Shown: positions 1 through 64,000 of the stretch, in pieces
How the letters are laid out: each line of letters opens with the position of its first letter
How positions within the stretch are numbered: position 1 is the first letter of the stretch
DNA from: an uncultured Bacteroidales bacterium
Lineage (GTDB): Bacteria; Bacteroidota; Bacteroidia; Bacteroidales; Bacteroidaceae
Length of the DNA stretch: 64,000 bases
Reading direction: 5' to 3'
Assembly (NCBI GenBank): GCA_902787575.1
Contig: CADAGX010000005.1
Span: 55,826-119,825 of the forward strand
The notes under the pieces: generated by a model
What the model saw: only the letters and a program-made list of their open reading frames with translations
Told to the model about the DNA's origin: nothing
Databases searched by the model: none
Program-made: the position numbers and the translations under genes

Positions 1-1406
1 AACGCGTTGGCGGAGTAGACGTAGTCCGTGGAGCTGTAGCCGAGATTGAAGAAGCGCTGCGAATACTCTGCGCCGAACTGCATGAGCCACTTGTCAGATA
101 CCTGCTCCGAAAGCATGGTATTCAGCAGCAGGCGGTCTTCGTTCATCCGCTGATGGCTGTACGGCGCGATGGTATGAGGCTCGGCATAGCCCATGGCCGG
201 GTCGAAAACGCCGGCCGCGTTCTGATTGAGCCTCCAGTAGCCGATGTCGGTATTTATGTGCTGTGCGTTGTAGGCCAGGGTGGTGCGCCACGTCCAACGC
301 TTGGCGAAGTGAATCTTGTGCGAGGCGCCGCCCAACAGTCCCCACATGTGTCCCTTCTGTTTCGACGCGTCGTAGATGGTATGCACGTCGTCGATGTCGG
401 GCAGATGATCGTCGGCACCGTCGTAGTAGCCAAGCGAGAAAATGGAAAACGTGCCTGCCTTTGTGGGCATGTTGAGTTTGAGCGAAAAATCGTGAAAGTC
501 GAATTTCGTGTCGTAATCTATGATATTTAGTTTGTCGGCCAGCGAGGTGAAGCCGTATCGGTAGTTGAAAATGTAACTCGACTTGCTGTTTTTCGAAAGC
601 GGGCCTTCGCTCGTAAATTCCTCCGAGACGCTGCCCACCTGCACAAGGCTCTCGTACTTGGCGTTATTGCCTGCGCGCATATTTATGTCGAAGACGCCGC
701 TCAGCGAGTTCGAGTAGTTGGCATTGAATGTGGAGGTGAAAAAATCCGAATTGCCCATGACGTTGGCGTTCAGGGCGCTCACCATGCCAAATCCTGCCTC
801 GTAGAAATCGTTGTAGTGGTTGGGCGTGAAGACTTCTACGCCTTCGATGCGGTATTTCATCATCTGCGGAGCGCATCCGTGAACCGACACACCGTTGCCG
901 TTGCTGCTGGCCGAGATGCCTGCGAAGGCCGATACCAGTCGGGCCGGGTCGTTGGCACCGCCGGCATAACGCGTGGCCTCCTCCATGGAGAGCATCATAC
1001 CACCTACGAGGGCTGTGGGATTGACCGTCGACTCCTTATTCACGCGCGGTTTCACGGTGACTTCGCCCAGCTGTCTCGTGTTCTCGCGCAGAGTGATATG
1101 AATGATATTTTCCTTGGCACCTACAATCAATTGCTCTTTCAGTACGTTGGGCTCGTAGCCCACATACGAGGCTTCCACGGTGTAACGGCCGGGCTGCTGG
1201 ATGTTGATGCGATAGTTGCCGTCCATGTCGGTGCGTGCGCCGACGCCCGTCAGTTCGGAAATCTTCACCGTGGCGCCGATGAGCGGCTCGCCACTGATGG
1301 CATCTGTCACCGTGCCTCGCAGCGTCTGCGCCTCGGCTGTCAGGACAAGGCTGCAGAACGTCAGGATGGCCGCCACTGCTCTCATGCTCATTTTCGTGTA
1401 CTTCAT
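1..1406 (-). CDS. TonB-dependent outer-membrane receptor with carboxypeptidase-like N-domain (partial)
   Basis: Translation from the ATG at 1406 gives a signal peptide ending near AEAQ, then a CarboxypepD_reg-like domain (GTVTDAISGEPLIGATV, residues ~31-47), a plug domain (from about residue 115, with RIEGVEVFTPNHYNDF) and the first part of a beta barrel. The frame stays open to base 1, so the C-terminal half lies outside the window; this is an edge effect, not a broken gene. The family moves large ligands across the outer membrane using TonB energy. No SusD partner is visible next to it and the substrate cannot be told. The gene is transcribed away from clpB, with a clpB terminator and about 190 bases between them. 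The upstream sequence has GAACTTTG, a near match to the -7 element. Confidence 0.88.
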   Translation of the reverse strand, partial: MKYTKMSMRAVAAILTFCSLVLTAEAQTLRGTVTDAISGEPLIGATVKISELTGVGARTDMDGNYRINIQQPGRYTVEASYVGYEPNVLKEQLIVGAKENIIHITLRENTRQLGEVTVKPRVNKESTVNPTALVGGMMLSMEEATRYAGGANDPARLVSAFAGISASSNGNGVSVHGCAPQMMKYRIEGVEVFTPNHYNDFYEAGFGMVSALNANVMGNSDFFTSTFNANYSNSLSGVFDINMRAGNNAKYESLVQVGSVSEEFTSEGPLSKNSKSSYIFNYRYGFTSLADKLNIIDYDTKFDFHDFSLKLNMPTKAGTFSIFSLGYYDGADDHLPDIDDVHTIYDASKQKGHMWGLLGGASHKIHFAKRWTWRTTLAYNAQHINTDIGYWRLNQNAAGVFDPAMGYAEPHTIAPYSHQRMNEDRLLLNTMLSEQVSDKWLMQFGAEYSQRFFNLGYSSTDYVYSANA

Positions 1407-1530
1407 TATCTTGAATACTTGGTGTTTTTATTTGTTGTTGTAGTTTGTTTTGCCAATTTTCACCTGCAAAGTTCGGAATATTTCGTCAAAAGTGGAAACG
1501 AACGGCCCATCTTTTTGTCGAAACCGCACA

Positions 1531-1567
1531 AGAAAAAACGGAGAACTGCGAAAGGCAGTTCTCCGTC
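1531..1567 (-). terminator. intrinsic terminator of clpB
   Basis: Read on the minus strand, an 11-bp perfect stem (CGGAGAACTGC with GCAGTTCTCCG, 1539-1549 and 1555-1565) has a 5-base loop and is followed by a run of six T. It starts about 30 bases after the clpB stop, as expected for a Rho-independent terminator. Confidence 0.9.
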
Positions 1568-1593
1568 GTCTCGTTGTCCGGGATGTTGCGCCC

Positions 1594-4152
1594 TTAGTTG
1601 CTGAAGGCGAGGTGGTCTCCTTCGGCACGCACACGTATGGGCCGGTTGCGGTCGATGTGCGAGCCGAGCAGTGTCTTGCTGAGGTCGTTGAGCAGCAGGC
1701 GCTGGATGGCACGCTTGACGGGGCGGGCACCAAAGTCGGGGTCGTAGCCCACTTCGGCCAGCAGCTCGATAGCCGAGTCTTCCAACTGCAGGGAAATGCC
1801 GTTCTGCTGCAGCATTTTCTGGATTCCATCCACTTGCAGTTTCACAACCTGCTTTATCTGGCCTTGTGTCAGCGGCCGGAAGACAACAATCTCGTCGATA
1901 CGGTTCAGGAATTCCGGTCGGATGGTCCGCTTCAGCAGGTCGGTGACTTGCCGCACGGCCTCGTCGTGGTCTGTGTTGCCCTGAATGAGCTGGCTGCCGA
2001 GGTTGCTGGTCATGATGATGATGGTGTTCTTGAAGTTTACGGTGCGTCCCTTGGAGTCCGTCAGCCGTCCGTCGTCGAGCACTTGCAGCAGCGTATTGAA
2101 GACGTCGGGGTGAGCCTTTTCGATTTCGTCGAACAGCACCACCTGATAGGGCTTGCGTCGCACGGCTTCCGTCAGCTGTCCGCCTTCGTCGTAGCCTACG
2201 TAGCCCGGAGGTGCGCCTATCAGACGTGTGACGCTGAACTTCTCTTGATACTCGCTCATGTCTATTCGTGTCATCATCGTCTCGTCGTCGAAGAGATAAT
2301 CGGCCAAGGCTTTTGCCAGTTCGGTCTTGCCGACACCCGTTGTGCCGAGGAAGATGAACGAGCCGATGGGTCGCTTCGGGTCTTGCAAACCGGCGCGGCT
2401 GCGTCGCACGGCGTTGCTGACGGCTTCGATGGCTTCGTCTTGTCCGATGACGCGGCGATGGAGTTCCTCCTCGAGGTGAAGCAGTTTCTCGCGCTCGCTC
2501 TGCATCATCTTGCTCACGGGTATGCCCGTCCAGCGGCTCACCACGTCGGCAATGTCGTCGGCCGTCACCTCTTCCTTTACCATTGCCGAGGCGCCCTGTG
2601 CCTCCCTTAGTTGCTCCTGTATGCGGGCAATCTCGTCTTCCAGCTCCTTGAGTTTTCCGTAGCGTATCTCGGCCACGCGGCCGTAGTTGCCTTCGCGTTC
2701 GGCACGCTCGGCTTCGAACTTCAGTTGCTCAATCTGCTGCTTGTTCTGCTGAATGCGGTTCACCAGTTCCTTCTCGCCCTTCCATTTGGCTTTGAAGGCG
2801 TTGACCTCCTCTTGCAGTTCGGCAATCTCCCCGCTCAGCTTCTCCAGTTTCTCGCTGTCGCCTTCGCGTTTGATGGCTTCGCGTTCAATCTCGAGTTGCT
2901 TCAGGCGTCGTGTCTTCTCGTCGAGTTCCTCTGGCACGCTGTCGCGCTCCATACGCAGCTTTGCCGCAGCCTCGTCCATGAGGTCGATGGCCTTGTCGGG
3001 CAGGAAACGCTCTGTGATGTATCGCGCGGAGAGTTCGACGGCTGCTATGATGGCGTCGTCCTGGATACGTACCTTGTGGTGGTTTTCGTAGCGCTCCTTC
3101 AGTCCGCGCAGGATGCTGATGCTCGACAGCGTGTCGGGCTCGTCCACCATGACGGTCTGGAAGCGTCGCTCCAGTGCTTTGTCCTTCTCGAAATACTTCT
3201 GGTACTCGTCGAGCGTCGTGGCTCCGATGCTGCGCAGTTCGCCTCGCGCCAGTGCGGGTTTCAGTATGTTGGCGGCATCCATGGCGCCTTCGCTCTTACC
3301 GGCGCCCACAAGCGTGTGGATTTCGTCGATGAAGAGGATAATGCGGCCTTCGCTCTTCGTCACTTCGTTTACGACGCTTTTCAGTCGTTCCTCGAACTCG
3401 CCCTTGTACTTGGCGCCGGCTATCAGGGCACCCATGTCGAGCGAATAGAGTTGCTTGTCCTTCAGGTTCTCGGGCACGTCGCCGCGCAGGATTCTGTGTG
3501 CCAGACCTTCCACGATGGCCGTCTTGCCCGTGCCGGGTTCGCCGATGAGGATGGGATTGTTCTTTGTCCGTCGCGACAGGATTTGCAGCACACGTCGTAT
3601 CTCCTCGTCTCGCCCGATTACGGGGTCGAGCTTGCCGGCGCGTGCTTCGTCCACCAGGTTGCGTGCATACTTCTGCAGGCTCTGGTAGGTGTCCTCGCTC
3701 GACTGCGACTTCACTTTCTCGCCTCCACGCAGTTCTTCGACGGCCTTGTGCAGTTCCTTCTCCGTCACGCCCATGTCCTTCAGCATTTTGGCAGCGGTGC
3801 AGTTGACGGCGAGCGTGGCTTCCAGTATGTGTTCGAGCGACACGTACTCGTCGCCGTTCTGCTGCGCCATGTCTTCGGCCTTCATCAGCACTTCGTTTGC
3901 CTCGCGGCTCAGGTAGGGTTCACCGCCCGAGACCTTCGGCAGCGAGCCAATCTGCGCGTCCACTGCCTGCTGGATGAGTGTGGGATTGAGGCCCAGCTTC
4001 TGGAAAATGAAGTGTATCACTTGCTCGCCCACCTTCAGCACTCCGCTCAGCAGGTGCTCGGGCTCGACGGCTTGCTGGCCTTGCTGCTGCACTCGGTGCA
4101 CTGCCTCTTGTACGGCCTCTTGGGCCTTGATGGTAAATTTGTTCAGGTTCAT
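1594..4152 (-). CDS. clpB: ATP-dependent disaggregase ClpB
   Basis: This is the Hsp100 chaperone that pulls proteins out of aggregates with DnaK. Two Clp_N repeats lie at residues ~1-145. AAA module 1 has Walker A GEPGTGKT (204-211) and [14 protein letters not shown]. The long coiled-coil M domain spans ~400-530 (many E/K/Q heptads). AAA module 2 carries [14 protein letters not shown] near residue 605 and the GPPGYVGY-like pore motif as [13 protein letters not shown]. The length of 852 aa matches the family. I chose the ATG at 4152 ([13 protein letters not shown]) because AAGAAAGGAG sits just upstream and family similarity begins there; an upstream in-frame ATG at 4227 adds 25 unrelated residues. 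No HrcA or CIRCE-type operator was seen. Confidence 0.97.
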
Positions 4153-4248
4153 ATTCTTGTCTCCTTTCTTTTCGTTTTCTATCTCCGGCAGCAACAAAAA
4201 ACGCGCACACAGGCCGCCGACAGACAAACTGGCGCTAAAGCCGACAAG

Positions 4249-4330
4249 ATGACGCGTCGCATCGTTTCATGCCACGCGTCGCAATCGCTCATGCCACGCG
4301 TCGCAATCGCTCACGCCACGCGTCGCATCT
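4249..4330. repeat. 22-bp tandem array, core GCGACGCGTGGC
   Basis: Four units start at 4249, 4271, 4293 and 4315, exactly 22 bases apart. On the plus strand each holds GCCACGCGTCGC (first copy ATGACGCGTCGC) plus a 10-base spacer such as AATCGCTCAT. The array lies between the divergent clpB and oxidoreductase genes. The same core and spacing recur at 15649-15712 and 37863-37990. Confidence 0.85.
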
Positions 4331-4373
4331 TGAAAAAGTACACGTCGCGGTTACGTAATTCGGGAATTATTCC

Positions 4374-4381
4374 TAAATTTG
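4374..4381 (+). promoter_or_regulatory. candidate -7 element (TAAATTTG)
   Basis: TAAATTTG fits the Bacteroidota -7 consensus TAnnTTTG and lies 33 bases before the oxidoreductase start. No convincing TTTG was found 19-20 bases further upstream, so this rests on half a promoter. Confidence 0.4.
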
Positions 4382-4414
4382 CGGAGAGAAACCAACAAAA
4401 CAGACCGTCAAAGA

Positions 4415-5395
4415 ATGAAACTCTCCATAGCCGGAACCGGAAAGATAGCCGAGGAAGTGATGCAGATGCTGCAGCGCGAGTTTGCAGGCAGCGTCGAGGT
4501 GACGGGCATCTACGCCCGCGAGCAGAGCGTGGAGCACGCCATAGACCTCTGCATGAAGTACGCACCCACGGGTTTCGTCTTCACCGACTACGCCCGCATG
4601 CTTGCCGAGGCGGAGGCCGACTTTGTCTACATCGCCAATGCCAATCACGTGCACCACACCTATGCGCTCGAGGCCATGCGCGCCGGGCGAAACGTCATTG
4701 TGGAAAAGCCGCTCACCGTCACACGCGAGGAGGCCGAGTCGCTCTACGATGCCGCCATGCAGTATGGCGTGCTCTGTATGCCCGCTTTCAGCCTGCTCTA
4801 CATGCCGCTCTACGCGCAGCTCGCCGAGGCTGTGCGGCAGTTGGGCACCATCCGCATGGTGGACTGCTGCTACGCGCAGTACAGCAGCCGCTACGACCGC
4901 TACCTGAGGGGCGAACTTACGCCAGCCTTCGACCCGGCGTGTGCCGGCGGAGCGCTGATGGACCTGAACATCTACAACCTGTGCTTCACCATCGGACTCT
5001 TTGGCCCTCCGCGCACGGTCTATCACATGTGCAACCGCGGCTTCAACGGAGTGGACACCAGCGGCACACTGCTGCTGCACTATCCCTCGTTCGTGGCCAC
5101 ACTCTCGGCAGCCAAAGACAGCGACGGCACGTCGCACGGCACCATTCAGGGCGAGCGCGGCTACATCAGCATCCCGGGCTCGGTGAGCATCCTCCGCGAG
5201 TTCACGCTCTGTCTGCGAGGCGAGGCACCGCAGACCTTTCGTGCCACCGCAGACCGCCATAGGTTGAGCTACGAGTTCGAGGCCTTCCGCCAGCTGGCCG
5301 ACAACCGTGCCGAGAGCCAGCTCAATATCCCGTATCTGAGCCGTGTGGCGCTGGAGATTGCTATCGCGCTGGAGCGGAAACAAGAAATAGTGTGA
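4415..5395 (+). CDS. Gfo/Idh/MocA family NAD(P)-dependent oxidoreductase
   Basis: The 326-aa cytoplasmic protein opens with a Rossmann fold (MKLSIAGTGKIAEEV). It has the EKP motif of the family (NVIVEKPLT, residues ~97-105), whose Lys is normally catalytic, and a C-terminal alpha/beta domain with GGALMDLNIYNL. In many relatives that last stretch reads GGG..D.G.H; here the usual His is Asn, so catalytic detail may differ. The family reduces or oxidises sugars and related polyols; the substrate is not deducible. I chose the ATG at 4415 because an in-frame ATG 12 codons upstream would put non-homologous residues before the beta strand and sits at the -7 element. The final codons (GTG TGA) are the first bases of a heptad array. 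Confidence 0.88.
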   Translation: MKLSIAGTGKIAEEVMQMLQREFAGSVEVTGIYAREQSVEHAIDLCMKYAPTGFVFTDYARMLAEAEADFVYIANANHVHHTYALEAMRAGRNVIVEKPLTVTREEAESLYDAAMQYGVLCMPAFSLLYMPLYAQLAEAVRQLGTIRMVDCCYAQYSSRYDRYLRGELTPAFDPACAGGALMDLNIYNLCFTIGLFGPPRTVYHMCNRGFNGVDTSGTLLLHYPSFVATLSAAKDSDGTSHGTIQGERGYISIPGSVSILREFTLCLRGEAPQTFRATADRHRLSYEFEAFRQLADNRAESQLNIPYLSRVALEIAIALERKQEIV

Positions 5396-5461
5396 GAGGT
5401 TAGTGGTGAGAGGTTAGTGGTGAGAGGTTAGTGGTGAGAGGTTAGAGGTGAGAGGTGAGAG
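5392..5461. repeat. ten-unit heptanucleotide array across a stop codon
   Basis: Ten contiguous 7-base units alternate GTGAGAG and GTTAGTG (late units GTTAGAG, GTGAGAG). The TGA stop of the oxidoreductase (5393-5395) lies in the first unit. A seven-unit array of the same family in reverse orientation lies at 7948-7996. Confidence 0.9.
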
Positions 5462-5491
5462 AGCCAACAGCCAAAAGTTAGAAACAGAGAG

Positions 5492-5800
5492 ATGAGAAAG
5501 GTGAGAATAACTGCCGTGCGCAAGACCGAATATCCCGATCTGATGGCGCGCTACGAGAACCCGATAGAGCACACCTGCGACGTGTGCCTCGGGCAGGAGT
5601 GGATTTCCGTGGGCGGCCGGCGACCCGAAGGCATGTGCCCTTCGGCGTGGGAGTCTGTGCGCAAGTTTGTGCGCTCGCTCTCTCGCGGCGAGGGAAACTT
5701 CTACGACGGCTGGATGCAGAATCCCATGTCGGCCATGATAAGTTGCAACGACGGCTTTCGCCCCGTGAGTTTCCTACTCGAGGCGCTGCCCGAAACATAA
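5492..5800 (+). CDS. small TIGR04076-like protein
   Basis: A 102-aa protein starting MRKVRITAVRKTEYPDLM, with HTCDVCLGQEW (residues ~28-38), PEGMCPSAWES (~45-55), and a C-terminal WMQNPMSAMISCNDGFRPV stretch. This order of motifs (basic strand, proline-aspartate, PEG-C-W, W..P....C.DG.RPV) is the pattern I recall for the TIGR04076 family, whose function is unknown. Four Cys residues could bind a metal, but they do not make a classic zinc finger. It lies 27 bases before tex and may be cotranscribed with it. It and tex are flanked by the two inverted heptad arrays. Confidence 0.75.
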   Translation: MRKVRITAVRKTEYPDLMARYENPIEHTCDVCLGQEWISVGGRRPEGMCPSAWESVRKFVRSLSRGEGNFYDGWMQNPMSAMISCNDGFRPVSFLLEALPET

Positions 5801-5827
5801 ACGGCTTTTAAACATGGACTTTGAACT

Positions 5828-7960
5828 ATGGACTTTGGACTTATAATTTCTCAGCGGCTGGGACTGAAGGAACAGTTCGTGCAGAACACCATCGACCTGC
5901 TGCAGGACGGAGCCACCATTCCGTTCGTCGCTCGCTACCGCAAGGAAGCCACAGGCGGCATGACGGAAGTGGAAATCAGTGAGGTAAGCAACCTGCTGGA
6001 CGAACTGACGGAACTGCAGAAACGCCGCAACTTCATCCTGCAGAGCATCGAGGCGCAGGAAAAACTGACCGACGAACTGCGCAGCCGCATCGAAGCGTGC
6101 TGGGACAGCAGCGAGCTGGAAGACCTCTACCTGCCCTTCAAACAGAAGCGCCGCACGAAGGCGCAGGTGGCTCGCGAGGCGGGCTTGGAACCGCTGGCCA
6201 ACATCATTCAGGCACAGAACGGCGCACCCATCCGTCAGGCTGCACTGCGCTATATTAATAAGGATAAAGGCGTCGAGACGGCCGAGCAGGCCATTCAGGG
6301 CGCGCAAGACATCATAGCAGAGCGCGTGAGCGAGTACGAGCGGGCGCGTCAGAGCCTGCGCTACACATTCCAGCATCATGCGGTGATACAGAGCCGCGTC
6401 GTCCGTGGCAAGGATGCCGAGGGGCAGAACTTCCGCTCGTGGTTCGAGTGGAGCGAGCCGCTGGCACGCTGTAGCAGCCACCGACTGCTGGCCATGCGGC
6501 GCGGCGAGGCAGAAGGCGTGCTGCGCGTGACGATTTCGGTGGATGACGCATCGGCCATCGAACGCATCAGCCGCATGTTCGTGAAGGGCGACGGCGAAGC
6601 CTCGCAGTTGGTGCGCGAGGCAGTGGAGGACGGATACAAGCGGCTGCTGGAGCCAAGCATTGCGGCCGAGTTTGCCGCTTCGTCCAAAAAGGCTGCCGAC
6701 GAAGAGGCCATCCGCATCTTTGCCCTCGGACTGGAGAAGCTGCTCATGGCGCCACCGCTGGGACAGAAGCGTGTCATGGCCATCGACCCGGGATTCCGCA
6801 CGGGCTGCAAGGTGGTGTGTCTCGACGAGCAGGGCACACTGCTACATCACGACGTTATTTTCCCGCATCCGCCCAAGAACGAACGCGTGCAGGCCATGCT
6901 GGCCGTGCAGCGAATGGTGGAGCGCTATCGTGTGCAAGCCATCTCCATCGGCAACGGAACGGCAGGTCGCGAGACGGAGAACTTCATCCGCCACCTCGAC
7001 TTGCCCGAGGGCGTGGAGGTGTATAGCGTCAGCGAGGACGGCGCCAGCATCTACAGCGCCAGCGACATTGCGCGCGAGGAGTTCCCCGACGAGGATGTCA
7101 CCGTGCGCGGAGCCGTCTCCATAGGCCGCCGACTCATGGACCCGCTGGCGGAACTCGTGAAGATAGACCCCAGCAGCATCGGAGTGGGGCAGTATCAGAA
7201 GGATGTGAACCAGACGCAGTTGCGAAAGAGCCTCGACCAGACCGTGGTCTCGTGCGTGAGCCGTGTGGGCGTGAACCTCAATACGGCCAGCCCGTGGCTG
7301 CTGACTTATGTGAGCGGACTGGGGCCGGCACTGGCGGCAGGCATCGTACGCTACCGTTCGGAGCACGGGCCTTTCCGTTCGCGTCGCGACTTGCTGAGTG
7401 TGCCGCGTCTGGGCGCAAAGGCCTTCCAGCAGTGTGCCGGATTTCTGCGCGTGAAAGGCAGCGAGCCGCTGGATGGCAGTGCGGTGCACCCCGAGCGCTA
7501 CGAATTGGTGCGGCAGATGGCTCGCGATGCTGACTGCACCGTCGAACAGTTGCTTGCCGACAAGCAGCTGCGGCAACGGATAGACCTCAGTCGCTACGTG
7601 TCGGAAGACGTGGGAATGCCCACGCTGCGCGACATCATGGCCGAACTGGAGAAGCCCGGACGCGACCCGCGCGAGCCGCTCGAGCAGTTTGCCTTCGATG
7701 CTACGGTACACGAGATTACGGACCTCAGGGTGGGGCAGGTGTTGCCGGGCATCGTGTCGAACGTTACGAACTTTGGCGCCTTCGTGGATGTGGGCGTGCA
7801 TACGAAGGGACTGGTGCACGTCTCGCAACTTGCGGACCGCTACGTCAAAGACCCCACAACGGTGGTGGCGCCCGGACAGCACGTCACAGTCCGAGTGGTG
7901 GAGGTGGACCTTCAGCGAGGACGCATCTCACTCTCGATGAAAGAACTCTCTAACCACTAA
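5828..7960 (+). CDS. tex: Tex family RNA-binding transcription accessory protein
   Basis: A 710-aa protein with the Tex layout. The N-terminal helical region starts MDFGLIISQRLGLKE. A YqgF/RNase H-like domain follows (MAIDPGFRTGCKVVCLDEQG near residue 320). Then come helix-hairpin-helix segments (LNTASPWLLTYVSGLGPALA and LLSVPRLGAKAFQQCAGF, ~480-540). A C-terminal S1 RNA-binding domain holds GQVLPGIVSNVTNFGAFVDV and GLVHVSQLADRYVKDP. Tex is a cytoplasmic nucleic-acid-binding protein linked to transcription and stress fitness. The last codons (CTC TCT AAC CAC TAA) are built from a heptad array, so the SNH tail is repeat-encoded and could vary with copy number. Just upstream ATGGACTTTG occurs twice (5814, 5828); the second gives the open frame. 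Confidence 0.94.
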   Translation: MDFGLIISQRLGLKEQFVQNTIDLLQDGATIPFVARYRKEATGGMTEVEISEVSNLLDELTELQKRRNFILQSIEAQEKLTDELRSRIEACWDSSELEDLYLPFKQKRRTKAQVAREAGLEPLANIIQAQNGAPIRQAALRYINKDKGVETAEQAIQGAQDIIAERVSEYERARQSLRYTFQHHAVIQSRVVRGKDAEGQNFRSWFEWSEPLARCSSHRLLAMRRGEAEGVLRVTISVDDASAIERISRMFVKGDGEASQLVREAVEDGYKRLLEPSIAAEFAASSKKAADEEAIRIFALGLEKLLMAPPLGQKRVMAIDPGFRTGCKVVCLDEQGTLLHHDVIFPHPPKNERVQAMLAVQRMVERYRVQAISIGNGTAGRETENFIRHLDLPEGVEVYSVSEDGASIYSASDIAREEFPDEDVTVRGAVSIGRRLMDPLAELVKIDPSSIGVGQYQKDVNQTQLRKSLDQTVVSCVSRVGVNLNTASPWLLTYVSGLGPALAAGIVRYRSEHGPFRSRRDLLSVPRLGAKAFQQCAGFLRVKGSEPLDGSAVHPERYELVRQMARDADCTVEQLLADKQLRQRIDLSRYVSEDVGMPTLRDIMAELEKPGRDPREPLEQFAFDATVHEITDLRVGQVLPGIVSNVTNFGAFVDVGVHTKGLVHVSQLADRYVKDPTTVVAPGQHVTVRVVEVDLQRGRISLSMKELSNH

Positions 7961-7996
7961 CCTCTAACCTCTAACCACTCACCTCTAACCACTCAC
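7948..7996. repeat. seven-unit heptanucleotide array across the tex stop codon
   Basis: Seven contiguous units of CTCTAAC, CACTAAC or CACTCAC run without gaps. The tex TAA (7958-7960) lies inside unit two. Reverse-complemented, the units are the GTTAGAG/GTTAGTG/GTGAGTG family of the array at 5392-5461. Confidence 0.9.
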
Positions 7997-8005
7997 CTTT
8001 CTTCT

Positions 8006-9310
8006 TTATTTCGCGAGTTTCGGTTTCCCGCGCTTCCAGACTACGCGTCGCTGCGAGAGAAACCAGTTTTTGCCGTGTGTGCGGTTGCCCTGATAGAAGA
8101 GGTAGGTCTTGCCGTCGCGGTCGGTGAAGATGTGCGGATGGCCCGACTCGCTTTCGTTCCAGCTGCCGGCTGGTCCGTTGGCAAGGAAAGGCTTGTCGGA
8201 GAGGCGCTGGAAATGGATGCCGTCGCGGCTGACGGCCACGCCCACCTGTTGCGGCTCGTTGTTGTAAGCGCCGGCGTAGAACATATACATGCGGCCGCCG
8301 CGAATGCAGATGGAGGGCGCCTCGATGCAATTCTTCTCCCACGGAAGCAGCGGGAAGAGAATCGTGGTGTCGGCGGCTTGCGTCCAAGCGTCGCGGCTGA
8401 AGTCGGTGCCGGCCGGAGCGGTGGCCACGCCCAGCTGCTGGCGGCGATAGTCGGTGTCGCGTGTGGCAAAGTAGAGATAGTAGCGACCACGAAACTCGCA
8501 GACCTCGGCATCTATGGCCCGCCCGCAAGTCCAGCCTTCGCCCTTGGGCGAGAAAATGGGGTTCGTGGGATTGCGGCGGAAGGTGAGCCCGTCGGACGAA
8601 ACGGCGTGGCAGATGGCGTCCGAGCGCCCGCCGCCGTAGGTCTGATAGAAGAGGTGAACCTCTCCGTTCCTCACCAGAGCGCAGGGAGCGCAGAGTCCGC
8701 GGCTCTCGTATTCGAGGCCCTCGGCCGGAGTCAGCTCGCCCACTTTCTCCCATGCGCGCAGGTCGCGGCTCTCGGCAATGCCTATGTTCCAGCCCGAAGC
8801 CTTGTCGTCTGGCCGCGGCGGAATGGAGTAGTACATCAGGTAGCGGCCGCCGAAGCGGATGACATGTGGGTCCTTGGAGAAAGGAACGCCCGTGCGCGAG
8901 ATGTCGCCGTAGAGCATGTCGCCCTCGGGTGTGGCGTTCGGTGTTAGCAGGCTGGAGGCGTCGGCCGTGAAGGTCTGCGAGCGGAGCGTGGCGTCGGCCG
9001 GGCGGTCGAAGACGAGGCGGACATAGAATTTCTTGTATTCATATTCGGGCAACGAGACGCTGAGGTGGAAGTCGCCGTCCTGAGGCTGCATCTGCATGAC
9101 GTTCTCGAAGCGGTCTCTGCGCTGATTGGGCGAGAGGAAGTGAGCCTCCCACAGCTCGGCGCACCGCACGCGGCCGTGGCGTACGCTGACGTGAATGTCT
9201 ATCTGGCTGCCGTCGCAGCGTGGCGTAAACGTGGCTTCGGGTTGGCGGGCTGCAAGCGCGGTGCCAGTGGCGAAGCAGAAAATCAGGGCGAGCAGTGCAA
9301 TTCGTTTCAT
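8006..9310 (-). CDS. exported GH43-like five-bladed propeller glycosidase
   Basis: 434 aa with a Sec signal peptide (MKRIALLALIFCFATGTALA). After an N-terminal beta domain of ~130 residues comes a propeller with repeated YLMYYS / HLFYQTY / YYLYFAT / YMFYAGA / YLFYQGN strands. Acidic residues sit where the catalytic triad of GH43-type enzymes is expected: Asp in FSKDPHV, Asp in GRAIDAEV, Glu in NCIEAPSI. The reading as a glycoside hydrolase of GH43 or a related propeller clan is an inference from these motifs; substrate unknown. It is the last gene of a minus-strand unit sulfatase-MFS-propeller, only 2 bases after the MFS stop, so all three are probably used together on a sulfated or decorated glycan. 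Confidence 0.8.
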   Translation of the reverse strand: MKRIALLALIFCFATGTALAARQPEATFTPRCDGSQIDIHVSVRHGRVRCAELWEAHFLSPNQRRDRFENVMQMQPQDGDFHLSVSLPEYEYKKFYVRLVFDRPADATLRSQTFTADASSLLTPNATPEGDMLYGDISRTGVPFSKDPHVIRFGGRYLMYYSIPPRPDDKASGWNIGIAESRDLRAWEKVGELTPAEGLEYESRGLCAPCALVRNGEVHLFYQTYGGGRSDAICHAVSSDGLTFRRNPTNPIFSPKGEGWTCGRAIDAEVCEFRGRYYLYFATRDTDYRRQQLGVATAPAGTDFSRDAWTQAADTTILFPLLPWEKNCIEAPSICIRGGRMYMFYAGAYNNEPQQVGVAVSRDGIHFQRLSDKPFLANGPAGSWNESESGHPHIFTDRDGKTYLFYQGNRTHGKNWFLSQRRVVWKRGKPKLAK

Positions 9311-9312
9311 CT

Positions 9313-10496
9313 TTATCTGAGTTTATTCGTTTCGAAGTGTCGGCGGCCGTAAGCGAGGAAGAAGGCCGTGCCTGCGGCATTGGCCAGCCAAGCCATCCAG
9401 AAGGCAGCGTGATAGGAAGCAAACTCGGCCACGGCTCCGCCCAGTATGATGCCCAGTCCCACGCCCAAGTCCCAAGCTGTGAGCAGCGTGCTGTTGGCCG
9501 TGCCTCGCTGGCTGTTGGGTGCCAGATTGATGAACATGGTCTGGAAGGCAGGGAACATGTGGCCGTTGCCCAGTCCGATGATGAGTGCCGAGGCGTAGTA
9601 GGCCCACGGTTCGTGAACGGCGGCAAAGAGCAGATAGCCCACCACCGACACCAGCGCTCCGCCGCGGGCATTGGCCGAGACGTGTCCTTCGCGCAGGCTC
9701 CGCGCTCCCACCAGTCGGCTCAGTATGAGGCCGGTGCTCAGCAGGGCGAAGAAAAGTCCTGTGCCGGCCGTGACGCCCAGTTCCTCCTTGCCGTAGATGG
9801 CCAGATACGTGCTGATGACACCGTACGAGAAGCCGTACGTTACCATCGAGAGGCCTTCGCTCCATCCCTTGAGCAGGATGAAGCGGTCCAGCGAGAGGCG
9901 GCGTTTGTCTTTCTGCAGCGGGCGGGGCTTCAGGCGCAGTGTGGCATTGACCAGCAGGCCCACTCCGGCCATCAGCATGGCCAGCACGAAAATCACTTCG
10001 TAGCGTCCCGTCCAGTGGTAGATGAGCAGTCCGATGGTGGGCGAGATGGCCGTGGCCAGGTTGTTGCTCAGTCCGTAGTAGCCGATGCCCTCAGCCCTGC
10101 GCTGGCTGGGCAGCACGTCTATGGCTACGGTGCTGTTGGAGACGGTGGTGGCTCCCATGGGCGCTCCGTGCAGCGTGCGCACAATGCAGAACGCCAGCAG
10201 TGAGCTGGCCACCAGATAGCCGCCAAAGAGGATGAAGAAGAGGAAGTAGCAAGCCAGCAGCACCGCCTTGCGCGGAAAGCTGTCCACCAGAAAGCCGCTG
10301 AACGGGCGCACCAGCAGGGCTGTCAGCGCATAGCCGCTCAGGACGAGGCCTATCTGGTCTTTGCTGGCTCCGTACGTTTCGCTCAGGTAGAGCGGCAGCA
10401 GCGGTGTCAGCACCATGAAGGCGAAGTTCAGCATGAAGTTGGCCGTCCACGTCCTCAGGTAATTGGCGTTCCACAGTTTATGAGAAGAAGATTCAT

Positions 10497-10503
<7 letters not shown>
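9313..10503 (-). CDS. major facilitator superfamily transporter
   Basis: 396 aa with about 12 hydrophobic segments. The loop-2/3 MFS signature is visible as RPFSGFLVDSFPRKAV (residues ~66-81). It also has GNGHMFPAFQTMFINLAP in the C-terminal half. It is an inner-membrane secondary carrier; sequence alone does not separate sugar uptake from drug efflux. Its start overlaps the sulfatase stop by 7 bases and its stop is 2 bases before the propeller glycosidase, so it is translationally coupled within the glycan module. That context favours movement of a sugar product, but this is inference. Confidence 0.88.
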
Positions 10504-12017
<1,514 letters not shown>

Positions 12018-12051
12018 GTTCGGAGTGGGGAAGTAATGTACTATATTTCTG

Positions 12052-12082
12052 CAAATGTAGTAAAAATATTTGTTTGTACGAA
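12052..12082 (-). promoter_or_regulatory. sulfatase promoter
   Basis: On the minus strand TACATTTG (12052-12059) matches TAnnTTTG. TTCG, one base off TTTG, lies 19 bases upstream (12079-12082). The sulfatase ATG is about 35 bases downstream. Confidence 0.6.
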
Positions 12083-12100
12083 GGAAAATGTTTTATTTTG
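12073..12100 (+). promoter_or_regulatory. candidate promoter of the sulfatase maturase
   Basis: TTTG at 12073-12076 and TTATTTTG at 12093-12100 (seven of eight consensus positions) are separated by 16 bases, a little short. The start codon begins 7 bases after the -7 element, so any leader would be almost absent. It overlaps the divergent sulfatase promoter. Confidence 0.45.
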
Positions 12101-12107
12101 CGTTCCG

Positions 12108-13304
12108 ATGAGTACGATTTACCCGTTTTCGCGTCCGCTTTATGCCTTGGCCAAGCCAGTTGGTGCACGATGCAATATGCGTTGCACGTATTGTTATTAT
12201 CTCGAGAAGGATGAGGCGGATATGTCTGACGAGTTGCTCGAGATTTTCGTGCGCAACTATATTGAGTCGCAGACCTCGGCCGAGGTGTGCTTCACGTGGC
12301 ATGGTGGTGAGCCCATGCTTCGCGGCCTCGATTTCTACCGCCGAGCCGTGAAGTTGCAGCAGCGTTATTCGTCTCAGTGCGAAGTGAGCAACGTCCTTCA
12401 GACCAACGGATTGCTGCTTACTCCCGAGTGGTGTCGGTTTCTTCACGATGAGGGTTGGCTCGTGGGCCTCAGCATCGACGGGCCGGCCGACATGCACGAT
12501 GCCAACAGGCTCGACTGCGGCGGGCACGGCACCTGGGAGCGTGTGATGCGGGCGGCTCGACTGCTGGACCAGTACGGAGTGGAGTGGAATGCCATGGCCG
12601 CTGTCAGTGCTGCCAACGTGGGCGAACCGGAGCGCTTCTATCATTTCTTTCGTCATGAGCTGGGCTGTCGTTATCTGCAGCTCTCGCCGGTGGTGGAGCG
12701 GCATGTAGAACGCGACGGAGTGCGACGTCTGGCTGCTCCCGACGAGGTGGAGGCCGTCCTTGCGTCTTACAGCGTCACGGCTGCGCAGTGGGGACGCTTT
12801 CTCTGTGGCGTGTTCGACGAGTGGGTGCGGCAAGACGTGGGAGAGTATTTCGTAGAGACGTTCGACGCTACGCTGGCCTGCTGGATGGGTGTCTCGCCCG
12901 GCATCTGTGTCTATGGGCGTCAGTGCGGCCATGCGGCAGCAGTGCAGCCAGACGGCAGCGTTTATGGCTGCGACCACTACGTCTTTCCGGCCTATCGTCT
13001 CGGCAGTGTGCGCAACCAGAGCCTGTGGTCTATGATGCAGAGCGAGCGGCAGCTGCGCTTCGGGCGTTCGAAAAGCGAAGGCCTGCCGCAGCAGTGTGGC
13101 CAGTGCGAGTGGCTCTTTGCCTGCCATGGCGAGTGTCCGCGTCTGCGTTTCTGCACTTCGGCTCAGGGCGAGCCCCGTCTCAGTTATCTCTGCGAGGGCT
13201 ACCGCCAATACTTCCGCCATGTGGCTCCTGCCATGGACTTCATGAAAAAAGAATTGCTGGCAGGGCGTCCTGCCAGCAATGTGATGCGTGCTCTGTGTCA
13301 CTGA
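12108..13304 (+). CDS. anaerobic sulfatase-maturating enzyme (radical SAM)
   Basis: 398 aa. The radical SAM cluster is C22-NMR-C26-TY-C29. SPASM-type cysteine clusters follow in the C-terminal third (GICVYGRQCGHAAAVQPDG, YGCDHYVFP, CGQCEWLFACHGECPRLR, YLCEGY), as in anSME enzymes that bind two auxiliary 4Fe-4S clusters. These enzymes oxidise a Cys or Ser of a sulfatase to formylglycine; the divergent sulfatase has the Ser form. I chose the ATG at 12108 (MSTIYPFSRPLYALAKP), which gives the family N-terminus. The frame is open far upstream but there only antisense to the sulfatase. The last 12 codons hold a hairpin that acts on the opposite strand. A weak 5-bp hairpin plus T-run follows at 13316-13338. 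Confidence 0.95.
   Translation: MSTIYPFSRPLYALAKPVGARCNMRCTYCYYLEKDEADMSDELLEIFVRNYIESQTSAEVCFTWHGGEPMLRGLDFYRRAVKLQQRYSSQCEVSNVLQTNGLLLTPEWCRFLHDEGWLVGLSIDGPADMHDANRLDCGGHGTWERVMRAARLLDQYGVEWNAMAAVSAANVGEPERFYHFFRHELGCRYLQLSPVVERHVERDGVRRLAAPDEVEAVLASYSVTAAQWGRFLCGVFDEWVRQDVGEYFVETFDATLACWMGVSPGICVYGRQCGHAAAVQPDGSVYGCDHYVFPAYRLGSVRNQSLWSMMQSERQLRFGRSKSEGLPQQCGQCEWLFACHGECPRLRFCTSAQGEPRLSYLCEGYRQYFRHVAPAMDFMKKELLAGRPASNVMRALCH
13243..13280 (-). terminator. GH2 gene terminator embedded in the maturase coding end
   Basis: A 12-bp perfect stem (13253-13264 with 13269-13280, arm ATTGCTGGCAGG) closes a 4-base loop. On the minus strand it is followed by TTCTTTTTTC, so it is an intrinsic terminator for the GH2 gene, whose stop is ~47 bases earlier. 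It lies wholly inside the 3' coding end of the convergent maturase gene (ELLAGRPASN region). On the plus strand no T-run follows. Confidence 0.88.
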
Positions 13305-13326
13305 TGGGTTGCAGCGAACCCTCGGT

Positions 13327-15171
13327 TCACTTCTTTTTCCAGCCGCTCAGGTCCTGCGGATTCTGTATCACGGACGGAATCTTGGCGAAGATGGCGCGCA
13401 GGCGCTCGGTGTCGAACTTGGCCGTGCGGTCGTAGTAATAGATGCCGTTCTTCTCTTGTTCCACGTCTGTGATTTGCGTGTAGCAGTAGCCCACTATGTG
13501 TTTGCACTGCGCAATGGCGTCTATCTCGGCCTCGAGTATGCGGTAGAAGTCATCCTTCGTGTCAATGTTCGAGCCGTAGCCCCACGAGGTCTCGCGCTCG
13601 CTCTCCTTTATCCAAGGCAGTCCGCCGAACTCGTCGAGCATGTAGGGCTGTCCCTCGTATTTGGCGAGGAACTTCATCTCGGGCCTGTTGCGATACGGCT
13701 CCACTCCCGCCTGTATGGTATGGTTCTTCACCAGTTTCTCCGGCTCGCGTGTGTAGTCGTGCACCGCCCAGATGTCAGTCCGTATGTGTCCGTCGCCGCT
13801 GGCATCGTTCACGGGTCGGGTGGGGTCGATAGCCTTCGTCAGGTCGTAGAGGTCATGTACGAAGCGCGGGTAGACTCCGTCCTGTGCGTCCCACGTCTCG
13901 TTGAGCGGCGTCCATGTCACGATAGAGGGATGGTTGCGGTCGCGCACCACCACTTCGGTCCACTCCGAGAGGAAGTTGCGCACGGCCTTCTCGTTGTTCA
14001 CGTTCAGTCCCCAGCTGGCCTGCTCGCCCCAGGTGAGGTAGCCCAGTCGGTCGGCCCAGTAGTAGTATCGCTCCTCGAAGACTTTCTGGTGCAGTCGTGC
14101 TCCGTTGAATCCCACAGCCTTGCTCAGCAGGATGTCGTTCTTCAGCGCCTCGTCTGTGGGAGCCGTCCAGATGCCGTCGGGATAGAAACCTTGGTCCAGC
14201 ACCAGCCGCTGGTAGTAGGGCTGGTTGTTGAGCCAGAAGTATCCGCCTGCCAGGTGCACCTTGCGCATGCCTGCGTACGACTTCACTTCGTCCAGCACAC
14301 GTCCGTCGCGGCTCCTGACGGTCAGCCGCAGGTCGTAGAGGAACGGGTCCTCGGGGCTCCATAGGTGCGGCTTCTTGACGGGCAGCACCACTGTGGCCTC
14401 GTCCGTTGCCGGCACCGTCTTCTGGGCCACCGTGCGGCGTCCGTCGGAGAGCGTCACCGTCAGCGTGTTACCCTCGGCCGTGCTGCGCATCTGCGGCCGG
14501 ACGATAAGCTGCTGCTGGTCTATGTCAGGGCTAATGACAGCGCGCTTGAGTCCCTGCTCGCTCACCGGCTCCATCCATACCGTCTGCCAGATGCCGGTGG
14601 TGCGTGTGTAGTGGCAGCCGTGCGACTTCAGTCGTGTGCTCTGCTTGCCTCCGGGCTGCATGCCGCTGCGCAGGTCGTCCAGCACGCGCACCACCAGGTT
14701 GGCGTCCTTGCCCGGCTTGGCCAGCTCAGTGATGTCGAGCTCGAAGCTCGAGCCCGTGCCGCAGTGTCTCCCTGCCAGCTGGCCGTCTATGTAGATGTAC
14801 GTCTCGTAGTCCACAGCTCCGAAGTGTAGCAGCACGCGCCGGCCGCTCCAGTCCTCCGGCACGCGTATGGTGCGCTGGTACCACAGGCTCGGGATGAAGT
14901 CGGTGTAGCCCACTCCCGAAAGTTGGCTCTCGGGGCAGAAGGGCACCGTGATGCGTCCGTCGAAGCCCTTGCTCTCGTGCCAGTCGCGCTCCAGCCCAGT
15001 CCGACCGAAGTCGAAGGCATAGGTCCAAGTGCCGTTCAGGCACAGCCACTGCGAGCGCTCGAACTGAGGCCGTGGATACTCTGGGCGCGGCATTTCCTCT
15101 GCAGCCACCCGCGTCAGCCCTACCCACAGCAGCGCTGCAAGGCATAGGCAAAATGTTGTCAGTCGTCTCAT
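13327..15171 (-). CDS. exported glycoside hydrolase family 2 enzyme
   Basis: 614 aa with a signal peptide (cleavage near RVAAEE). The layout is a jelly-roll sugar-binding domain (WLCLNGTWTYAFDF, YQRTIRVPEDW), an immunoglobulin-like domain (~200-305), and a TIM barrel. The expected acid/base is Glu425 (WTPLNETWD) and the nucleophile Glu514 (YMLDEFGGLPW). GH2 covers beta-galactosidase, beta-glucuronidase and beta-mannosidase; the N-terminal GTWTYAF and compact length resemble glucuronidase or galactosidase-type members, but I cannot fix the specificity. It has its own promoter and a terminator inside the convergent maturase gene. Being near the sulfatase module, it may act on the same glycan. 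Confidence 0.92.
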   Translation of the reverse strand: MRRLTTFCLCLAALLWVGLTRVAAEEMPRPEYPRPQFERSQWLCLNGTWTYAFDFGRTGLERDWHESKGFDGRITVPFCPESQLSGVGYTDFIPSLWYQRTIRVPEDWSGRRVLLHFGAVDYETYIYIDGQLAGRHCGTGSSFELDITELAKPGKDANLVVRVLDDLRSGMQPGGKQSTRLKSHGCHYTRTTGIWQTVWMEPVSEQGLKRAVISPDIDQQQLIVRPQMRSTAEGNTLTVTLSDGRRTVAQKTVPATDEATVVLPVKKPHLWSPEDPFLYDLRLTVRSRDGRVLDEVKSYAGMRKVHLAGGYFWLNNQPYYQRLVLDQGFYPDGIWTAPTDEALKNDILLSKAVGFNGARLHQKVFEERYYYWADRLGYLTWGEQASWGLNVNNEKAVRNFLSEWTEVVVRDRNHPSIVTWTPLNETWDAQDGVYPRFVHDLYDLTKAIDPTRPVNDASGDGHIRTDIWAVHDYTREPEKLVKNHTIQAGVEPYRNRPEMKFLAKYEGQPYMLDEFGGLPWIKESERETSWGYGSNIDTKDDFYRILEAEIDAIAQCKHIVGYCYTQITDVEQEKNGIYYYDRTAKFDTERLRAIFAKIPSVIQNPQDLSGWKKK

Positions 15172-15198
15172 GATTATCTCTTTTTATTTATTACGATG

Positions 15199-15230
15199 CA
15201 AAGTTACGAAAAATATGGAAGAATAGCAAA
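15199..15230 (-). promoter_or_regulatory. GH2 gene promoter
   Basis: On the minus strand TTTG (15227-15230), 20 bases, then TAACTTTG (15199-15206): a full match to the Bacteroidota consensus, 28 bases before the GH2 start codon. Confidence 0.85.
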
Positions 15231-15274
15231 CTTATAATAGCTTTTTTCGAGCGAAAAAAAAACGGCTGCAGCGA

Positions 15275-15302
15275 TTTTGCACTTTGCATTTTGCAATTTG
15301 CA
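15275..15302. repeat. four-unit heptad array TTTTGCA
   Basis: Units TTTTGCA, CTTTGCA, TTTTGCA and ATTTGCA follow without gaps. The reverse-complement version is at 15402-15440 and a direct version at 15757-15784. Confidence 0.85.
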
Positions 15303-15401
15303 AAAAGGGTATACCACACCTATATAATTAGTTAATCAATGATTGATTAATTATTATATATATATATGTTTATAATTATATATATAGTCCACATCCACAC
15401 C

Positions 15402-15440
15402 CAAATGCCAAATGCAAAATGCAAAATGCAAAATGCAAAA
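15402..15440. repeat. five-unit heptad array AAAATGC
   Basis: Units CAAATGC (twice) and AAAATGC (three times) followed by AAAA. This is the reverse complement of the TTTTGCA arrays on either side, so the transcript could fold against either neighbour. Confidence 0.85.
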
Positions 15441-15648
15441 CGAGTGAGCGCAGAGGCGAAAGCCACGCTTTCGGACTATGCCGAGCGAGGGAGGTGTTCG
15501 ACCAAAGGTTAAATGCAAAATCCGAGGTTCTAGGATTAGGGGGATTAGCGCCCATTAGGGATTAGAGGAATTGGCGGTTAGAGGGGTGGCGCACCTCCCC
15601 AACCTCCCACCTCTGCACTATGTACTGCGGGCGCAGCCCCTGCCACGA

Positions 15649-15712
15649 GCGACGTGTGGCGTGGTGGCGTGCGACGTGTGGCGTGGTGGCATGCGACGTG
15701 TGGCGTGGTGGC
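15649..15712. repeat. 22-bp tandem array, core GCGACGTGTGGC
   Basis: Three units start at 15649, 15671 and 15693, 22 bases apart. Each reads GCGACGTGTGGC followed by GTGGTGGC and two variable bases. Core and period match the arrays at 4249 and 37863. Confidence 0.88.
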
Positions 15713-15756
15713 GGCCCGTAGTTCACGGCTATGCCCCCTTATGGGTTAGGGGACTT

Positions 15757-15784
15757 CTTTGCATTTTGCATTTTGCATTTTGCA
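15757..15784. repeat. four-unit heptad array TTTTGCA
   Basis: CTTTGCA followed by three TTTTGCA units; same orientation as 15275-15302, inverted to 15402-15440. Confidence 0.85.
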
Positions 15785-15964
15785 ATAAGGGGTAGGTGTG
15801 GCCCTGCGTCGCGCCATTACCGCATGGCACAAGACACACCATGAGACGCCGCCACGTTTCGGAATTTGACAAGCATTGCCCTCCTTCGGGCTACGCCCTC
15901 ACCAATAGCTTGAACGCATAACGCGCGATTGCCCTACAGCTTCTCAAGAAAAATCCGTTTTTTC

Positions 15965-15995
15965 TTTGTTCTGCTCTCAACTTTTCGTAACTTTG
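15965..15995 (+). promoter_or_regulatory. promoter of the cobalamin operon
   Basis: TTTG (15965-15968), 19 bases, TAACTTTG (15988-15995): a full consensus match. Transcription would start near 16002, right at the 5' edge of the riboswitch. The surrounding ~38 bases closely resemble the duplicated promoter at 44629-44775. Confidence 0.88.
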
Positions 15996-16005
15996 CAGCC
16001 GGATT

Positions 16006-16193
16006 TGGTAGCAGAGGGTGCCGCAGGGTATCTGTGGCGAACACCATCTGCGCAAGGGAATCAGGTGAAAGACCTGAGCTGTTCCTGCAGCTGTAAGCCA
16101 TTCAGTTGCGGAGCCAACACATAGAAGTCACTGCCCCAGAGAGGGCGGGAAGACGTTGGCCCCGATGGCGAGCCAGAAGACCTGCCACGTCCG
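16006..16193 (+). promoter_or_regulatory. cobalamin (AdoCbl-class) riboswitch
   Basis: The conserved cobalamin aptamer elements occur in order: AAGGGAATCAGGTGAAAGAC around 16055, a GCAGCTGTAAGC core near 16090, the CACTGCC and GGGCGGGAAG segments near 16130-16150, and the B12 box GCCAGAAGACCTGCC at 16172-16186. It starts at the predicted transcription start and ends ~50 bases before the first receptor gene. CGTCCG (16188-16193) can pair with CGGACG (16237-16242), which abuts the ATG at 16244. That fits an expression platform that blocks translation when ligand is bound; this last point is inference. Confidence 0.93.
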
Positions 16194-16243
16194 CCGAAAA
16201 GTAAGACTGCTGCGTACTCCCAGGATTTGGAGACGCCGGACGA

Positions 16244-18412
16244 ATGAAGCGAAAGACAAAGCTTTGGTGCGTCGCCCTTGTGGCGACCCTTGTGGTATGG
16301 CCTGCTAAGGCTCAGACGGACACGGACACTCTGCGCGAAGTGGTGGTGACGGGTACGGGCACGGAGCGTCTGCTCCGCAATGCGCCTGTGCAGACCGAGG
16401 TCATCTCGCGCCGCATGTTGGAGGCCTACGGAGGTCGCAGCCTCGAGGAGATACTGAGCGGCCTGACGGCTTCGTTTGCCTTCAGCGAGGGCGACATGGG
16501 CAGCCAGATGCAGCTGGGCGGACTGGGCAACTCCTACGTGCTGATACTCATAGACGGCAAGCGCATACACGGAGACGTGGGCGGAGAGAACGACCTTGCG
16601 CTCATAGACGCGCAGGAGATAGAGCGCATTGAGGTGGTGAAGGGTGCGCAGTCGGCTCTCTATGGCAGCGATGCAATGGCCGGAGTGGTGAACATCATCA
16701 CGCGCAGGGCGGCTCGCGAGGCACGCGGCGACGAGGGGCTCGACTACGAGGCCTCGCAGACCGTCTGGGCCAGTCACGGCGAGACACGCCACCACCAAGG
16801 CCTCGCTTGGCAGGCCGCACGCCTGAAAGGCTACACCCACCTGCAGCTGCGCCACGGCGACGGCTGGCAGAACACCACTCGCGAGGCGGCCGAGGGACGC
16901 GTGCTCACAGACAGCCGCAACAAGACGGTGAACGAGGCCACCAACTGGCAGCTGGCACAGCGCCTCAGCTATCAGCTGGCCACGGGACTGGAGGTCTATG
17001 CCGAAGGCCGGTACTACACCAAGGAGATTTGCCGCCCCACGGACGGCCGTCACCCCAGTTGCGATGTCTATACCTACGACCTGATGTACCGCAACGCCTC
17101 GGCCTCGGCCGGTGGCAAGTGGAAGACGAAGGGCGGAGGCGTCCTTACGCTGGATGCCGACTGGAACAAGCATGCCTACTACTACGAGTACACAGACATC
17201 ACCCTGAGCGACGGCTACGACCCGCTGGGACGCTTCACCAACTACTATCCCTACTTCCCCGGAGAGAAGAACCTGCAGAGCGACCAGCAGCGGGCACTCG
17301 TGGCGCTGAAGGGCATCTTCAGCCTGCCCGCAGGCAATACGCTGAGCGCAGGTGCCGAGTATCGCTACGACTACCTCTCGGCACCCATGCGCACGGCCAC
17401 AGGCACGGCCGACGACTGGACGGGAGCCCTCTATGTGCAGGACGAGCTGGACCCCGTCCGATGGCTCAACCTGACGGCCGGACTGCGCCTCAACCAGAAC
17501 GGTGCCTTCGGCTTCCGCGCCACACCCAAACTGAGCGCCATGCTTTCGCTCGGCGACTTCCGCCTGAGAGCCGGATGGAGCCAGGGCTTCAAGACGCCTA
17601 CCACCAAGGAGCTCCACTATCGCTACCTCCACACCATGGGCTCTGCCACCTTCTTCAATATGGGCAACCGCGACCTCCGCGCGCAGAAGAGCAACTACTG
17701 GAGCTGCGGAGCCGAATACCGCGGACGCCGGCTGACGGCCTCGGTGACCGTCTATCGCAACGTGCTGGACCGCATGATTGCGCTGGTGAACGTGCCCGTG
17801 AGCGAGATTCCGCCCAGCGTCACATCGGCCTACAGCGGAGACGGCAGCGGTGCGGTGACGGCGCGCAAATACATGAACATGGAGGACGCCCACACCCACG
17901 GAGCCGACCTTAACCTTACATATAATATCGCGCGCGAGGTGACACTCGGCGGCAACTACAGCTGGCTCGACACAGAGGCCCACCAGTGGGACAGCGGTCG
18001 AGAGCGGCTCGTGCGAGTGACCATAGACGGCATGGCACACCACAGGTGGAACGCCTCGGCCACTTGGACACACCGCTTCCGCCCCGCTTACAGGCTCGTG
18101 GCCAGCCTCAGCACACGAGGCAGCAGCCGACGCTACTACCAAAACAACGGAGACGGCCGGCAGTACCAACTCTGGCGACTCAATACGAAGCACGACTTCG
18201 GAGGCGAAGGCCGACGGGCGCAGTTCACGCTCGAGGCCGGAGTGGACAACATCTTCGGCTACGTAGACCGCACCATGCGACCCTACCATCTGGGCACCAA
18301 CAGCCCCGGAACTACCTTCTATACCACACTGACCATACACCTGAAAAGAGGAAAGAGTGTTAAACAAACCATAATAACTAACTTTAAAAACAACGAAGAA
18401 AATGAAGATTAA
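16244..18412 (+). CDS. BtuB-like TonB-dependent receptor 1
   Basis: 722 aa, signal peptide ending near PAKAQ, then directly a plug domain (EVVVTGTGTERLLRNAPV resembling a TonB-box region, ILIDGKRIHGDVGG, IERIEVVKGAQSALYGSDAM, GVVNIITRR) and a 22-strand barrel. It lacks the carboxypeptidase-like domain, like BtuB and other vitamin B12 or metal-chelate receptors. It is the first gene after the B12 riboswitch, so corrinoid uptake is the likely job. Its order with the next two genes also resembles the P. gingivalis iht heme system. Odd: after the expected barrel end (TTFYTTLTIHL) there are ~23 extra polar residues read from AT-rich sequence that looks like the leader of the next gene, which it overlaps by 11 bases. 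A small indel near the end is possible. Confidence 0.92.
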   Translation: MKRKTKLWCVALVATLVVWPAKAQTDTDTLREVVVTGTGTERLLRNAPVQTEVISRRMLEAYGGRSLEEILSGLTASFAFSEGDMGSQMQLGGLGNSYVLILIDGKRIHGDVGGENDLALIDAQEIERIEVVKGAQSALYGSDAMAGVVNIITRRAAREARGDEGLDYEASQTVWASHGETRHHQGLAWQAARLKGYTHLQLRHGDGWQNTTREAAEGRVLTDSRNKTVNEATNWQLAQRLSYQLATGLEVYAEGRYYTKEICRPTDGRHPSCDVYTYDLMYRNASASAGGKWKTKGGGVLTLDADWNKHAYYYEYTDITLSDGYDPLGRFTNYYPYFPGEKNLQSDQQRALVALKGIFSLPAGNTLSAGAEYRYDYLSAPMRTATGTADDWTGALYVQDELDPVRWLNLTAGLRLNQNGAFGFRATPKLSAMLSLGDFRLRAGWSQGFKTPTTKELHYRYLHTMGSATFFNMGNRDLRAQKSNYWSCGAEYRGRRLTASVTVYRNVLDRMIALVNVPVSEIPPSVTSAYSGDGSGAVTARKYMNMEDAHTHGADLNLTYNIAREVTLGGNYSWLDTEAHQWDSGRERLVRVTIDGMAHHRWNASATWTHRFRPAYRLVASLSTRGSSRRYYQNNGDGRQYQLWRLNTKHDFGGEGRRAQFTLEAGVDNIFGYVDRTMRPYHLGTNSPGTTFYTTLTIHLKRGKSVKQTIITNFKNNEENED

Positions 18413-19520
18413 GACAATTCTCGTGTCCATGATGGCCGCAGTGGCCGGCATGGCAACCCTCGCATCCTGCGGAGACGATGACGACGAACCCAAAGTGGTG
18501 AACGGCAACGGAGAGGAAGTAGTGCTGGGCAGCAACTACATGAAGTATCAGGCAGCCGTAGATGCCGATGTGAAGAAAGCCAAGAAGCACGACAAGGCCA
18601 TCCTGCTCGTAGCCTTCGGCTCGACTTGGAACAACGCGTTCCTCGCCTTTGATGCTACAAAGAAAGCCTACGAAACAGAGTTCCCCGACTGCGATGTCTA
18701 TGTAAGCTACAGCTCCGCCATCTGCATCAACCGAGCTGCTGCAGGCGAGAACGCAGACGAGCAGGGCAACATCGTGAAGCGCAACTACTACGCTCCCAAC
18801 TTCTGGCTCCACGCTTTCGCCACGGCTAAGTACAAGGACATCACGGTGCAGTCGCTGCAGGTGATTCCCGGCGAGGAGTACAGCCGCGTAATCAATTACA
18901 TCAAGGACTTTGCCAACAACTATCTGGGCGACCTCGACGACGAATATCTGAAGGGACTCGACGGACACCTCTGGCTGGGCACTCCGCTGCTCAACAACAC
19001 AGATGATGTGGCTCATGTGGCCGACCTCATCCACCAGCTGTACAGCCAGAAGGCACAGGAAGGCGTGGTGGCATTCATGGGACACGGCAACCCCGACACC
19101 TACGACACCTACAAGGCCAACATCCGCTACACACAGCTCGAAGAGGCACTGCAGCTGAAGAGCACCAACTACTTTGTGGGAACCGTAGATATGGACGGCA
19201 ACTACAAGCAAGACGTGCTGCAGAGAATGCAGCAGAAAGGCATCACTGGCGGAAAGATAAACCTCTATCCCCTGATGAGCATCTGCGGCGACCACGGACA
19301 CAATGACATGGCCGGCGAGGGCGAAGACTACTGGGATGCAGAAGAAGAGGAGAGCGAAGACAACAGCTGGTTTGAATACTTCAGCCACAAAGGCTATCAG
19401 CCTGTCTCCAACCTCTTCGGTCTGCTCGAAGTGGAGGCACTCCGCAACGTGTGGATTGAGCACACCAAGAATCCCGTGGAGCTCGAGGACTACTACCACT
19501 CGATGTATCCCGAAGAATAA
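18402..19520 (+). CDS. cbiK: lipoprotein CbiK-type cobaltochelatase
   Basis: 372 aa. The chelatase fold is clear: LLVAFGSTW (~68-76), QVIPGEEY (153-160), AFMGHGNP with His228, and LMSICGDHGHNDMAG with His298, matching the two active-site His regions of Salmonella CbiK (MGHG and GDHxxNDM). That enzyme inserts Co2+ into sirohydrochlorin in the cytoplasm. Here the N-terminus is a lipobox, LASC23, followed by GDDDDEP, an acidic run like the surface-export signal of Bacteroidota lipoproteins. The protein is therefore probably outside the inner membrane, perhaps on the cell surface. P. gingivalis IhtB, a hemin-binding outer-membrane lipoprotein of the same family, is the closest known parallel. It may remove or exchange metals on tetrapyrroles for uptake rather than serve the biosynthetic step. 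Confidence 0.9.
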   Translation: MKIKTILVSMMAAVAGMATLASCGDDDDEPKVVNGNGEEVVLGSNYMKYQAAVDADVKKAKKHDKAILLVAFGSTWNNAFLAFDATKKAYETEFPDCDVYVSYSSAICINRAAAGENADEQGNIVKRNYYAPNFWLHAFATAKYKDITVQSLQVIPGEEYSRVINYIKDFANNYLGDLDDEYLKGLDGHLWLGTPLLNNTDDVAHVADLIHQLYSQKAQEGVVAFMGHGNPDTYDTYKANIRYTQLEEALQLKSTNYFVGTVDMDGNYKQDVLQRMQQKGITGGKINLYPLMSICGDHGHNDMAGEGEDYWDAEEEESEDNSWFEYFSHKGYQPVSNLFGLLEVEALRNVWIEHTKNPVELEDYYHSMYPEE

Positions 19521-19536
19521 GCGCGAGAAGCATACC

Positions 19537-19566
19537 GGAAGCCTCTGCCGGCTTTCGTGATTTTTC
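19537..19566 (+). terminator. possible attenuating terminator within the operon
   Basis: A 7-bp stem (GGAAGCC 19537-19543 with GGCTTTC 19550-19556, one G-T pair) with a 6-base loop is followed by GTGATTTTTCT. It lies 17 bases after the chelatase stop and could reduce transcription into btuF. The stem is short and the T-run is offset, so read-through is likely. Confidence 0.5.
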
Positions 19567-19584
19567 TGAAATAAAATGTGTGTG

Positions 19585-19639
19585 AAATAGGACCGCCAGT
19601 GAGGGCGCACCAGAAACCCTCGCTCGGCGAGTCCTATTT
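19585..19639 (+). other. long near-perfect hairpin before btuF
   Basis: Three helices stack with only single-base bulges: AAATAGGAC with GTCCTATTT, CGCC with GGCG, and AGTGAGGG with CCCTCGCT (one T-G pair). Together this is about 21 pairs closing an 11-base loop. No T-run follows. The btuF ATG is 19 bases downstream. It is either a structured regulatory RNA or a small mobile inverted repeat. Confidence 0.8.
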
Positions 19640-19657
19640 AGCCGTAAAAAAAGAGAG

Positions 19658-20800
19658 ATGAGACGAATACTATTTGCAGTCGCCGTGTCAGCGACGTTGC
19701 TCTCCTGCGGAAACCGCGTCCACAGCGGCGAAAGGCTCGTGGCAGACGAACTCTTCATGGCGCAGGACTCGGCACTCGCCAGAGCCGAGGAGTTCAGCGA
19801 CACGGTGGAGATAAAATATGCCCGAGGCCTGCAAGTCAGATACGAAGCCGACGGAGTACACATCCTCGTGTCGAATCCCGACCCCTCGCTCAGCCAGCGG
19901 CAGACAGAGGAGTTCGTGCTCACGGCGCCACTTAGCCGTTTCGTCTGCACCACAGCGCTGCAGCTGGGCGCCTTCGAGGCGCTGGAACTGGAAGACCGTG
20001 TGGTGGGCATCAACTCGCTGAAGAACCTCTTCTCGCCAGCCGTGAAACAGCAGATTCGCAGCGGGCAAACCCGCAAGATAGGCAAGGAAGGCAACTTCGA
20101 CCTGGAAGGCGTCTTGGCGCTGAAGCCCGACCTCATCCTTGTCAGCGCTTCCAAGCACGGAGGCTTCGAGGTGCTGCGCCAGTGCGGCGTGCCGCTCATC
20201 ACTCACCACGGCTACAAAGAGACCGACCCGCTGGGACAAGCCGAGTGGCTGAAGCTGGTGGGCTTGCTTACGGGCCAGACGCGCCGGGCAAATGCCGTCT
20301 TCGCCGACATCGAGAAGAAGTACCAGACGCTCCGCAGCGAGGTGGCAGCGCATTGCCAGCACTCGGCTGCAAAGTTGCCGACTGTCGCATCCGGCAGGCA
20401 GATTCGCGACGGCTGGTATGTGGTGGGCGGGCAGAGCTATATGGCACGTCTCTTTGCCGATGCCGGAGCCGAATATGTGATGGGCGGAGGCGAAGATTCC
20501 GGTGGCCGCACGCTCGACTTTGAGGCAGCATATGCGCGTGCCGTGCATGCCGATTTCTGGCAGACGGACGGCGCCTTCGACGGCGAATATACGTTGCAGA
20601 CGCTTGCGGCCGAAGACAACCGCTACGCCACGCTCGACGCCTTCCGCAGCCGTCGCGTGCTTTTCTGCAACTTCTCTCAGACGCCATACCGCGAGTTGGC
20701 GGCCGTGCAACCACACTTCCTGCTGGCCGATTTCGTGAAAGCCTTTCATCCCGAACTGCTTCCTCACTACAATCCTAAATACTACAAACTCATAAGATGA
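19658..20800 (+). CDS. btuF: BtuF-like corrinoid-binding lipoprotein of an ABC importer
   Basis: 380 aa with a lipobox LLSC17. It has the class III periplasmic binding protein layout: an N-lobe with VLTAPLSRFVCTTALQLGAFEAL and VVGINSLKNL, DLEGVLALKPDLILV, a long linking helix, and a C-lobe with WYVVGGQSYMARLFADAGAEYV. It would hold the corrinoid in the periplasm and pass it to the permease; the likely partner is the FecCD-type permease at 29642. The protein ends with an ATGA overlap into the adenosyltransferase gene. Iron-siderophore or heme binding is the alternative, as the family fold is shared, but the B12 operon context favours corrinoid. Confidence 0.88.
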   Translation: MRRILFAVAVSATLLSCGNRVHSGERLVADELFMAQDSALARAEEFSDTVEIKYARGLQVRYEADGVHILVSNPDPSLSQRQTEEFVLTAPLSRFVCTTALQLGAFEALELEDRVVGINSLKNLFSPAVKQQIRSGQTRKIGKEGNFDLEGVLALKPDLILVSASKHGGFEVLRQCGVPLITHHGYKETDPLGQAEWLKLVGLLTGQTRRANAVFADIEKKYQTLRSEVAAHCQHSAAKLPTVASGRQIRDGWYVVGGQSYMARLFADAGAEYVMGGGEDSGGRTLDFEAAYARAVHADFWQTDGAFDGEYTLQTLAAEDNRYATLDAFRSRRVLFCNFSQTPYRELAAVQPHFLLADFVKAFHPELLPHYNPKYYKLIR

Positions 20801-21351
20801 AAATTTACACCAAGACTGGCGACCAAGGCCAGACGTCGCTCGTGGGCGGACAGCGTGTGAGCAAATGCTGTCAGCGCCTCGAAAGCTACGGAACCATAGA
20901 CGAACTCAACTCATTTGTCGGTCTGTTGCTCACGTATTGCACTGAGCCGGCCGACCGCTCATTCCTTCTTTCTGTCCAAAACACACTCTTCGTGGTGGGC
21001 GGCTACCTCGCCACAGACAATTCGCAACGCGAAATCCGGCAGGGAAACATCGTCACGGGCGAAATGATTGCGGCTGCCGAACAGGAAATCGACCGCCTGC
21101 AAGCCATCCTGCCGCCGCTGCGGCTCTTCATTCTGCCGGGTGGCACGCGTGCTGCCTCGTGTGCCCATGTCTGTCGCACCGTTTGCCGTCGTGCAGAACG
21201 CGAAATCCTGCGGCTGGCCGAGACGGGAGCCGCGGTGGATGCCGAGCTTCTCTCGTACGTAAACCGCCTGAGCGACTACTTTTTCGTGTTGGCGCGCAAA
21301 CTCAATTGCGACGAAGGCGTAGAAGATATCATTTGGCAGCGACAAAAATAA
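20797..21351 (+). CDS. PduO-type cob(I)alamin adenosyltransferase
   Basis: 184 aa. It opens MKIYTKTGDQGQTSLVGGQRV, the ATP-binding start of the PduO/MMAB family, and has the YGTIDELNSFVG helix and the conserved AASCAHVCRTVCRRAEREI segment (usually R.....R..CRRAER) followed by YVNRLSDYFFVLAR. The enzyme transfers the 5'-deoxyadenosyl group from ATP to the cobalt of reduced corrinoid. Its ATG overlaps the btuF stop (ATGA), which indicates translational coupling of uptake and adenosylation. Confidence 0.95.
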   Translation: MKIYTKTGDQGQTSLVGGQRVSKCCQRLESYGTIDELNSFVGLLLTYCTEPADRSFLLSVQNTLFVVGGYLATDNSQREIRQGNIVTGEMIAAAEQEIDRLQAILPPLRLFILPGGTRAASCAHVCRTVCRRAEREILRLAETGAAVDAELLSYVNRLSDYFFVLARKLNCDEGVEDIIWQRQK

Positions 21352-21364
21352 GAACCAACAAACG

Positions 21365-23455
21365 ATGAAACGCCAAGCAATACTGTTGCCCCTCGCCCTT
21401 ATCTTTTCGGGTGTGGCGGCTGCACAGAAAACCGATTCGCTTCGCGCCGTAACGCTCAACCCTGTGGTCATCACCGGCACGGGCACTTATCACAAAGCCG
21501 ACAATTCGCCGGTGGCTGTGAGAGTCATTTCCGCCAAGGAGATACGCGACGCTCACGCCACCACGCTTCAGGAGGCGCTAACCAGACTCACGCCCAACGT
21601 TACGACACACACCAACGGCATGGGCACGTTCGTAAATTTCAATGGCGTGAGCGACGACTACGTTCAGATACTTGTCAACGGCAAGCGCGTGAGTGGCGAC
21701 GACCGTTGGAGCCGCATCAGCATGAATAACGTGAAGCGTATAGAAGTTTTCAGCGGTGCCGCCAGTTCCCTCTATGGCAGCGATGCCATTGCCGGCGTGA
21801 TAAATATCATTACCGATGACGGAAAGGAGCAACTCTCGGCCTCGTCTTCCACAAAAGTGCTCAACAACGGACGCTTCGCGCAGCACATAGACGTGGATGC
21901 CACCGCCGGCAAGTTCTCCTCCCGCACATCCTATACCCACCAGCAGGCCGACAACTGGCAGGTGAATCCCTATCAGACCTTCCGCGAGGGCGCGCAGGAA
22001 GTGCAGAAACTCACAGGGCGGCCCATGTCGACGGGCTTCCGCAGCGAGAACATCAGCGAGCAGTTCGACTGGAACTTCAGCCAGCAGTGGTCGGCCTACC
22101 TGCGCGGAGATTTCTACGACAACGTCACGCAGCGGCCACAGGGCGCCACATACTTCACGCAGAAGGTTACGACCGATGCCGCCACAGGCGGTAAGACCTA
22201 TACCTACAGCTCGCGTCAGGCATACACCTACGACCTGCATCACCGCTCGTACACGGTAGGCGGCGGAGCGCGCTGGGTGCCCAACCGCAACACCCACATC
22301 TATCTTGATGTCTATCGCGACAATTTCCGTTCCGACTACGACTATTGGCAGACGGCCACGAAGGAGGCGTACGACGAGACGCGGAAACGCACCCACTACA
22401 CCAACGAGACGCTGCGCGGCATCCTGCGTCTCGCCTCGTGGAACAAGCTTTCGGCCGGTGCGGAGTTCGTGCAGGAGACGCTCACCAGCGAGAGCGACAA
22501 CATCCACGGCCGACACACTCAGAGTTATAACCTCTTTGCGCAGGACGAGGTGCGCATTTTCAGCCCGTTGGAGGGTGTCGTGGGATTGCGCTACGTGCAG
22601 GACCGCAATTTCGGCGCGCACTTTACACCCAATGCAGGCCTCTTTTTCCATCTTGGCGGCTTCCGCGCCCGTGCCAGCTACGCGGCGGGCTACCGCACTC
22701 CTACGCTCTCGCAGCTCTATGCCACAGATCAGGCCAAGACGGCGGCCCGTTATACGCTCTACAACCCCACGCTGAATCCCGAGAAAAATCACTTCTGGAA
22801 TCTGAATCTCGAGTACGGAAACCACTGGATGACGGCCAGCCTGACCGGTTTCGTCAACCAGATTCGTGACATGATAAACTACCGCACGCTCACACAGGCC
22901 GAGGTGGCTGCAGATGCCAGCCTTGCCGCCTTGTATGCCGAAGGCTGGACCACCATCCGACAACGCGACAACATAGACCATGCCTCGCTTCGCGGCTTCA
23001 GTGCCAACGTCAAGTTTCTGATTCCCGGAGGCGTGACACTGGGCGGTGGCTACTCCTTCACCGACTCGGAGGCCAAGACGCAGACACTCGACAAAACGAC
23101 GCAGACCTACGTGACGGCTGTCTCGCCCGTCGATAAGTCGGTTCGCAACGTCGGCAACGTGCTTGCTGCGTGGGACGGCTCGTGGCGGCGCCACCACACC
23201 AACGTGACGCTGACCGGACATCTGCAGGGCCACCGCTACAGCAGCACGTATGGTTTTGCCGAAGGCTACAGCCAGTGGGACATCTGCGTGCGGCACTCCG
23301 TGCAGATGGAGCAGTTCGTCTTGGAGCCCGGCATAGGCATCGAAAATATTTTCAACGAGCGAGACACATCGCCCTGGACTTCCAACTATTCCACTGTCAG
23401 CCCCGGCCGTTCGTTTATGGTCAGCCTGGCGCTGAAATTTGACGCCCAGAAGTGA
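21365..23455 (+). CDS. BtuB-like TonB-dependent receptor 2
   Basis: 696 aa with a signal peptide (cleavage near VAAAQ), then NPVVITGTGTYHKADNSPV, the plug (VQILVNGKRVSGDDRWSRI, IEVFSGAASSLYGSDAIA) and barrel, ending SFMVSLALKF with the expected terminal aromatic near the C-terminus. Like receptor 1 it has no carboxypeptidase-like domain. The two receptors share the plan but differ clearly in sequence, so they likely recognise different corrinoids or chelates rather than being a recent duplication. It lies 13 bases after the adenosyltransferase and before the ring-synthesis genes. Confidence 0.92.
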   Translation: MKRQAILLPLALIFSGVAAAQKTDSLRAVTLNPVVITGTGTYHKADNSPVAVRVISAKEIRDAHATTLQEALTRLTPNVTTHTNGMGTFVNFNGVSDDYVQILVNGKRVSGDDRWSRISMNNVKRIEVFSGAASSLYGSDAIAGVINIITDDGKEQLSASSSTKVLNNGRFAQHIDVDATAGKFSSRTSYTHQQADNWQVNPYQTFREGAQEVQKLTGRPMSTGFRSENISEQFDWNFSQQWSAYLRGDFYDNVTQRPQGATYFTQKVTTDAATGGKTYTYSSRQAYTYDLHHRSYTVGGGARWVPNRNTHIYLDVYRDNFRSDYDYWQTATKEAYDETRKRTHYTNETLRGILRLASWNKLSAGAEFVQETLTSESDNIHGRHTQSYNLFAQDEVRIFSPLEGVVGLRYVQDRNFGAHFTPNAGLFFHLGGFRARASYAAGYRTPTLSQLYATDQAKTAARYTLYNPTLNPEKNHFWNLNLEYGNHWMTASLTGFVNQIRDMINYRTLTQAEVAADASLAALYAEGWTTIRQRDNIDHASLRGFSANVKFLIPGGVTLGGGYSFTDSEAKTQTLDKTTQTYVTAVSPVDKSVRNVGNVLAAWDGSWRRHHTNVTLTGHLQGHRYSSTYGFAEGYSQWDICVRHSVQMEQFVLEPGIGIENIFNERDTSPWTSNYSTVSPGRSFMVSLALKFDAQK

Positions 23456-23498
23456 GCGGCGCAACGTTTCATCCATCAACCTTCAACCCCAGAGAACA

Positions 23499-24902
23499 AT
23501 GAAGATTACAGTTGTGGGCATCGGTCCCGGCTCTCCGGAAGACATCACGCCTGCCGTGGCGCAAGCCCTGTCGCAGTGCGATGTAGTGGTGGGCTATAAA
23601 TATTATTTCCGGTTCCTAGCGCCGTTTCTCTCGGACGGCACGCAGTGTGTGGATTCCGGCATGAGGCGCGAGCAGGAGCGTGCCGAGGAAGCATTCCGCC
23701 TGGCCGAGGAGGGCCGGTCGGTGTGCGTGGTTTCCAGCGGCGATGCCGGCATCTATGGCATGGCCTCGCTGGTGCTCGAGCTGAAGCGCGTGCGCCAGAG
23801 CGCCATCGACGTGGAGATTCTGCCGGGCATCAGCGCGTTTCAGAAGGCTGCAGCCCTGCTTGGCGCTCCGATGAGCCACGATTTCTGTGTCATCTCGCTC
23901 AGCGACATACTTACGCCGTGGCAGCTGATAGAGAAACGCATTGTCGCAGCAGCGACGGCCGACTTCGTAACGGCTGTTTACAACCCTCGAAGCGAGGAAC
24001 GCTACTGGCAGTTGGCGCGGCTCAAGGAGCTGTTTCTCCAGCATCGCTCGCCCGAAACGCCTGTTGGCATCGTGCGGCAGGCCGGACGCGACGGCCAGAC
24101 GGTACGGCTGACGCCCCTGAAAGATTTTAATCCCGAGGAGGCAGACATGTTTACCATCGTTGTCTTGGGGAACAGCCAGTCGTACATTTGGCAAGACCGC
24201 CTTATCACGCCGCGCGGCTATCCTTTGGCAGCGGAGTCGGCGGGCGAGGAATACGGAGTGGGGCAGTCCATCATGATGCAGTCGTTCCGCACGATTCTGG
24301 GCGAACTGCGCGAGCCACGGCAGCCGCTGTGGCGACTTTGGCCGCTGCTGCACGCCGTTCACACGACGGCCGACTTCGAGATGGAACGCCTGCTGCGGGT
24401 GGACGAGCGCGCCACGGAGCTGCTTTTTCAGAAAGTACAGGCCGGAGCGTTGCGTACCATAGTGACGGACGTCTCGATGGTGGCCAGTGGCATCCGGCGT
24501 GGTGCACTCGAGCGGCTTGGGCTGAAGGCCGTCTGCTATATCAACGACCCGCGAGCCGTCGAAATGTCGCGTGCACAAGGTCTGACGCGAGCGCAGGCGG
24601 GCATCCGTCTGGCCGCAAGTGAGCATCCCGATGCACTCTACGCCTTCGGAAATGCGCCTACGGCACTGCTGGAGTTGTGCCGTCTCGTGCGTCGTGGCAA
24701 GTGCTGTCCGGCAGGCATCGTGGCGGCGCCTGTGGGATTTGTACACGTCGAGGAGAGCAAACATGCGGCCAAAGTCTTCACCGCCATCCCCAAGCTGATG
24801 GTGGAAGGCCGCAAGGGCGGCAGCGGACTGGCTGCCACATTGGTAAATAGCATTCTCACTTATGACGATGCCGAAGCACTCAGGCCGGGGAGGGACGTGT
24901 AG
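23499..24902 (+). CDS. fused precorrin-3B C17-methyltransferase (CobJ/CbiH) and precorrin-8X methylmutase (CbiC)
   Basis: 467 aa in two parts. Residues 1-~240 are a tetrapyrrole methylase: VVGIGPGSPEDITP, SGDAGIYGMA, EILPGISAFQKAAALLGAP, TAVYNPRSEER. It methylates C17 with ring contraction. Residues ~270-467 are the methylmutase: VHTTADFE with the family's catalytic His, DVSMVASGI, YAFGNAPTALLEL, VGFVHVEESK. It moves a methyl group from C11 to C12 to give hydrogenobyrinate or cobyrinate. I chose the ATG at 23499 (MKITVVGIGPG); the open frame reaches back into the receptor gene. It is followed one base later by cobL. The two steps are not consecutive in the pathway, so the fusion probably aids complex formation rather than direct channelling. 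Confidence 0.93.
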   Translation: MKITVVGIGPGSPEDITPAVAQALSQCDVVVGYKYYFRFLAPFLSDGTQCVDSGMRREQERAEEAFRLAEEGRSVCVVSSGDAGIYGMASLVLELKRVRQSAIDVEILPGISAFQKAAALLGAPMSHDFCVISLSDILTPWQLIEKRIVAAATADFVTAVYNPRSEERYWQLARLKELFLQHRSPETPVGIVRQAGRDGQTVRLTPLKDFNPEEADMFTIVVLGNSQSYIWQDRLITPRGYPLAAESAGEEYGVGQSIMMQSFRTILGELREPRQPLWRLWPLLHAVHTTADFEMERLLRVDERATELLFQKVQAGALRTIVTDVSMVASGIRRGALERLGLKAVCYINDPRAVEMSRAQGLTRAQAGIRLAASEHPDALYAFGNAPTALLELCRLVRRGKCCPAGIVAAPVGFVHVEESKHAAKVFTAIPKLMVEGRKGGSGLAATLVNSILTYDDAEALRPGRDV

Positions 24903-24903
24903 T

Positions 24904-26103
24904 ATGGAACAGCGCTTCGTGTTGATTGGGATTTGCGACAGCCAGTTTCAGGAATTGCCGGCCGCAGTTTTACAGATTATTGCACGTGGGAAAATTTTTT
25001 CCGGCGGGCGGCGTCATCATCAGCTCATGGAGTCGCGTCTGCCGGCGGGGCACAAATGGATAGATGTGACGGTGCCTCTCTCCGACGTTTACGCGCAGTA
25101 TGCCGAGGCGACGGACGAGATAGTGGTCTTTGTCTCGGGCGACCCGTTGTTTTTCGGCTTTGCATCCACCCTGCGCCGCCAGTTCCCCGGCTGTCTGCTG
25201 CGTGTCTTCCCAACGTTTAACTCCCTTCAGATGCTGGCCCACCGCATGCAGTTGCCCTACCAGTCGATGCGTTGCGTCTCGCTTACCGGCCGCGACTGGG
25301 ACGGTTTGGACCGCGCGCTCATAGAGGGCGAAGCGCTGATTGGTTGCCTTACAGACCGACAAAAAACGCCGCAGGCCGTCTGGGAACGGATGGCGACGTA
25401 TGGTTTCACCAATTACCAAATGACGGTCGGCGAGCAACTGGGCAACGAGGAGGCCGAACGTGTGGCCGACTTCGAGCCTGAGCACGCCTACGCCTTCCCC
25501 AACTGCCTTATCCTGCAGCGTCGCGAAGTGCGGCAGCGACCTTTTGGCATTCCGGAGTCGGATTTCCACCTGTTGGACGGACGCGCTCGCATGATAACGA
25601 AGATGCCCGTCCGCCTGCTTTCGCTCTCGCTGCTCGACCTTCGCCACCGCACTTCCTTCTGGGACATAGGTTTCTGCACGGGCAGCGTCAGCATCGAAGC
25701 CAAGCTTCAGTTCCCTCATTTGCGGGTTACGGCTTTCGAGGTTCGACAGGAGGGCCGCCGGCTGATGGAACTCAACAGCCGCCGCTTTGGCACACCCGGA
25801 ATAGCGACAGTGATTGGCGATTTCCTCGAGTCGGACCTCTCGCAGCTACCGCGCCCCGATGCAATCTTCGTGGGCGGACACGGCGGACGCCTCGAAGAAA
25901 TGCTCTGCCGCCTGCACGAGGTGGCACTGCCGGGTGCCACGCTGGTCTTAAATTCGGTGAGCGACGAGAGCCATGCCCTCTTCCTGCGCGCTGCGGCAGC
26001 CAGCGGATTCACGCTTTGCGGCCAGACGCGCATTGCCATAGATGAACACAATCCCATTACCATTCTGAAAGCAACAAAAGCACACTGCGATGATACGATT
26101 TGA
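24904..26103 (+). CDS. cobL: precorrin-6Y C5,15-methyltransferase (CbiE-CbiT fusion)
   Basis: 399 aa. The N-terminal ~200 residues are the CbiE tetrapyrrole methylase (LIGICDSQFQEL, FVSGDPLFFGFASTL, PTFNSLQMLAHRM). The C-terminal half is CbiT, a Rossmann methyltransferase with the SAM motif FWDIGFCTGSVSIEAK and FVGGHGGRLEEML. Together they methylate C5 and C15 and decarboxylate the ring-C acetate. I chose the ATG at 24904 (MEQRFVLIG), which starts one base after the previous stop; an in-frame ATG 14 codons upstream would overlap the previous gene and lacks similarity. The end overlaps the next gene by 14 bases. Confidence 0.94.
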   Translation: MEQRFVLIGICDSQFQELPAAVLQIIARGKIFSGGRRHHQLMESRLPAGHKWIDVTVPLSDVYAQYAEATDEIVVFVSGDPLFFGFASTLRRQFPGCLLRVFPTFNSLQMLAHRMQLPYQSMRCVSLTGRDWDGLDRALIEGEALIGCLTDRQKTPQAVWERMATYGFTNYQMTVGEQLGNEEAERVADFEPEHAYAFPNCLILQRREVRQRPFGIPESDFHLLDGRARMITKMPVRLLSLSLLDLRHRTSFWDIGFCTGSVSIEAKLQFPHLRVTAFEVRQEGRRLMELNSRRFGTPGIATVIGDFLESDLSQLPRPDAIFVGGHGGRLEEMLCRLHEVALPGATLVLNSVSDESHALFLRAAAASGFTLCGQTRIAIDEHNPITILKATKAHCDDTI

Positions 26104-27871
26104 GACTATAAACGAGGCGGGCCGCCGTTTGGCCCAGTTGATAGAACGGGAGGAGATTCCATTCGAGGGCGAGGCTGTCGTCTTCGTGGGCGCCCTGGGT
26201 ATCTGCGTGCGGCGCATGGCAGAAATGGTGCACGACAAATATACAGACCCCGCAGTCGTCTGTGTGGATACTACGGGCCGTTACGTCATTCCCGTGCTAA
26301 GCGGTCACGTGGGTGGCGCCAACGAACTGGCACGCCAGATTGCGCTCGTCACCGGCGGCGAGGCCGTAATCACCACGCAAAGCGACAATCTCGGGCTGTG
26401 GCCTTTGGACACGTTGGCCCGGACGAATGGCTGGGGCATGACGCGCCTAAGCCGTGCGGCCATGAACCGTGCGATTGCCACTTTCGTTGGCCAGCGACCC
26501 ACGGCGCTCGTGGTGGAATGCAACGATGCCGGAGCCCGCAGGATGACAGACAATCTGCCGCAGCACGTCAGCCTCTTTCGCAATTACGCAGACTATAAGG
26601 CCGCAGTGCGCAGTGGAGCGGCCTTCGAATTGCTTCTCATCGTGTCGCATCGATGCTACCCCGCGTCGGACGTCCCGACGCTGCAGTACTTTCCACGCTG
26701 TCTGCACCTCGGCATCGGATGCCAGAAGGATGCGCCCGTAGAGATTGCCCCGCAGTTGCTTGCAGAACTACGTGCGGCAGGCTACGCGCCAGAGGCCATC
26801 GCCACCATCGCCACGATAGAACTGAAGCAGCACGAGCCGTTGCTCCTCGCCCTCTCGCAGGCCATGCCGTGGGCTATGGTGCGTATTTACCCGTCCTCTG
26901 AACTGGCCAAAATAAAAATCCCGAACCCCAGTCAGAAAGTTTTCGAAGTGACGGGCTGCTACGGCGTGGCCGAGGCCAGTGCAAAAGCACACGACATACA
27001 CTCGAGACTCGTGGTCGAAAAACAGAAAGGCAGCCTTTCGCAGAACGGAAAGATAAGCCACTACACCTATGCCCTGGCCGAGGATGCTGCAGCGGTGCGG
27101 CAGGGACACATCGAGATAGTGGGTGCCGGCCCTGGCGACCCTGAGTTGGTGAGCGTGCGCGGCCGCCACTTTCTGGAGCAGGCAGACCTCATACTCTACG
27201 CCGGAAGTCTCGTTCCGCGACAGTTGACAGCCTGCGCCAAGCCCGGTGCAGTCGTCCGTAACAGCGCCACCCTGAACCTCGAAGAGCAGTTCCAGCTGAT
27301 GAAGGAGCATTACGACCGCGGAAATCTGATCGTGCGCCTTCATACCGGAGATCCCTGCATCTACGGGGCTATCCAAGAACAGATGGCACTGTTCGATGCA
27401 CACGACATGGATTATCACATCACGCCCGGCATCAGCAGTTTTCTGGCGGCGGCGGCCGAGTTGCGCAGCCAGTTTACGATTCCCGAGGAGTGCCAGACCA
27501 TAATCTTAACGCGCGGAGAAGGACGCACGCCCATGCCGGAGCGCGAGAAACTCCACATGCTCGCCGTGCATCAGAGCACAATGTGCATTTTTCTCTCGGC
27601 AACTCTGGTGCGGCAGGTGCAAGACGAACTTTTGGCGGGTGGATATGCGCCTGAGACGCCTGTGGCCGTCTGCCACAAGCTTACGTGGCCCGGCCAGCAA
27701 ATCTTCCGAGGCGAACTCCGAAACTTGGCACAGATGGTGGAGGAGCAGGGACTCACGCTGACGACGCTTATTATCGTCGGAAAGGCGGTTGACAATCGTG
27801 AGGGGCTGAGTCGCCTCTACGATAGCAAGTTTACTCATTTGTTTAGGAAGGGCGGCACGGCCGAATCGTAA
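26090..27871 (+). CDS. fused CbiG lactone hydrolase and precorrin-4 C11-methyltransferase (CobM/CbiF)
   Basis: 593 aa. Residues 1-~330 are CbiG: AVVFVGALGICVRRMAE, VIPVLSGHVGGANELARQ, LHLGIGCQKDAP, then IYPSSELAKIKIPNPS. This part opens the ring-A delta-lactone and releases acetaldehyde in the anaerobic route. From ~343 it is CobM/CbiF: IEIVGAGPGDPELVSVRG, LHTGDPCIYGAIQEQM, TPGISSFLAAAAELRSQF, TILTRGEG-like ILTRGEGRTPMPE, GKAVDNREGLSRLYD, which methylates C11. The two act on consecutive intermediates (methylation of factor IV, then lactone opening), so direct hand-over is plausible. Presence of CbiG and CbiK-type chelatase marks the anaerobic, early-cobalt pathway. Confidence 0.93.
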   Translation: MIRFETINEAGRRLAQLIEREEIPFEGEAVVFVGALGICVRRMAEMVHDKYTDPAVVCVDTTGRYVIPVLSGHVGGANELARQIALVTGGEAVITTQSDNLGLWPLDTLARTNGWGMTRLSRAAMNRAIATFVGQRPTALVVECNDAGARRMTDNLPQHVSLFRNYADYKAAVRSGAAFELLLIVSHRCYPASDVPTLQYFPRCLHLGIGCQKDAPVEIAPQLLAELRAAGYAPEAIATIATIELKQHEPLLLALSQAMPWAMVRIYPSSELAKIKIPNPSQKVFEVTGCYGVAEASAKAHDIHSRLVVEKQKGSLSQNGKISHYTYALAEDAAAVRQGHIEIVGAGPGDPELVSVRGRHFLEQADLILYAGSLVPRQLTACAKPGAVVRNSATLNLEEQFQLMKEHYDRGNLIVRLHTGDPCIYGAIQEQMALFDAHDMDYHITPGISSFLAAAAELRSQFTIPEECQTIILTRGEGRTPMPEREKLHMLAVHQSTMCIFLSATLVRQVQDELLAGGYAPETPVAVCHKLTWPGQQIFRGELRNLAQMVEEQGLTLTTLIIVGKAVDNREGLSRLYDSKFTHLFRKGGTAES

Positions 27872-27872
27872 G

Positions 27873-29660
27873 ATGATACTGGTATTCGGAGGAACCACAG
27901 AAGGGCGTTTGGCCGCCGAAGTCTGCGAGGCAGCGGGCAAGACGTACTATTATTCCACTCGAGGCAGTGGGCAGGACGTGCCTTTGGTGCACGGCCAAAG
28001 GCTGACGGGTGGCATGACGGCCGCCGAAATCCGGCACTTTGTGCAGGAGCGTGGCGTACGATGTATCGTGGATGCAGCGCATCCGTTTGCAGAGGAATTG
28101 CACCGTGCTGTCGCAGAGGCGGGTGTGCCGGTGGTGCGATTGCAGCGCGAGCTTGGCGAGCCGACGGAGGGCGTTACGTATTGCTGCGACGTGGAGGAGG
28201 CGCTCGAACGCTTGCTGGCCGAGCCGGCAAGGCGGCTGCTTGCGCTTACTGGCGTCAAGAGCATCGAAAAGCTGGCGCCATATTGGCGGCAGCACACGAC
28301 GTTCTTCCGGATCCTGAACCGCCCGGAGAGCCTGCGGCGTGCGAGCGAGGCTGGTTTTCCAGCGGAGCAACTTCTGTATTACGACGAAGAACTTTCCTTG
28401 CCGACGACGGACGAAGAAGCGGAACTGATGCAGCGGATAGGCTGCGATGTCGTGCTGACAAAGCAGAGCGGAGCGAACGGAGGTCTCGAAGCAAAGACGG
28501 AGGCTGCGAAGCGTCTGGGACTGCGATGCTTGGTGATTGAGCCACCGAGGCTGCCGGAAGCGTGGACGTATGTGACGGGGAAGCATGGGCTAAGGAGGGA
28601 GATAGAGAGAAAGGTGCCTGAGTTTTTCGAGCTGAAGACGGGCCTTACTACGGGGACTTGCGCGCAGGCGGCGACAAAAGCGGCGCTGGTGTCGCTGTTG
28701 AGTGGGGCGGAAGTGGAGGCTGTGACGGTGTTGATGCCGTGCGGAGAGCGTGTGAGCGTGGAGGTGGAGCCTGAGGGGAGCGGCGCTGCGTCGGTTGTAA
28801 AGTGTTGGAGCGACGACCCGGATGTGACGCGCGGGTGCAGGGTAAGGGCAGAAGTGGCCTTTCTGGAACGGGGCGCGAAGGGTGTGAGATTCGAGCGCGG
28901 ACGTGGCGTGGGCGTTGCGACGTTGGAGGGACTTGGGATTCCCGTGGGAGAGGTTGCGGTGAGCGTTGCGGTAAGGAAGGCAATTGAGGCGGAAGTGAAA
29001 GGGATGACGGAGCGGGGCGTGAGGGTTCGGCTTTCGATAGAGAACGGCGAAGTGTTGGCGCGGCAGACGTTCAACGGCAGAGTTGGAGTGGAGGGCGGTC
29101 TGAGTATTATCGGGACGTCGGGCGTGGTGATTCCGTTCAGCAACGAAGCGTTCGTGGAGAGCATTGGAAGGGAGATGGAAGTGGCGGCGGCAAATTATCG
29201 GAGCGAAAGCGGAGCAAGAACGGAGGGAGAACGGAGGGGCATCGGACTTGCTTCGGGGAAAATGGGCGAGGAAATGTTGCTGCGCGAGGAGCCTGATTTG
29301 TGGGTGATTCACTATGGGAATTTTGTGGGCGCGGCGCTCAGGAAGGCGTACGAGGTGGGTTTTCGTCGCGTGGTGCTCGGCATAATGATAGGGAAGGCTG
29401 TGAAACTGGCGGCTGGCAACCTTGACACGCATTCGCACAAGGTGTCGATGGACAAGGATTTTCTGGTGAGAGTGGCGGAAAGCGTGGGTGTCGGGGATGC
29501 GCGGCAGCGTGTGGAGGGAATACGGATGGCGCGTGAGCTTTGGGGCTGTATGCCGCCGGAATTTTTTGAGCGACTGCGGGAACTCTGCCAGCAGCATTGC
29601 AGGGAGGTGTTTCCGACGGGTGAAATTGTAATTAGGATGTTATGCGACAGAGAGATGTAA
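27873..29660 (+). CDS. fused precorrin-6A reductase (CbiJ/CobK) and C1-methyltransferase (CbiD)
   Basis: 595 aa, starting one base after the previous stop. Residues 1-~245 are CbiJ: MILVFGGTTEGRLAAEV, RCIVDAAHPFAEELHRAV, RLLALTGVKSIEKL, VLTKQSGANGGLEAKTEAA. It reduces the ring with NADPH. From ~251, LKTGLTTGTCAQAATKAALVSL is the CbiD signature, followed by GRGVGVATLEGLGIPVGE and GIMIGKAVKLAAGNLDTHSHK; CbiD methylates C1 in the anaerobic pathway. The CbiD half uses more G-ending and AGG/GGG codons than the genes upstream, so the fusion point coincides roughly with a change in base use. It overlaps the permease gene by 19 bases. Confidence 0.93.
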   Translation: MILVFGGTTEGRLAAEVCEAAGKTYYYSTRGSGQDVPLVHGQRLTGGMTAAEIRHFVQERGVRCIVDAAHPFAEELHRAVAEAGVPVVRLQRELGEPTEGVTYCCDVEEALERLLAEPARRLLALTGVKSIEKLAPYWRQHTTFFRILNRPESLRRASEAGFPAEQLLYYDEELSLPTTDEEAELMQRIGCDVVLTKQSGANGGLEAKTEAAKRLGLRCLVIEPPRLPEAWTYVTGKHGLRREIERKVPEFFELKTGLTTGTCAQAATKAALVSLLSGAEVEAVTVLMPCGERVSVEVEPEGSGAASVVKCWSDDPDVTRGCRVRAEVAFLERGAKGVRFERGRGVGVATLEGLGIPVGEVAVSVAVRKAIEAEVKGMTERGVRVRLSIENGEVLARQTFNGRVGVEGGLSIIGTSGVVIPFSNEAFVESIGREMEVAAANYRSESGARTEGERRGIGLASGKMGEEMLLREEPDLWVIHYGNFVGAALRKAYEVGFRRVVLGIMIGKAVKLAAGNLDTHSHKVSMDKDFLVRVAESVGVGDARQRVEGIRMARELWGCMPPEFFERLRELCQQHCREVFPTGEIVIRMLCDREM

Positions 29661-30679
29661 CGTTATTTTTGCTGGCGGCAAGCATTCCGTTGCTGGGAAT
29701 GCTGAATCTGGCCGTGGGTTCGGTGGGCATTCCGTGGAGTGCGGTGTGGCGGATTCTGATGGGCGACGAGGGGACGGACGAGGTGTGGCGCAACATTGTG
29801 CTGGGGACTCGTTTGCCGCAGACGCTGACGGCAGTGGCGTGCGGTGCTTCGTTGTCGGTGGCGGGACTGGAGATGCAGACCGTTTTCAGAAATCCGCTGG
29901 CGGGACCTTCGGTGCTGGGCATCAGCAGTGCGGCTTCGCTGGGTGTGGCTTTTGTGGTCTTACTGAGCGGTGCTTTGGGCGGCGGGTTCCTGTGGCGTTT
30001 TGGTGTGCTGGGGAATGCGGCTCTGACGCTGGCAGCTGCTGTTGGCGCGCTGGCTGTGATGGGCCTCATGGTGTTTCTCTCGCGGCGTGTGGAGGGAAAT
30101 GCGACGCTGCTGGTGGCTGGTGTGCTGATAGGCTACATTGCGACGGCTGTGACGGGTGTGCTGAAATCTTTTGCGAGCGAGGAGAATCTGCACTCGTTTG
30201 TGGTGTGGGGGTTGGGCTCGTTCTCGCGTGTGACGGGCGGCCAAGTGGGTGTGTTTGTCGGGCTGTCGGGTGTGTTTGTGGCTGCGTCGCTGTTGCTGGC
30301 TAAGCCGTTGAACCTGCTGTTGCTGGGCGAACGCTACGCGGCGAACTTGGGACTGAACGTGCGACGTGCGCGAATGTGGTGTATCGGCTCTGCCGGTGTG
30401 CTGACGGCGGTGGCGACGGCGTACTGCGGGCCTGTGATGTTTCTGGGTCTGGCTGTGCCGCATATCTGCCGTGGCTTGCTGGGTACGGAGGACCACCGCG
30501 TGCTGCTGCCTGCGTCGTTGGGTTGCGGAGCATCGATGGCTCTGCTTTGTAACTTGCTGGCGCGGCTGCCGGGATTTGAAGGCACGCTGCCGGTGAATTC
30601 CGTGACGGCACTGACGGGCGCGCCCGTGGCACTGTGGGTGCTACTGAGGAGAAAGAAGGGTGGCGGCGGCAACGTGTGA
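29642..30679 (+). CDS. btuC: FecCD-type permease, probable BtuC
   Basis: 345 aa, about ten hydrophobic helices. Family motifs: LGTRLPQTLTAVACGASLSVAGLEMQ (residues ~52-77), RNPLAGPSVLGISSAASLGV, VVWGLGSFS, and GPVMFLGLAVPHICRGLLG, the loop that contacts the ATPase. It would move corrinoid from BtuF into the cytoplasm. The start lies inside the end of the CbiJ-CbiD gene (19-base overlap). No BtuD-like ATPase follows here or anywhere in the window, so the energising subunit must be encoded elsewhere. A heme or siderophore permease is possible from fold alone; context favours B12. Confidence 0.88.
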   Translation: MRQRDVTLFLLAASIPLLGMLNLAVGSVGIPWSAVWRILMGDEGTDEVWRNIVLGTRLPQTLTAVACGASLSVAGLEMQTVFRNPLAGPSVLGISSAASLGVAFVVLLSGALGGGFLWRFGVLGNAALTLAAAVGALAVMGLMVFLSRRVEGNATLLVAGVLIGYIATAVTGVLKSFASEENLHSFVVWGLGSFSRVTGGQVGVFVGLSGVFVAASLLLAKPLNLLLLGERYAANLGLNVRRARMWCIGSAGVLTAVATAYCGPVMFLGLAVPHICRGLLGTEDHRVLLPASLGCGASMALLCNLLARLPGFEGTLPVNSVTALTGAPVALWVLLRRKKGGGGNV

Positions 30680-30752
30680 AAAAGAATGCGCGAGCGGATG
30701 AGTGGCTCGCTGATGGGACAGAAAAATGGATATAATAAATAAGGTATAGGGA

Positions 30753-32342
30753 ATGATAATATTGATTACAGGCGGTCAGCGCTCGGGCAAGAGCACGTAT
30801 GCCGAGCGGCGTGCGCTGTCGCTGAGTCCGCGTCCTGTGTATATGGCCACGGCGCGCATTTGGGACGACGAGTTTGGCGAGCGGGTGAAGAAGCACCAGG
30901 CGCGGCGCGGGCCGGAGTGGACGAACATAGAGGAAGAGCGCTGGCTGAGCCGCCACGACGTGACGGGTAGGGTGGTGCTGGTGGACTGCTGTACGCTGTG
31001 GGCGACGAATTTCTTCTACGAAGGCGAAGGGCAGGAGCCGAGCGTTGAGCGGGCGCTGGCGCAACTGCGCGAGGAGTTTGACCGCCTGACGCAGCAGGAT
31101 GCCACGTTCCTGTTTGTGACGAACGAGATTGGGTGCGGCGGCGTGAGCGAGAATGCGGCGCAGCGAAAGTTTACGGACCTGCTGGGATGGTTTAATCAGT
31201 ACGTGGCGGCGAGGGCCGATGAGGTGGTGCTGCTGGTGTCGGGTGTGGCCGTAACCGTGAAGGCGGCTAAGAGGACAGGTGGCATGACGCCGACTGAACC
31301 GATAATGGACGACGCGCAGCTGGCTGCGGCGCTGCGGGCGAAAATAGACAACCTCAACAAGCCAAAGGGCTCGCTTGGGCGGCTGGAAAGCCTGGCGCTG
31401 CAGGTGGGAATGATACAGCGTACGCTGGAGCCGCGGCTGACGCATCCGTGCCACATCCTGTTCGGCGGCGACCACGGCGTTGAGCGCGAGGGCGTTTCGG
31501 CGTCGCCTCGCGAGGTTACTTGGCAGCAGATGAAAAACTACGGGCGCGGTGGTGGCGGCGTGAATATGTTTTGTAGGCAGCACGGCTTTGCTCTTCGCGT
31601 GGTGGACGTGGGCGTGGACTATGATTTCGACGCGGCGGAGTGCCCGCACATCATAGACCGTAAGGTGGCGCACGGGACGAAGAATTTCTGCCATGAGGCT
31701 GCGATGAGCCACGAGGAGTGGGCGAGGGCGCTGGCCGTGGGCGCTGAGCAAGTGGACGCGTGCCACGGGGAAGGCTGCAATGTTATTTGTTTTGGCGAGA
31801 TGGGCGTGGGAAATACTTCGGCCAGCAGCGTGCTGATGCACCTGCTGTTGGGCATCCCGCTGGCTGAATGTGTGGGCGCTGGCAGCGGTCTTGACGCGAC
31901 GGGCGTGCGGCACAAACGCGAGGTGCTGGAGCAGGCGGTGAGAAACTGGAAAGCTGCGGCCGGAAGCGACACGGGCGACGTCAGCCGGATGCTGGCGCAG
32001 TTCTGCGGCTTCGAGATGGCGGCGGCCATCGGCGGCATGCTGCGTGCGGCGGAATGGCGCATGGTGGTGCTGGTGGATGGCTTCATCATGACGGCCTGTA
32101 TGCTGGCGGCGTGGCGGCTGCGGCCGAGCGTGATGGATTTCGCTGTGTTCGGCCATTGCGGCGACGAAGGAGGGCACCGCCGCATGCTGGAGGCGATGGG
32201 CGCTGAGCCGCTCTTGCGGCTAAACTTGCGGCTGGGCGAAGGAACCGGTGCGCTGTGTGCCTATCCGCTGGTGGTGTCGGCAGTGAATATGTTGAATGAA
32301 ATGGATAATTTCAGCCATGCAGGGATTACAAAATACTTTTAA
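30753..32342 (+). CDS. fused adenosylcobinamide kinase/guanylyltransferase (CobU) and DMB phosphoribosyltransferase (CobT)
   Basis: 529 aa. Residues 1-~180 are CobU: P-loop GGQRSGKST (7-15), VKKHQARRGPEW with the His expected to carry GMP, LVDCCTLWATNF, FVTNEIGCGGV. From ~190 it is CobT: LNKPKGSLGRLE, HILFGGDHGVEREGVSASP, GEMGVGNTSASSVL, GAGSGLDATGV, and LRLGEGTGA with the catalytic Glu. CobU activates adenosylcobinamide to its GDP form and CobT makes alpha-ribazole phosphate, the two substrates that CobS (next gene) joins. The fusion thus pairs the two branches of nucleotide-loop assembly. A 73-base gap with a small GCGAGC/GCTCGC hairpin separates it from the permease. Confidence 0.95.
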   Translation: MIILITGGQRSGKSTYAERRALSLSPRPVYMATARIWDDEFGERVKKHQARRGPEWTNIEEERWLSRHDVTGRVVLVDCCTLWATNFFYEGEGQEPSVERALAQLREEFDRLTQQDATFLFVTNEIGCGGVSENAAQRKFTDLLGWFNQYVAARADEVVLLVSGVAVTVKAAKRTGGMTPTEPIMDDAQLAAALRAKIDNLNKPKGSLGRLESLALQVGMIQRTLEPRLTHPCHILFGGDHGVEREGVSASPREVTWQQMKNYGRGGGGVNMFCRQHGFALRVVDVGVDYDFDAAECPHIIDRKVAHGTKNFCHEAAMSHEEWARALAVGAEQVDACHGEGCNVICFGEMGVGNTSASSVLMHLLLGIPLAECVGAGSGLDATGVRHKREVLEQAVRNWKAAAGSDTGDVSRMLAQFCGFEMAAAIGGMLRAAEWRMVVLVDGFIMTACMLAAWRLRPSVMDFAVFGHCGDEGGHRRMLEAMGAEPLLRLNLRLGEGTGALCAYPLVVSAVNMLNEMDNFSHAGITKYF

Positions 32343-33093
32343 GCGTGTGGCGGCTGCCGTGATGTTCTTTACGCGGCTGCCGTTGTGGCGCGTTGTGAAG
32401 GTGGAAAGTCGGTACTTTGAACGTGTGGTACCGCTGTGGCCGTTGGCCGGTTGGCTGACTGGCAGCGTGTCGGCACTGACGTGCTGGGCCGGGTTGTGGG
32501 TAGGACTGACGGCCAGCGTGGCGACGCTGCTGGCCATACTGGCGCGGACGCTGCTGACAGGAGCGCTGCATGAGGACGGACTGGCCGACTTCTGCGACGG
32601 AATGGGCGGCGGCACGGACCGCGATTCCACGCTTCGCATTATGAAAGATTCGCACATCGGCACGTACGGCGTGCTGGGACTGGTGTTTTACGAACTGCTG
32701 CTGTGGCAGACGCTGAGCGCGCTGGTGGGCCGCGGCATGTCGCCGCTGATGCTGCTGGCCGGCGACGCGCTGGCCAAGTGGTTTGCCTCGACGATGCTCT
32801 ACTTCCTGCCTTACGCGCGCAACGCTGCGGAGGCTAAAAACCGACTGGTGTACGTGCGGACGCCGTGGAGCGAAAGGCTGATGAGCCTGCTGCTGGGCGT
32901 GGCACCGATGGCGCTGGTGTGGCGTGAGGCGAGTGTGGTGGGAGTGGTGATGGCTGCCGCGGCTCTCTGGCTGATGGTGACGTGGATGCGTCGGCGTCTG
33001 GCAGGCTACACGGGCGATTGCTGCGGCGCTACGTTTCTGGTGGTGGAACTGGTGTTTTATGTGACGTTACTGACGGAGAGATGCATGAGATGA
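32317..33093 (+). CDS. cobS: adenosylcobinamide-GDP ribazoletransferase (cobalamin synthase)
   Basis: 258 aa integral membrane protein. Motifs: FTRLPLWRV near the N-terminus, GALHEDGLADFCDGMGGGTD (Mg-binding acidic cluster), RIMKDSHIGTYGVLGLV, and AGYTGDCCGAT near the C-terminus. It joins adenosylcobinamide-GDP and alpha-ribazole (phosphate) in the inner membrane. I prefer the ATG at 32317 (MQGLQNTFKRVAAAV); an in-frame ATG at 32296 would add seven residues and lengthen the overlap with CobT. It ends in an ATGA overlap with cbiA. Confidence 0.94.
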   Translation: MQGLQNTFKRVAAAVMFFTRLPLWRVVKVESRYFERVVPLWPLAGWLTGSVSALTCWAGLWVGLTASVATLLAILARTLLTGALHEDGLADFCDGMGGGTDRDSTLRIMKDSHIGTYGVLGLVFYELLLWQTLSALVGRGMSPLMLLAGDALAKWFASTMLYFLPYARNAAEAKNRLVYVRTPWSERLMSLLLGVAPMALVWREASVVGVVMAAAALWLMVTWMRRRLAGYTGDCCGATFLVVELVFYVTLLTERCMR

Positions 33094-34415
33094 TAATTGC
33101 AGCTGCCTCGTCGGGCAGCGGGAAAACGACGTTCAGTCTGGGATTGATGCGAGCGTTGCGGCAGCGGGGGCTGCGGGTGCAGCCCTTCAAGTGCGGGCCG
33201 GACTACATAGACCCGATGTTTCACCGGCAGGCTGCGGGCTGCGAGAGCGTGAACCTGGACACCTATCTGGCATCGGAGGCACACGTGACGGGTCTGTACG
33301 CCCGGCGTGGCGGAGAGGCGGACGTGAGCGTGGTGGAGGGCGTGATGGGTCTGTACGACGGCTACGACGGGGCACGTGGCAGCAGCGGCGCGCTGGCTGC
33401 GCTGTTGGACGTGCCCGTGGTGCTGCTGGTAAACGCACAATCTGTGGCATACAGTGTGGCCGCGTTGATAGCGGGCTTCAGGTCGTTCTGTGCGCCTGTG
33501 ATTGGGCGGCCGGTGCGGCTGGCCGGCGTGGTATTCAACAAGGTGGCGTCCGAGAGTCACTTCCGCAGCCTCGAAATGGCGTGCAGGGACGCCGGTGTGG
33601 CGTGCTTCGGCTACCTGACGAGGAATGATGCGCTGGCTGTGCCGAGTCGCCATTTGGGTTTGACGTTGAGCGCCCGTGAGGAGATGGAGCGGCTGATACA
33701 GCGTGCCGCGGAGGAAGTGGAGCGGCACGTGGATGTAAACCGCCTGCTGGCTGCCACCACATGTGGGCGACGGCCGGCAGAAACGGCGCCTGACGCAGGA
33801 AGCGGAAATCTGCGTGTCTGCGTGGCACGCGATGAGGCTTTCAATTTTACGTACGCAGAGAACCTGCGCGCACTGCAGCAGCTGGGAGACGTGGTTTTCT
33901 TCTCTCCGCTGCGCGACGGCACGCTGCCGCTCTGCGATGCGTTGTACCTGCCGGGCGGATATCCCGAACTGTTTGCCGACCAGTTGACGGCGAATGCCGA
34001 GATGCGACACAGCATTGGCGCGTTTGCTGCGCGTGGCGGGCAGATATTTGCGGAGTGCGGTGGATTTATGTACCTTTGCCGCGAGATAGACGGCAGGGAG
34101 ATGTGCGGCGTTTTCCCCTTCGCGGCCACGATGGAGGGTGCGCGGCTGCATCTGGGCTATAGGCAGTTGGGCGTGATGCGCGGACACGAATTCCACTATT
34201 CGAGCCTCCGCAGTGACGACGGCGCCGGCAACGTGGAGCGCATCGGCGGGCAGCGGACGGCCATGGGACGGGCCGTGGAGACAGCCCTGTACCGACGTTG
34301 GAACACCGTGGCAGGCTATACGCATTGGTACTGGGCGGAGCACCCGTCGTTGCTGCCCTTCGGCAAGGAGACGGGACGCGTGGCAGAATGGATGGCGCAA
34401 GGCCAAAAACTGTGA
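33090..34415 (+). CDS. cbiA: cobyrinate a,c-diamide synthase (CbiA/CobB)
   Basis: 441 aa. P-loop-like SSGSGKTTFSLGLM at the N-terminus, PFKCGPDYIDPMFH, VEGVMGLYDGYDG, then a C-terminal type-1 glutamine amidotransferase domain with ALYLPGGYPELFAD and FAECGGFMYL, whose Cys is the nucleophile, plus GHEFHYS with the paired His. It amidates the a and c carboxyls using ATP and glutamine. The start at 33090 gives an ATGA overlap with cobS and a family-like N-terminus; an in-frame ATG at 33081 is three codons upstream. Confidence 0.95.
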   Translation: MIIAAASSGSGKTTFSLGLMRALRQRGLRVQPFKCGPDYIDPMFHRQAAGCESVNLDTYLASEAHVTGLYARRGGEADVSVVEGVMGLYDGYDGARGSSGALAALLDVPVVLLVNAQSVAYSVAALIAGFRSFCAPVIGRPVRLAGVVFNKVASESHFRSLEMACRDAGVACFGYLTRNDALAVPSRHLGLTLSAREEMERLIQRAAEEVERHVDVNRLLAATTCGRRPAETAPDAGSGNLRVCVARDEAFNFTYAENLRALQQLGDVVFFSPLRDGTLPLCDALYLPGGYPELFADQLTANAEMRHSIGAFAARGGQIFAECGGFMYLCREIDGREMCGVFPFAATMEGARLHLGYRQLGVMRGHEFHYSSLRSDDGAGNVERIGGQRTAMGRAVETALYRRWNTVAGYTHWYWAEHPSLLPFGKETGRVAEWMAQGQKL

Positions 34416-34418
34416 ACT

Positions 34419-35858
34419 ATGAGCGAAGAAAAGAATAAACGGCTGCGGCCGCTGATGCTGGTGGGCACGGGCAGCGACGTGGGAAAGAGCGTGCTCTGCA
34501 CGGCTTTCTGTCGCATCTTCAGGAACGACGGCTACCGGCCGGCGCCCTTCAAGGCGCAGAATATGGCGCTGAACTCGTTTGCCACGAAAGAGGGCTTGGA
34601 AATCGGGCGGGCTCAGGCCGTGCAGGCCGAGGCTTGCGGCATAGAGCCGCAGACCGACATGAACCCGCTGCTGCTGAAGCCCAACTCGGAACACACCACG
34701 CAGGTGGTGCTGCACGGGCGGCCCGTGGGAAACCGCTCGGCGTACGATTATTTCCGTCGCGAGGGCAGGGAGGAGCTGCGAAACGAAGTGTGCGCGGCAT
34801 TCGACCGTCTGGCCGCGTGCTACAATCCCATCGTGATGGAAGGTGCCGGCAGCGTGTCGGAACTGAACTTGCGTGACTCGGACTTGGTAAATATGCCCAT
34901 GGCACGGCACGCAGACGCACGTGTTGTGCTGGTGGCCGACATCGACCGAGGCGGCGTCTTCGCGTCGTGCTACGGCAGCGTGCAGCTGCAAACACCGGAT
35001 GACAGGGCTCGCATCTGCGGCATCATCGTGAATAAATTCCGAGGCGACAGGCGACTCTTTGAGGAGGGACGGCGCATGCTGGAGGATGTGTGCGGCGTGC
35101 CCGTGCTGGGCGTAGTGCCGATGCTGCAGGGACTGGCTGTGGAAGAGGAAGACAGCGTGGCTCTGGAGCACAAGCGGCGCACGCTGCAGGCAGGGAAAGT
35201 GAACGTGGCAGTGGTGCTGCTGCGGCATATCAGCAACTTTACGGACTTCGACACGCTGGAGCGCGACGCGCGCGTGAATCTTTTCTATACTGCCAGCGCG
35301 GAGGACATAGAGGCCGCCGACATCGTTATCCTGCCGGGGACGAAAGCTACACTGGACGACCTCGTGGAGCTGCGACGCTCGGGACTGGCACAGGCCATCC
35401 TGCGTGCCCACGCTGCGGGGCGACAGATAGTGGGCATCTGCGGCGGATTCCAGATGCTGGGACGGCAAGTGACCGACCCGCTGGGCGTGGAAGGCGGCAT
35501 CGCGTGCCTGCCCGGACTGGGACTGCTGCCTGTGGAAACTACAATGCGGGCTGAGAAAAAGACGGAACAGGTGGAATTCCTTTTCCACGGCGAGCTGTGC
35601 CGCGGGTATGAAATACATCAGGGCGTGAGCACGGCGGAGGACGCAGTGGTGGAGGCCGAGCGCTGTATGGGCACCTACGTGCATGGCATACTGGACAATC
35701 GGGCTGTCATAGACTGGCTGCTGGCCGGCAAGACGAAGGATGCGGCGCCCGACGTGAGTGCGGAGGACTTCAAGGAGCAGCAGTACGAGCGGTTGGCTGC
35801 CGAGGTGAGAGCGTGTGTGGACATGAAAATGATATATGATTTCCTGAAATATGACTGA
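34419..35858 (+). CDS. cbiP: cobyric acid synthase (CbiP/CobQ)
   Basis: 479 aa. MLVGTGSDVGKSVLCTAFCR and PFKAQNMALNSF at the N-terminus are the CobQ dethiobiotin-synthetase-like ATP site. MNPLLLKP, MEGAGSVSELNLRDSDLVNM and LVADIDRGGVFAS follow. The C-terminal amidotransferase domain has IVGICGGFQMLGR (nucleophile Cys), GYEIHQG and GTYVHGILDN. It amidates carboxyls b, d, e and g of adenosylcobyrinate diamide. It begins 3 bases after cbiA and its last 8 bases overlap the next gene (ATGACTGA). Confidence 0.96.
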   Translation: MSEEKNKRLRPLMLVGTGSDVGKSVLCTAFCRIFRNDGYRPAPFKAQNMALNSFATKEGLEIGRAQAVQAEACGIEPQTDMNPLLLKPNSEHTTQVVLHGRPVGNRSAYDYFRREGREELRNEVCAAFDRLAACYNPIVMEGAGSVSELNLRDSDLVNMPMARHADARVVLVADIDRGGVFASCYGSVQLQTPDDRARICGIIVNKFRGDRRLFEEGRRMLEDVCGVPVLGVVPMLQGLAVEEEDSVALEHKRRTLQAGKVNVAVVLLRHISNFTDFDTLERDARVNLFYTASAEDIEAADIVILPGTKATLDDLVELRRSGLAQAILRAHAAGRQIVGICGGFQMLGRQVTDPLGVEGGIACLPGLGLLPVETTMRAEKKTEQVEFLFHGELCRGYEIHQGVSTAEDAVVEAERCMGTYVHGILDNRAVIDWLLAGKTKDAAPDVSAEDFKEQQYERLAAEVRACVDMKMIYDFLKYD

Positions 35859-36861
35859 GGGACACGGAGACGACACCTATAGGTATGGCTGCATCAGGGC
35901 TAACTTTAGCTCGAATGTGTACGCCCATTTCAATCATGCGGCGCTCTATGCGCATCTGGCCACGCGACTGCAGACGGTGAACCACTATCCGGAACCCGTG
36001 GCGCGACGGCTGGAGGCGGAACTGGCTGCCGCGATGGGGCTGGAAGAGAGGCAGGTGGTGGTGACGAATGGAGCCACCGAGGCTATCTATCTGGTGGCGC
36101 AGACGATGCGTCGCAGCCGGTCGGCCATCCTGCAGCCTGCGTTTGCCGAGTATGCCGACGCTTGCAGGTTGCACGAGCACAGGCTGGCTGCGTTCTACCG
36201 GCTGGAGGACTTGCCGGCGGAGGCCGAGGTGGCATGGGTTTGCAATCCAGGGAACCCCACGGGCGCCGTGTTGGAGCGCGAGGCACTGCTGGACGTGATG
36301 GAGCGGCGACGCGAGACTTTGTTCGTACTGGACGCCAGTTACGCGCCGTACACGCTGAAGCCGCTGGTGGAGGTGGCTGTGGCGGCCGAGATGCCGAATG
36401 TGGTGATGCTGCATTCGATGACGAAGGAATACGGCATCCCGGGGCTGAGACTGGGCTACCTGACGGCTTGCGCTGCACTGGCGGAACGCATTGGGCTGCA
36501 GCGGCAGCCGTGGGCGGTGAACACACTGGCGCAGGAAGCCGGACTTTTCCTGCTCCGTCACCGCGGAGACTACGTGTTGCCGGTGGAGGAACTGCTGGAG
36601 GAACGCCAACGGATGGCCGCAGCACTGCAGCAACTGGGTGTGGTGGAGGTGTGGCCGTCGGATACGCACATCCTGCTCTGCCGCCTGAGGATGGGAAATG
36701 CCGCGAGCCTGAAGGAGTATCTGGCCGAGCGTTGCGGACTGCTGATACGTGACGCCGGGAATTTCGAGGGGCTGGATGAGCGGTTCTTCCGCATTGCTGT
36801 GCAGTCGGTGGACGAGGACGACGCGCTGCTGCGTGGGATAGGAGAGTGGATGAGCTTCTGA
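35851..36861 (+). CDS. cobD: L-threonine-O-3-phosphate decarboxylase-like aminotransferase (CobD)
   Basis: 336 aa fold-type I PLP enzyme. VVTNGATEAIYLVAQ, WVCNPGNPTGAVLE and HSMTKEYGIPGLRLGYL (PLP Lys within MTK) are the class I/II aminotransferase motifs; the short length and ANFSSNVY start resemble CobD, which gives (R)-1-amino-2-propanol phosphate for the nucleotide loop. Histidinol-phosphate aminotransferase is the close relative, but position between cbiP and cbiB makes CobD the better call. Some relatives use serine phosphate; not resolvable here. Confidence 0.9.
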   Translation: MTEGHGDDTYRYGCIRANFSSNVYAHFNHAALYAHLATRLQTVNHYPEPVARRLEAELAAAMGLEERQVVVTNGATEAIYLVAQTMRRSRSAILQPAFAEYADACRLHEHRLAAFYRLEDLPAEAEVAWVCNPGNPTGAVLEREALLDVMERRRETLFVLDASYAPYTLKPLVEVAVAAEMPNVVMLHSMTKEYGIPGLRLGYLTACAALAERIGLQRQPWAVNTLAQEAGLFLLRHRGDYVLPVEELLEERQRMAAALQQLGVVEVWPSDTHILLCRLRMGNAASLKEYLAERCGLLIRDAGNFEGLDERFFRIAVQSVDEDDALLRGIGEWMSF

Positions 36862-36916
36862 CGATGCGATTCGGCAAGGAGGCGAGAGAGAAAGCACGGG
36901 ACAAAGGAATGAGAAG

Positions 36917-37855
36917 ATGCACACAGAACTACTGATAGCATGGGTGGCAGACTTGCTGCTGGGCGACCCCTCGTGGCTGCCGCACCCCGTGGTGGGCATG
37001 GGACGCTGGATAGCCTTCTGGGAACACAGGCTGAATCGTGGGCGCTGGCGTGTGGCAAAAGGTGCGCTGCTGGCGGCGGTGAGTGTGTGTGCAGTATATT
37101 TCCTTGTTCGATGGCTGCTGTCGGTGGATTCGTGGTTTGTGGCAGCGATGAAAGTGCTGCTTATCTTCTGCTGTCTGGCGGGCTGCACGCTGCGCCGCGA
37201 GGTTGGTATGGTATTTGCGGCACTGGACCGCAGTCTCGACGAAGGGCGGCGTCAGGTGGGCCGCATCGTGGGCCGCGACACGCAGACGCTGACGGCACAG
37301 GAAGTACGCACGGCAGCGCTGGAGACACTGGCCGAAAACCTCTCTGACGGCGTGGTGGCTCCGCTCTTCTGGCTGTGCCTGTTGGGAGTGCCGGGAATGG
37401 TGGCATACAAGATGGTGAACACCCTTGATTCTATGATAGGCTACCGCACGGAGCGCTACAGGCAGTTTGGCTGCTGGGCAGCGCGAATGGATGACGTGGC
37501 CAACTTTGTGCCGGCACGGCTGACGGCCGTGTTGCTGGTGGTCGTGGGATGGGTGTACGGGAAACTGCTGCACGAGCCGGAGCGGCGCAGGTCGTGGCGA
37601 GAACTTTGCACGTTCGTCTGGCGCTACGGGCCGCAGCATGCGTCGCCCAACAGCGGGTGGCCCGAGGCAGCGCTGGCCGCAGTGATAGACTGCCAGTTCG
37701 GCGGCACGCATAATTACTTTGGGCAGGCCGTCTATAAGCCGCACATCGGAGAGAATGCGCGGGCGCTGAGCACTGCGGATGCGCGTGTGAGCCTGCGTTT
37801 GGCGTTCGTGGTGGAGGTGGTGGCCGTGTGCGTGGCGTTTCTTGCCATGCGGTAA
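36917..37855 (+). CDS. cbiB: adenosylcobinamide-phosphate synthase (CbiB)
   Basis: 312 aa, with several membrane segments. LLIAWVADLLLGDPSWLPHPVVGMG is the CbiB start. Other motifs are TAALETLAENLSDGVVAPLFW, AYKMVNTLDSMIGY and SPNSGWPEAALAA. It attaches aminopropanol phosphate to cobyric acid in the inner membrane. It is the last gene of the run; a 22-base-period array follows within 8 bases of its stop, and no clear intrinsic terminator was found. Confidence 0.96.
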   Translation: MHTELLIAWVADLLLGDPSWLPHPVVGMGRWIAFWEHRLNRGRWRVAKGALLAAVSVCAVYFLVRWLLSVDSWFVAAMKVLLIFCCLAGCTLRREVGMVFAALDRSLDEGRRQVGRIVGRDTQTLTAQEVRTAALETLAENLSDGVVAPLFWLCLLGVPGMVAYKMVNTLDSMIGYRTERYRQFGCWAARMDDVANFVPARLTAVLLVVVGWVYGKLLHEPERRRSWRELCTFVWRYGPQHASPNSGWPEAALAAVIDCQFGGTHNYFGQAVYKPHIGENARALSTADARVSLRLAFVVEVVAVCVAFLAMR

Positions 37856-37862
37856 TCTGTTT

Positions 37863-37990
37863 GCGACACGTGGTTTTGGTTTTTGCGACACGTGGTTTTG
37901 GTATTTGCGACACGTGGTTTTGGTATTTGCGACACGTAGTTTTTGGGCAGTGACGTGTGCTAAGTTTTTTCCGACACGCAGTTTCTGAGG
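37863..37990. repeat. 22-bp-period tandem array, core GCGACACGTGG
   Basis: Units start at 37863, 37885, 37907 and 37929, 22 bases apart, with GCGACACGTGGTTTTGG plus T-rich spacers. Two more decayed units follow near 37950 and 37971 (TGACGTGTG, CCGACACGC). The array fills the gap between cbiB and the Nif3-like gene's promoter. A lone GCGACACGTC also occurs near 44578. Confidence 0.87.
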
Positions 37991-38040
37991 ACGTCGGCAG
38001 GAGGTTTCTCGGGTGGGAGGGGAAGAAAAAATGCTTTTCG

Positions 38041-38072
38041 CTTGCGTATTTCGTGGCTTTGCCGTAACTTTG
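38041..38072 (+). promoter_or_regulatory. promoter of the Nif3-like gene
   Basis: TAACTTTG (38065-38072) is a perfect -7 element; CTTG, one base from TTTG, lies 20 bases upstream (38041-38044). The start codon is 42 bases after the -7 element. Confidence 0.7.
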
Positions 38073-38113
38073 CGCCCAAGAGTCACGTGTTGTGGCTCGG
38101 GAAAAGCTTTGTT

Positions 38114-38929
38114 ATGAGCGTGCTTATTCGAGACGTGGTGAACGCCCTTGAACATTTCGCGCCTCTGCCCTTGCAGGAAAGCTACGACAACGCGGGCCTG
38201 CAAGTCGGATTGACGGAGGCGGAAGTATCAGGGGCCTTATTGTGTTTGGATGTCACAGAAGCTGTGATTTCTGAGGCAGTCGGAATGGGGTGCAACCTGC
38301 TGGTGGCGCATCACCCGCTGCTCTTTCGCGGCCTGAAAACTGTGGCCGACCAGGACCAGGTGCAGCGCTGTGTTCGGCTGGCAATACAGAACGATTTGAA
38401 CATTTATGCGGCCCACACCAATCTGGACAACGCTGAGGACGGAGTAAACTTCCGCATCGCTGAGCAGTTGGGCCTGCTGGATGTGGAGCTGATGCAGCCC
38501 AGACGCGTGACGGTGCGCGAGGAAGGACGGGAAAGGACGCTCATGTCGGGCAGCGGTGTGCTGGGGTATCTGCCGGAGGGCGAGGACTCGTTGCAGTTTC
38601 TGCAGCGTGTGAAGCAGGCTTTCGGCGTGGAGTGCCTGATGCACAACGAGCTGTTGCAGCGGCCAGTGCAGAGCGTAGCCATCTGCGGAGGTGCCGGAGA
38701 TTTCATGCTGGAGGAGGCAATCCGCAGGCAGGCAGATGCTTTCCTGACGGGCGAAATGCACTATCACCAGTACTTCGGGCACGACCAGCAGATACAGATT
38801 GGCGTCTTGGGGCACTACCAAAGCGAGCAGTACACCATCGACCTGCTGTATTCGGTGCTCTCGCAGGCTTTTCCGCAGTTGCCGCTTTTCCGCACGGCAA
38901 TAAACACGAATCCCGTGAAATATCTGTAA
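38114..38929 (+). CDS. Nif3-like dinuclear metal centre protein (DUF34)
   Basis: 271 aa. LLVAHHPLLFRGLK and GEMHYHQYFGHDQQ carry the His ligands of the two-metal site, and YAAHTNLDNAEDGVN is conserved. Members of this widespread family form a hexameric ring; the length corresponds to the two-domain minimal form with a shorter insert. The function is unsettled; a GTP cyclohydrolase I label in databases is doubtful. I start at 38114 (MSVLIRDVV); a frame start 24 codons earlier lies upstream of the promoter. The zinc-ribbon gene 27 bases downstream is its usual neighbour in Bacteroidota. Confidence 0.92.
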   Translation: MSVLIRDVVNALEHFAPLPLQESYDNAGLQVGLTEAEVSGALLCLDVTEAVISEAVGMGCNLLVAHHPLLFRGLKTVADQDQVQRCVRLAIQNDLNIYAAHTNLDNAEDGVNFRIAEQLGLLDVELMQPRRVTVREEGRERTLMSGSGVLGYLPEGEDSLQFLQRVKQAFGVECLMHNELLQRPVQSVAICGGAGDFMLEEAIRRQADAFLTGEMHYHQYFGHDQQIQIGVLGHYQSEQYTIDLLYSVLSQAFPQLPLFRTAINTNPVKYL

Positions 38930-38956
38930 GAACGAAAATAAAAAAGTAGAAAGAAA

Positions 38957-39787
38957 ATGGCAAAAGAAAAAGTGAAGGATCCCGCAGAACTGAGCGTGGA
39001 GGAAAAACTGTCGAACCTGTATTCGCTGCAGACGGTGCTCTCTAAGATAGACGAGATAAAGACGCAGCGCGGAGAACTGCCGCTGGAAGTGCAGGACCTG
39101 GAGGACGAAATCGAGGGACTGACTACGCGTATCGAGAAAATTACAAACGAGATAGCAGAGCTGAAGCGCGACATCGCGGAACGCACAGCTGTCATCGGGA
39201 CGAACAAAGCGAACATTGCGCGCTACAACGAGCAGATAGACAGCGTGCGAAACAATCGCGAGTACGACAACCTGACGAAGCAAATCGAATATGCCGACCT
39301 GGACAATCAGCTCAACGAGAAGCGCATCGGGGAAGCAAAGGCCGCCATGGAGCAGAAGACAGCCGAAGTGACGAACTGCAACGAGCAGGTAAACGAGCGC
39401 CGCACTGACTTGGACATCAAGAAGAGCGAGTTGGAGGAGATTATCAGTGAGACAAAAGCAGAAGAGGACAAGCTGCGCGAAAAAGCCAAGAACATAGAAC
39501 TGACCATCGAGCCGCGTCTTTTGAGCGCCTTCAAGCGCATCCGTAAGAATAGTCGCAATGGTTTGGGCATCGTTTACGTGCAGCGCGACGCATGCGGCGG
39601 TTGCTTCAACAAGATTCCGCCTCAGCGCCAACTGGATATCCGCATGAGAAAGAAAATTATCGTCTGCGAGTATTGCGGCCGTATCATGATAGACCCAGAG
39701 TTGGCAGGCGTGGGTGTGGCCACAAAGGCAGCAGAGGAGAAGCCGAAGCGCAAGCGTGCTACCACGCGCAAGAAGGCTGAAGAATAA
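38957..39787 (+). CDS. coiled-coil protein with C4 zinc ribbon
   Basis: 276 aa. Residues ~15-190 are a long coiled coil rich in E, K, Q and I. A zinc ribbon follows with CGGCFNKIPPQ and CEYCGRI (two CxxC pairs, residues ~212-245). The tail is strongly basic (KPKRKRATTRKKAEE). This is the zf-RING_7/CT398-like family often encoded next to nif3. Role unknown; the basic tail and ribbon suggest contact with nucleic acid. Its transcript likely ends at a hairpin that lies inside the opposing gene. Confidence 0.88.
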   Translation: MAKEKVKDPAELSVEEKLSNLYSLQTVLSKIDEIKTQRGELPLEVQDLEDEIEGLTTRIEKITNEIAELKRDIAERTAVIGTNKANIARYNEQIDSVRNNREYDNLTKQIEYADLDNQLNEKRIGEAKAAMEQKTAEVTNCNEQVNERRTDLDIKKSELEEIISETKAEEDKLREKAKNIELTIEPRLLSAFKRIRKNSRNGLGIVYVQRDACGGCFNKIPPQRQLDIRMRKKIIVCEYCGRIMIDPELAGVGVATKAAEEKPKRKRATTRKKAEE

Positions 39788-39790
39788 GGA

Positions 39791-40243
39791 TTACAGCAGA
39801 GAATCGTAAGGAGGAATGTCGCGCACGAAGCGGCATTCCTCTTTTTCGTAATCCACACGGCAGCAATAGTGGCGCAGCCCGTTGCTTACGATGAGCCACT
39901 GCACGTGCAGGCGCATGTTGTAACGGCTAATCTGGTCGAATGTCTGCTGCGAAATCTCCACCGTTGGCGCTTTGTATTCCACTATCAGCAGCGGCTCGGC
40001 GTGGCGGCCATAGACGACGGTGTCGCAGCGGCGCGTCATGCCGTTGAATGTGATGCTCACTTCGTTGGCAACGACGCCTGCCGGATAGTTTTTCTGTGTG
40101 ATGAGAAAGTGAACAAAATGCTGGCGCACCCACTCCTCGGGTGTCAGCGTGACGAATTTGCGGCGTAGTGGATCGAAAACCACGAGGCGACCGTCGCGGT
40201 GCGCCACCTTGAGGTCGGCTTCGGGCAGGTTGAGCTTCTCCAT
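39791..40243 (-). CDS. HsdR N-terminal-domain (HSDR_N_2-like) protein
   Basis: 150 aa. It has the pattern LTPEEWVRQHFVHFLI, SITFNGMTRRCDTVVY, EPLLIVEYKAPTV and DQISRYN, in which Asp, Glu and Lys (D-x~15-E-x-K) form the PD-(D/E)xK nuclease-like core of the type I restriction R subunit N-terminal domain. No helicase, HsdM or HsdS gene is near, so it is a stand-alone form, common in Bacteroidota and of unknown function. It is 20 bases downstream of purU on the same strand and convergent with the zinc-ribbon gene, 3 bases between the stops. Confidence 0.82.
   Translation of the reverse strand: MEKLNLPEADLKVAHRDGRLVVFDPLRRKFVTLTPEEWVRQHFVHFLITQKNYPAGVVANEVSITFNGMTRRCDTVVYGRHAEPLLIVEYKAPTVEISQQTFDQISRYNMRLHVQWLIVSNGLRHYCCRVDYEKEECRFVRDIPPYDSLL
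39811..39846 (+). terminator. terminator of the nif3/zinc-ribbon unit inside the opposing coding sequence
   Basis: A 12-bp stem (39811-39822 with 39830-39841, arm GAGGAATGTCGC, one T-G pair), 7-base loop, then TTTTT (39842-39846). It works on the plus strand, 24 bases after the zinc-ribbon stop, and lies inside the C-terminal codons of the minus-strand HsdR_N-domain gene. Confidence 0.9.
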
Positions 40244-40263
40244 GCGCTGCGGTGTTTTCTCGG

Positions 40264-41127
40264 TCAGGAGAAGATGATGGTCTTATTCTTGTAGGTGAGA
40301 ATCTTGCGTTCGATGTGTTTCGAGACGGCTCGCGAAAGCACGATTTTCTCCAGGTCCTTGCCCTTGAGCACCAAACTTTCGGGCGTATCCTTGTGTGTGA
40401 TGCGTGTCACGTCTTGCTCTATGATGGGGCCGGCGTCGAGGTCGGCTGTCACATAGTGGCTTGTGGCGCCGATTATCTTCACTCCGCGCTCGTAGGCCTG
40501 ATGATACGGCTTGGCGCCAATAAAGGCGGGAAGGAATGAATGGTGGATGTTGATGATGTGGTTTGGAAATTTCGAAATCATGTCGTCCGAAATAATCTGC
40601 ATGTAACGGGCCAAAACGATGAACGTGATTTTCTCTTTCTCCAGCAGTTCCATTTCTGCCGCCTCGACCTCAGCCTTGTTGCTGTGGTCCTTATTAATGC
40701 TCCACACGTGGAACGGCAGTCCAAACTGCTCTGCCACGTAGCGAAGGTCCTCGTGGTTTGAGACGATACAAGGTATGTCACACGCAAATTCGCCTGCCTT
40801 CCAGCGTGCCAGCAAGTCGTAGAGGCAGTGACTCATGCGGGACACAAAAATGGCCATGCGAGGTCGTTGGTCGCTGAAGTAAAGGTCGAATTGCATCTCG
40901 TAACGCTGCGCATAGAGCGTGCTGACGTATTCTTTTATTTTTTCGCGCGGCACGGCGAAGTGGCGCAACTCCCACTCAATGCGCATGAAGAACATGCCTT
41001 CGTGCTTATCGACGTATTGATCCAGATAAACGATATTGCCGCGATTGTCGGTAATGAACTTCGTAACTTCCGAAATGATGCCCTGACGGTCGGGGCAGTG
41101 AAGCAGTAATATTGCAGTTGTGTCCAT
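40264..41127 (-). CDS. purU: formyltetrahydrofolate deformylase
   Basis: 287 aa. An N-terminal ACT domain (AILLLHCPDRQGIISEVTKF, residues 5-24) is followed by a formyltransferase fold: MAIFVSRMSHCLYDLL, PCIVSNHEDLR, NIHHSFLPAFIGAKPY with the catalytic His region, and VTADLDAGPIIEQD with the catalytic Asp. PurU splits 10-formyl-THF to THF and formate, balancing one-carbon pools for purine synthesis. An upstream -7 element, TACCTTTG, is on the correct strand. Confidence 0.96.
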   Translation of the reverse strand: MDTTAILLLHCPDRQGIISEVTKFITDNRGNIVYLDQYVDKHEGMFFMRIEWELRHFAVPREKIKEYVSTLYAQRYEMQFDLYFSDQRPRMAIFVSRMSHCLYDLLARWKAGEFACDIPCIVSNHEDLRYVAEQFGLPFHVWSINKDHSNKAEVEAAEMELLEKEKITFIVLARYMQIISDDMISKFPNHIINIHHSFLPAFIGAKPYHQAYERGVKIIGATSHYVTADLDAGPIIEQDVTRITHKDTPESLVLKGKDLEKIVLSRAVSKHIERKILTYKNKTIIFS

Positions 41128-41181
41128 GAAAACTCAGAATTTACAGGTGGCTCCAGCAGTAGCTCCTGTCTTTTGTGGCAG

Positions 41182-41189
41182 CAAAGGTA
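41182..41189 (-). promoter_or_regulatory. purU candidate -7 element
   Basis: On the minus strand TACCTTTG matches TAnnTTTG exactly, 54 bases before the purU start. The expected TTTG 19-20 bases upstream is not clear. Confidence 0.55.
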
Positions 41190-41393
41190 CGCAATAATTC
41201 TTTTATGGCAGGCTGCTTTCCCGATTTTTTTGTGCCTTGTGGCAGAAAACGTCGTGCCGCAAAATATTTTAGGCCTTCGGAGACGCTGAAAACAACTGCA
41301 GGACAAAGATTTTCGCACCACAGCGTGAGACTGCGCAGTGGAAGAATGAAAAAAAAGTTGGGCCGAAGTGACGCTTTATTCGTTCATTTCGCG

Positions 41394-41401
41394 TAACTTT
41401 G
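41394..41401 (+). promoter_or_regulatory. AMP nucleosidase candidate -7 element
   Basis: TAACTTTG is a perfect -7 element 21 bases before the ATG at 41423. The -33 region is weak, with TTTA rather than TTTG and poor spacing. Confidence 0.6.
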
Positions 41402-41422
41402 CAGAAAAATAAAATAAAAGCC

Positions 41423-42202
41423 ATGCTGACAACAAAACAGGAAATCGTGGAGAATTGGTTGCCGCGATACACACATCACGCGCTCGAGGACTTCGGCCGC
41501 TACATTTTGCTGACGAACTTCAACAACTATGTCGATATCTTTTGCGAGGAATTGGGCGTGGAAAAGCCGGATTACACGGCCAATATGCGTATGGCCACGT
41601 CTAGCGGCATCACAATCATCAACTTCGGAATGGGAAGCCCCAACGCGGCAATCATTATGGACCTCCTTGGTGCCATACATCCCAAAGCCTGTTTGTTTCT
41701 TGGCAAGTGTGGAGGCATCTCGAGCAAGACGCAGAAAGGCGACTTGATACTGCCCATAGCCGGAATACGTGGCGAGGGAACCAGCAATGACTACTATCCT
41801 CCCGAAGTGCCTGCCCTGCCGGCATTTATGATGCAGCGCGCCGTTTCGAGTACGATACGCGACCTTGGTCACGATTATTGGACCGGAACCGTCTATACCA
41901 CCAACCGCCGCGTATGGGAGCACGACGAGTCTTTCAAGGAATACCTGCTGACAACGCGGGCGATGGCTGTCGATATGGAGACTGCCACGCTCTTTACCTG
42001 CGGTTTTGCCAATCATATTCCCACTGGCGCCCTGCTCCTCGTGAGCGACAACCCGATGACGCCTGACGGTGTCAAGACGAGCGAGAGCGACAACAGCGTA
42101 ACCGCAAATTACGTGCGCGACCACGTACGCATTGGCATTCAGGCGCTCGAGATGATTCAGCAGGAAAAGAAAACCGTAAAGCATCTGAAGTTCGATTATT
42201 GA
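41423..42202 (+). CDS. amn: AMP nucleosidase
   Basis: 259 aa of the short Bacteroidota type. Motifs of the nucleoside phosphorylase fold: TSSGITIINFGMGSPNAA, FLGKCGGISSKTQKGDLILP, AMAVDMETATLF (substrate-binding Met-Glu) and VSDNPMTPDGVK with the catalytic Asp. It cleaves AMP to adenine and ribose 5-phosphate in the cytoplasm. I chose the ATG at 41423 (MLTTKQEIVENW); an earlier in-frame ATG at 41399 sits inside the -7 element. The stop overlaps the holA start by one base. Confidence 0.93.
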   Translation: MLTTKQEIVENWLPRYTHHALEDFGRYILLTNFNNYVDIFCEELGVEKPDYTANMRMATSSGITIINFGMGSPNAAIIMDLLGAIHPKACLFLGKCGGISSKTQKGDLILPIAGIRGEGTSNDYYPPEVPALPAFMMQRAVSSTIRDLGHDYWTGTVYTTNRRVWEHDESFKEYLLTTRAMAVDMETATLFTCGFANHIPTGALLLVSDNPMTPDGVKTSESDNSVTANYVRDHVRIGIQALEMIQQEKKTVKHLKFDY

Positions 42203-43224
42203 TGGCACAACCGAAAGGCATCACACACAAGGAAATAATCCGCGACGCGCGAGCCGGAAATCTGGCTCCCATCTATTATCTGATGGGCGACGAACCTTAT
42301 TATATAGATAAGGTAAGCGATTTTCTTGTGGAAACGGCGCTTAAACCCGAGGATCGCGACTTCAATTTGGACGTGGTGTATGGCGCAGACGTTTCGATGA
42401 ATCAAGTCATCGAACTCGCCCATGCCTATCCGATGATGGCCGATCGGCGCGTCGTCTTAGTGCGCGAGGCACAAGCCATCCGTTCGCTCGACGGCTTGGA
42501 GCAGTACGCGCTACATTTCACGCCCACCACAGTGCTCATTCTATGCCACAAATACGGAAAACTCGACGCCAGAAAAGCCGTATATAAGAACATACAGCAG
42601 GTGGGTGTCATCTACGAAAGCAAACGTCTTTACGATTCGCAGCTGCCGACCTTTATTACCGAATATGCCAGCCGCAAGAAAGTAGAAATTGAGCTGCAGG
42701 CCGTGCAGATGTTGGCAGACCACGTGGGAGCTGACTTAAGTCGTCTCGCTGCCGAACTGGATAAACTAATTCTCGCCCTGCCACAATCTGGTGGCCGCAT
42801 TACGGCCGATAGAGTAGAGGAGCTGACAGGCGTCAGCAAGGACTTCAATAATTTCGAATTGATGGGTGCCTTGGCTCAACGTGACGTGTTGCGTGCTATG
42901 CGCATCGTCAAATATTTCCAAAGTTCGCCTAAAGGTTTTTCGCTTCAGGCGAGTCTTTCCGGAATTTTTACATTCTTTTCCGATGTAATGCTCGCGTTCT
43001 ACGCTCCGAAAAAGGACGAGAACGGAATAGCTGACTGGTTAGGAAAGCCAGGATGGAAGGTGCGGCAGGACATCTTGCCGGCTTGCAGAAATTATTCTGG
43101 CGTGAAAGTTATGCATATTTTGGGCGAAATACGTCGAATTGACGGCGCGTCGAAAGGGGTAGGAGGGTGCCGTACGGCTCCTGGTGAGTTGCTTCAGGAA
43201 CTAATTTTCTTCATTCTGCACTAA
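42202..43224 (+). CDS. holA: DNA polymerase III delta subunit
   Basis: 340 aa. APIYYLMGDEPYYIDKVSDFL (residues ~23-43) is the family start. ADRRVVLVREAQ, the GADLSRLAAELDKLIL helix and a C-terminal helical domain (QLIFFILH-like end) follow. HolA opens the sliding clamp as part of the clamp loader. I use the ATG at 42202, overlapping the AMP nucleosidase stop (TGATG); a TTG one codon earlier is the alternative. A hairpin with a T-rich tail follows 12 bases after the stop. Confidence 0.92.
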   Translation: MAQPKGITHKEIIRDARAGNLAPIYYLMGDEPYYIDKVSDFLVETALKPEDRDFNLDVVYGADVSMNQVIELAHAYPMMADRRVVLVREAQAIRSLDGLEQYALHFTPTTVLILCHKYGKLDARKAVYKNIQQVGVIYESKRLYDSQLPTFITEYASRKKVEIELQAVQMLADHVGADLSRLAAELDKLILALPQSGGRITADRVEELTGVSKDFNNFELMGALAQRDVLRAMRIVKYFQSSPKGFSLQASLSGIFTFFSDVMLAFYAPKKDENGIADWLGKPGWKVRQDILPACRNYSGVKVMHILGEIRRIDGASKGVGGCRTAPGELLQELIFFILH

Positions 43225-43236
43225 CAGAATTGCTAG

Positions 43237-43266
43237 TTTGCGTCTTTTTTGTGACGCAAAATTTTG
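43237..43266 (+). terminator. probable terminator after holA
   Basis: An 8-bp stem (TTTGCGTC 43237-43244 with GACGCAAA 43253-43260) closes a T-rich loop and is followed by ATTTTGT. A second small hairpin, CGTCAC-TTT-GTGACG, lies at 43296-43310. The T-run is interrupted, so efficiency is uncertain. Confidence 0.55.
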
Positions 43267-43310
43267 TCCGATTTTATTTGAGGAATAGGTGGTTACGTCA
43301 CTTTGTGACG

Positions 43311-43908
43311 CTCTGAGAATCGCGCAGAAATTTCCATTTCGTCGTCCTGCCCGAAAAATTGCAGCCATGCAAAAATTTAGTCACCAGACGTTGCTTTCAT
43401 CAACGTTTAACTTTCTTTTGAATTTCTATTTGCAAATCTAAATGAGCGCCGTGTGTTGAATTGTGAATTTCGATATGTGGTCGCGATTATTTATAATGTA
43501 AAATAAGGTAAGCTTTTGCTTCGTAAATCCACATTTGATAATCCGAATTCTGTCGTTTGCATTTAAAGAATGCATTTTATTCGCCGCACAATTATTAATC
43601 ATAATTAATTAAAAACCAACCATTAAAGTTTGGAATTGCAAATTTAATAGGTCTCTATATGTAAAAATACTCGAAATATTTGCAAAAACACGCCCCAGGC
43701 GCCCTAAAACACGTTTTTAAAACGTATAAAACATAGAGAACCAATTTATAATATACAATTATCTTTCCAAACTGCTTTAAGGAGATTATTGGCGCATCTT
43801 CTCGTTCTTCTTCGGATATGCAAACGTGAATCTTATGGTGATTACATTTGTTGAATTTGCTTTTGCGAATAATTTTCAAATTCTGATACTGATTTTTAAT
43901 TTCAAATA
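43311..43908. other. AT-rich interval without a supported gene
   Basis: About 600 bases, much richer in A and T than the rest of the window. I see no gene: the longest frame (43655-43954, minus) has no family signal and no start-site support. The sequence may hold control sites for the HTH regulator gene downstream or be a remnant of transferred DNA. Confidence 0.6.
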
Positions 43909-43940
43909 TTTGTGGTTTTAAATCCTTTTTCCTACATTTG
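43909..43940 (+). promoter_or_regulatory. promoter of the HTH regulator gene
   Basis: TTTG (43909-43912), 20 bases, TACATTTG (43933-43940): full consensus. The start codon is 52 bases further on. Confidence 0.82.
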
Positions 43941-43991
43941 CAAACGAAAATCATGTAGTTTTTGAGGTGTCCCCTCTTAGTTTTGATAAAA

Positions 43992-44438
43992 ATGAAGGAT
44001 AGAATCTATCAGCTGATGAAGCAGCAAGGCATGAGCCAAAAGCAGTTTGCAAATGAACTGTGTGTGGGTGAAGCAACATTGTCAAGTATTTTTACGGGAA
44101 GAACACGCCCTACTAATAATATGGTGGCTGCCATTCACGAACGTTTTCCCGAGGTAAGTATTTCGTGGTTGATGTTTGGTGAGGGTGACATGTATGCTGG
44201 CGAGACCATTAAAGTGAAAGAATCTCCTGTTTCGGCTGACGCAACCTCGGACGACTTATTCAGTCAGCCAAATGTTGGCGGCGAGTCTTCACCCGTTTCT
44301 GCGCCAGTTTCTGCAACGCCTGCTGCACCAATTATTCGTGAGACGATAAAATATATTGACAAACCGCAGCGAAAAATTACAGAAATACGTGTTTTCTTCG
44401 ATGATGGCACCTACGAAATCTTTGCTGCGAAACAATAA
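43992..44438 (+). CDS. XRE-family helix-turn-helix protein
   Basis: 148 aa. Residues ~3-65 are a HTH_3 domain: MKDRIYQLMKQQGMSQKQFA, then ATLSSIFTGRTRPTNNMVAAI (the recognition helix region) and SISWLMFGEGDMY. The middle is a low-complexity Ser/Pro/Ala linker and the C-terminus (ITEIRVFFDDGTYEIF) is a short conserved strand pair. Proteins of this plan are common single-copy regulators in Bacteroidales; the target is unknown. I start at 43992; the in-frame ATG ten codons upstream lies in the leader and reads MRCPLLVLIK. AT-rich flanks set it apart from its neighbours. Confidence 0.85.
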   Translation: MKDRIYQLMKQQGMSQKQFANELCVGEATLSSIFTGRTRPTNNMVAAIHERFPEVSISWLMFGEGDMYAGETIKVKESPVSADATSDDLFSQPNVGGESSPVSAPVSATPAAPIIRETIKYIDKPQRKITEIRVFFDDGTYEIFAAKQ

Positions 44439-44628
44439 GCCTTTTGTTTTTTCAGTTTGCTTTTGTATTTCTTACCCCTGCGTTTTGTTGGGTTAGAAGT
44501 TGCTTTTTGGAGTGTCGCTTGTTGTTTCAGTAGAAACTGTGCGTCGTTATTTCTATTTTACGTGTGGTTTTTTGGTCGCGACACGTCATTTTTTTGCTTT
44601 CTCTCTGTCGCTTTTGCTGCGGCTCTTC

Positions 44629-44775
44629 GTCTCGGCATAAAAAGAAAATGCTATTTTCTTTGTTCTACACTCAACTTTTTCGTAACTTTGAGTCTTAACT
44701 CCAAGTTACTTTGTCTCGGCATAAAAAGAAAATGCTATTTTCTTTGTTCTACACTCAATTTTTTCGTAACTTTGA
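44629..44775 (+). repeat. 63-bp direct repeat carrying a duplicated promoter
   Basis: Two copies (44629-44691 and 44713-44775), 84 bases apart, differ at one visible position. Each ends in a full promoter: TTTG 44659-44662 with TAACTTTG 44683-44690, and TTTG 44743-44746 with TAACTTTG 44767-44774, both with a 20-base spacer. The gene at 44804 begins 30 bases after the second. The promoter part is nearly the same as that at 15965-15995. Confidence 0.9.
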
Positions 44776-44803
44776 CCTTCGAAAACCTTAAACCGCGATT
44801 GAT

Positions 44804-46396
44804 ATGAGACGAATTTTACTTGTGGCCTTGTCGGCTCTGGCTTTGACAATTACGGCCAAGAACGTCAATGAGAAGAAGTTGAACGCTCAGGCTTTGAAAG
44901 AATACTTGCAACCCATTCGGCCCGGCTACAGCGGGCAGAATCCTTTTTGGAACGAGTTTGCTCGCAAGTTCACCTATGCTCCTGCCTTTGATTTTCAGGA
45001 GCGTTCCTTTGCGCGCGCGTACATATTTGTTATTACAGACAACGATGGACACAGGTGGGAAATGCGTTCCCAAAGCCCGAAAGCAGCACTTTCGCCCGTC
45101 TGGGAGCAGATACCAGGTGGCACGCAGGTGACACTCGATGTCTTTCCCATTGTGGGAAAAGCGGCCGACACATCCGACACGCTGGGCCATCGCACATTTC
45201 TGCGCGATTTTCCCTTCCGCCTGCCCTGTAATGCACCGACTCGTCCCTACCGCGAGGCGGCGCTGAAGGCGATGCTCTGTCTGCATCGCTTGCCGATGGT
45301 GCAACAATGGGCAGACCACGCGGAACCCGACTGGAGTTACCGCTTCAGCACGTATGCCTGCAAGATTATTGGCGCCACGCTCAGGAACGAGTGCATGGTG
45401 GCGCATTATTTTCCATCCGAGCGCGAGCAGGCGCTGCAGATTGCGCGCAATGTTGCCGCCTATCTTCACGGCATCAGTCAGCCTGTGGGAGCGCCGCTGG
45501 CATACTTTCCGCCCACCTATACGAGAGGCGTGCTCGTGAACTCCTCCATTACAAAGCAGGAAGGCGAGGACGCCACAATGTGCATGGAGCCTCTCAACGT
45601 GGGTCAGGCACTGCTCGATCTCTACCGAGAGACGAACGAGCGCCAGTATTACGACTGGGCCATCGGGATTGCCACCACGTACAAACGTCTGCAACGACCC
45701 GATGGAAGTATGCCCATAAAGCTTGTCTATAGTACTGGCGAGCCCGTCAATGACCGATGCGCCATGTTGCATCCGCTGCTCAACTACCTTCAGCGCCTGA
45801 AAGATGAGTTCGGCGTTAGTGATTTCGAAGGCGTCCGCGAGGCTGGCGAGCTTTGGATGCACGATGTGGCGATACGTTCATTCGATATGACCGGTCAGTT
45901 CGAGGATGTTTCGGTGTTGAACCTGAAGCCGTATCAGAACCTAACCAACTGTACCGCAGCCCCATATGCCGACTACCTCTGGCGAAAAAAGTCACCGTCG
46001 GCCGCAGATTTGGAGGATGCACGCGACCTGATGCGACTTAGCGAGGACCAGTTTGTTTTCTGGGACATGCGGCCCGAGCCGGACGGCATCCGGAAGCACA
46101 TTGTTCCGTGTGTGTTCGAGCAATATAAGTATCAGGAATCGGTCGATGCCAGCGCCTGTAATGTGGCTGGCGGCTTTCTCTCCTGCTATCTCTGCACGGG
46201 CAACCAGTTGGCGCTGGCCAAGGCATTGGCGCTGACCAACGCCATCACTGTGGCGCAGGACGCACGCTCCGGATTTATTCCCACCATTTGGCGGCGAAGC
46301 AAGAAGACGGCGAATATCAGCGACATGTGGATAAACTGCGCCGTCCACAGCATCTGCCACCTGCTGCGTACGGCCGATGCCGTTGGCGAGCCTTGA
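44804..46396 (+). CDS. exported protein of unknown function, possible alpha/alpha-barrel glycan enzyme
   Basis: 530 aa with a signal peptide (MRRILLVALSALALTITA). After a ~130-residue beta-rich start come alternating helical segments with REAALKAMLCLHRLP, FSTYACKIIGATLRNECM, GQALLDLYRETNERQYYDWA, KRLQRPDGSMPIKLVY and WDMRPEPDGIRKH. Such Trp/Tyr-rich paired helices resemble six-hairpin glycosidase or lyase folds, but I recognise no family and no certain catalytic pair. Two tandem promoters precede it, which suggests strong or doubly controlled expression. It ends 48 bases before the next gene, which has its own promoter. Confidence 0.75.
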   Translation: MRRILLVALSALALTITAKNVNEKKLNAQALKEYLQPIRPGYSGQNPFWNEFARKFTYAPAFDFQERSFARAYIFVITDNDGHRWEMRSQSPKAALSPVWEQIPGGTQVTLDVFPIVGKAADTSDTLGHRTFLRDFPFRLPCNAPTRPYREAALKAMLCLHRLPMVQQWADHAEPDWSYRFSTYACKIIGATLRNECMVAHYFPSEREQALQIARNVAAYLHGISQPVGAPLAYFPPTYTRGVLVNSSITKQEGEDATMCMEPLNVGQALLDLYRETNERQYYDWAIGIATTYKRLQRPDGSMPIKLVYSTGEPVNDRCAMLHPLLNYLQRLKDEFGVSDFEGVREAGELWMHDVAIRSFDMTGQFEDVSVLNLKPYQNLTNCTAAPYADYLWRKKSPSAADLEDARDLMRLSEDQFVFWDMRPEPDGIRKHIVPCVFEQYKYQESVDASACNVAGGFLSCYLCTGNQLALAKALALTNAITVAQDARSGFIPTIWRRSKKTANISDMWINCAVHSICHLLRTADAVGEP

Positions 46397-46406
46397 CGAG
46401 CTGGAT

Positions 46407-46437
46407 TTTGCACTATGAATTAATTGTCGTACCTTTG
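46407..46437 (+). promoter_or_regulatory. promoter of the DUF4105 gene
   Basis: TTTG (46407-46410), 19 bases, TACCTTTG (46430-46437): full consensus. The ATG at 46445 begins only 7 bases after the element, so the transcript would have almost no leader. Confidence 0.8.
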
Positions 46438-46444
46438 CAGCCGA

Positions 46445-47635
46445 ATGAGACGACTCTGTGTTTTTCTCCTTCTCGTGTTTGCGTTTGTACGCTTGCAGGC
46501 GCAGCCCGAGGACTCGCTACGTGTGAGCGTGCTCACGTGCACGCCCGGCGACCAGGTTTATTCGCTCTACGGGCACACGGCCCTGCGGGTGGAAAACTTC
46601 ACGCGCGACTTCGACCTCGTCTTCAATTACGGCGTTTTCGACTTTACGAAGCCCCATTTCACGTGGCACTTCGTGCTGGGCGAGTGCGACTACATGGTGA
46701 TGCCGCTGCCGTGGGACATCTTTGTGAAGGATTACGTGCGTCGTGGCTCAGGCATCTACGCGCAGATCCTTGACCTTACTCCTGCGGAAGCCAACCGCCT
46801 GCAGGCATTTCTGATAGTAAACTGCCAGCCCGAGAATCGCGAATATCGCTATAATTTTCTTTACAACAACTGCACGACAAAAGTTCGCGACGTCATCGAG
46901 CAGGTCGTGAATGGCGAGATTGATTATCCCGCCCTTGCCCATGGAGAGACCTACCGGCAGTTGCTCCATCAACTGACGAAAAATTATCCTTGGTCGCAGG
47001 AAGGAAACGACTTTCTGCTTGGTGCCGACGTCGATAAGCCGTTGAGCGACCGCGAAAGCATGTTCCTGCCGTTGCATCTGATGTCTTATCTCGACGGCGC
47101 TACGCTTCGCGACGAGAATGGGGTTCGTTCGCTTGTCGGAAAGAAAGAAATACTTTTACAGGAAGTGGCTGTTGCGCGTAGGCCGTCACGTTGGCGTTCA
47201 CCGAAAGGGCTTGCGTGGGCTTTTTTCCTTGTGAATCTCCTGATTCTTTTGGTGGAGAGATCCCTGAGGCGGAAATGGTGGATTTACGACGTTGTGCTGC
47301 TCACTCTTCAGGGTCTGGCCGGTTGCCTTTTGGCTTTCATGTTCTTCTTTTCCGAGCATCCGGCCGTTGGCTCCAATTGGCTCGTTTGGGTATTCAATCC
47401 GCTGCCATTGTTTGGCGCTTTCTGCGTGGCGCGAGCCGCCTTAAAAGGCGGAATTTCTCGCTGGCACGCCTTTAATTTCGTAGTTTTAACATTCTTTATA
47501 CTTATTTCTCCCCTGCTTTCGCAGAAATTCGGACAGATAGTTGTACCTTTGACACTTGTTTTGTGGCTTCGTCCGTTGAGTTATCTCCTGAGCGGCAAAA
47601 GGTGGAAAATTTCGCCTTCGCGTTCGAAGTTATGA
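46445..47635 (+). CDS. DUF4105 (Lnb N-terminal periplasmic domain-like) membrane protein
   Basis: 396 aa. A signal peptide (MRRLCVFLLLVFAFVRLQAQ) precedes a ~230-residue periplasmic domain with SVLTCTPGDQVYSLYGHTAL, LVFNYGVFDF and YNFLYNNCTTKVRDVIE. Those His and Cys positions resemble a NlpC/P60-like papain fold. Four or five membrane helices then follow (~255-385). This is the DUF4105 family common in Bacteroidota; function not established, perhaps amide or thioester chemistry on the envelope. I start at 46445 because the -7 element occupies the upstream in-frame codons. Confidence 0.85.
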   Translation: MRRLCVFLLLVFAFVRLQAQPEDSLRVSVLTCTPGDQVYSLYGHTALRVENFTRDFDLVFNYGVFDFTKPHFTWHFVLGECDYMVMPLPWDIFVKDYVRRGSGIYAQILDLTPAEANRLQAFLIVNCQPENREYRYNFLYNNCTTKVRDVIEQVVNGEIDYPALAHGETYRQLLHQLTKNYPWSQEGNDFLLGADVDKPLSDRESMFLPLHLMSYLDGATLRDENGVRSLVGKKEILLQEVAVARRPSRWRSPKGLAWAFFLVNLLILLVERSLRRKWWIYDVVLLTLQGLAGCLLAFMFFFSEHPAVGSNWLVWVFNPLPLFGAFCVARAALKGGISRWHAFNFVVLTFFILISPLLSQKFGQIVVPLTLVLWLRPLSYLLSGKRWKISPSRSKL

Positions 47636-47680
47636 CAGGCAGGTTGCGAAAGTTGTAGATTTAAAGGCTAAAAGATAAAT

Positions 47681-49291
47681 ATGGTGAATACAAAATGGCC
47701 TAAGAGGTATTGGTTGAGTTCGTTGGTGGTGCTCGTATCCATCATGTCGGCCGAGGCACAGACAGCGCCCGACGTGCCGCGCCTTGTTGTGAACGTTGTC
47801 ATCGACCAACTTCGCACCGATTACATGGACGCCTTCTCGCCCTTCTACAGCGGCCAGGGTTTTGCACGTCTGATGCAGAAGGGGCGCGCCTATACGCAGG
47901 CCGAGTACCCTTTCGATACGCCAGACCGCGCATCGGCCGTGGCATGCTTGCTTAGTGGCACAAGTCCGTATGTAAACGGAATTGTGGGCCAGCGCTGGCT
48001 CGACCGCCAGACGTTGCAGCCCGTTTTCTGCGTGGACGACGAGAAATTTGCCGGTCAGCAGACCAAAGATGCCACCTCGCCGCATTACCTGCAGGTCACC
48101 ACGTTGGGCGACGAACTGAAGATTGCAACCGAGGGCCGAGGCATGGTCTATTCGGTGGCACCCAATCGCGACGCGGCTGTGCTGAGCGCCGGCCACGCAG
48201 CCGACGGATCATTTTGGATAGACGACGAGTCGGGCCAGTGGTGCAGCACGTCGTACTATGGCGATTTCCCCCAGTGGGCCACGGAGTATGTGGGCAAGAA
48301 CTCGCTTGCCAAGCGCATTGGCGGCATTACGTGGTCGCCCATGAACGAGTCTATTGCCAACTTCAACTACTTTACATCCTCGGCAGCCAAGAAATCGTTT
48401 AGCCACAAATTCTCCGGCGAGCGTAAGTTCCGCGAGTTCAAGGCCAGCCCGTGCGTAAACGATGAGGTAAACCAGTTCGTGAAGCACGCCCTGCAGAACA
48501 CCATGATGGGCATCGACGACGTCACCGACATCCTGAACGTGACTTTCTACGCTGGAGGCTTCGACCATCAGAGCGTGCGTCGTTATCCGGTGGAGGTGCA
48601 AGACGCATATGTGCGTCTCGACCACCAGTTGGCAGAGCTGTTTATGAACGTCGAGAACCGTGTGGGCGAGGGCCGCGTGCTCTTTGTCGTCACCAGCACG
48701 GGCTACACCGATCCCGAAGACCCGTCCGACCTGAGCCGCTATCGCGTGCCAACCGGAAATTTCTCCATCACACGCGCCCAGTTGCTGCTCAATATGTATC
48801 TGATTGCCGTATACGGCCAGGGACAATACGTCGAAACGTGCATGGGAAACGAGGTGTACCTCAATCTGAAGCTTATCGAGAGCAAAAACCTCAATTTGGC
48901 CGAGGTATTGGAGCGCAGCAGCGATTTTCTCATTCAACTCAGTGGTGTTCGCGACGTTTATACCAGTCAGCGCTTGGCTCTTGGCGCGTGGACGCCGGGC
49001 ATCAGCAAACTTCGCAACGCTTACAATCCGAAATGCTCGGGCGACATTCTCGTTCAGGTGTCTCCCGGCTGGGTTTTGGTGAATGACAATACACACGAGC
49101 AAAGTCTCAGCCGTGAATCCTACATGGGATTTCCTCTTTTCTTCCTTGGATGCAATTTGCCGGCCGAGGTGGTGCATACGCCCGTGTCCGTAGACCAAAT
49201 TGCGCCCACGCTTGCGCAGGTGATGCGCATTCGTGCGCCCAATGCCTGCAACCAGCCGCCGATTCAGGGCGTGCAGTTGCAGAGCAAATAG
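47681..49291 (+). CDS. exported alkaline-phosphatase-superfamily phosphodiesterase (PafA-like)
   Basis: 536 aa with a signal peptide ending near SAEAQ. VVNVVIDQLRTDYMDAF gives the first metal Asp. FDTPDRASAVACLLSGTSPY holds the Thr nucleophile (Thr in DTPDRAS), as in PafA-type and nucleotide-pyrophosphatase enzymes. YSVAPNRDAAVLSAGHAADG and WIDDESGQW match PafA-like proteins. It would hydrolyse phosphate mono- or diesters in the periplasm. In place of the usual GDHG motif I see VTSTGYTDPED, so one metal-binding site may be altered and activity is not assured. Confidence 0.85.
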   Translation: MVNTKWPKRYWLSSLVVLVSIMSAEAQTAPDVPRLVVNVVIDQLRTDYMDAFSPFYSGQGFARLMQKGRAYTQAEYPFDTPDRASAVACLLSGTSPYVNGIVGQRWLDRQTLQPVFCVDDEKFAGQQTKDATSPHYLQVTTLGDELKIATEGRGMVYSVAPNRDAAVLSAGHAADGSFWIDDESGQWCSTSYYGDFPQWATEYVGKNSLAKRIGGITWSPMNESIANFNYFTSSAAKKSFSHKFSGERKFREFKASPCVNDEVNQFVKHALQNTMMGIDDVTDILNVTFYAGGFDHQSVRRYPVEVQDAYVRLDHQLAELFMNVENRVGEGRVLFVVTSTGYTDPEDPSDLSRYRVPTGNFSITRAQLLLNMYLIAVYGQGQYVETCMGNEVYLNLKLIESKNLNLAEVLERSSDFLIQLSGVRDVYTSQRLALGAWTPGISKLRNAYNPKCSGDILVQVSPGWVLVNDNTHEQSLSRESYMGFPLFFLGCNLPAEVVHTPVSVDQIAPTLAQVMRIRAPNACNQPPIQGVQLQSK

Positions 49292-49331
49292 GAAAAAAGG
49301 TTTCAACAGAATAAAGGAATAAAAAATAGAA

Positions 49332-52300
49332 ATGGATTTATCGAAAATATTAGTCAAACTCTTTGGCGACAAAAAGTCGCGCGACCTGAAGGCCTATCGT
49401 CCGCAGGTGGAAGCCGTGCTGAAGGTGTACCCCGAGATTCAGGCACTCAGCAACGACGAACTTCGCGCGCGAACACAGGAGATTAAGCAGAAGGTACAGG
49501 ATTCGGTGAGCGAGCTGCGCACACAGATTAGCGAACTGCGCAGTCGGATTCCCTCCACCGACATACAAGACCGTGCACCGATTTTTGCGCAGATAGACAA
49601 GTTGGAGAAGGATGTGCTGGAGCGTTTCGAGCAGGCACTCGACGAAGTGCGCCCCGAGGTATTTGCCATCGTAAAGCGCACGGCAGAACTCTTCGCAAAG
49701 AACGAGACGGTCGAGGTGACGGCAAACGATTTCGACCGCCAACTGGCCGCACGGCACGATTTCGTGGACATCGACGGCGAGAAGGCTATCTATCACAACC
49801 ATTGGGTTGCAGGTGGCAACGACACCAAGTGGGACATGGTTCACTTCGACGTCCAGTTGTTTGGTGGAACTGTCCTGCACCAGGGAAAAATTGCCGAGAT
49901 GTTTACCGGCGAAGGAAAGACGCTGACGGCCACCCTGCCTGTCTTCCTCAACGCCCTCACGGGCAACGGCGTCCACGTCGTCACAGTGAACGACTATCTG
50001 GCAAAGCGAGATTCCGAGTGGATGGGGCCCATCTACATGTTCCACGGCCTCAGTGTGGACTGCATCGACAAGCACCAGCCCAACAGCGAAGCGCGCCGTC
50101 AGGCATATCTGGCCGACATCACCTTCGGTACGAACAACGAATTTGGTTTCGACTACCTTCGCGACAACATGGCGCAGCGTCCCGAAGACCTTGTGCAGCG
50201 CTCGCACAATTATGCGATTGTGGACGAGGTGGACTCCGTCCTTATCGACGATGCGCGCACCCCGTTGATTATTTCCGGTCCCGTGCCGCATGGCGATGAT
50301 CAGCAATTCGAGCAGTACCAGCCGCTGGTGGAGCGCCTCGTCGGCGTGCAGCGACAACTGGCTACGCAGTATCTGGCCGACGCCAAGCGTCTGATAGCCG
50401 AGGGAACTGAGTCGGGCGACAAGCAAAAGACAGCCGACGGCTTCTTGGCTCTCTTCCGCAGCCACAAGGCGCTGCCTAAGAACAAACCGCTCATCAAGTT
50501 CCTTTCCGAGCCTGGCATCAAGGCCGGCATGCTCTCCACCGAGGAAATCTACATGGAGAACAACAACCGCCGAATGCCGGAGGCCACAGACCCGCTCTAC
50601 TTCGTGGTGGACGAAAAACAGAACGGCGTGGACCTGACCGACAAGGGCAACGAGTGGCTTGCCTCGCAAGTGAACGATCCCGAGCTGTTCATCCTGCCCG
50701 ATATCGCCACCATCATGTCACAGATCGAGGCGTCGGGCCAAAGCGAGGAAGAGATATTGCAGCAAAAGGACAAGGTGTATAACGACTACGCCATCAAGAG
50801 CGAGCGCGTGCACACGATACAGCAGTTGCTGAAGGCTTACACCATGTTCAATCTGAACGACGAATACGTCATTCAGGACGGCGAGATTAAGATTGTCGAC
50901 GAGCAGACGGGCCGTATCATGGAGGGCCGCCGCTGGAGCGACGGCTTGCATCAGGCCGTCGAGGCCAAGGAGCACGTGACAGTGCAGGCAGCCACGCAGA
51001 CGTATGCCACCATTACGCTGCAGAATTACTTCCGCATGTATCATAAGTTGGCCGGTATGACCGGTACGGCAGTCACCGAGGCCGGCGAGTTCTGGGATAT
51101 CTACAAGCTCGACGTGGTGGAGGTGCCCACCAACCGCCCGGTTATACGCACCGACATGAACGACCGTGTCTATAAGACGCAGCGCGAGAAGTACAAGGCC
51201 GTCATCGAGGAGGTGGAGAAGATGAGAAACAGTGGCCGTCCTGTGTTGGTGGGTACCACCAGCGTGGAAATCTCGGAAATGCTGAGCAAGATGCTGCAGA
51301 TGCGCAAGATTCCGCATCAGGTACTGAACGCCAAACTCCATCAGAAGGAGGCAGATATCGTGGCACTGGCCGGACAAAGCAGCAAGGGAACCGTCATGGT
51401 GGACGGGAAGGCCGAGGAACGTATGCTCGGTACGGTCACCATCGCCACCAACATGGCCGGCCGTGGTACTGACATTAAACTCTCTCCCGAAGTGAAAGCC
51501 GCCGGCGGACTTGCCATCGTTGGCACGGAGCGCCACGAAAGCCGCCGTGTGGACCGCCAGCTGCGTGGACGTTCGGGCCGACAGGGAGACCCGGGCAGCA
51601 GCGTGTTCTTCGTTTCGCTCGAGGACAAGCTGATGCGACTTTTTGCCAGCGAGCGTATCGCACGCGTCATGGACCGTCTCGGTTTCGAGGAAGGCGAGAT
51701 GATAGAGCACCCGATGATTACCCGCAGCATCGAGAATGCGCAGAAAAAGGTCGAGGAGAACCACTTCGGCGTCCGCAAGCGTCTGCTCGAGTACGACGAT
51801 GTAATGAACAAACAGCGTACCGTCATCTACGAGAAGCGCCGTCATGCCCTCATCGGTGAGCGTCTGGGCATGGATATCAGCGACATGATCTGGGATCGCG
51901 TATGCAACATCATCGAAAACAACGACTGGGAAGGATGCCGCCAGCGCTTCTTGGAGATTCTGGCCATGGAAGTGCCGTTCACGGCAGAGCAGCTCGAGAA
52001 TACGAAACTCGACGATCTGGCCGAGGACGCCTATCAGAAGGTGCTTCTCCGCTTCAAGCAGAAGACAGACATCATGGCAGCCAATGCCAACCGCGTGGTG
52101 AAAATGGTCTACGAGAGCCCGCAGGGACAGATGTACGAGAACATCATGGTACCCATCGAGGCCGGAACTCGACGCTACAACGTGCCGGCCAACCTGAAGG
52201 AGGCTTACGAGTCCGAGTCTCACAGCATCGTGACGGCTTTCCACAAGGTGATGATTCTGCATACCATAGATGATGCCTGGAAGGAGAACCTGCGCCTGCT

Positions 52301-52682
52301 CGACGAACTCAAGCACAGCGTGCACAACGCCAGCTACGAGCAGAAGGACCCGCTCCTCATCTTCAAACTCGAGAGCGTCAAGCTCTTCGACGACATGGTC
52401 AATACCATCAACGACCGCACCGTGTCCGTCATCATGCGTGCCATGATACCCGAGTTGCAGCCCGCGCCTGCTCCCAATGAGCCGGCTCCCGAGCGCCGCC
52501 CGCAGTATCAGGAGTCGCGTGGCGACCTCACGGATGTGCAGCAACAGCAGGCTGCAGCCCGCGACACACGCGAGCGCCAGCCCGTGCAGCCTGTCCGTGT
52601 GGAGAAACTGCCTGGCCGCAACGACCCGTGTCCCTGCGGCAGTGGTAAGAAGTTCAAGCAGTGCCACGGCCGCAACCTGTAG
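49332..52682 (+). CDS. secA: preprotein translocase ATPase SecA
   Basis: 1116 aa, the long form typical of Bacteroidota (about 200 residues more than E. coli). Motifs: [17 protein letters not shown] (Walker A), [55 protein letters not shown] (Walker B), [34 protein letters not shown] and [16 protein letters not shown]. The C-terminal tail ends in the zinc SEC-C motif ([14 protein letters not shown]) that contacts SecB or the ribosome. Extra residues lie in the N-terminal coiled segment (~50-110) and between motifs around 340-460. It drives protein export through SecYEG. Confidence 0.98.
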
Positions 52683-52803
52683 GACGAACCAAAGAGAACC
52701 GAGAACATAGACCGTCGGACAGCATACTCCGTGCATGGGGTAGGGCGCCTCGGGCGCTTCACAGCCCGAAGTCAGCTGTCCCAAAGTCAAAAATAAAAGG
52801 AAA

Positions 52804-53244
52804 ATGAAAGCCAGCCAACAAACCATTCAGCAGATTGAGCGCTCGCTGCGCAAAATCGCGGCAAAGTTCCCGCAGGGCGACGACGCGCTGCTCACTGACA
52901 TCCACCTCTTGGTGAATCCCTACACGGGCGAGATTCGCGCGTACAACGATGACGACGAAGAACTCGACCGCTGCGTGGTAGAGGAGTGGATCAAGAGCCC
53001 CGAAGAGGACTTCTACGAGAGCGTGGCACCCATCCTGCGTCAGACCATCGAGGGAATGCGCCCTGTGGTGGACCAGATGAACATCCTGCGGCCCTTCTCC
53101 TTCGTGCTGATAGACGAGGACCACGAGACGTTGCAGGACCTCGTGCTCATCGACGACGAGGAAACTGTGGTGCTCGACGGCAATTTGCTCGACGGACTGG
53201 AAGAAGACCTCGATGCCTTTCTCGAGCACCTGCTGAACGACTGA
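52804..53244 (+). CDS. small acidic conserved protein
   Basis: 146 aa, strongly acidic, with no signal peptide. It reads MKASQQTIQQIERSLRKIAA, TDIHLLVNPYTGEIRAYNDDDEELD, then ALL-helical and beta segments ending in LDGNLLDGLEEDLDAFLEHLL. I recognise no domain; similar acidic proteins are frequent in Bacteroidales genomes. It lies 121 bases after secA and is closed by a strong terminator. A soluble cytoplasmic role is all that can be said. Confidence 0.78.
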   Translation: MKASQQTIQQIERSLRKIAAKFPQGDDALLTDIHLLVNPYTGEIRAYNDDDEELDRCVVEEWIKSPEEDFYESVAPILRQTIEGMRPVVDQMNILRPFSFVLIDEDHETLQDLVLIDDEETVVLDGNLLDGLEEDLDAFLEHLLND

Positions 53245-53263
53245 TTTTTTCCTTTGTAAACGC

Positions 53264-53340
53264 AATTACGCGAGCCGTAAGGATGCTTGGGCCAAATGCT
53301 CAGGCGCGTTCCCTACGGCTCGCGTAATTCTTTTTTTCTT
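53264..53340 (+). terminator. terminator between convergent genes
   Basis: A perfect 16-bp stem (AATTACGCGAGCCGTA 53264-53279 with its complement at 53314-53329) around a 34-base loop is followed by C and seven T (53331-53337). It ends the acidic-protein gene. It lies just downstream of the minus-strand DUF4923-like gene and might also stop that transcript, though without a good T-run on that side. Confidence 0.88.
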
Positions 53341-53341
53341 C

Positions 53342-53992
53342 TTACTTCTTGTATTTCATTCCCAGATAGACGCCTTCCACGTTCTTCAGCGTGGAAGTGA
53401 CGGCGGTCAGCGCCGTTCCCACGGCTTCGGCCTTCTCTGTGGCCGCCGTCAGCAGCGTCTTCATCTTTTCCGGATTCATGGCCAGCTGCAGTTCGCTGCC
53501 AGCCATGCTTGCATTCATGCTTACTTCCTTTTCCGTCAGCGGGAATACGAGCACCAGGTCGCTCTCCTTCACGTTCCAGTTCACCTGCACGTCCTTCTCG
53601 CCCAGCGTCAGCACGCCCGTGGAGTCGGCATTCAGTGTCAGCGTTACCTTGCCGCCCGTGAAGTCTATCTTCGAGAGTGCAGCGCCCAGTTCCTTCTCCG
53701 CCTTCTCGCTCGCCATGTTGCCAGCCAGCTTTGTCAGTGCGTTCTTGCTTTCAAAAGCCACGCATGGTTCCGTGTAAGTCCACTTGCCCAGCAGGCTGTC
53801 GCGCGTCACGGCGTGTTTGCTTAGCGTGGCGTTTGTGCCAGTTGCCGAGTCTACCGCTTCTTTCACACTCTCCGTCACCACTTCTTTGGCTATTGATTTC
53901 AGCCCCTTCAGCAGGCCCTGAGCCTGCATTCCCTGTGTCGTAGCTGCCATGAGCAAGCCTACGGCCAGCATTTTCATCATCGTTCTTTTCAT
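53342..53992 (-). CDS. exported DUF4923-like protein
   Basis: 216 aa. Signal peptide MKRTMMKMLAVGLLMAATTQGMQAQ, then GLLKGLKSIAKEVVTESVKEA, LLGKWTYTEPCVAFESKNAL, KVTLTLNADSTGVLTLGEKDV and a lipocalin-like beta pattern, ending GVYLGMKYKK. The plan matches the Bacteroidota DUF4923 (lipocalin-like) family as I remember it; function unknown, periplasmic or outer-membrane. I start at 53992; an in-frame start at 54121 would add 43 residues without signal-peptide character. Confidence 0.8.
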   Translation of the reverse strand: MKRTMMKMLAVGLLMAATTQGMQAQGLLKGLKSIAKEVVTESVKEAVDSATGTNATLSKHAVTRDSLLGKWTYTEPCVAFESKNALTKLAGNMASEKAEKELGAALSKIDFTGGKVTLTLNADSTGVLTLGEKDVQVNWNVKESDLVLVFPLTEKEVSMNASMAGSELQLAMNPEKMKTLLTAATEKAEAVGTALTAVTSTLKNVEGVYLGMKYKK

Positions 53993-54708
53993 TTTTCCAT
54001 GTTGTTTTCTGATTTTCGCCTGCAAAAATACAACTTTCTGCCCGCACTTTTTTCCGTGCCGCACGTAAAAATTGTTAAAGCTGACTTTGAGGCCGCATCT
54101 CTTTCGCCTTTCATCACGCACAGTTTATATGCTTTTCTACCTCTTTTTTTAGAAAATTGTTCGCTTTTAAGCGCTAACCTACACCTTTTCCCCGAACCTA
54201 CACACTTGCCTACACGCCCTCAATGCGCTGCTATCCAGCGACATAAGTCCACAAAAGTGTAGGATGTAGGTTTTTTTACGAAAAAAAATTATGGGGTAGT
54301 ATCTGTATCCCCGAATCTGCAAACGACTGTTTGGCCCCAACGAATAAGCGAGCCTGAGGAACTGTAGGCCCACCTTTTCCCATTTCTTGTGGCGATGACA
54401 AGGGCTGAGATATCGTTCTTAAAACGTCAGATTCCCCCAAAAACGATGCTTGATGAGAGGTTTTTATAACATAAAAATACGATTTTTAAACAAATTGAAA
54501 CCTTTTTTGCGTCTTTGCTTGTGGATTTAAATAAAATTGTCTAATTTTGCGCCTTGAATACATTGGGTGCGCCGTAGGCAGATCAAAAATGACAAACTTC
54601 GGAACGCATTTTGGGCACCACGCCCTATATATATAATAAGGTATAAGAGAGAAATTACGAGCAAACATCAAATTATTAACTATTACAAACATTTTTAACA
54701 CAAACAAC
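53993..54708. other. intergenic region with susC leader
   Basis: About 715 bases without a gene. It is AT-rich, with the short motif CCTACAC three times (54178, 54197, 54209) and its complement TGTAGG twice near 54258-54270, which could pair. The susC promoter lies at 54518-54549 and leaves a ~155-base leader containing a small GGGC-ACCAC-GCCC hairpin. Confidence 0.6.
54518..54549 (+). promoter_or_regulatory. promoter of the susCD operon
   Basis: TAATTTTG (54542-54549) fits TAnnTTTG. CTTG lies 20 bases upstream (54518-54521) and overlaps a TTTG at 54514-54517. The susC ATG is 160 bases further, so the leader is long. Confidence 0.65.
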
Positions 54709-57700
54709 ATGGGTAAAAGAATTTTGTTTTTCCTTGCTTGCGCGTTCATGAGCGCGAGCATGGCGCTCGCCCAGAAGCAAGTCACCGGTACGGTGCTTGA
54801 CAGTGAGACGGGCGAACCGATTCCGGGAGCTGCTGTTAAGGTTCCTGGTACGACCCTCGGCACTCTGACGAATGCGGACGGTAAGTTCGTTATCACCAAT
54901 GTGCCTAACAACAGCAAGACGGTGACAGTCTCCTTCATGGGAATGAAGCCCGTCGAGGTGGCCATTCGCCCCAACCTTTCTGTTAGCCTCGAGAGCGAGG
55001 AGAAGGTGATGGACGAAGTGATGGTAACGGCTTACGGTACCACCAAGCGTTCCACCTTTACGGGTGCAGCTGTCGAACTGAAGGCAGAAGACATTCAGAA
55101 GCACGTTACCTCCACCGCCACCAACGCCCTTATTGGTAAGGTGGCCGGTCTGCAGGCTACGGGCGTGAGCGAAGGTCCTGGTAGCGCACCTACACTGCGC
55201 GTGCGTGGCTTCGGCTCTCTGTCTGCCTCCACCACTCCGCTCTATATCATTGACGGTGTGCCTATGACGGCAAGCGTGGTAACTGTTAACCCCAACGACA
55301 TCGAGAGCATGACTGTGCTCAAGGATGCTTCCGCCACCGCTCTGTACGGTGCACGTGGTGCCAATGGCGTTGTCATCATCACTACGAAGAAGGCACGTGG
55401 CAAGCAGGATGCAGAAGTTACCTTCGATGCCAAGTGGGGTAGCAACAGCCGCCTCGTACCGCAGTACGACGTAATCGACAATCCCGCTCAGTACTACGAG
55501 ACACAGTATGCCAGCCTCTACAACTCCTACCTTTTGAATGGTGCTTCGGTGGCTGACGCTTACAAGCGTGCCAACCAGAACCTCTTCAATGGCAACAACG
55601 GTGGTCTGGGCTATCAGGTTTACACGGTGCCCACGGGCCAGAACCTCATCGGTACCAATGGTAAGATCAACCCCAATGCTACGCTCGGTTACTACGACGG
55701 CGAGTACTACTACTGCCCCGACGATTGGTACGACCTCACGTTCCACAACTCCTTCCGTCAGGAATACAACGTCAGCGTTACCGGTGGCACAGACCGTCTG
55801 AGCTACTACGCTGGTGTAGGCTTCCTCGAGGACGGCGGTACGGTGGCTAACTCTGACTACAAGCGTTACACAGCTCGTACCAACGTGGAATACAAGGCCA
55901 AGAAGTGGCTCACGCTGACCACTAACATGGGCTTCACGCATCGCGACAGCCAAGACCCGACCTATGGTACTACATGGGGTAGCAGCGGTAACCTCTTCTA
56001 CATCACCAACAACATTGGCCCGATCTATCCGCTCTACGTACGTACGCTCGATGCCAACGGCAACCCGCAGATTCTCCGCGAGAACGGTATCACCATCTAC
56101 GATACGAACCAGACCAACCAGCAGCGTCCTAACTTCACTGGTAACGCTGTTCGCGACAATCAGTACGACTACCGCAAGGGTTATGGTGATGTATTCAACG
56201 GACAGTGGCAGGCCACTTTCACTCCCATCGAGGGTCTCGACATTTGGGCACAACTTGCTGCCACCAGCATCAATAGCCGCTCCAACCGCCTCTATAGCCG
56301 CTTTGGTAGCGCAGGTGCTGTGGACGGTCAGGGTTATACGAGCCACAGCCGCACGTTCAGCGTAAACCGCCAGTACATGGCACGCTGGACTCACTCCTTC
56401 GGACTGCACAACCTCATGGTGCTGGCTGGTTACGAAAACTTCAACGAGAAGTCGCAGTCGCTCTCTGGCGACAAGGACCACCTGTTCAACCCCTACGTGG
56501 GTGAACTTAACAATGCTCTGTCTCACACCAACGAGCATGTGAACTCCAGCACCGACAACCTGATGCGTCAGGGCGCGCTGGCTCACGTCAACTACGACTG
56601 GGGCGAGCGTTACTTCGTGGACGCTTACGTTCGTCGCGACGGTTCTTCCATCTTTGCTCCTGGCCACCGTTGGGGTACCTTCGGCGGTGCTGGTCTGGGC
56701 TGGCAGATGAACAAGGAGAAATTCCTCGAGAATGCCACATGGATTGACCTGCTGAAACTCCGTGCAAGCTTCGGAGCCAACGGTAACGACGGTTTCGACG
56801 ACTGGCACGCATACTCCGATTTCTATACGACATCTTACAACGACGAATCTGGCGAATACTCCGTATCGCAGACCACGAAGGGTAACGAAGAACTCACATG
56901 GGAGAAGAAGCATCAGTGGAACTTCGGTGTTGATTTCTCGTTCTTCAAGCATCGTCTCAACGGTTCGTTCGATGTGTACACCGGCCGCACCCGCGACCTT
57001 CTCTACACCAAGACCCTGCCTCTCTCTGGCGGTATCAGCGCTCGTAGCTTCTATACCAACGTAGGTACGCTGCTTAACCGTGGTGTCGAACTCTCTCTCG
57101 ACGGAGACATCTTCCGCACGAAGGATTTCCGTTGGAACGTGAACGTCGTTCTGGCTCACAACCACAACGAATTCACCGAACTCGACCCGGCCGACGAGGC
57201 TGCCGGTGGTATCAAGTACAGCAACAGCATCATCCGCGTGGGCGGCTCTAAGTATCAGGGTTACATGATTCGCTACGCTGGTACGTATCAGGGTTCTTAT
57301 ACAGGCGAAGTGCCTGCTGGCAACAAGTTCCAGCCCGGTCAGGCTCTCTACTGGGCTCGCGAGAAGCAGACCGACGCTCTCGGCAACGTAGTTACCGACG
57401 CAGAAGGTAATCCGCTCTACACGGGCAAGGACATTGTGGTTAACTCCATTGATGCTGCTGACCAGTACGACGTGGGCGACCTGCTGCCTAAACTCGTCGG
57501 TGGCTTCGGCACCACGCTCGAATACAAAGGCATCGACCTGAGCGCACAGTTCAGCTATCAGCTGGGTGGTAAGATGATCGATGGTGGCTATCAGGCTTTG
57601 ATGCAGAACGGCCGTTCGCAAGGTCAGGATCTCCACAAGGACCTGCTCAATGCATGGAGTCCCTCGAATACGGGCAGCGACATTCCTCGTCTCGTCTATA

Positions 57701-57999
57701 GCGACACAGACGCCAGCTCGCAGTCTGCCATCGACCGCTTCCTCACCAAGAGCAATTACTTGACGCTGAACAACCTCACTGTTGGTTATACGCTGCCCGC
57801 CAGCCTGACTCGCAAGGCTAAGATTAACAGCCTGCGTATCTTCTTCGCCGGCGAGAACATCTTCCTGCTGACGGCTCGCAAGGGTCTCGATCCTCGCTAC
57901 ACCGTGGCTGTCGGTACTATGACCAGCGGCTCGGGTATGGCCTCCAGCAGCTACGCTTCCATGCGCAGTCTCACCGCAGGTCTGACCGTGAAGTTCTAA
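54709..57999 (+). CDS. SusC/RagA-family TonB-linked outer-membrane transporter
   Basis: 1096 aa. Signal peptide to MALAQ, a carboxypeptidase-like domain (VTGTVLDSETGEPIPGAAV, ~25-43), the DEVMVTAYGTTKRSTFTGA TonB-box region, and a plug with TLRVRGFGSLSASTTPLYII, IDGVPM, LKDASATALYGARGANGVV. A long 22-strand barrel ends LTAGLTVKF. With SusD it forms the lidded importer for glycan or peptide ligands. It leads the operon susC-susD-lipoprotein. No glycosidase is linked; an M6 protease lies after the operon, so peptides are a real possibility, as for RagAB. No hybrid two-component or ECF regulator is next to it. Confidence 0.96.
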   Translation: MGKRILFFLACAFMSASMALAQKQVTGTVLDSETGEPIPGAAVKVPGTTLGTLTNADGKFVITNVPNNSKTVTVSFMGMKPVEVAIRPNLSVSLESEEKVMDEVMVTAYGTTKRSTFTGAAVELKAEDIQKHVTSTATNALIGKVAGLQATGVSEGPGSAPTLRVRGFGSLSASTTPLYIIDGVPMTASVVTVNPNDIESMTVLKDASATALYGARGANGVVIITTKKARGKQDAEVTFDAKWGSNSRLVPQYDVIDNPAQYYETQYASLYNSYLLNGASVADAYKRANQNLFNGNNGGLGYQVYTVPTGQNLIGTNGKINPNATLGYYDGEYYYCPDDWYDLTFHNSFRQEYNVSVTGGTDRLSYYAGVGFLEDGGTVANSDYKRYTARTNVEYKAKKWLTLTTNMGFTHRDSQDPTYGTTWGSSGNLFYITNNIGPIYPLYVRTLDANGNPQILRENGITIYDTNQTNQQRPNFTGNAVRDNQYDYRKGYGDVFNGQWQATFTPIEGLDIWAQLAATSINSRSNRLYSRFGSAGAVDGQGYTSHSRTFSVNRQYMARWTHSFGLHNLMVLAGYENFNEKSQSLSGDKDHLFNPYVGELNNALSHTNEHVNSSTDNLMRQGALAHVNYDWGERYFVDAYVRRDGSSIFAPGHRWGTFGGAGLGWQMNKEKFLENATWIDLLKLRASFGANGNDGFDDWHAYSDFYTTSYNDESGEYSVSQTTKGNEELTWEKKHQWNFGVDFSFFKHRLNGSFDVYTGRTRDLLYTKTLPLSGGISARSFYTNVGTLLNRGVELSLDGDIFRTKDFRWNVNVVLAHNHNEFTELDPADEAAGGIKYSNSIIRVGGSKYQGYMIRYAGTYQGSYTGEVPAGNKFQPGQALYWAREKQTDALGNVVTDAEGNPLYTGKDIVVNSIDAADQYDVGDLLPKLVGGFGTTLEYKGIDLSAQFSYQLGGKMIDGGYQALMQNGRSQGQDLHKDLLNAWSPSNTGSDIPRLVYSDTDASSQSAIDRFLTKSNYLTLNNLTVGYTLPASLTRKAKINSLRIFFAGENIFLLTARKGLDPRYTVAVGTMTSGSGMASSSYASMRSLTAGLTVKF

Positions 58000-58041
58000 A
58001 AAACGAGAGTTACATTCGAAAACAAATAAAGACATAAAGAT

Positions 58042-59739
58042 ATGAAACAATATAAGATATCCCTTTTTGCTCTCGCTGCAGCCCTGCTTACCACGGCTTG
58101 CAACGACATGGATGAGCAGTACCTCGAGGGAGGCTCCATTACGCCCGAGCAGCTGTTGGCTGCCAATGTGGCTGTGCCCTCTCGCGTGGATGCTTCCTTC
58201 GTGGGTATGTATGGCTATATGTGGGCTGGCGGCTCCGGTCGCGTCATCACCAGTCAAAACCGCGCTGACGACTTCGGTATGATTATGAGCCATATTTCTC
58301 TCTCTCTGGAAGGCGCCGACGCTTTTGGCTCGGACAACGGTTACAACTGGTTCTCTACGGCCAGCGAGTATTCCGACCGCGACCCGAACTATGCCAACCC
58401 GTTCATCCGCTATACCACGCCTTATCGTCAGGCTGGTGTGGCCAACGGCTTGATTAATTCACTGGGCGACATGCTCGCTTCTGCACCTGGCGACACCGTG
58501 ACTCGCAACAAGCTGGGTCAGGCTTATGCCATCCGTGCTTTCGACTATCTGTCGCTGGCTCCCTACTTTGCAGGCAACTACGCCGGCCACAAGAACGACC
58601 TCTGCATCCCCATGCTGAGCACAGACGAAAACTTCGATGCAAGCAACAATCCCCGTGCCACGGTGGAGAAGGTTTATGAGCAGATTATCAGCGACCTCGA
58701 CAACGCCATCGAGTACCTGAAGGGTTACGAGCGCGAGATTACCGATGAAGACGCTTCGCAGAAGGTGTACATCGACCGCAACGTGGCATTCGGCCTTCGC
58801 GCACGTGCAAACCTTTATATGGAGAATTGGCAGGCTGCTGCCGACGATGCCGACTCTGCAATGGTAGGCTACACGCCCGCCAGCATGAAGGACGTCAGCG
58901 TTCCTGCCTTCTGCAACCTGAAGGAGAAGAACTGGATGTGGGGTGTGCTGATTACCGAAGACCAGGCCTCCAACAACTGGGCTCGCAACCCGTCGGCTTG
59001 GGTGAGCGCTTTCTCGGGCAAGGGTTATGCTCCCGCCACGACGAACGTTCCCTGCATCAACGTGTTGCTCTACAACAAGATTCCCGTCAGCGACGTCCGC
59101 AAGCAGTGGTGGCTCGATGCTACGCTGCATTCCGACGCTTGGGCTAACCTCGTATGGACCGACCCGAAGACCGGCAAGTCTGCCAAGGGCGACGACATTG
59201 CCAAGTTTACCGATAAGGAAGGTAACAAGGTGGAGTTCTTGCCTTACACCAGCATTAAGTTTGCCCAGAAGGGCGGTGTGGCCAGCACTGTGAACAACAA
59301 CGACTGGCCTCTGATGCGCGTCGAGGAGATGATTCTCATCAAGGCAGAAGGTCTGGCAAAGGCCGGCAACGAAGCCGACGCTCGCACCACGCTGGAGAAC
59401 TTCGTGAAGAACTTCCGCGATCCCTCTTACAGCAGCACCGCCGGTGGCCGTACGCTGGCCGACGAGATTTGGTATCAGCGTCGCGTTGAACTGTGGATGG
59501 AAGGTTTCGACGTGGCCGACGCCCGTCGTCTGAACAAGCCCATCGTACGCTTCCACGCAGACGAGGAGAGCAATGTGCCCGATGCCTTCAAGTTCAACAT
59601 CAAGGCCGATGATCCTTGGCTGAACATGCGCTTCCCGCAGGACGAGGTTGATGCCAACCACGGCATCGTGGATAACGAAGGCGGCACGCAGCCCAAGCCG
59701 GGCCAGAACCCCGAACTGCGCGACGGTGTGACCGACTAA
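58042..59739 (+). CDS. SusD/RagB-family ligand-binding lipoprotein
   Basis: 565 aa. Lipobox LLTTAC20 followed by NDMDEQY, an acidic start compatible with surface export. The SusD tetratricopeptide-like helices are visible in LGQAYAIRAFDYLSLAPYF, KVYEQIISDLDNAIEYL and RNVAFGLRARANLYMENW. The usual C-terminal part has WPLMRVEEMILIKAEGLAKAG, WYQRRVELWMEGFDVADARRLN and a final disordered tail. It is the surface lid that captures ligand for the SusC barrel, whose gene is 42 bases upstream. Confidence 0.96.
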   Translation: MKQYKISLFALAAALLTTACNDMDEQYLEGGSITPEQLLAANVAVPSRVDASFVGMYGYMWAGGSGRVITSQNRADDFGMIMSHISLSLEGADAFGSDNGYNWFSTASEYSDRDPNYANPFIRYTTPYRQAGVANGLINSLGDMLASAPGDTVTRNKLGQAYAIRAFDYLSLAPYFAGNYAGHKNDLCIPMLSTDENFDASNNPRATVEKVYEQIISDLDNAIEYLKGYEREITDEDASQKVYIDRNVAFGLRARANLYMENWQAAADDADSAMVGYTPASMKDVSVPAFCNLKEKNWMWGVLITEDQASNNWARNPSAWVSAFSGKGYAPATTNVPCINVLLYNKIPVSDVRKQWWLDATLHSDAWANLVWTDPKTGKSAKGDDIAKFTDKEGNKVEFLPYTSIKFAQKGGVASTVNNNDWPLMRVEEMILIKAEGLAKAGNEADARTTLENFVKNFRDPSYSSTAGGRTLADEIWYQRRVELWMEGFDVADARRLNKPIVRFHADEESNVPDAFKFNIKADDPWLNMRFPQDEVDANHGIVDNEGGTQPKPGQNPELRDGVTD

Positions 59740-59771
59740 TTGCATCATTCACATAAAAAAGAGAATAGATT

Positions 59772-61844
59772 ATGAAAAAGAACATATTCAAATATACACT
59801 GCCGCTGGCGCTTGGCGTGTTCAGCTTGGCAGCATGTAACGATGATGACGAAGTCGTAGATTCTCTGCTTTGGGAGCAGCCCGCTCAGACGGCTGAGGCC
59901 AGTGAGGACTATGCCGACATCTCGTTTGTGGAACTCTCCACCACAAAGGAACTCGATCCCTCCGACCCGACGAGCTACACGCTCCACATGAGTCGTCGTA
60001 ACACCAGCGGTGCCATCACGGTGCCCATCACCATCACCAGTGGTGCGGACTCCATCTTCACAATCTCTGACGCTGTCTTTGCCGACGGCGATAGCATCGT
60101 GGAGTTCACTCTTAGCTTCCCCAATGCAGAAGTTGGTACGAAGTATACCGTTAACTTTGGTGTGAACGATCCTAAGTTTACCAGTCCTTACTCAGATGCC
60201 GCATCTGCTTCATTTGCTGTGACGCGTGTGAAGTGGAATCCTGCTGGCTATGTGATGGAAGAAAACGAGAAGAAGGAAGGTTGGGCTATGTATACTGAAG
60301 ACATCGTCAGCAGCTACTTTAGCATCAACCATTTCTCGTATCCTGTTCGTTTGCAGGAGCGCGCAGACCAGCCTGGCATGTTCCGTTTGGTGAATCCCTA
60401 TAACGAAAAATGGCCTTACGCTTCGTATGCCGATGGCTCGAAGGAATATTACATTGTGATTGACGCAACAGATCCCGATTATGTATTCCTTTCTAATGGC
60501 GGACTCGTGGACTTGGGCGTTACCATCAACAGCAAAGACTTCCAGTTCTTCGGCTTCACGGATTATTACGCACAGCGCACTGGCGTGGACCTAAGCAACA
60601 AGGACCAGTTGGCTAAGTTCAAAGAGGACTATGCACAATACTTTGGTAAATATGAGAACGGCAAGATTACGTTCCCTGCAAGTTCATTCTTGATGGTTGT
60701 TGGTGGCGAAGGTTACTACTATGCTAACTCAAATGGTGAATTCTGTGTTGTGATAGATCCCAGCAAGGATCTCTATGAGTACACGGTGGAGAACGATTTC
60801 GACTGGGAAGAAGTGTTCACCGGTGACTTCGCAAGCGGCAAACTTGGCACCAAGTCTGAAGCTACGCTCTATAAGGGTGTTCCTGCCGACACGACTACCG
60901 AGGAAATGAAGGCTGCCTTCGAGCGTTTCATCGAGGCATACGGCACGCCGTACATCTTGGCTGCTCCCTATGCTGAGGACTACAACATCTACTTCGCAGT
61001 GAAGGACGGCCGCATCCAGGTGCTGCCCGACTACGAACTGCAGGAAACTGGTATTGACGCACTGGCTGAGCCCGTATTTGCTCGCCTGAACGCAGGTCAG
61101 TCTTCGTGGAGCGAAAAGGTTGTTTCGCTGAACTTGACGTTCACCAACGAGGATGAGAGCATCGAATACGGTACAACCGACGAGGTACTGAGCAACATCA
61201 CTTGGACAAGCCTTGGTACAACCCAGTTCACAGATGTCTTCTTGGCTCCCATATTTGGTATGTCGGCTCCCTCTTATGAGGTGGAGGTTACCGAGCGTGA
61301 GGACATGCCGGGTTTGTATCGTGTGATGAATCCCTACTCGAACACGGTATATCCTTACGCCGAAGACGACTGCGCCGAGGATGGCATGTTCATCGAGATT
61401 AACGCCACGGATCCTGAGGGCGTTTACATCACTCAGCAAGAACTTGGCTTCGATTGGGGCTACGGTGCGATGGCAATTGTTAGCTATGGTGCATACATGA
61501 TGTCACGTGGCAACGCATTTGCCGACTTGAAGGGTGCCGGTTATCTGGGTACGCTGAAGGACGGTGTCATTACGCTGCCCGACTTTACCAACAATAATGG
61601 TAAAAAATATTCGAGTCTTGTCTTCATGGGCACGGATGGCTACTTAGCTGGCGAAGGCTTCCAGTTGGCTCTGCCCGGAGTAGTTCCCGCTGGCATCGCT
61701 CGCCCGACGGCTAAGCAAAGCGTCGCCAAGAAACTCAACGGCGCCTTCAAGGCTGGTATTGCCAAGAAGAATCCTTTTGTAGGCAAGCGCGTAGCGAAGA
61801 ATACTATGCGTTGCATTCAGCCCTCTAAGGCTGTGATTAAGTAA
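59772..61844 (+). CDS. SusCD-associated surface lipoprotein with internal duplication
   Basis: 690 aa. Lipobox LAAC22 followed by NDDDEVVD, an acidic surface-export-like motif. Residues ~45-150 look like a Calx-beta/BACON-like beta domain (SYTLHMSRRNTSGAITVPITI). Two related modules follow: one with QERADQPGMFRLVNPYNEKW and YIVIDATDPDYVFL (~195-245), and one with EREDMPGLYRVMNPYSNTVYPYA and FIEINATDPEGVYI (~510-560). It has the position of a surface glycan- or peptide-binding protein of a SusCD locus. The basic C-terminal tail (KKLNGAFKAGIAKKNPFVGKR) is unusual for a lipoprotein of this kind. Confidence 0.85.
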   Translation: MKKNIFKYTLPLALGVFSLAACNDDDEVVDSLLWEQPAQTAEASEDYADISFVELSTTKELDPSDPTSYTLHMSRRNTSGAITVPITITSGADSIFTISDAVFADGDSIVEFTLSFPNAEVGTKYTVNFGVNDPKFTSPYSDAASASFAVTRVKWNPAGYVMEENEKKEGWAMYTEDIVSSYFSINHFSYPVRLQERADQPGMFRLVNPYNEKWPYASYADGSKEYYIVIDATDPDYVFLSNGGLVDLGVTINSKDFQFFGFTDYYAQRTGVDLSNKDQLAKFKEDYAQYFGKYENGKITFPASSFLMVVGGEGYYYANSNGEFCVVIDPSKDLYEYTVENDFDWEEVFTGDFASGKLGTKSEATLYKGVPADTTTEEMKAAFERFIEAYGTPYILAAPYAEDYNIYFAVKDGRIQVLPDYELQETGIDALAEPVFARLNAGQSSWSEKVVSLNLTFTNEDESIEYGTTDEVLSNITWTSLGTTQFTDVFLAPIFGMSAPSYEVEVTEREDMPGLYRVMNPYSNTVYPYAEDDCAEDGMFIEINATDPEGVYITQQELGFDWGYGAMAIVSYGAYMMSRGNAFADLKGAGYLGTLKDGVITLPDFTNNNGKKYSSLVFMGTDGYLAGEGFQLALPGVVPAGIARPTAKQSVAKKLNGAFKAGIAKKNPFVGKRVAKNTMRCIQPSKAVIK

Positions 61845-61869
61845 TTGTGTAACGGGAAAGCATATTTTC

Positions 61870-61906
61870 AAAGCCCCCTCCCGCGTGGAGGGAGCTTTGA
61901 TTTTTT
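61870..61906 (+). terminator. terminator of the susCD operon
   Basis: A stem AAAGC-CCCTCC with GGAGGG-GCTTT (one internal mismatch), 5-base loop, GA, then six T (61901-61906), 25 bases after the lipoprotein stop. Confidence 0.9.
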
Positions 61907-61964
61907 GTGTTACGACGCCTGTTGCGATAAAAACGACGGGCGGTATTAAGAAAACGACGTGCAA

Positions 61965-63692
61965 ATGAATAAAAAGTTGAGTGTGAGAATGCTGAGACTG
62001 GCTTTCGCTTTTGTGGTGTTCGCCGCATCGATGACAGTGTATGGCGTGCCGGCAGCTCCGGGTGCGCGAAGTGTCATCACGCTGGCCGACGGACGCCGTG
62101 TGGAGGCGCAGCTATGTGGTGATGAGCACATGAGTTTCTATCTTTTGTCAGATGGCCGCACGGCTGTCATAGATAAGAACGGTAAAGCACAGTTCGTGGA
62201 CGAGGCTGAGGTGCGTGCCGAGTGGGGCCGCAGACTGAACGCTCGCAATGCCGAACGACTGGCTAAGCGACCTAACCGCAACAAGGTGCGTTTTGGCGGC
62301 TTCAACTCCATAGTGGGAAAGAAGAAAGGACTGGTGATTCTGGTGGAATACCAGGACGTGAAGTTCGTTACTCCGCTGCCACAGGCCACGCTTCAGAAAC
62401 GATTCAATCAGGTTGGACTGACGGAAGGCGGACTGACGGGCTCGGTGCGCGACTATTTTCTTGCGCAGAGTTACGGCCAGCTCGACATCGACTTTGACGT
62501 GGTGGGCCCCGTGCTGCTGAGCAGAACTATGGAGTATTACGGCGGCGACGGCGAGAAACAGCACGACCAGAATGCCTATAAAATGGTGATTGAGGCCTGC
62601 CAGAGCATTGAGGATAAAGTGAATTTTGCCGACTACGACTGGGACGGCGATGGAGAAGTGGACCAGGTGTTCCTCATCTATGCAGGTTACGGACAGAATT
62701 ACGGCGGTGAAGCAAACACTGTCTGGCCGCACGAATGGCAACTGCGTTACTCTATGGAAGGAGCGCCGGTGCTGGATGGTGTGATGGTGAGCACGTATGG
62801 TTGCACCTGCGAACTGCGCGGGAATTCTGGCACAACGCTGGACGGCATCGGATCCGCTTGCCACGAATTCTCTCACTGCCTCGGGCTGCCTGACTTCTAC
62901 GATACCGGCAACCAAGAAAACTTCGGCATGGGGCAGTGGGACGTCATGTGCGGTGGTTCGTACCTCAATTCGTCCAACACCCCAGTGGGATATACGGCCT
63001 ACGAACGCTGGGTGTCGGGCTGGCTGAAGCCCGTGGAGATTAATTCGTTCGTCGAAGTAAAGGACATGAAGGCGCTGGACGATGAGCCCGAAGCCTACGT
63101 GCTCTATAACTACTACAACCGCGACGAGTATCTGCTTTTGGAAAACCGGCAGAACAAGGTGTGGGGTGCTTCGCTGGCAGCTCATGGACTGCTGGTGACG
63201 CATGTGGACTTTGACGATTATGTGTGGAACTCCAACACGGTGAATAACACAGGCAGTCGGCAACGTATGACGATAATACCGGCCGACGATATGCTGAGTG
63301 GTGGCACGTATGCAGGCGATCCATTCCCGGGTACGAAGAACAATACGTCGCTCACCGACACGAGTACGCCGGCTGCCAAGATGTATAATGCGGGTCCGCA
63401 GAACGATATGTTGCTTGGTAAGCCTATCATTAACATCAAGGAGAGCACGGACGGCCTGATTTCTTTCGAGGCGATGCGCGACGCAATGCCTTTGCCCGAG
63501 TTGAACGATGCCTACGATGTGGGTACGAACGGATTCTCCATCAGTTGGACGCCGCTTGACGGTGCTTCGCTCTACGAATTGGTGCTGACCGAGAAACCAG
63601 CCCCGCCTGCCACACCGGCGAAGAGAGCTGCTTCTTCCGCGAGGTCTTTGACAACGACGACATCCCGCCCGCGTTTTCCTACGACGGCCTGA
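61965..63692 (+). CDS. M6-family metalloprotease, 3' end lost at a foreign junction
   Basis: A signal peptide (cleavage near VYGVPA) and propeptide region lead to a gluzincin-like domain. The zinc site is H300-EFSH304-CLG-LPD310, i.e. HExxHxxGxxD of the immune-inhibitor A (M6) family; [17 protein letters not shown] and [13 protein letters not shown] are also typical. The enzyme would be secreted and digest proteins. From ~525 a fibronectin-III-like domain begins ([21 protein letters not shown]). After about base 63595 the frame reads [20 protein letters not shown] and stops at 63692, which is only an off-frame reading of a hisIE gene. The true C-terminus is missing. I start at the ATG 61965; a GTG two codons before is the alternative. 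Confidence 0.9.
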
Positions 63693-63982
63693 TGCAGCTC
63701 ATCCTCGGCCGCAAGACGGAAAAGAAGGAGGGTTCCTACACGACGTACCTGTTTGAGAAGGGCATGGACAAGATCCTCAAAAAGGTCGGCGAGGAATCCA
63801 CCGAGGTGATCGTGGCCGCCAAGAACGACGACAAAAAAGAGACGGTCTACGAGATCGCGGACCTCGCGTACCACGTGATGGTGCTGATGGCGGAGATGGG
63901 CATTTCCGTCGACGACGTGACGAAGGAGCTCGCCTCCCGCCACGTGATCGACAAGAAGGTAAAGCAGGAAAAAATGGTATAA
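63596..63982 (+). CDS. hisI: 3' part of hisIE (phosphoribosyl-AMP cyclohydrolase/phosphoribosyl-ATP pyrophosphatase)
   Basis: In frame from 63596 the reading is [16 protein letters not shown], the C-terminal end of HisI with its metal-ligand Cys residues, then [17 protein letters not shown] and a complete HisE domain ([43 protein letters not shown]-like [15 protein letters not shown]), stop TAA at 63980-63982. HisIE carries out steps two and three of histidine synthesis. About 90 N-terminal HisI residues are absent; the sequence begins straight out of the M6 gene with no start codon or promoter. The HisE type and codon use (AAG, GAC, GTG, ATC) look like a Firmicute, not the host of the rest of the window. 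Confidence 0.88.
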
Positions 63983-64000
63983 ACGAAGGAACTGCCGCAT

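What the first reader, a model, noticed from the sequence alone, without database searches (positions are those of the whole stretch)
18402..19520. Exported CbiK-type chelatase under a B12 riboswitch, in iht-like gene order
Seen: full CbiK active-site regions (His228, His298) behind a lipobox and an acidic GDDDDE run, so the protein should leave the cytoplasm and perhaps reach the surface. Known: P. gingivalis IhtB is an outer-membrane hemin-binding lipoprotein of this family, encoded between a TonB receptor and a periplasmic binding protein, the order found here (receptor, chelatase, BtuF). Inference: the protein may strip or exchange metal on external corrinoids or other tetrapyrroles to feed the B12 pathway, rather than load cobalt into sirohydrochlorin in the cytoplasm. 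A riboswitch-controlled extracellular chelatase in a corrinoid operon would be a distinct scavenging system.
Basis: partly seen in the sequence, partly recalled or inferred. Interest (0 to 1): 0.7.

Follow-up and report, generated by a model that had tools for sequence, protein, structure and literature searches.

The report
Surface cobalt chelatase feeding vitamin-B12 synthesis
This gut-type bacterium carries, under a vitamin-B12 switch, a cobalt-inserting enzyme that appears to be sent out of the cell and paired with an uptake receptor, while early steps of the pathway and an internal version of that enzyme were not found, which suggests that it scavenges half-made B12 precursors from neighbours and loads them with cobalt outside the cell.

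Summary
ORF 18402-19520 encodes a class II (CbiK-type) chelatase with Glu159, His228 and His298 intact, behind a lipoprotein signal and an acidic surface-export motif. It overlaps a TonB receptor gene by 11 bases and lies under a cobalamin riboswitch, ahead of a near-complete corrin pathway. Relatives repeat this: receptor adjacent in 76 of 80 named loci, riboswitch in 33 of 35 distinct loci scanned. No HemC, SUMT, CbiL, CbiX, CobN or second CbiK was found in the host assembly (86.9% complete). Of 36 family genomes with CbiK and corrin-ring genes, all 15 with a catalytic Sec-type CbiK have CbiL, and all 21 with only a catalytic lipoprotein type lack it. In nine of those 21 the Sec-type paralogue survives only as a pseudo-chelatase. 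Best reading: a surface cobaltochelatase-receptor pair metallates and imports an external B12 precursor that the cell cannot make. In CbiL-less species the formal entry point is cobalt-factor III. Substrate and activity are inferred, not shown. Nearest known: IhtB/FetB of P. gingivalis and Desulfovibrio CbiKP.

The parts
15990..16203 (+). Cobalamin riboswitch (RF00174) at the head of the operon
   Evidence: cmscan 82.3 bits, E 9.5e-19; also found at 32 of 34 other distinct lipoprotein-CbiK loci scanned
16244..18412 (+). TonB-dependent receptor 1 (TonB1), presumed partner of the lipoprotein chelatase
   Evidence: PF00593, PF07715; best solved relatives are colicin I receptor, enterobactin receptors and BtuB; adjacent upstream of CbiK in 76 of 80 named loci
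18402..19520 (+). CbiK-type class II chelatase, predicted surface lipoprotein: signal peptide, Cys23, acidic motif GDDDDE, Glu159, His228, His298
   Evidence: PF06180; PDB relatives 9b86 FetB, 2xvx CbiKP, 1qgo CbiK; AlphaFold2 model pLDDT 86.9, pTM 0.84; motifs
19658..20800 (+). BtuF-type periplasmic-binding lipoprotein, no acidic export motif (C-GNRVHSG)
   Evidence: PF01497 1.2e-20; N-terminus read
20797..21351 (+). PduO-type cob(I)alamin adenosyltransferase
   Evidence: PF01923; TIGR00636 over cut-off
21365..23455 (+). TonB-dependent receptor 2 (TonB2), BtuB-like
   Evidence: PF00593, PF07715; best NCBIfam hit TIGR01779 TonB-B12, below cut-off; PDB relatives include colicin I receptor and BtuB
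23499..24902 (+). CbiH-CbiC fusion (C17-methyltransferase / methylmutase)
   Evidence: TIGR01466 331 bits over cut-off, PF02570
24862..26103 (+). CbiE-CbiT fusion
   Evidence: TIGR02467, TIGR02469 over cut-off
26090..27871 (+). CbiG-CbiF fusion
   Evidence: PF11760, PF11761, PF01890; TIGR01465 over cut-off
27873..29660 (+). CbiJ-CbiD fusion
   Evidence: PF02571, PF01888; TIGR00312 over cut-off
29642..30679 (+). BtuC-type permease (FecCD family)
   Evidence: PF01032 1.9e-71
30753..32342 (+). CobU-CobT fusion
   Evidence: PF02283, PF02277
32296..33093 (+). CobS
   Evidence: PF02654
32982..34415 (+). CbiA/CbiP-type amidotransferase 1 (start codon not settled)
   Evidence: PF01656, PF07685
34419..35858 (+). 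CbiA/CbiP-type amidotransferase 2
   Evidence: PF01656, PF07685
35851..36861 (+). CobD-like (threonine-phosphate decarboxylase)
   Evidence: TIGR01140 265.3 bits, under its cut-off of 290.55, but the best of its hits
36917..37855 (+). CbiB
   Evidence: PF03186; TIGR00380 over cut-off

Best explanation
The protein is a cell-surface, lipid-anchored cobaltochelatase that works with TonB receptor 1 as a capture, metallate and import unit, switched on when B12 is scarce. It takes a metal-free, B12-type tetrapyrrole precursor released by neighbouring bacteria, inserts Co2+ outside the cytoplasm and passes the cobalt complex to TonB1. BtuF/BtuC-type transport then carries it to the cytoplasmic Cbi enzymes. 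Shown by sequence: export signal, acidic motif, intact catalytic residues, CbiK fold (model), riboswitch, overlap and conserved pairing with TonB1, the downstream corrin operon, and failure to find the early pathway or an internal chelatase in the assembly and most relatives tested. Inferred: chelatase activity, metal and substrate identity, physical pairing with TonB1, and direction of flow. In CbiL-less genomes such as this one the formal entry point is the product of CbiL (cobalt-factor III).
Against: No activity, substrate or localisation was measured. The nearest studied homologue, FetB/IhtB, is reported as heme-linked, as a putative ferrochelatase or reverse ferrochelatase, and as inserting Mn into protoporphyrin (passages of PMC10913741, PMC13227078 and the review PMC13402209; the primary Mn paper is not held). 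The stricter export criterion (acid at +3 and +4) is met by only 38 of 76 relatives. Host assembly is 86.9% complete, so each absence in it could be a gap; the relatives at 90-100% completeness are the stronger evidence. CobN is over cut-off in 9 of 42 genomes, including P. koreensis and P. ruminicola. G043 has CbiL but no CbiK found. P. bennonis (L196) and P. koreensis (L179) showed no riboswitch in the stretch scanned. HemA, HemL, HemB and HemD were not searched. No BtuD was seen among the operon genes scanned. Free factor II or III in the rumen was not shown.
Confidence: 0.5

Rival explanations
1. Heme or porphyrin processing as proposed for IhtB/FetB: the lipoprotein removes or exchanges metal on external heme or protoporphyrin, and its product serves iron or heme nutrition; its place in the B12 regulon reflects cobalt or tetrapyrrole economy rather than corrin synthesis.
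For: FetB is at the base of the clade and the closest solved structure by phmmer and Foldseek; P. gingivalis literature assigns heme, ferrochelatase or Mn-PPIX chemistry (passages).
Against: Cobalamin riboswitch at 33 of 35 loci, including Porphyromonas somerae and levii; linkage to cbi genes; PF06180 presence tracks ring genes, scored by cross-hits of the CbiL profile to CbiH/CbiF: 36 of 39 CbiK+ genomes against 1 of 41 CbiK-; IhtB itself is described as not regulated by PgFur.
Confidence: 0.2
2. A BtuG-like capture lipoprotein: the CbiK fold serves to bind an already metallated corrin precursor or corrinoid at the surface and hand it to TonB1, with no catalysis.
For: Receptor-lipoprotein pairing resembles BtuB-BtuG (PMC10404256, title and start of abstract in listings); overlap with TonB1.
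Against: Glu159, His228 and His298 equivalents are kept in all 80 homologues, while a related exported paralogue that lost them exists, showing that the residues can be lost.
Confidence: 0.17
3. The CbiL-less corrin operon is decaying or serves only late salvage (cobinamide, cobyrinate), and CbiK is a relic carried with it.
For: No CbiL, SUMT or HemC found; BtuF, BtuC, CobU, CobS and CobT suffice for cobinamide salvage (recalled); [quoted passage not shown]
Against: CbiH, F, G, D, J, E, T and C domains are all present in the window; ring genes are kept in CbiL-less genomes of eight genera, though not every gene was checked in every genome; catalytic residues of CbiK are conserved; late salvage needs no ring enzyme.
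Confidence: 0.08
4. One reading: dechelation or metal exchange on external finished corrinoids.
For: Exported chelatase homologue in a corrinoid operon.
Against: Cobalt in the corrin ring is not known to be exchangeable by class II chelatases (recalled); the operon's ring-building genes would not be needed.
Confidence: 0.03

Closest known systems
IhtB / FetB of Porphyromonas gingivalis (PDB 9b86)
   Different: Reported as a heme or Mn-porphyrin protein. Here it heads an operon of corrin genes under a cobalamin riboswitch, is only 30-32% identical and has extra segments
CbiKP of Desulfovibrio vulgaris (2xvx, 2xvz)
   Different: Periplasmic, and its host also has a second functional CbiK, for B12 (recalled; title of Lobo 2008 seen). 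Here no cytoplasmic copy was found
CbiK of Salmonella (1qgo), cytoplasmic sirohydrochlorin cobaltochelatase
   Same: Fold and catalytic residues
   Different: Location; genomic context without early tetrapyrrole genes; below the NCBIfam equivalog cut-off
BtuB-BtuG vitamin B12 uptake complex of Bacteroides
   Same: TonB receptor plus surface lipoprotein for B12 uptake (listing of PMC10404256)
   Different: The lipoprotein here is a chelatase homologue with intact active site, and the operon builds the corrin ring
Tetrapyrrole-precursor salvagers; corrin pathway of P. gingivalis (Roper 2000, cited in PMC6461909, not read)
   Same: Corrin genes without precorrin-2 synthesis
   Different: Known concept lists ALA, PBG, HMB, UroIII and precorrin-2 types (PMC8123684 passage); no uptake or metallation machinery named in the passages read; here CbiL is missing too

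Membership tests
Class II chelatase, CbiK family (PF06180) | Profile match over the curated cut-off across the domain | tested here: met
   150.8 bits against 26.2, residues 65-358, profile 1-260 of 262
Class II chelatase, CbiK family (PF06180) | Catalytic Glu and two C-terminal-domain His | tested here: met
   Glu159, His228, His298; Salmonella His145/His207 as described in PMC7689651 passages; role of the Glu recalled
Class II chelatase, CbiK family (PF06180) | Bilobal chelatase fold | tested here: met
Sirohydrochlorin cobaltochelatase CbiK, equivalog NF047852 | Score over the equivalog cut-off | tested here: not met
   109.3 against 400 bits
Sirohydrochlorin cobaltochelatase CbiK, equivalog NF047852 | Cobalt insertion into sirohydrochlorin | not testable with these tools
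   No biochemistry possible
IhtB/FetB-type exported CbiK lipoprotein | Lipoprotein signal peptide | tested here: met
   LASC-GDDDDE; 78 of 80 relatives
IhtB/FetB-type exported CbiK lipoprotein | TonB receptor - lipoprotein - binding protein gene order | tested here: met
   Iht order as described in PMC10913741
IhtB/FetB-type exported CbiK lipoprotein | Same clade as FetB | tested here: met
   19-row clade with the FetB fragment as sister to the rest, 100/97
IhtB/FetB-type exported CbiK lipoprotein | Heme binding or porphyrin metallation | not testable with these tools
   -
Surface-exposed Bacteroidota lipoprotein (LES motif) | Acidic residues just after the lipidated Cys | tested here: met
   C-G-D-D-D-D-E in the window protein; 75 of 76 relatives with >=2 acidic at +2..+7, but both +3 and +4 acidic in only 38 of 76; BtuF control 1 of 23 and 0 of 23; motif from PMC6222051 passages
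Tetrapyrrole-precursor salvager (Shelton 2018) | Early tetrapyrrole genes missing | tested here: inconclusive
   HemC and SUMT not found in the 86.9% complete assembly; HemA, HemL, HemB, HemD not searched
Tetrapyrrole-precursor salvager (Shelton 2018) | Complete corrin-ring set | tested here: not met
   CbiL not found, although the assembly is incomplete; the other ring enzymes are in the window

The most novel reading that the evidence does not exclude
Bacteroidales run a two-gate, outside-in B12 pathway. Gate 1 is a periplasmic (Sec-type) CbiK that metallates imported sirohydrochlorin for CbiL. Gate 2 is the surface lipoprotein CbiK with TonB1, which metallates a precursor that enters after CbiL, namely factor III (20-methylsirohydrochlorin) shed by neighbours. 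Lineages that dropped gate 1 lost CbiL with it, and in one genus their periplasmic CbiK became a pseudo-enzyme. This would be a corrin pathway that starts at cobalt-factor III with cobalt inserted on the cell surface. A still bolder form, not excluded, is that such species skip C20 methylation altogether.
Probability: 0.25. Interest if true: 0.85.

Novelty: new variant of a known kind. Interest (0 to 1): 0.72.

Why it matters
P. gingivalis and other Bacteroidales keep corrin-ring genes although they lack the steps to precorrin-2, a puzzle noted in 2000 (Roper, cited in PMC6461909). An exported chelatase paired with a receptor under B12 control offers a concrete, testable answer: the precursor comes from outside and is metallated before it enters. 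It would add early cobalamin intermediates to the list of nutrients exchanged in gut, rumen and oral communities, recast the Iht system, and explain why annotation scores such genomes as incomplete B12 producers.

Tried and rejected
Rejected: a mis-called start hiding a cytoplasmic protein (lipoprotein Cys conserved in 78 of 80 homologues). Rejected: a hidden cytoplasmic CbiX; the PF01903 hits in the 80 genomes fall on the exported CbiK itself, apart from one 22.4-bit extra match in G024. Considered: class I CobN as the cobalt inserter; 12 of 42 genomes with a match, 9 over the cut-off, none in the host, so it cannot be the general answer, though P. koreensis and P. ruminicola have one. Considered: CbiL hidden in a fusion; the host's four tetrapyrrole-methylase hits are CbiH, CbiF, CbiE and an RsmI-like gene. 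In single-contig P. koreensis the four hits are CbiH, CbiF, CbiE and an RsmI-like gene by position and reading; P. ruminicola gave three hits (CbiF, CbiH, RsmI-like), its CbiE domain being missed by that profile, so a very divergent CbiL could also be missed. Not settled: whether named genomes RGIG9776, RGIG6796 and RUG12062 (L167, L175, L195), which carry both CbiK types in one operon, also have CbiL; no genome search was left. The weak phylum matches outside f18 (G125, G207, G208, G274; also G249 in f18; 20-34 bits) were not characterised; the script printed nothing for them. Literature on extracellular metallation of B12 precursors: none seen in the listings; subscription papers are mostly not held.

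Dropped before counts: G022, G003 and G108 (no ring gene found) were left out of the CbiL table, which leaves 36 of 39 CbiK+ genomes; the Fisher value printed was for 15/0/0/22, that is with G022 kept. The BtuF control counts only the 23 BtuF proteins whose lipobox the script recognised; the others in those loci were not scored.
Full report
What is there. Window 15990-37855 is one B12 region: a cobalamin riboswitch, a TonB receptor, the CbiK-type lipoprotein, a BtuF-type lipoprotein, a PduO adenosyltransferase, a second, BtuB-like receptor, the fusions CbiH-C, CbiE-T, CbiG-F and CbiJ-D, a BtuC permease, CobU-T, CobS, two CbiA/CbiP-type amidotransferases, a CobD-like protein and CbiB. The receptor and chelatase genes overlap by 11 bases. 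No BtuD was recognised among the genes scanned. The host assembly has 2.65 Mb in 34 contigs and is 86.9% complete. The closest named relatives are Bacteroidaceae and Prevotella MAGs, many of them from rumen.

Location. A lipoprotein cysteine was found in 78 of 80 homologues. The residues after it are acidic in 75 of 76 scored homologues (at least two of positions +2 to +7) but in 1 of the 23 BtuF lipoproteins of the same loci that the script recognised, which fits the S(D/E)n surface-export motif described for Bacteroides (PMC6222051, passages). By the stricter criterion of acid at both +3 and +4 the counts are 38 of 76 and 0 of 23. Surface exposure is therefore likely, not shown.

Regulation and partner. 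RF00174 precedes the operon in 33 of 35 distinct lipoprotein-CbiK loci scanned; the two misses are P. bennonis and P. koreensis. In the 34 lipoprotein rows (two duplicates included, window not) the first recognised gene downstream on the same strand is a TonB receptor. Of seven Sec-type loci scanned, five have a riboswitch (L064, L067, L069, L073, L243) and two do not (L066, L072). TonB1 sits directly upstream in 76 of 80 named loci; at least one corrin-ring gene lies in the locus in 55 of 80 and any ring or late gene in 68 of 80. In Porphyromonas somerae and levii the receptor-chelatase pair also lies under a cobalamin riboswitch. That bears on the Iht system, which has so far been read as heme or iron uptake (PMC10913741, passages).

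What the genome cannot do, as far as found. In the host: one PF06180 gene, no PF01903, no PF02514, no PF01379; the only TIGR01469 hit is CbiF; only 35-36-bit cross-hits to TIGR01467; the four PF00590 hits are CbiH, CbiF, CbiE and an RsmI-like gene. In 80 family genomes (all 39 with CbiK and 41 of the 82 without, from the 121): HemC in 4, only one of them (G027) with CbiK. PF01903 hits 14 of 80, each on the exported CbiK itself, with one further 22.4-bit match in G024. SUMT over cut-off in 3 of 43, with one sub-cut-off candidate in G024. CobN over cut-off in 9 of 42. HemA, HemL, HemB and HemD were not searched. Named genomes: HemC 0 of 7. P. koreensis (one contig) and P. ruminicola KHT3 show neither SUMT nor CbiL among their methylase hits. 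[quoted passage not shown] the last three are present here as fusions, so part of that list may be annotation loss.

Contrast group. In a phylum sample of 392 genomes 22 had PF06180, 19 over the cut-off. Fourteen with full-length matches belong to family f18 (Chlorobiaceae by my guess; not named by the tool). Their CbiK shows no signal peptide by eye, and 13 of 14 have HemC. So the cytoplasmic form goes with the ability to make the ring and the exported form with its absence. The comparison rests on one contrast family.

Two kinds of exported CbiK. A tree of 71 sequences separates the lipoprotein clade from a Sec-type clade of shorter proteins; a 35-row tree puts FetB at the base of the lipoprotein clade. 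A third set, read in nine genomes of one genus, nests inside the Sec-type clade (seven rows) and has lost the equivalents of Glu159, His228 and His298 (five aligned rows; the other four read by eye). Against CbiL: among the 36 CbiK+ genomes with ring genes (scored by cross-hits of the CbiL profile to CbiH or CbiF), the 15 with a catalytic Sec-type copy (13 short type, 2 of a Sec-type offshoot of the lipoprotein clade in G002 and G067) all have CbiL, at 126-168 bits, only one of these over the curated cut-off of 163.25; the 21 with only a catalytic lipoprotein copy show nothing above 45 bits. The nine with the pseudo-chelatase are among these 21. Genus g11 contains both states (G092, G047). The Fisher value (1.1e-10, with 22 instead of 21) ignores kinship and only says that the pattern is not noise. 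Exceptions: G043 has CbiL with no CbiK found; its operon runs to about 2.4 kb from a contig end. G003 has a Sec-type copy but no ring genes.

Reading. If the cell cannot make uroporphyrinogen III or precorrin-2 and has no internal chelatase, the ring genes can only be fed from outside, and cobalt must be inserted outside the cytoplasm or be present already. The lipoprotein CbiK is the only intact candidate found in this genome. The loss of CbiL together with the periplasmic chelatase, while the surface chelatase stays intact, suggests that the two chelatases serve different entry points: sirohydrochlorin before CbiL for the Sec-type, and a later precursor (formally factor III) for the lipoprotein. 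The first inference I hold at about 0.5, the second at about 0.25. Substrate, metal and activity are not shown.

Against this. FetB is reported to insert manganese into protoporphyrin (review PMC13402209, passages; the primary paper is not held), and IhtB is called a putative ferrochelatase or reverse ferrochelatase (PMC13227078, passages). Class II chelatases are described as mostly lacking metal specificity (PMC7689651, passages). Absences in draft genomes are never final. The operon could be a relic, although the presence of every ring enzyme except CbiL and the conserved catalytic residues speak against it.

Novelty. Exported CbiK proteins and tetrapyrrole-precursor salvage are both known. 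The combination appears new within the papers searched (listings): a B12-riboswitch-controlled receptor-chelatase pair as the only chelatase found for a corrin pathway without its first steps, and the match between chelatase type and CbiL. Most subscription papers are not held.

Noticed in passing
L241:8393-9622 (-) (Porphyromonas somerae) and L242:8868-10124 (+) (P. levii): A SUMT-like protein (uroporphyrinogen-III methyltransferase, by PF00590 and by eye) with a C-terminal extension that looks HemD-like (by eye, not searched) begins with what reads as a Sec signal peptide: apparently an exported precorrin-2-forming enzyme, which would need SAM outside the cytoplasm.
   Followed up: partly
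L020, L021, L024, L026, L027, L070, L071, L254, L255: Signal-peptide CbiK paralogues of one genus that lost all three catalytic residues (pseudo-chelatases), in CbiL-less genomes.
   Followed up: partly
L204, L206, L207 (Parabacteroides, Mediterranea, Odoribacter): Very similar riboswitch-TonB1-CbiK cassettes in three different families (short branches; riboswitches), suggesting lateral transfer.
   Followed up: no
L061:7998-8999 (-) (G002) and L062:8879-9880 (+) (G067): Tandem CbiK genes: a lipoprotein copy followed by a diverged Sec-type copy from the lipoprotein clade, with CbiL in the same stretch.
   Followed up: partly
L167, L175, L195: Lipoprotein and catalytic Sec-type CbiK in one operon, each preceded by a TonB receptor; predicted to have CbiL, not checked.
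   Followed up: no
L253:8514-9485 (G043): CbiL present with ring genes but no CbiK found in the genome; the operon runs to about 2.4 kb from a contig end.
   Followed up: partly
window 15270-15790: Intergenic stretch ahead of the riboswitch with repeated TGCAAAATGC-like units, seen on reading.
   Followed up: no
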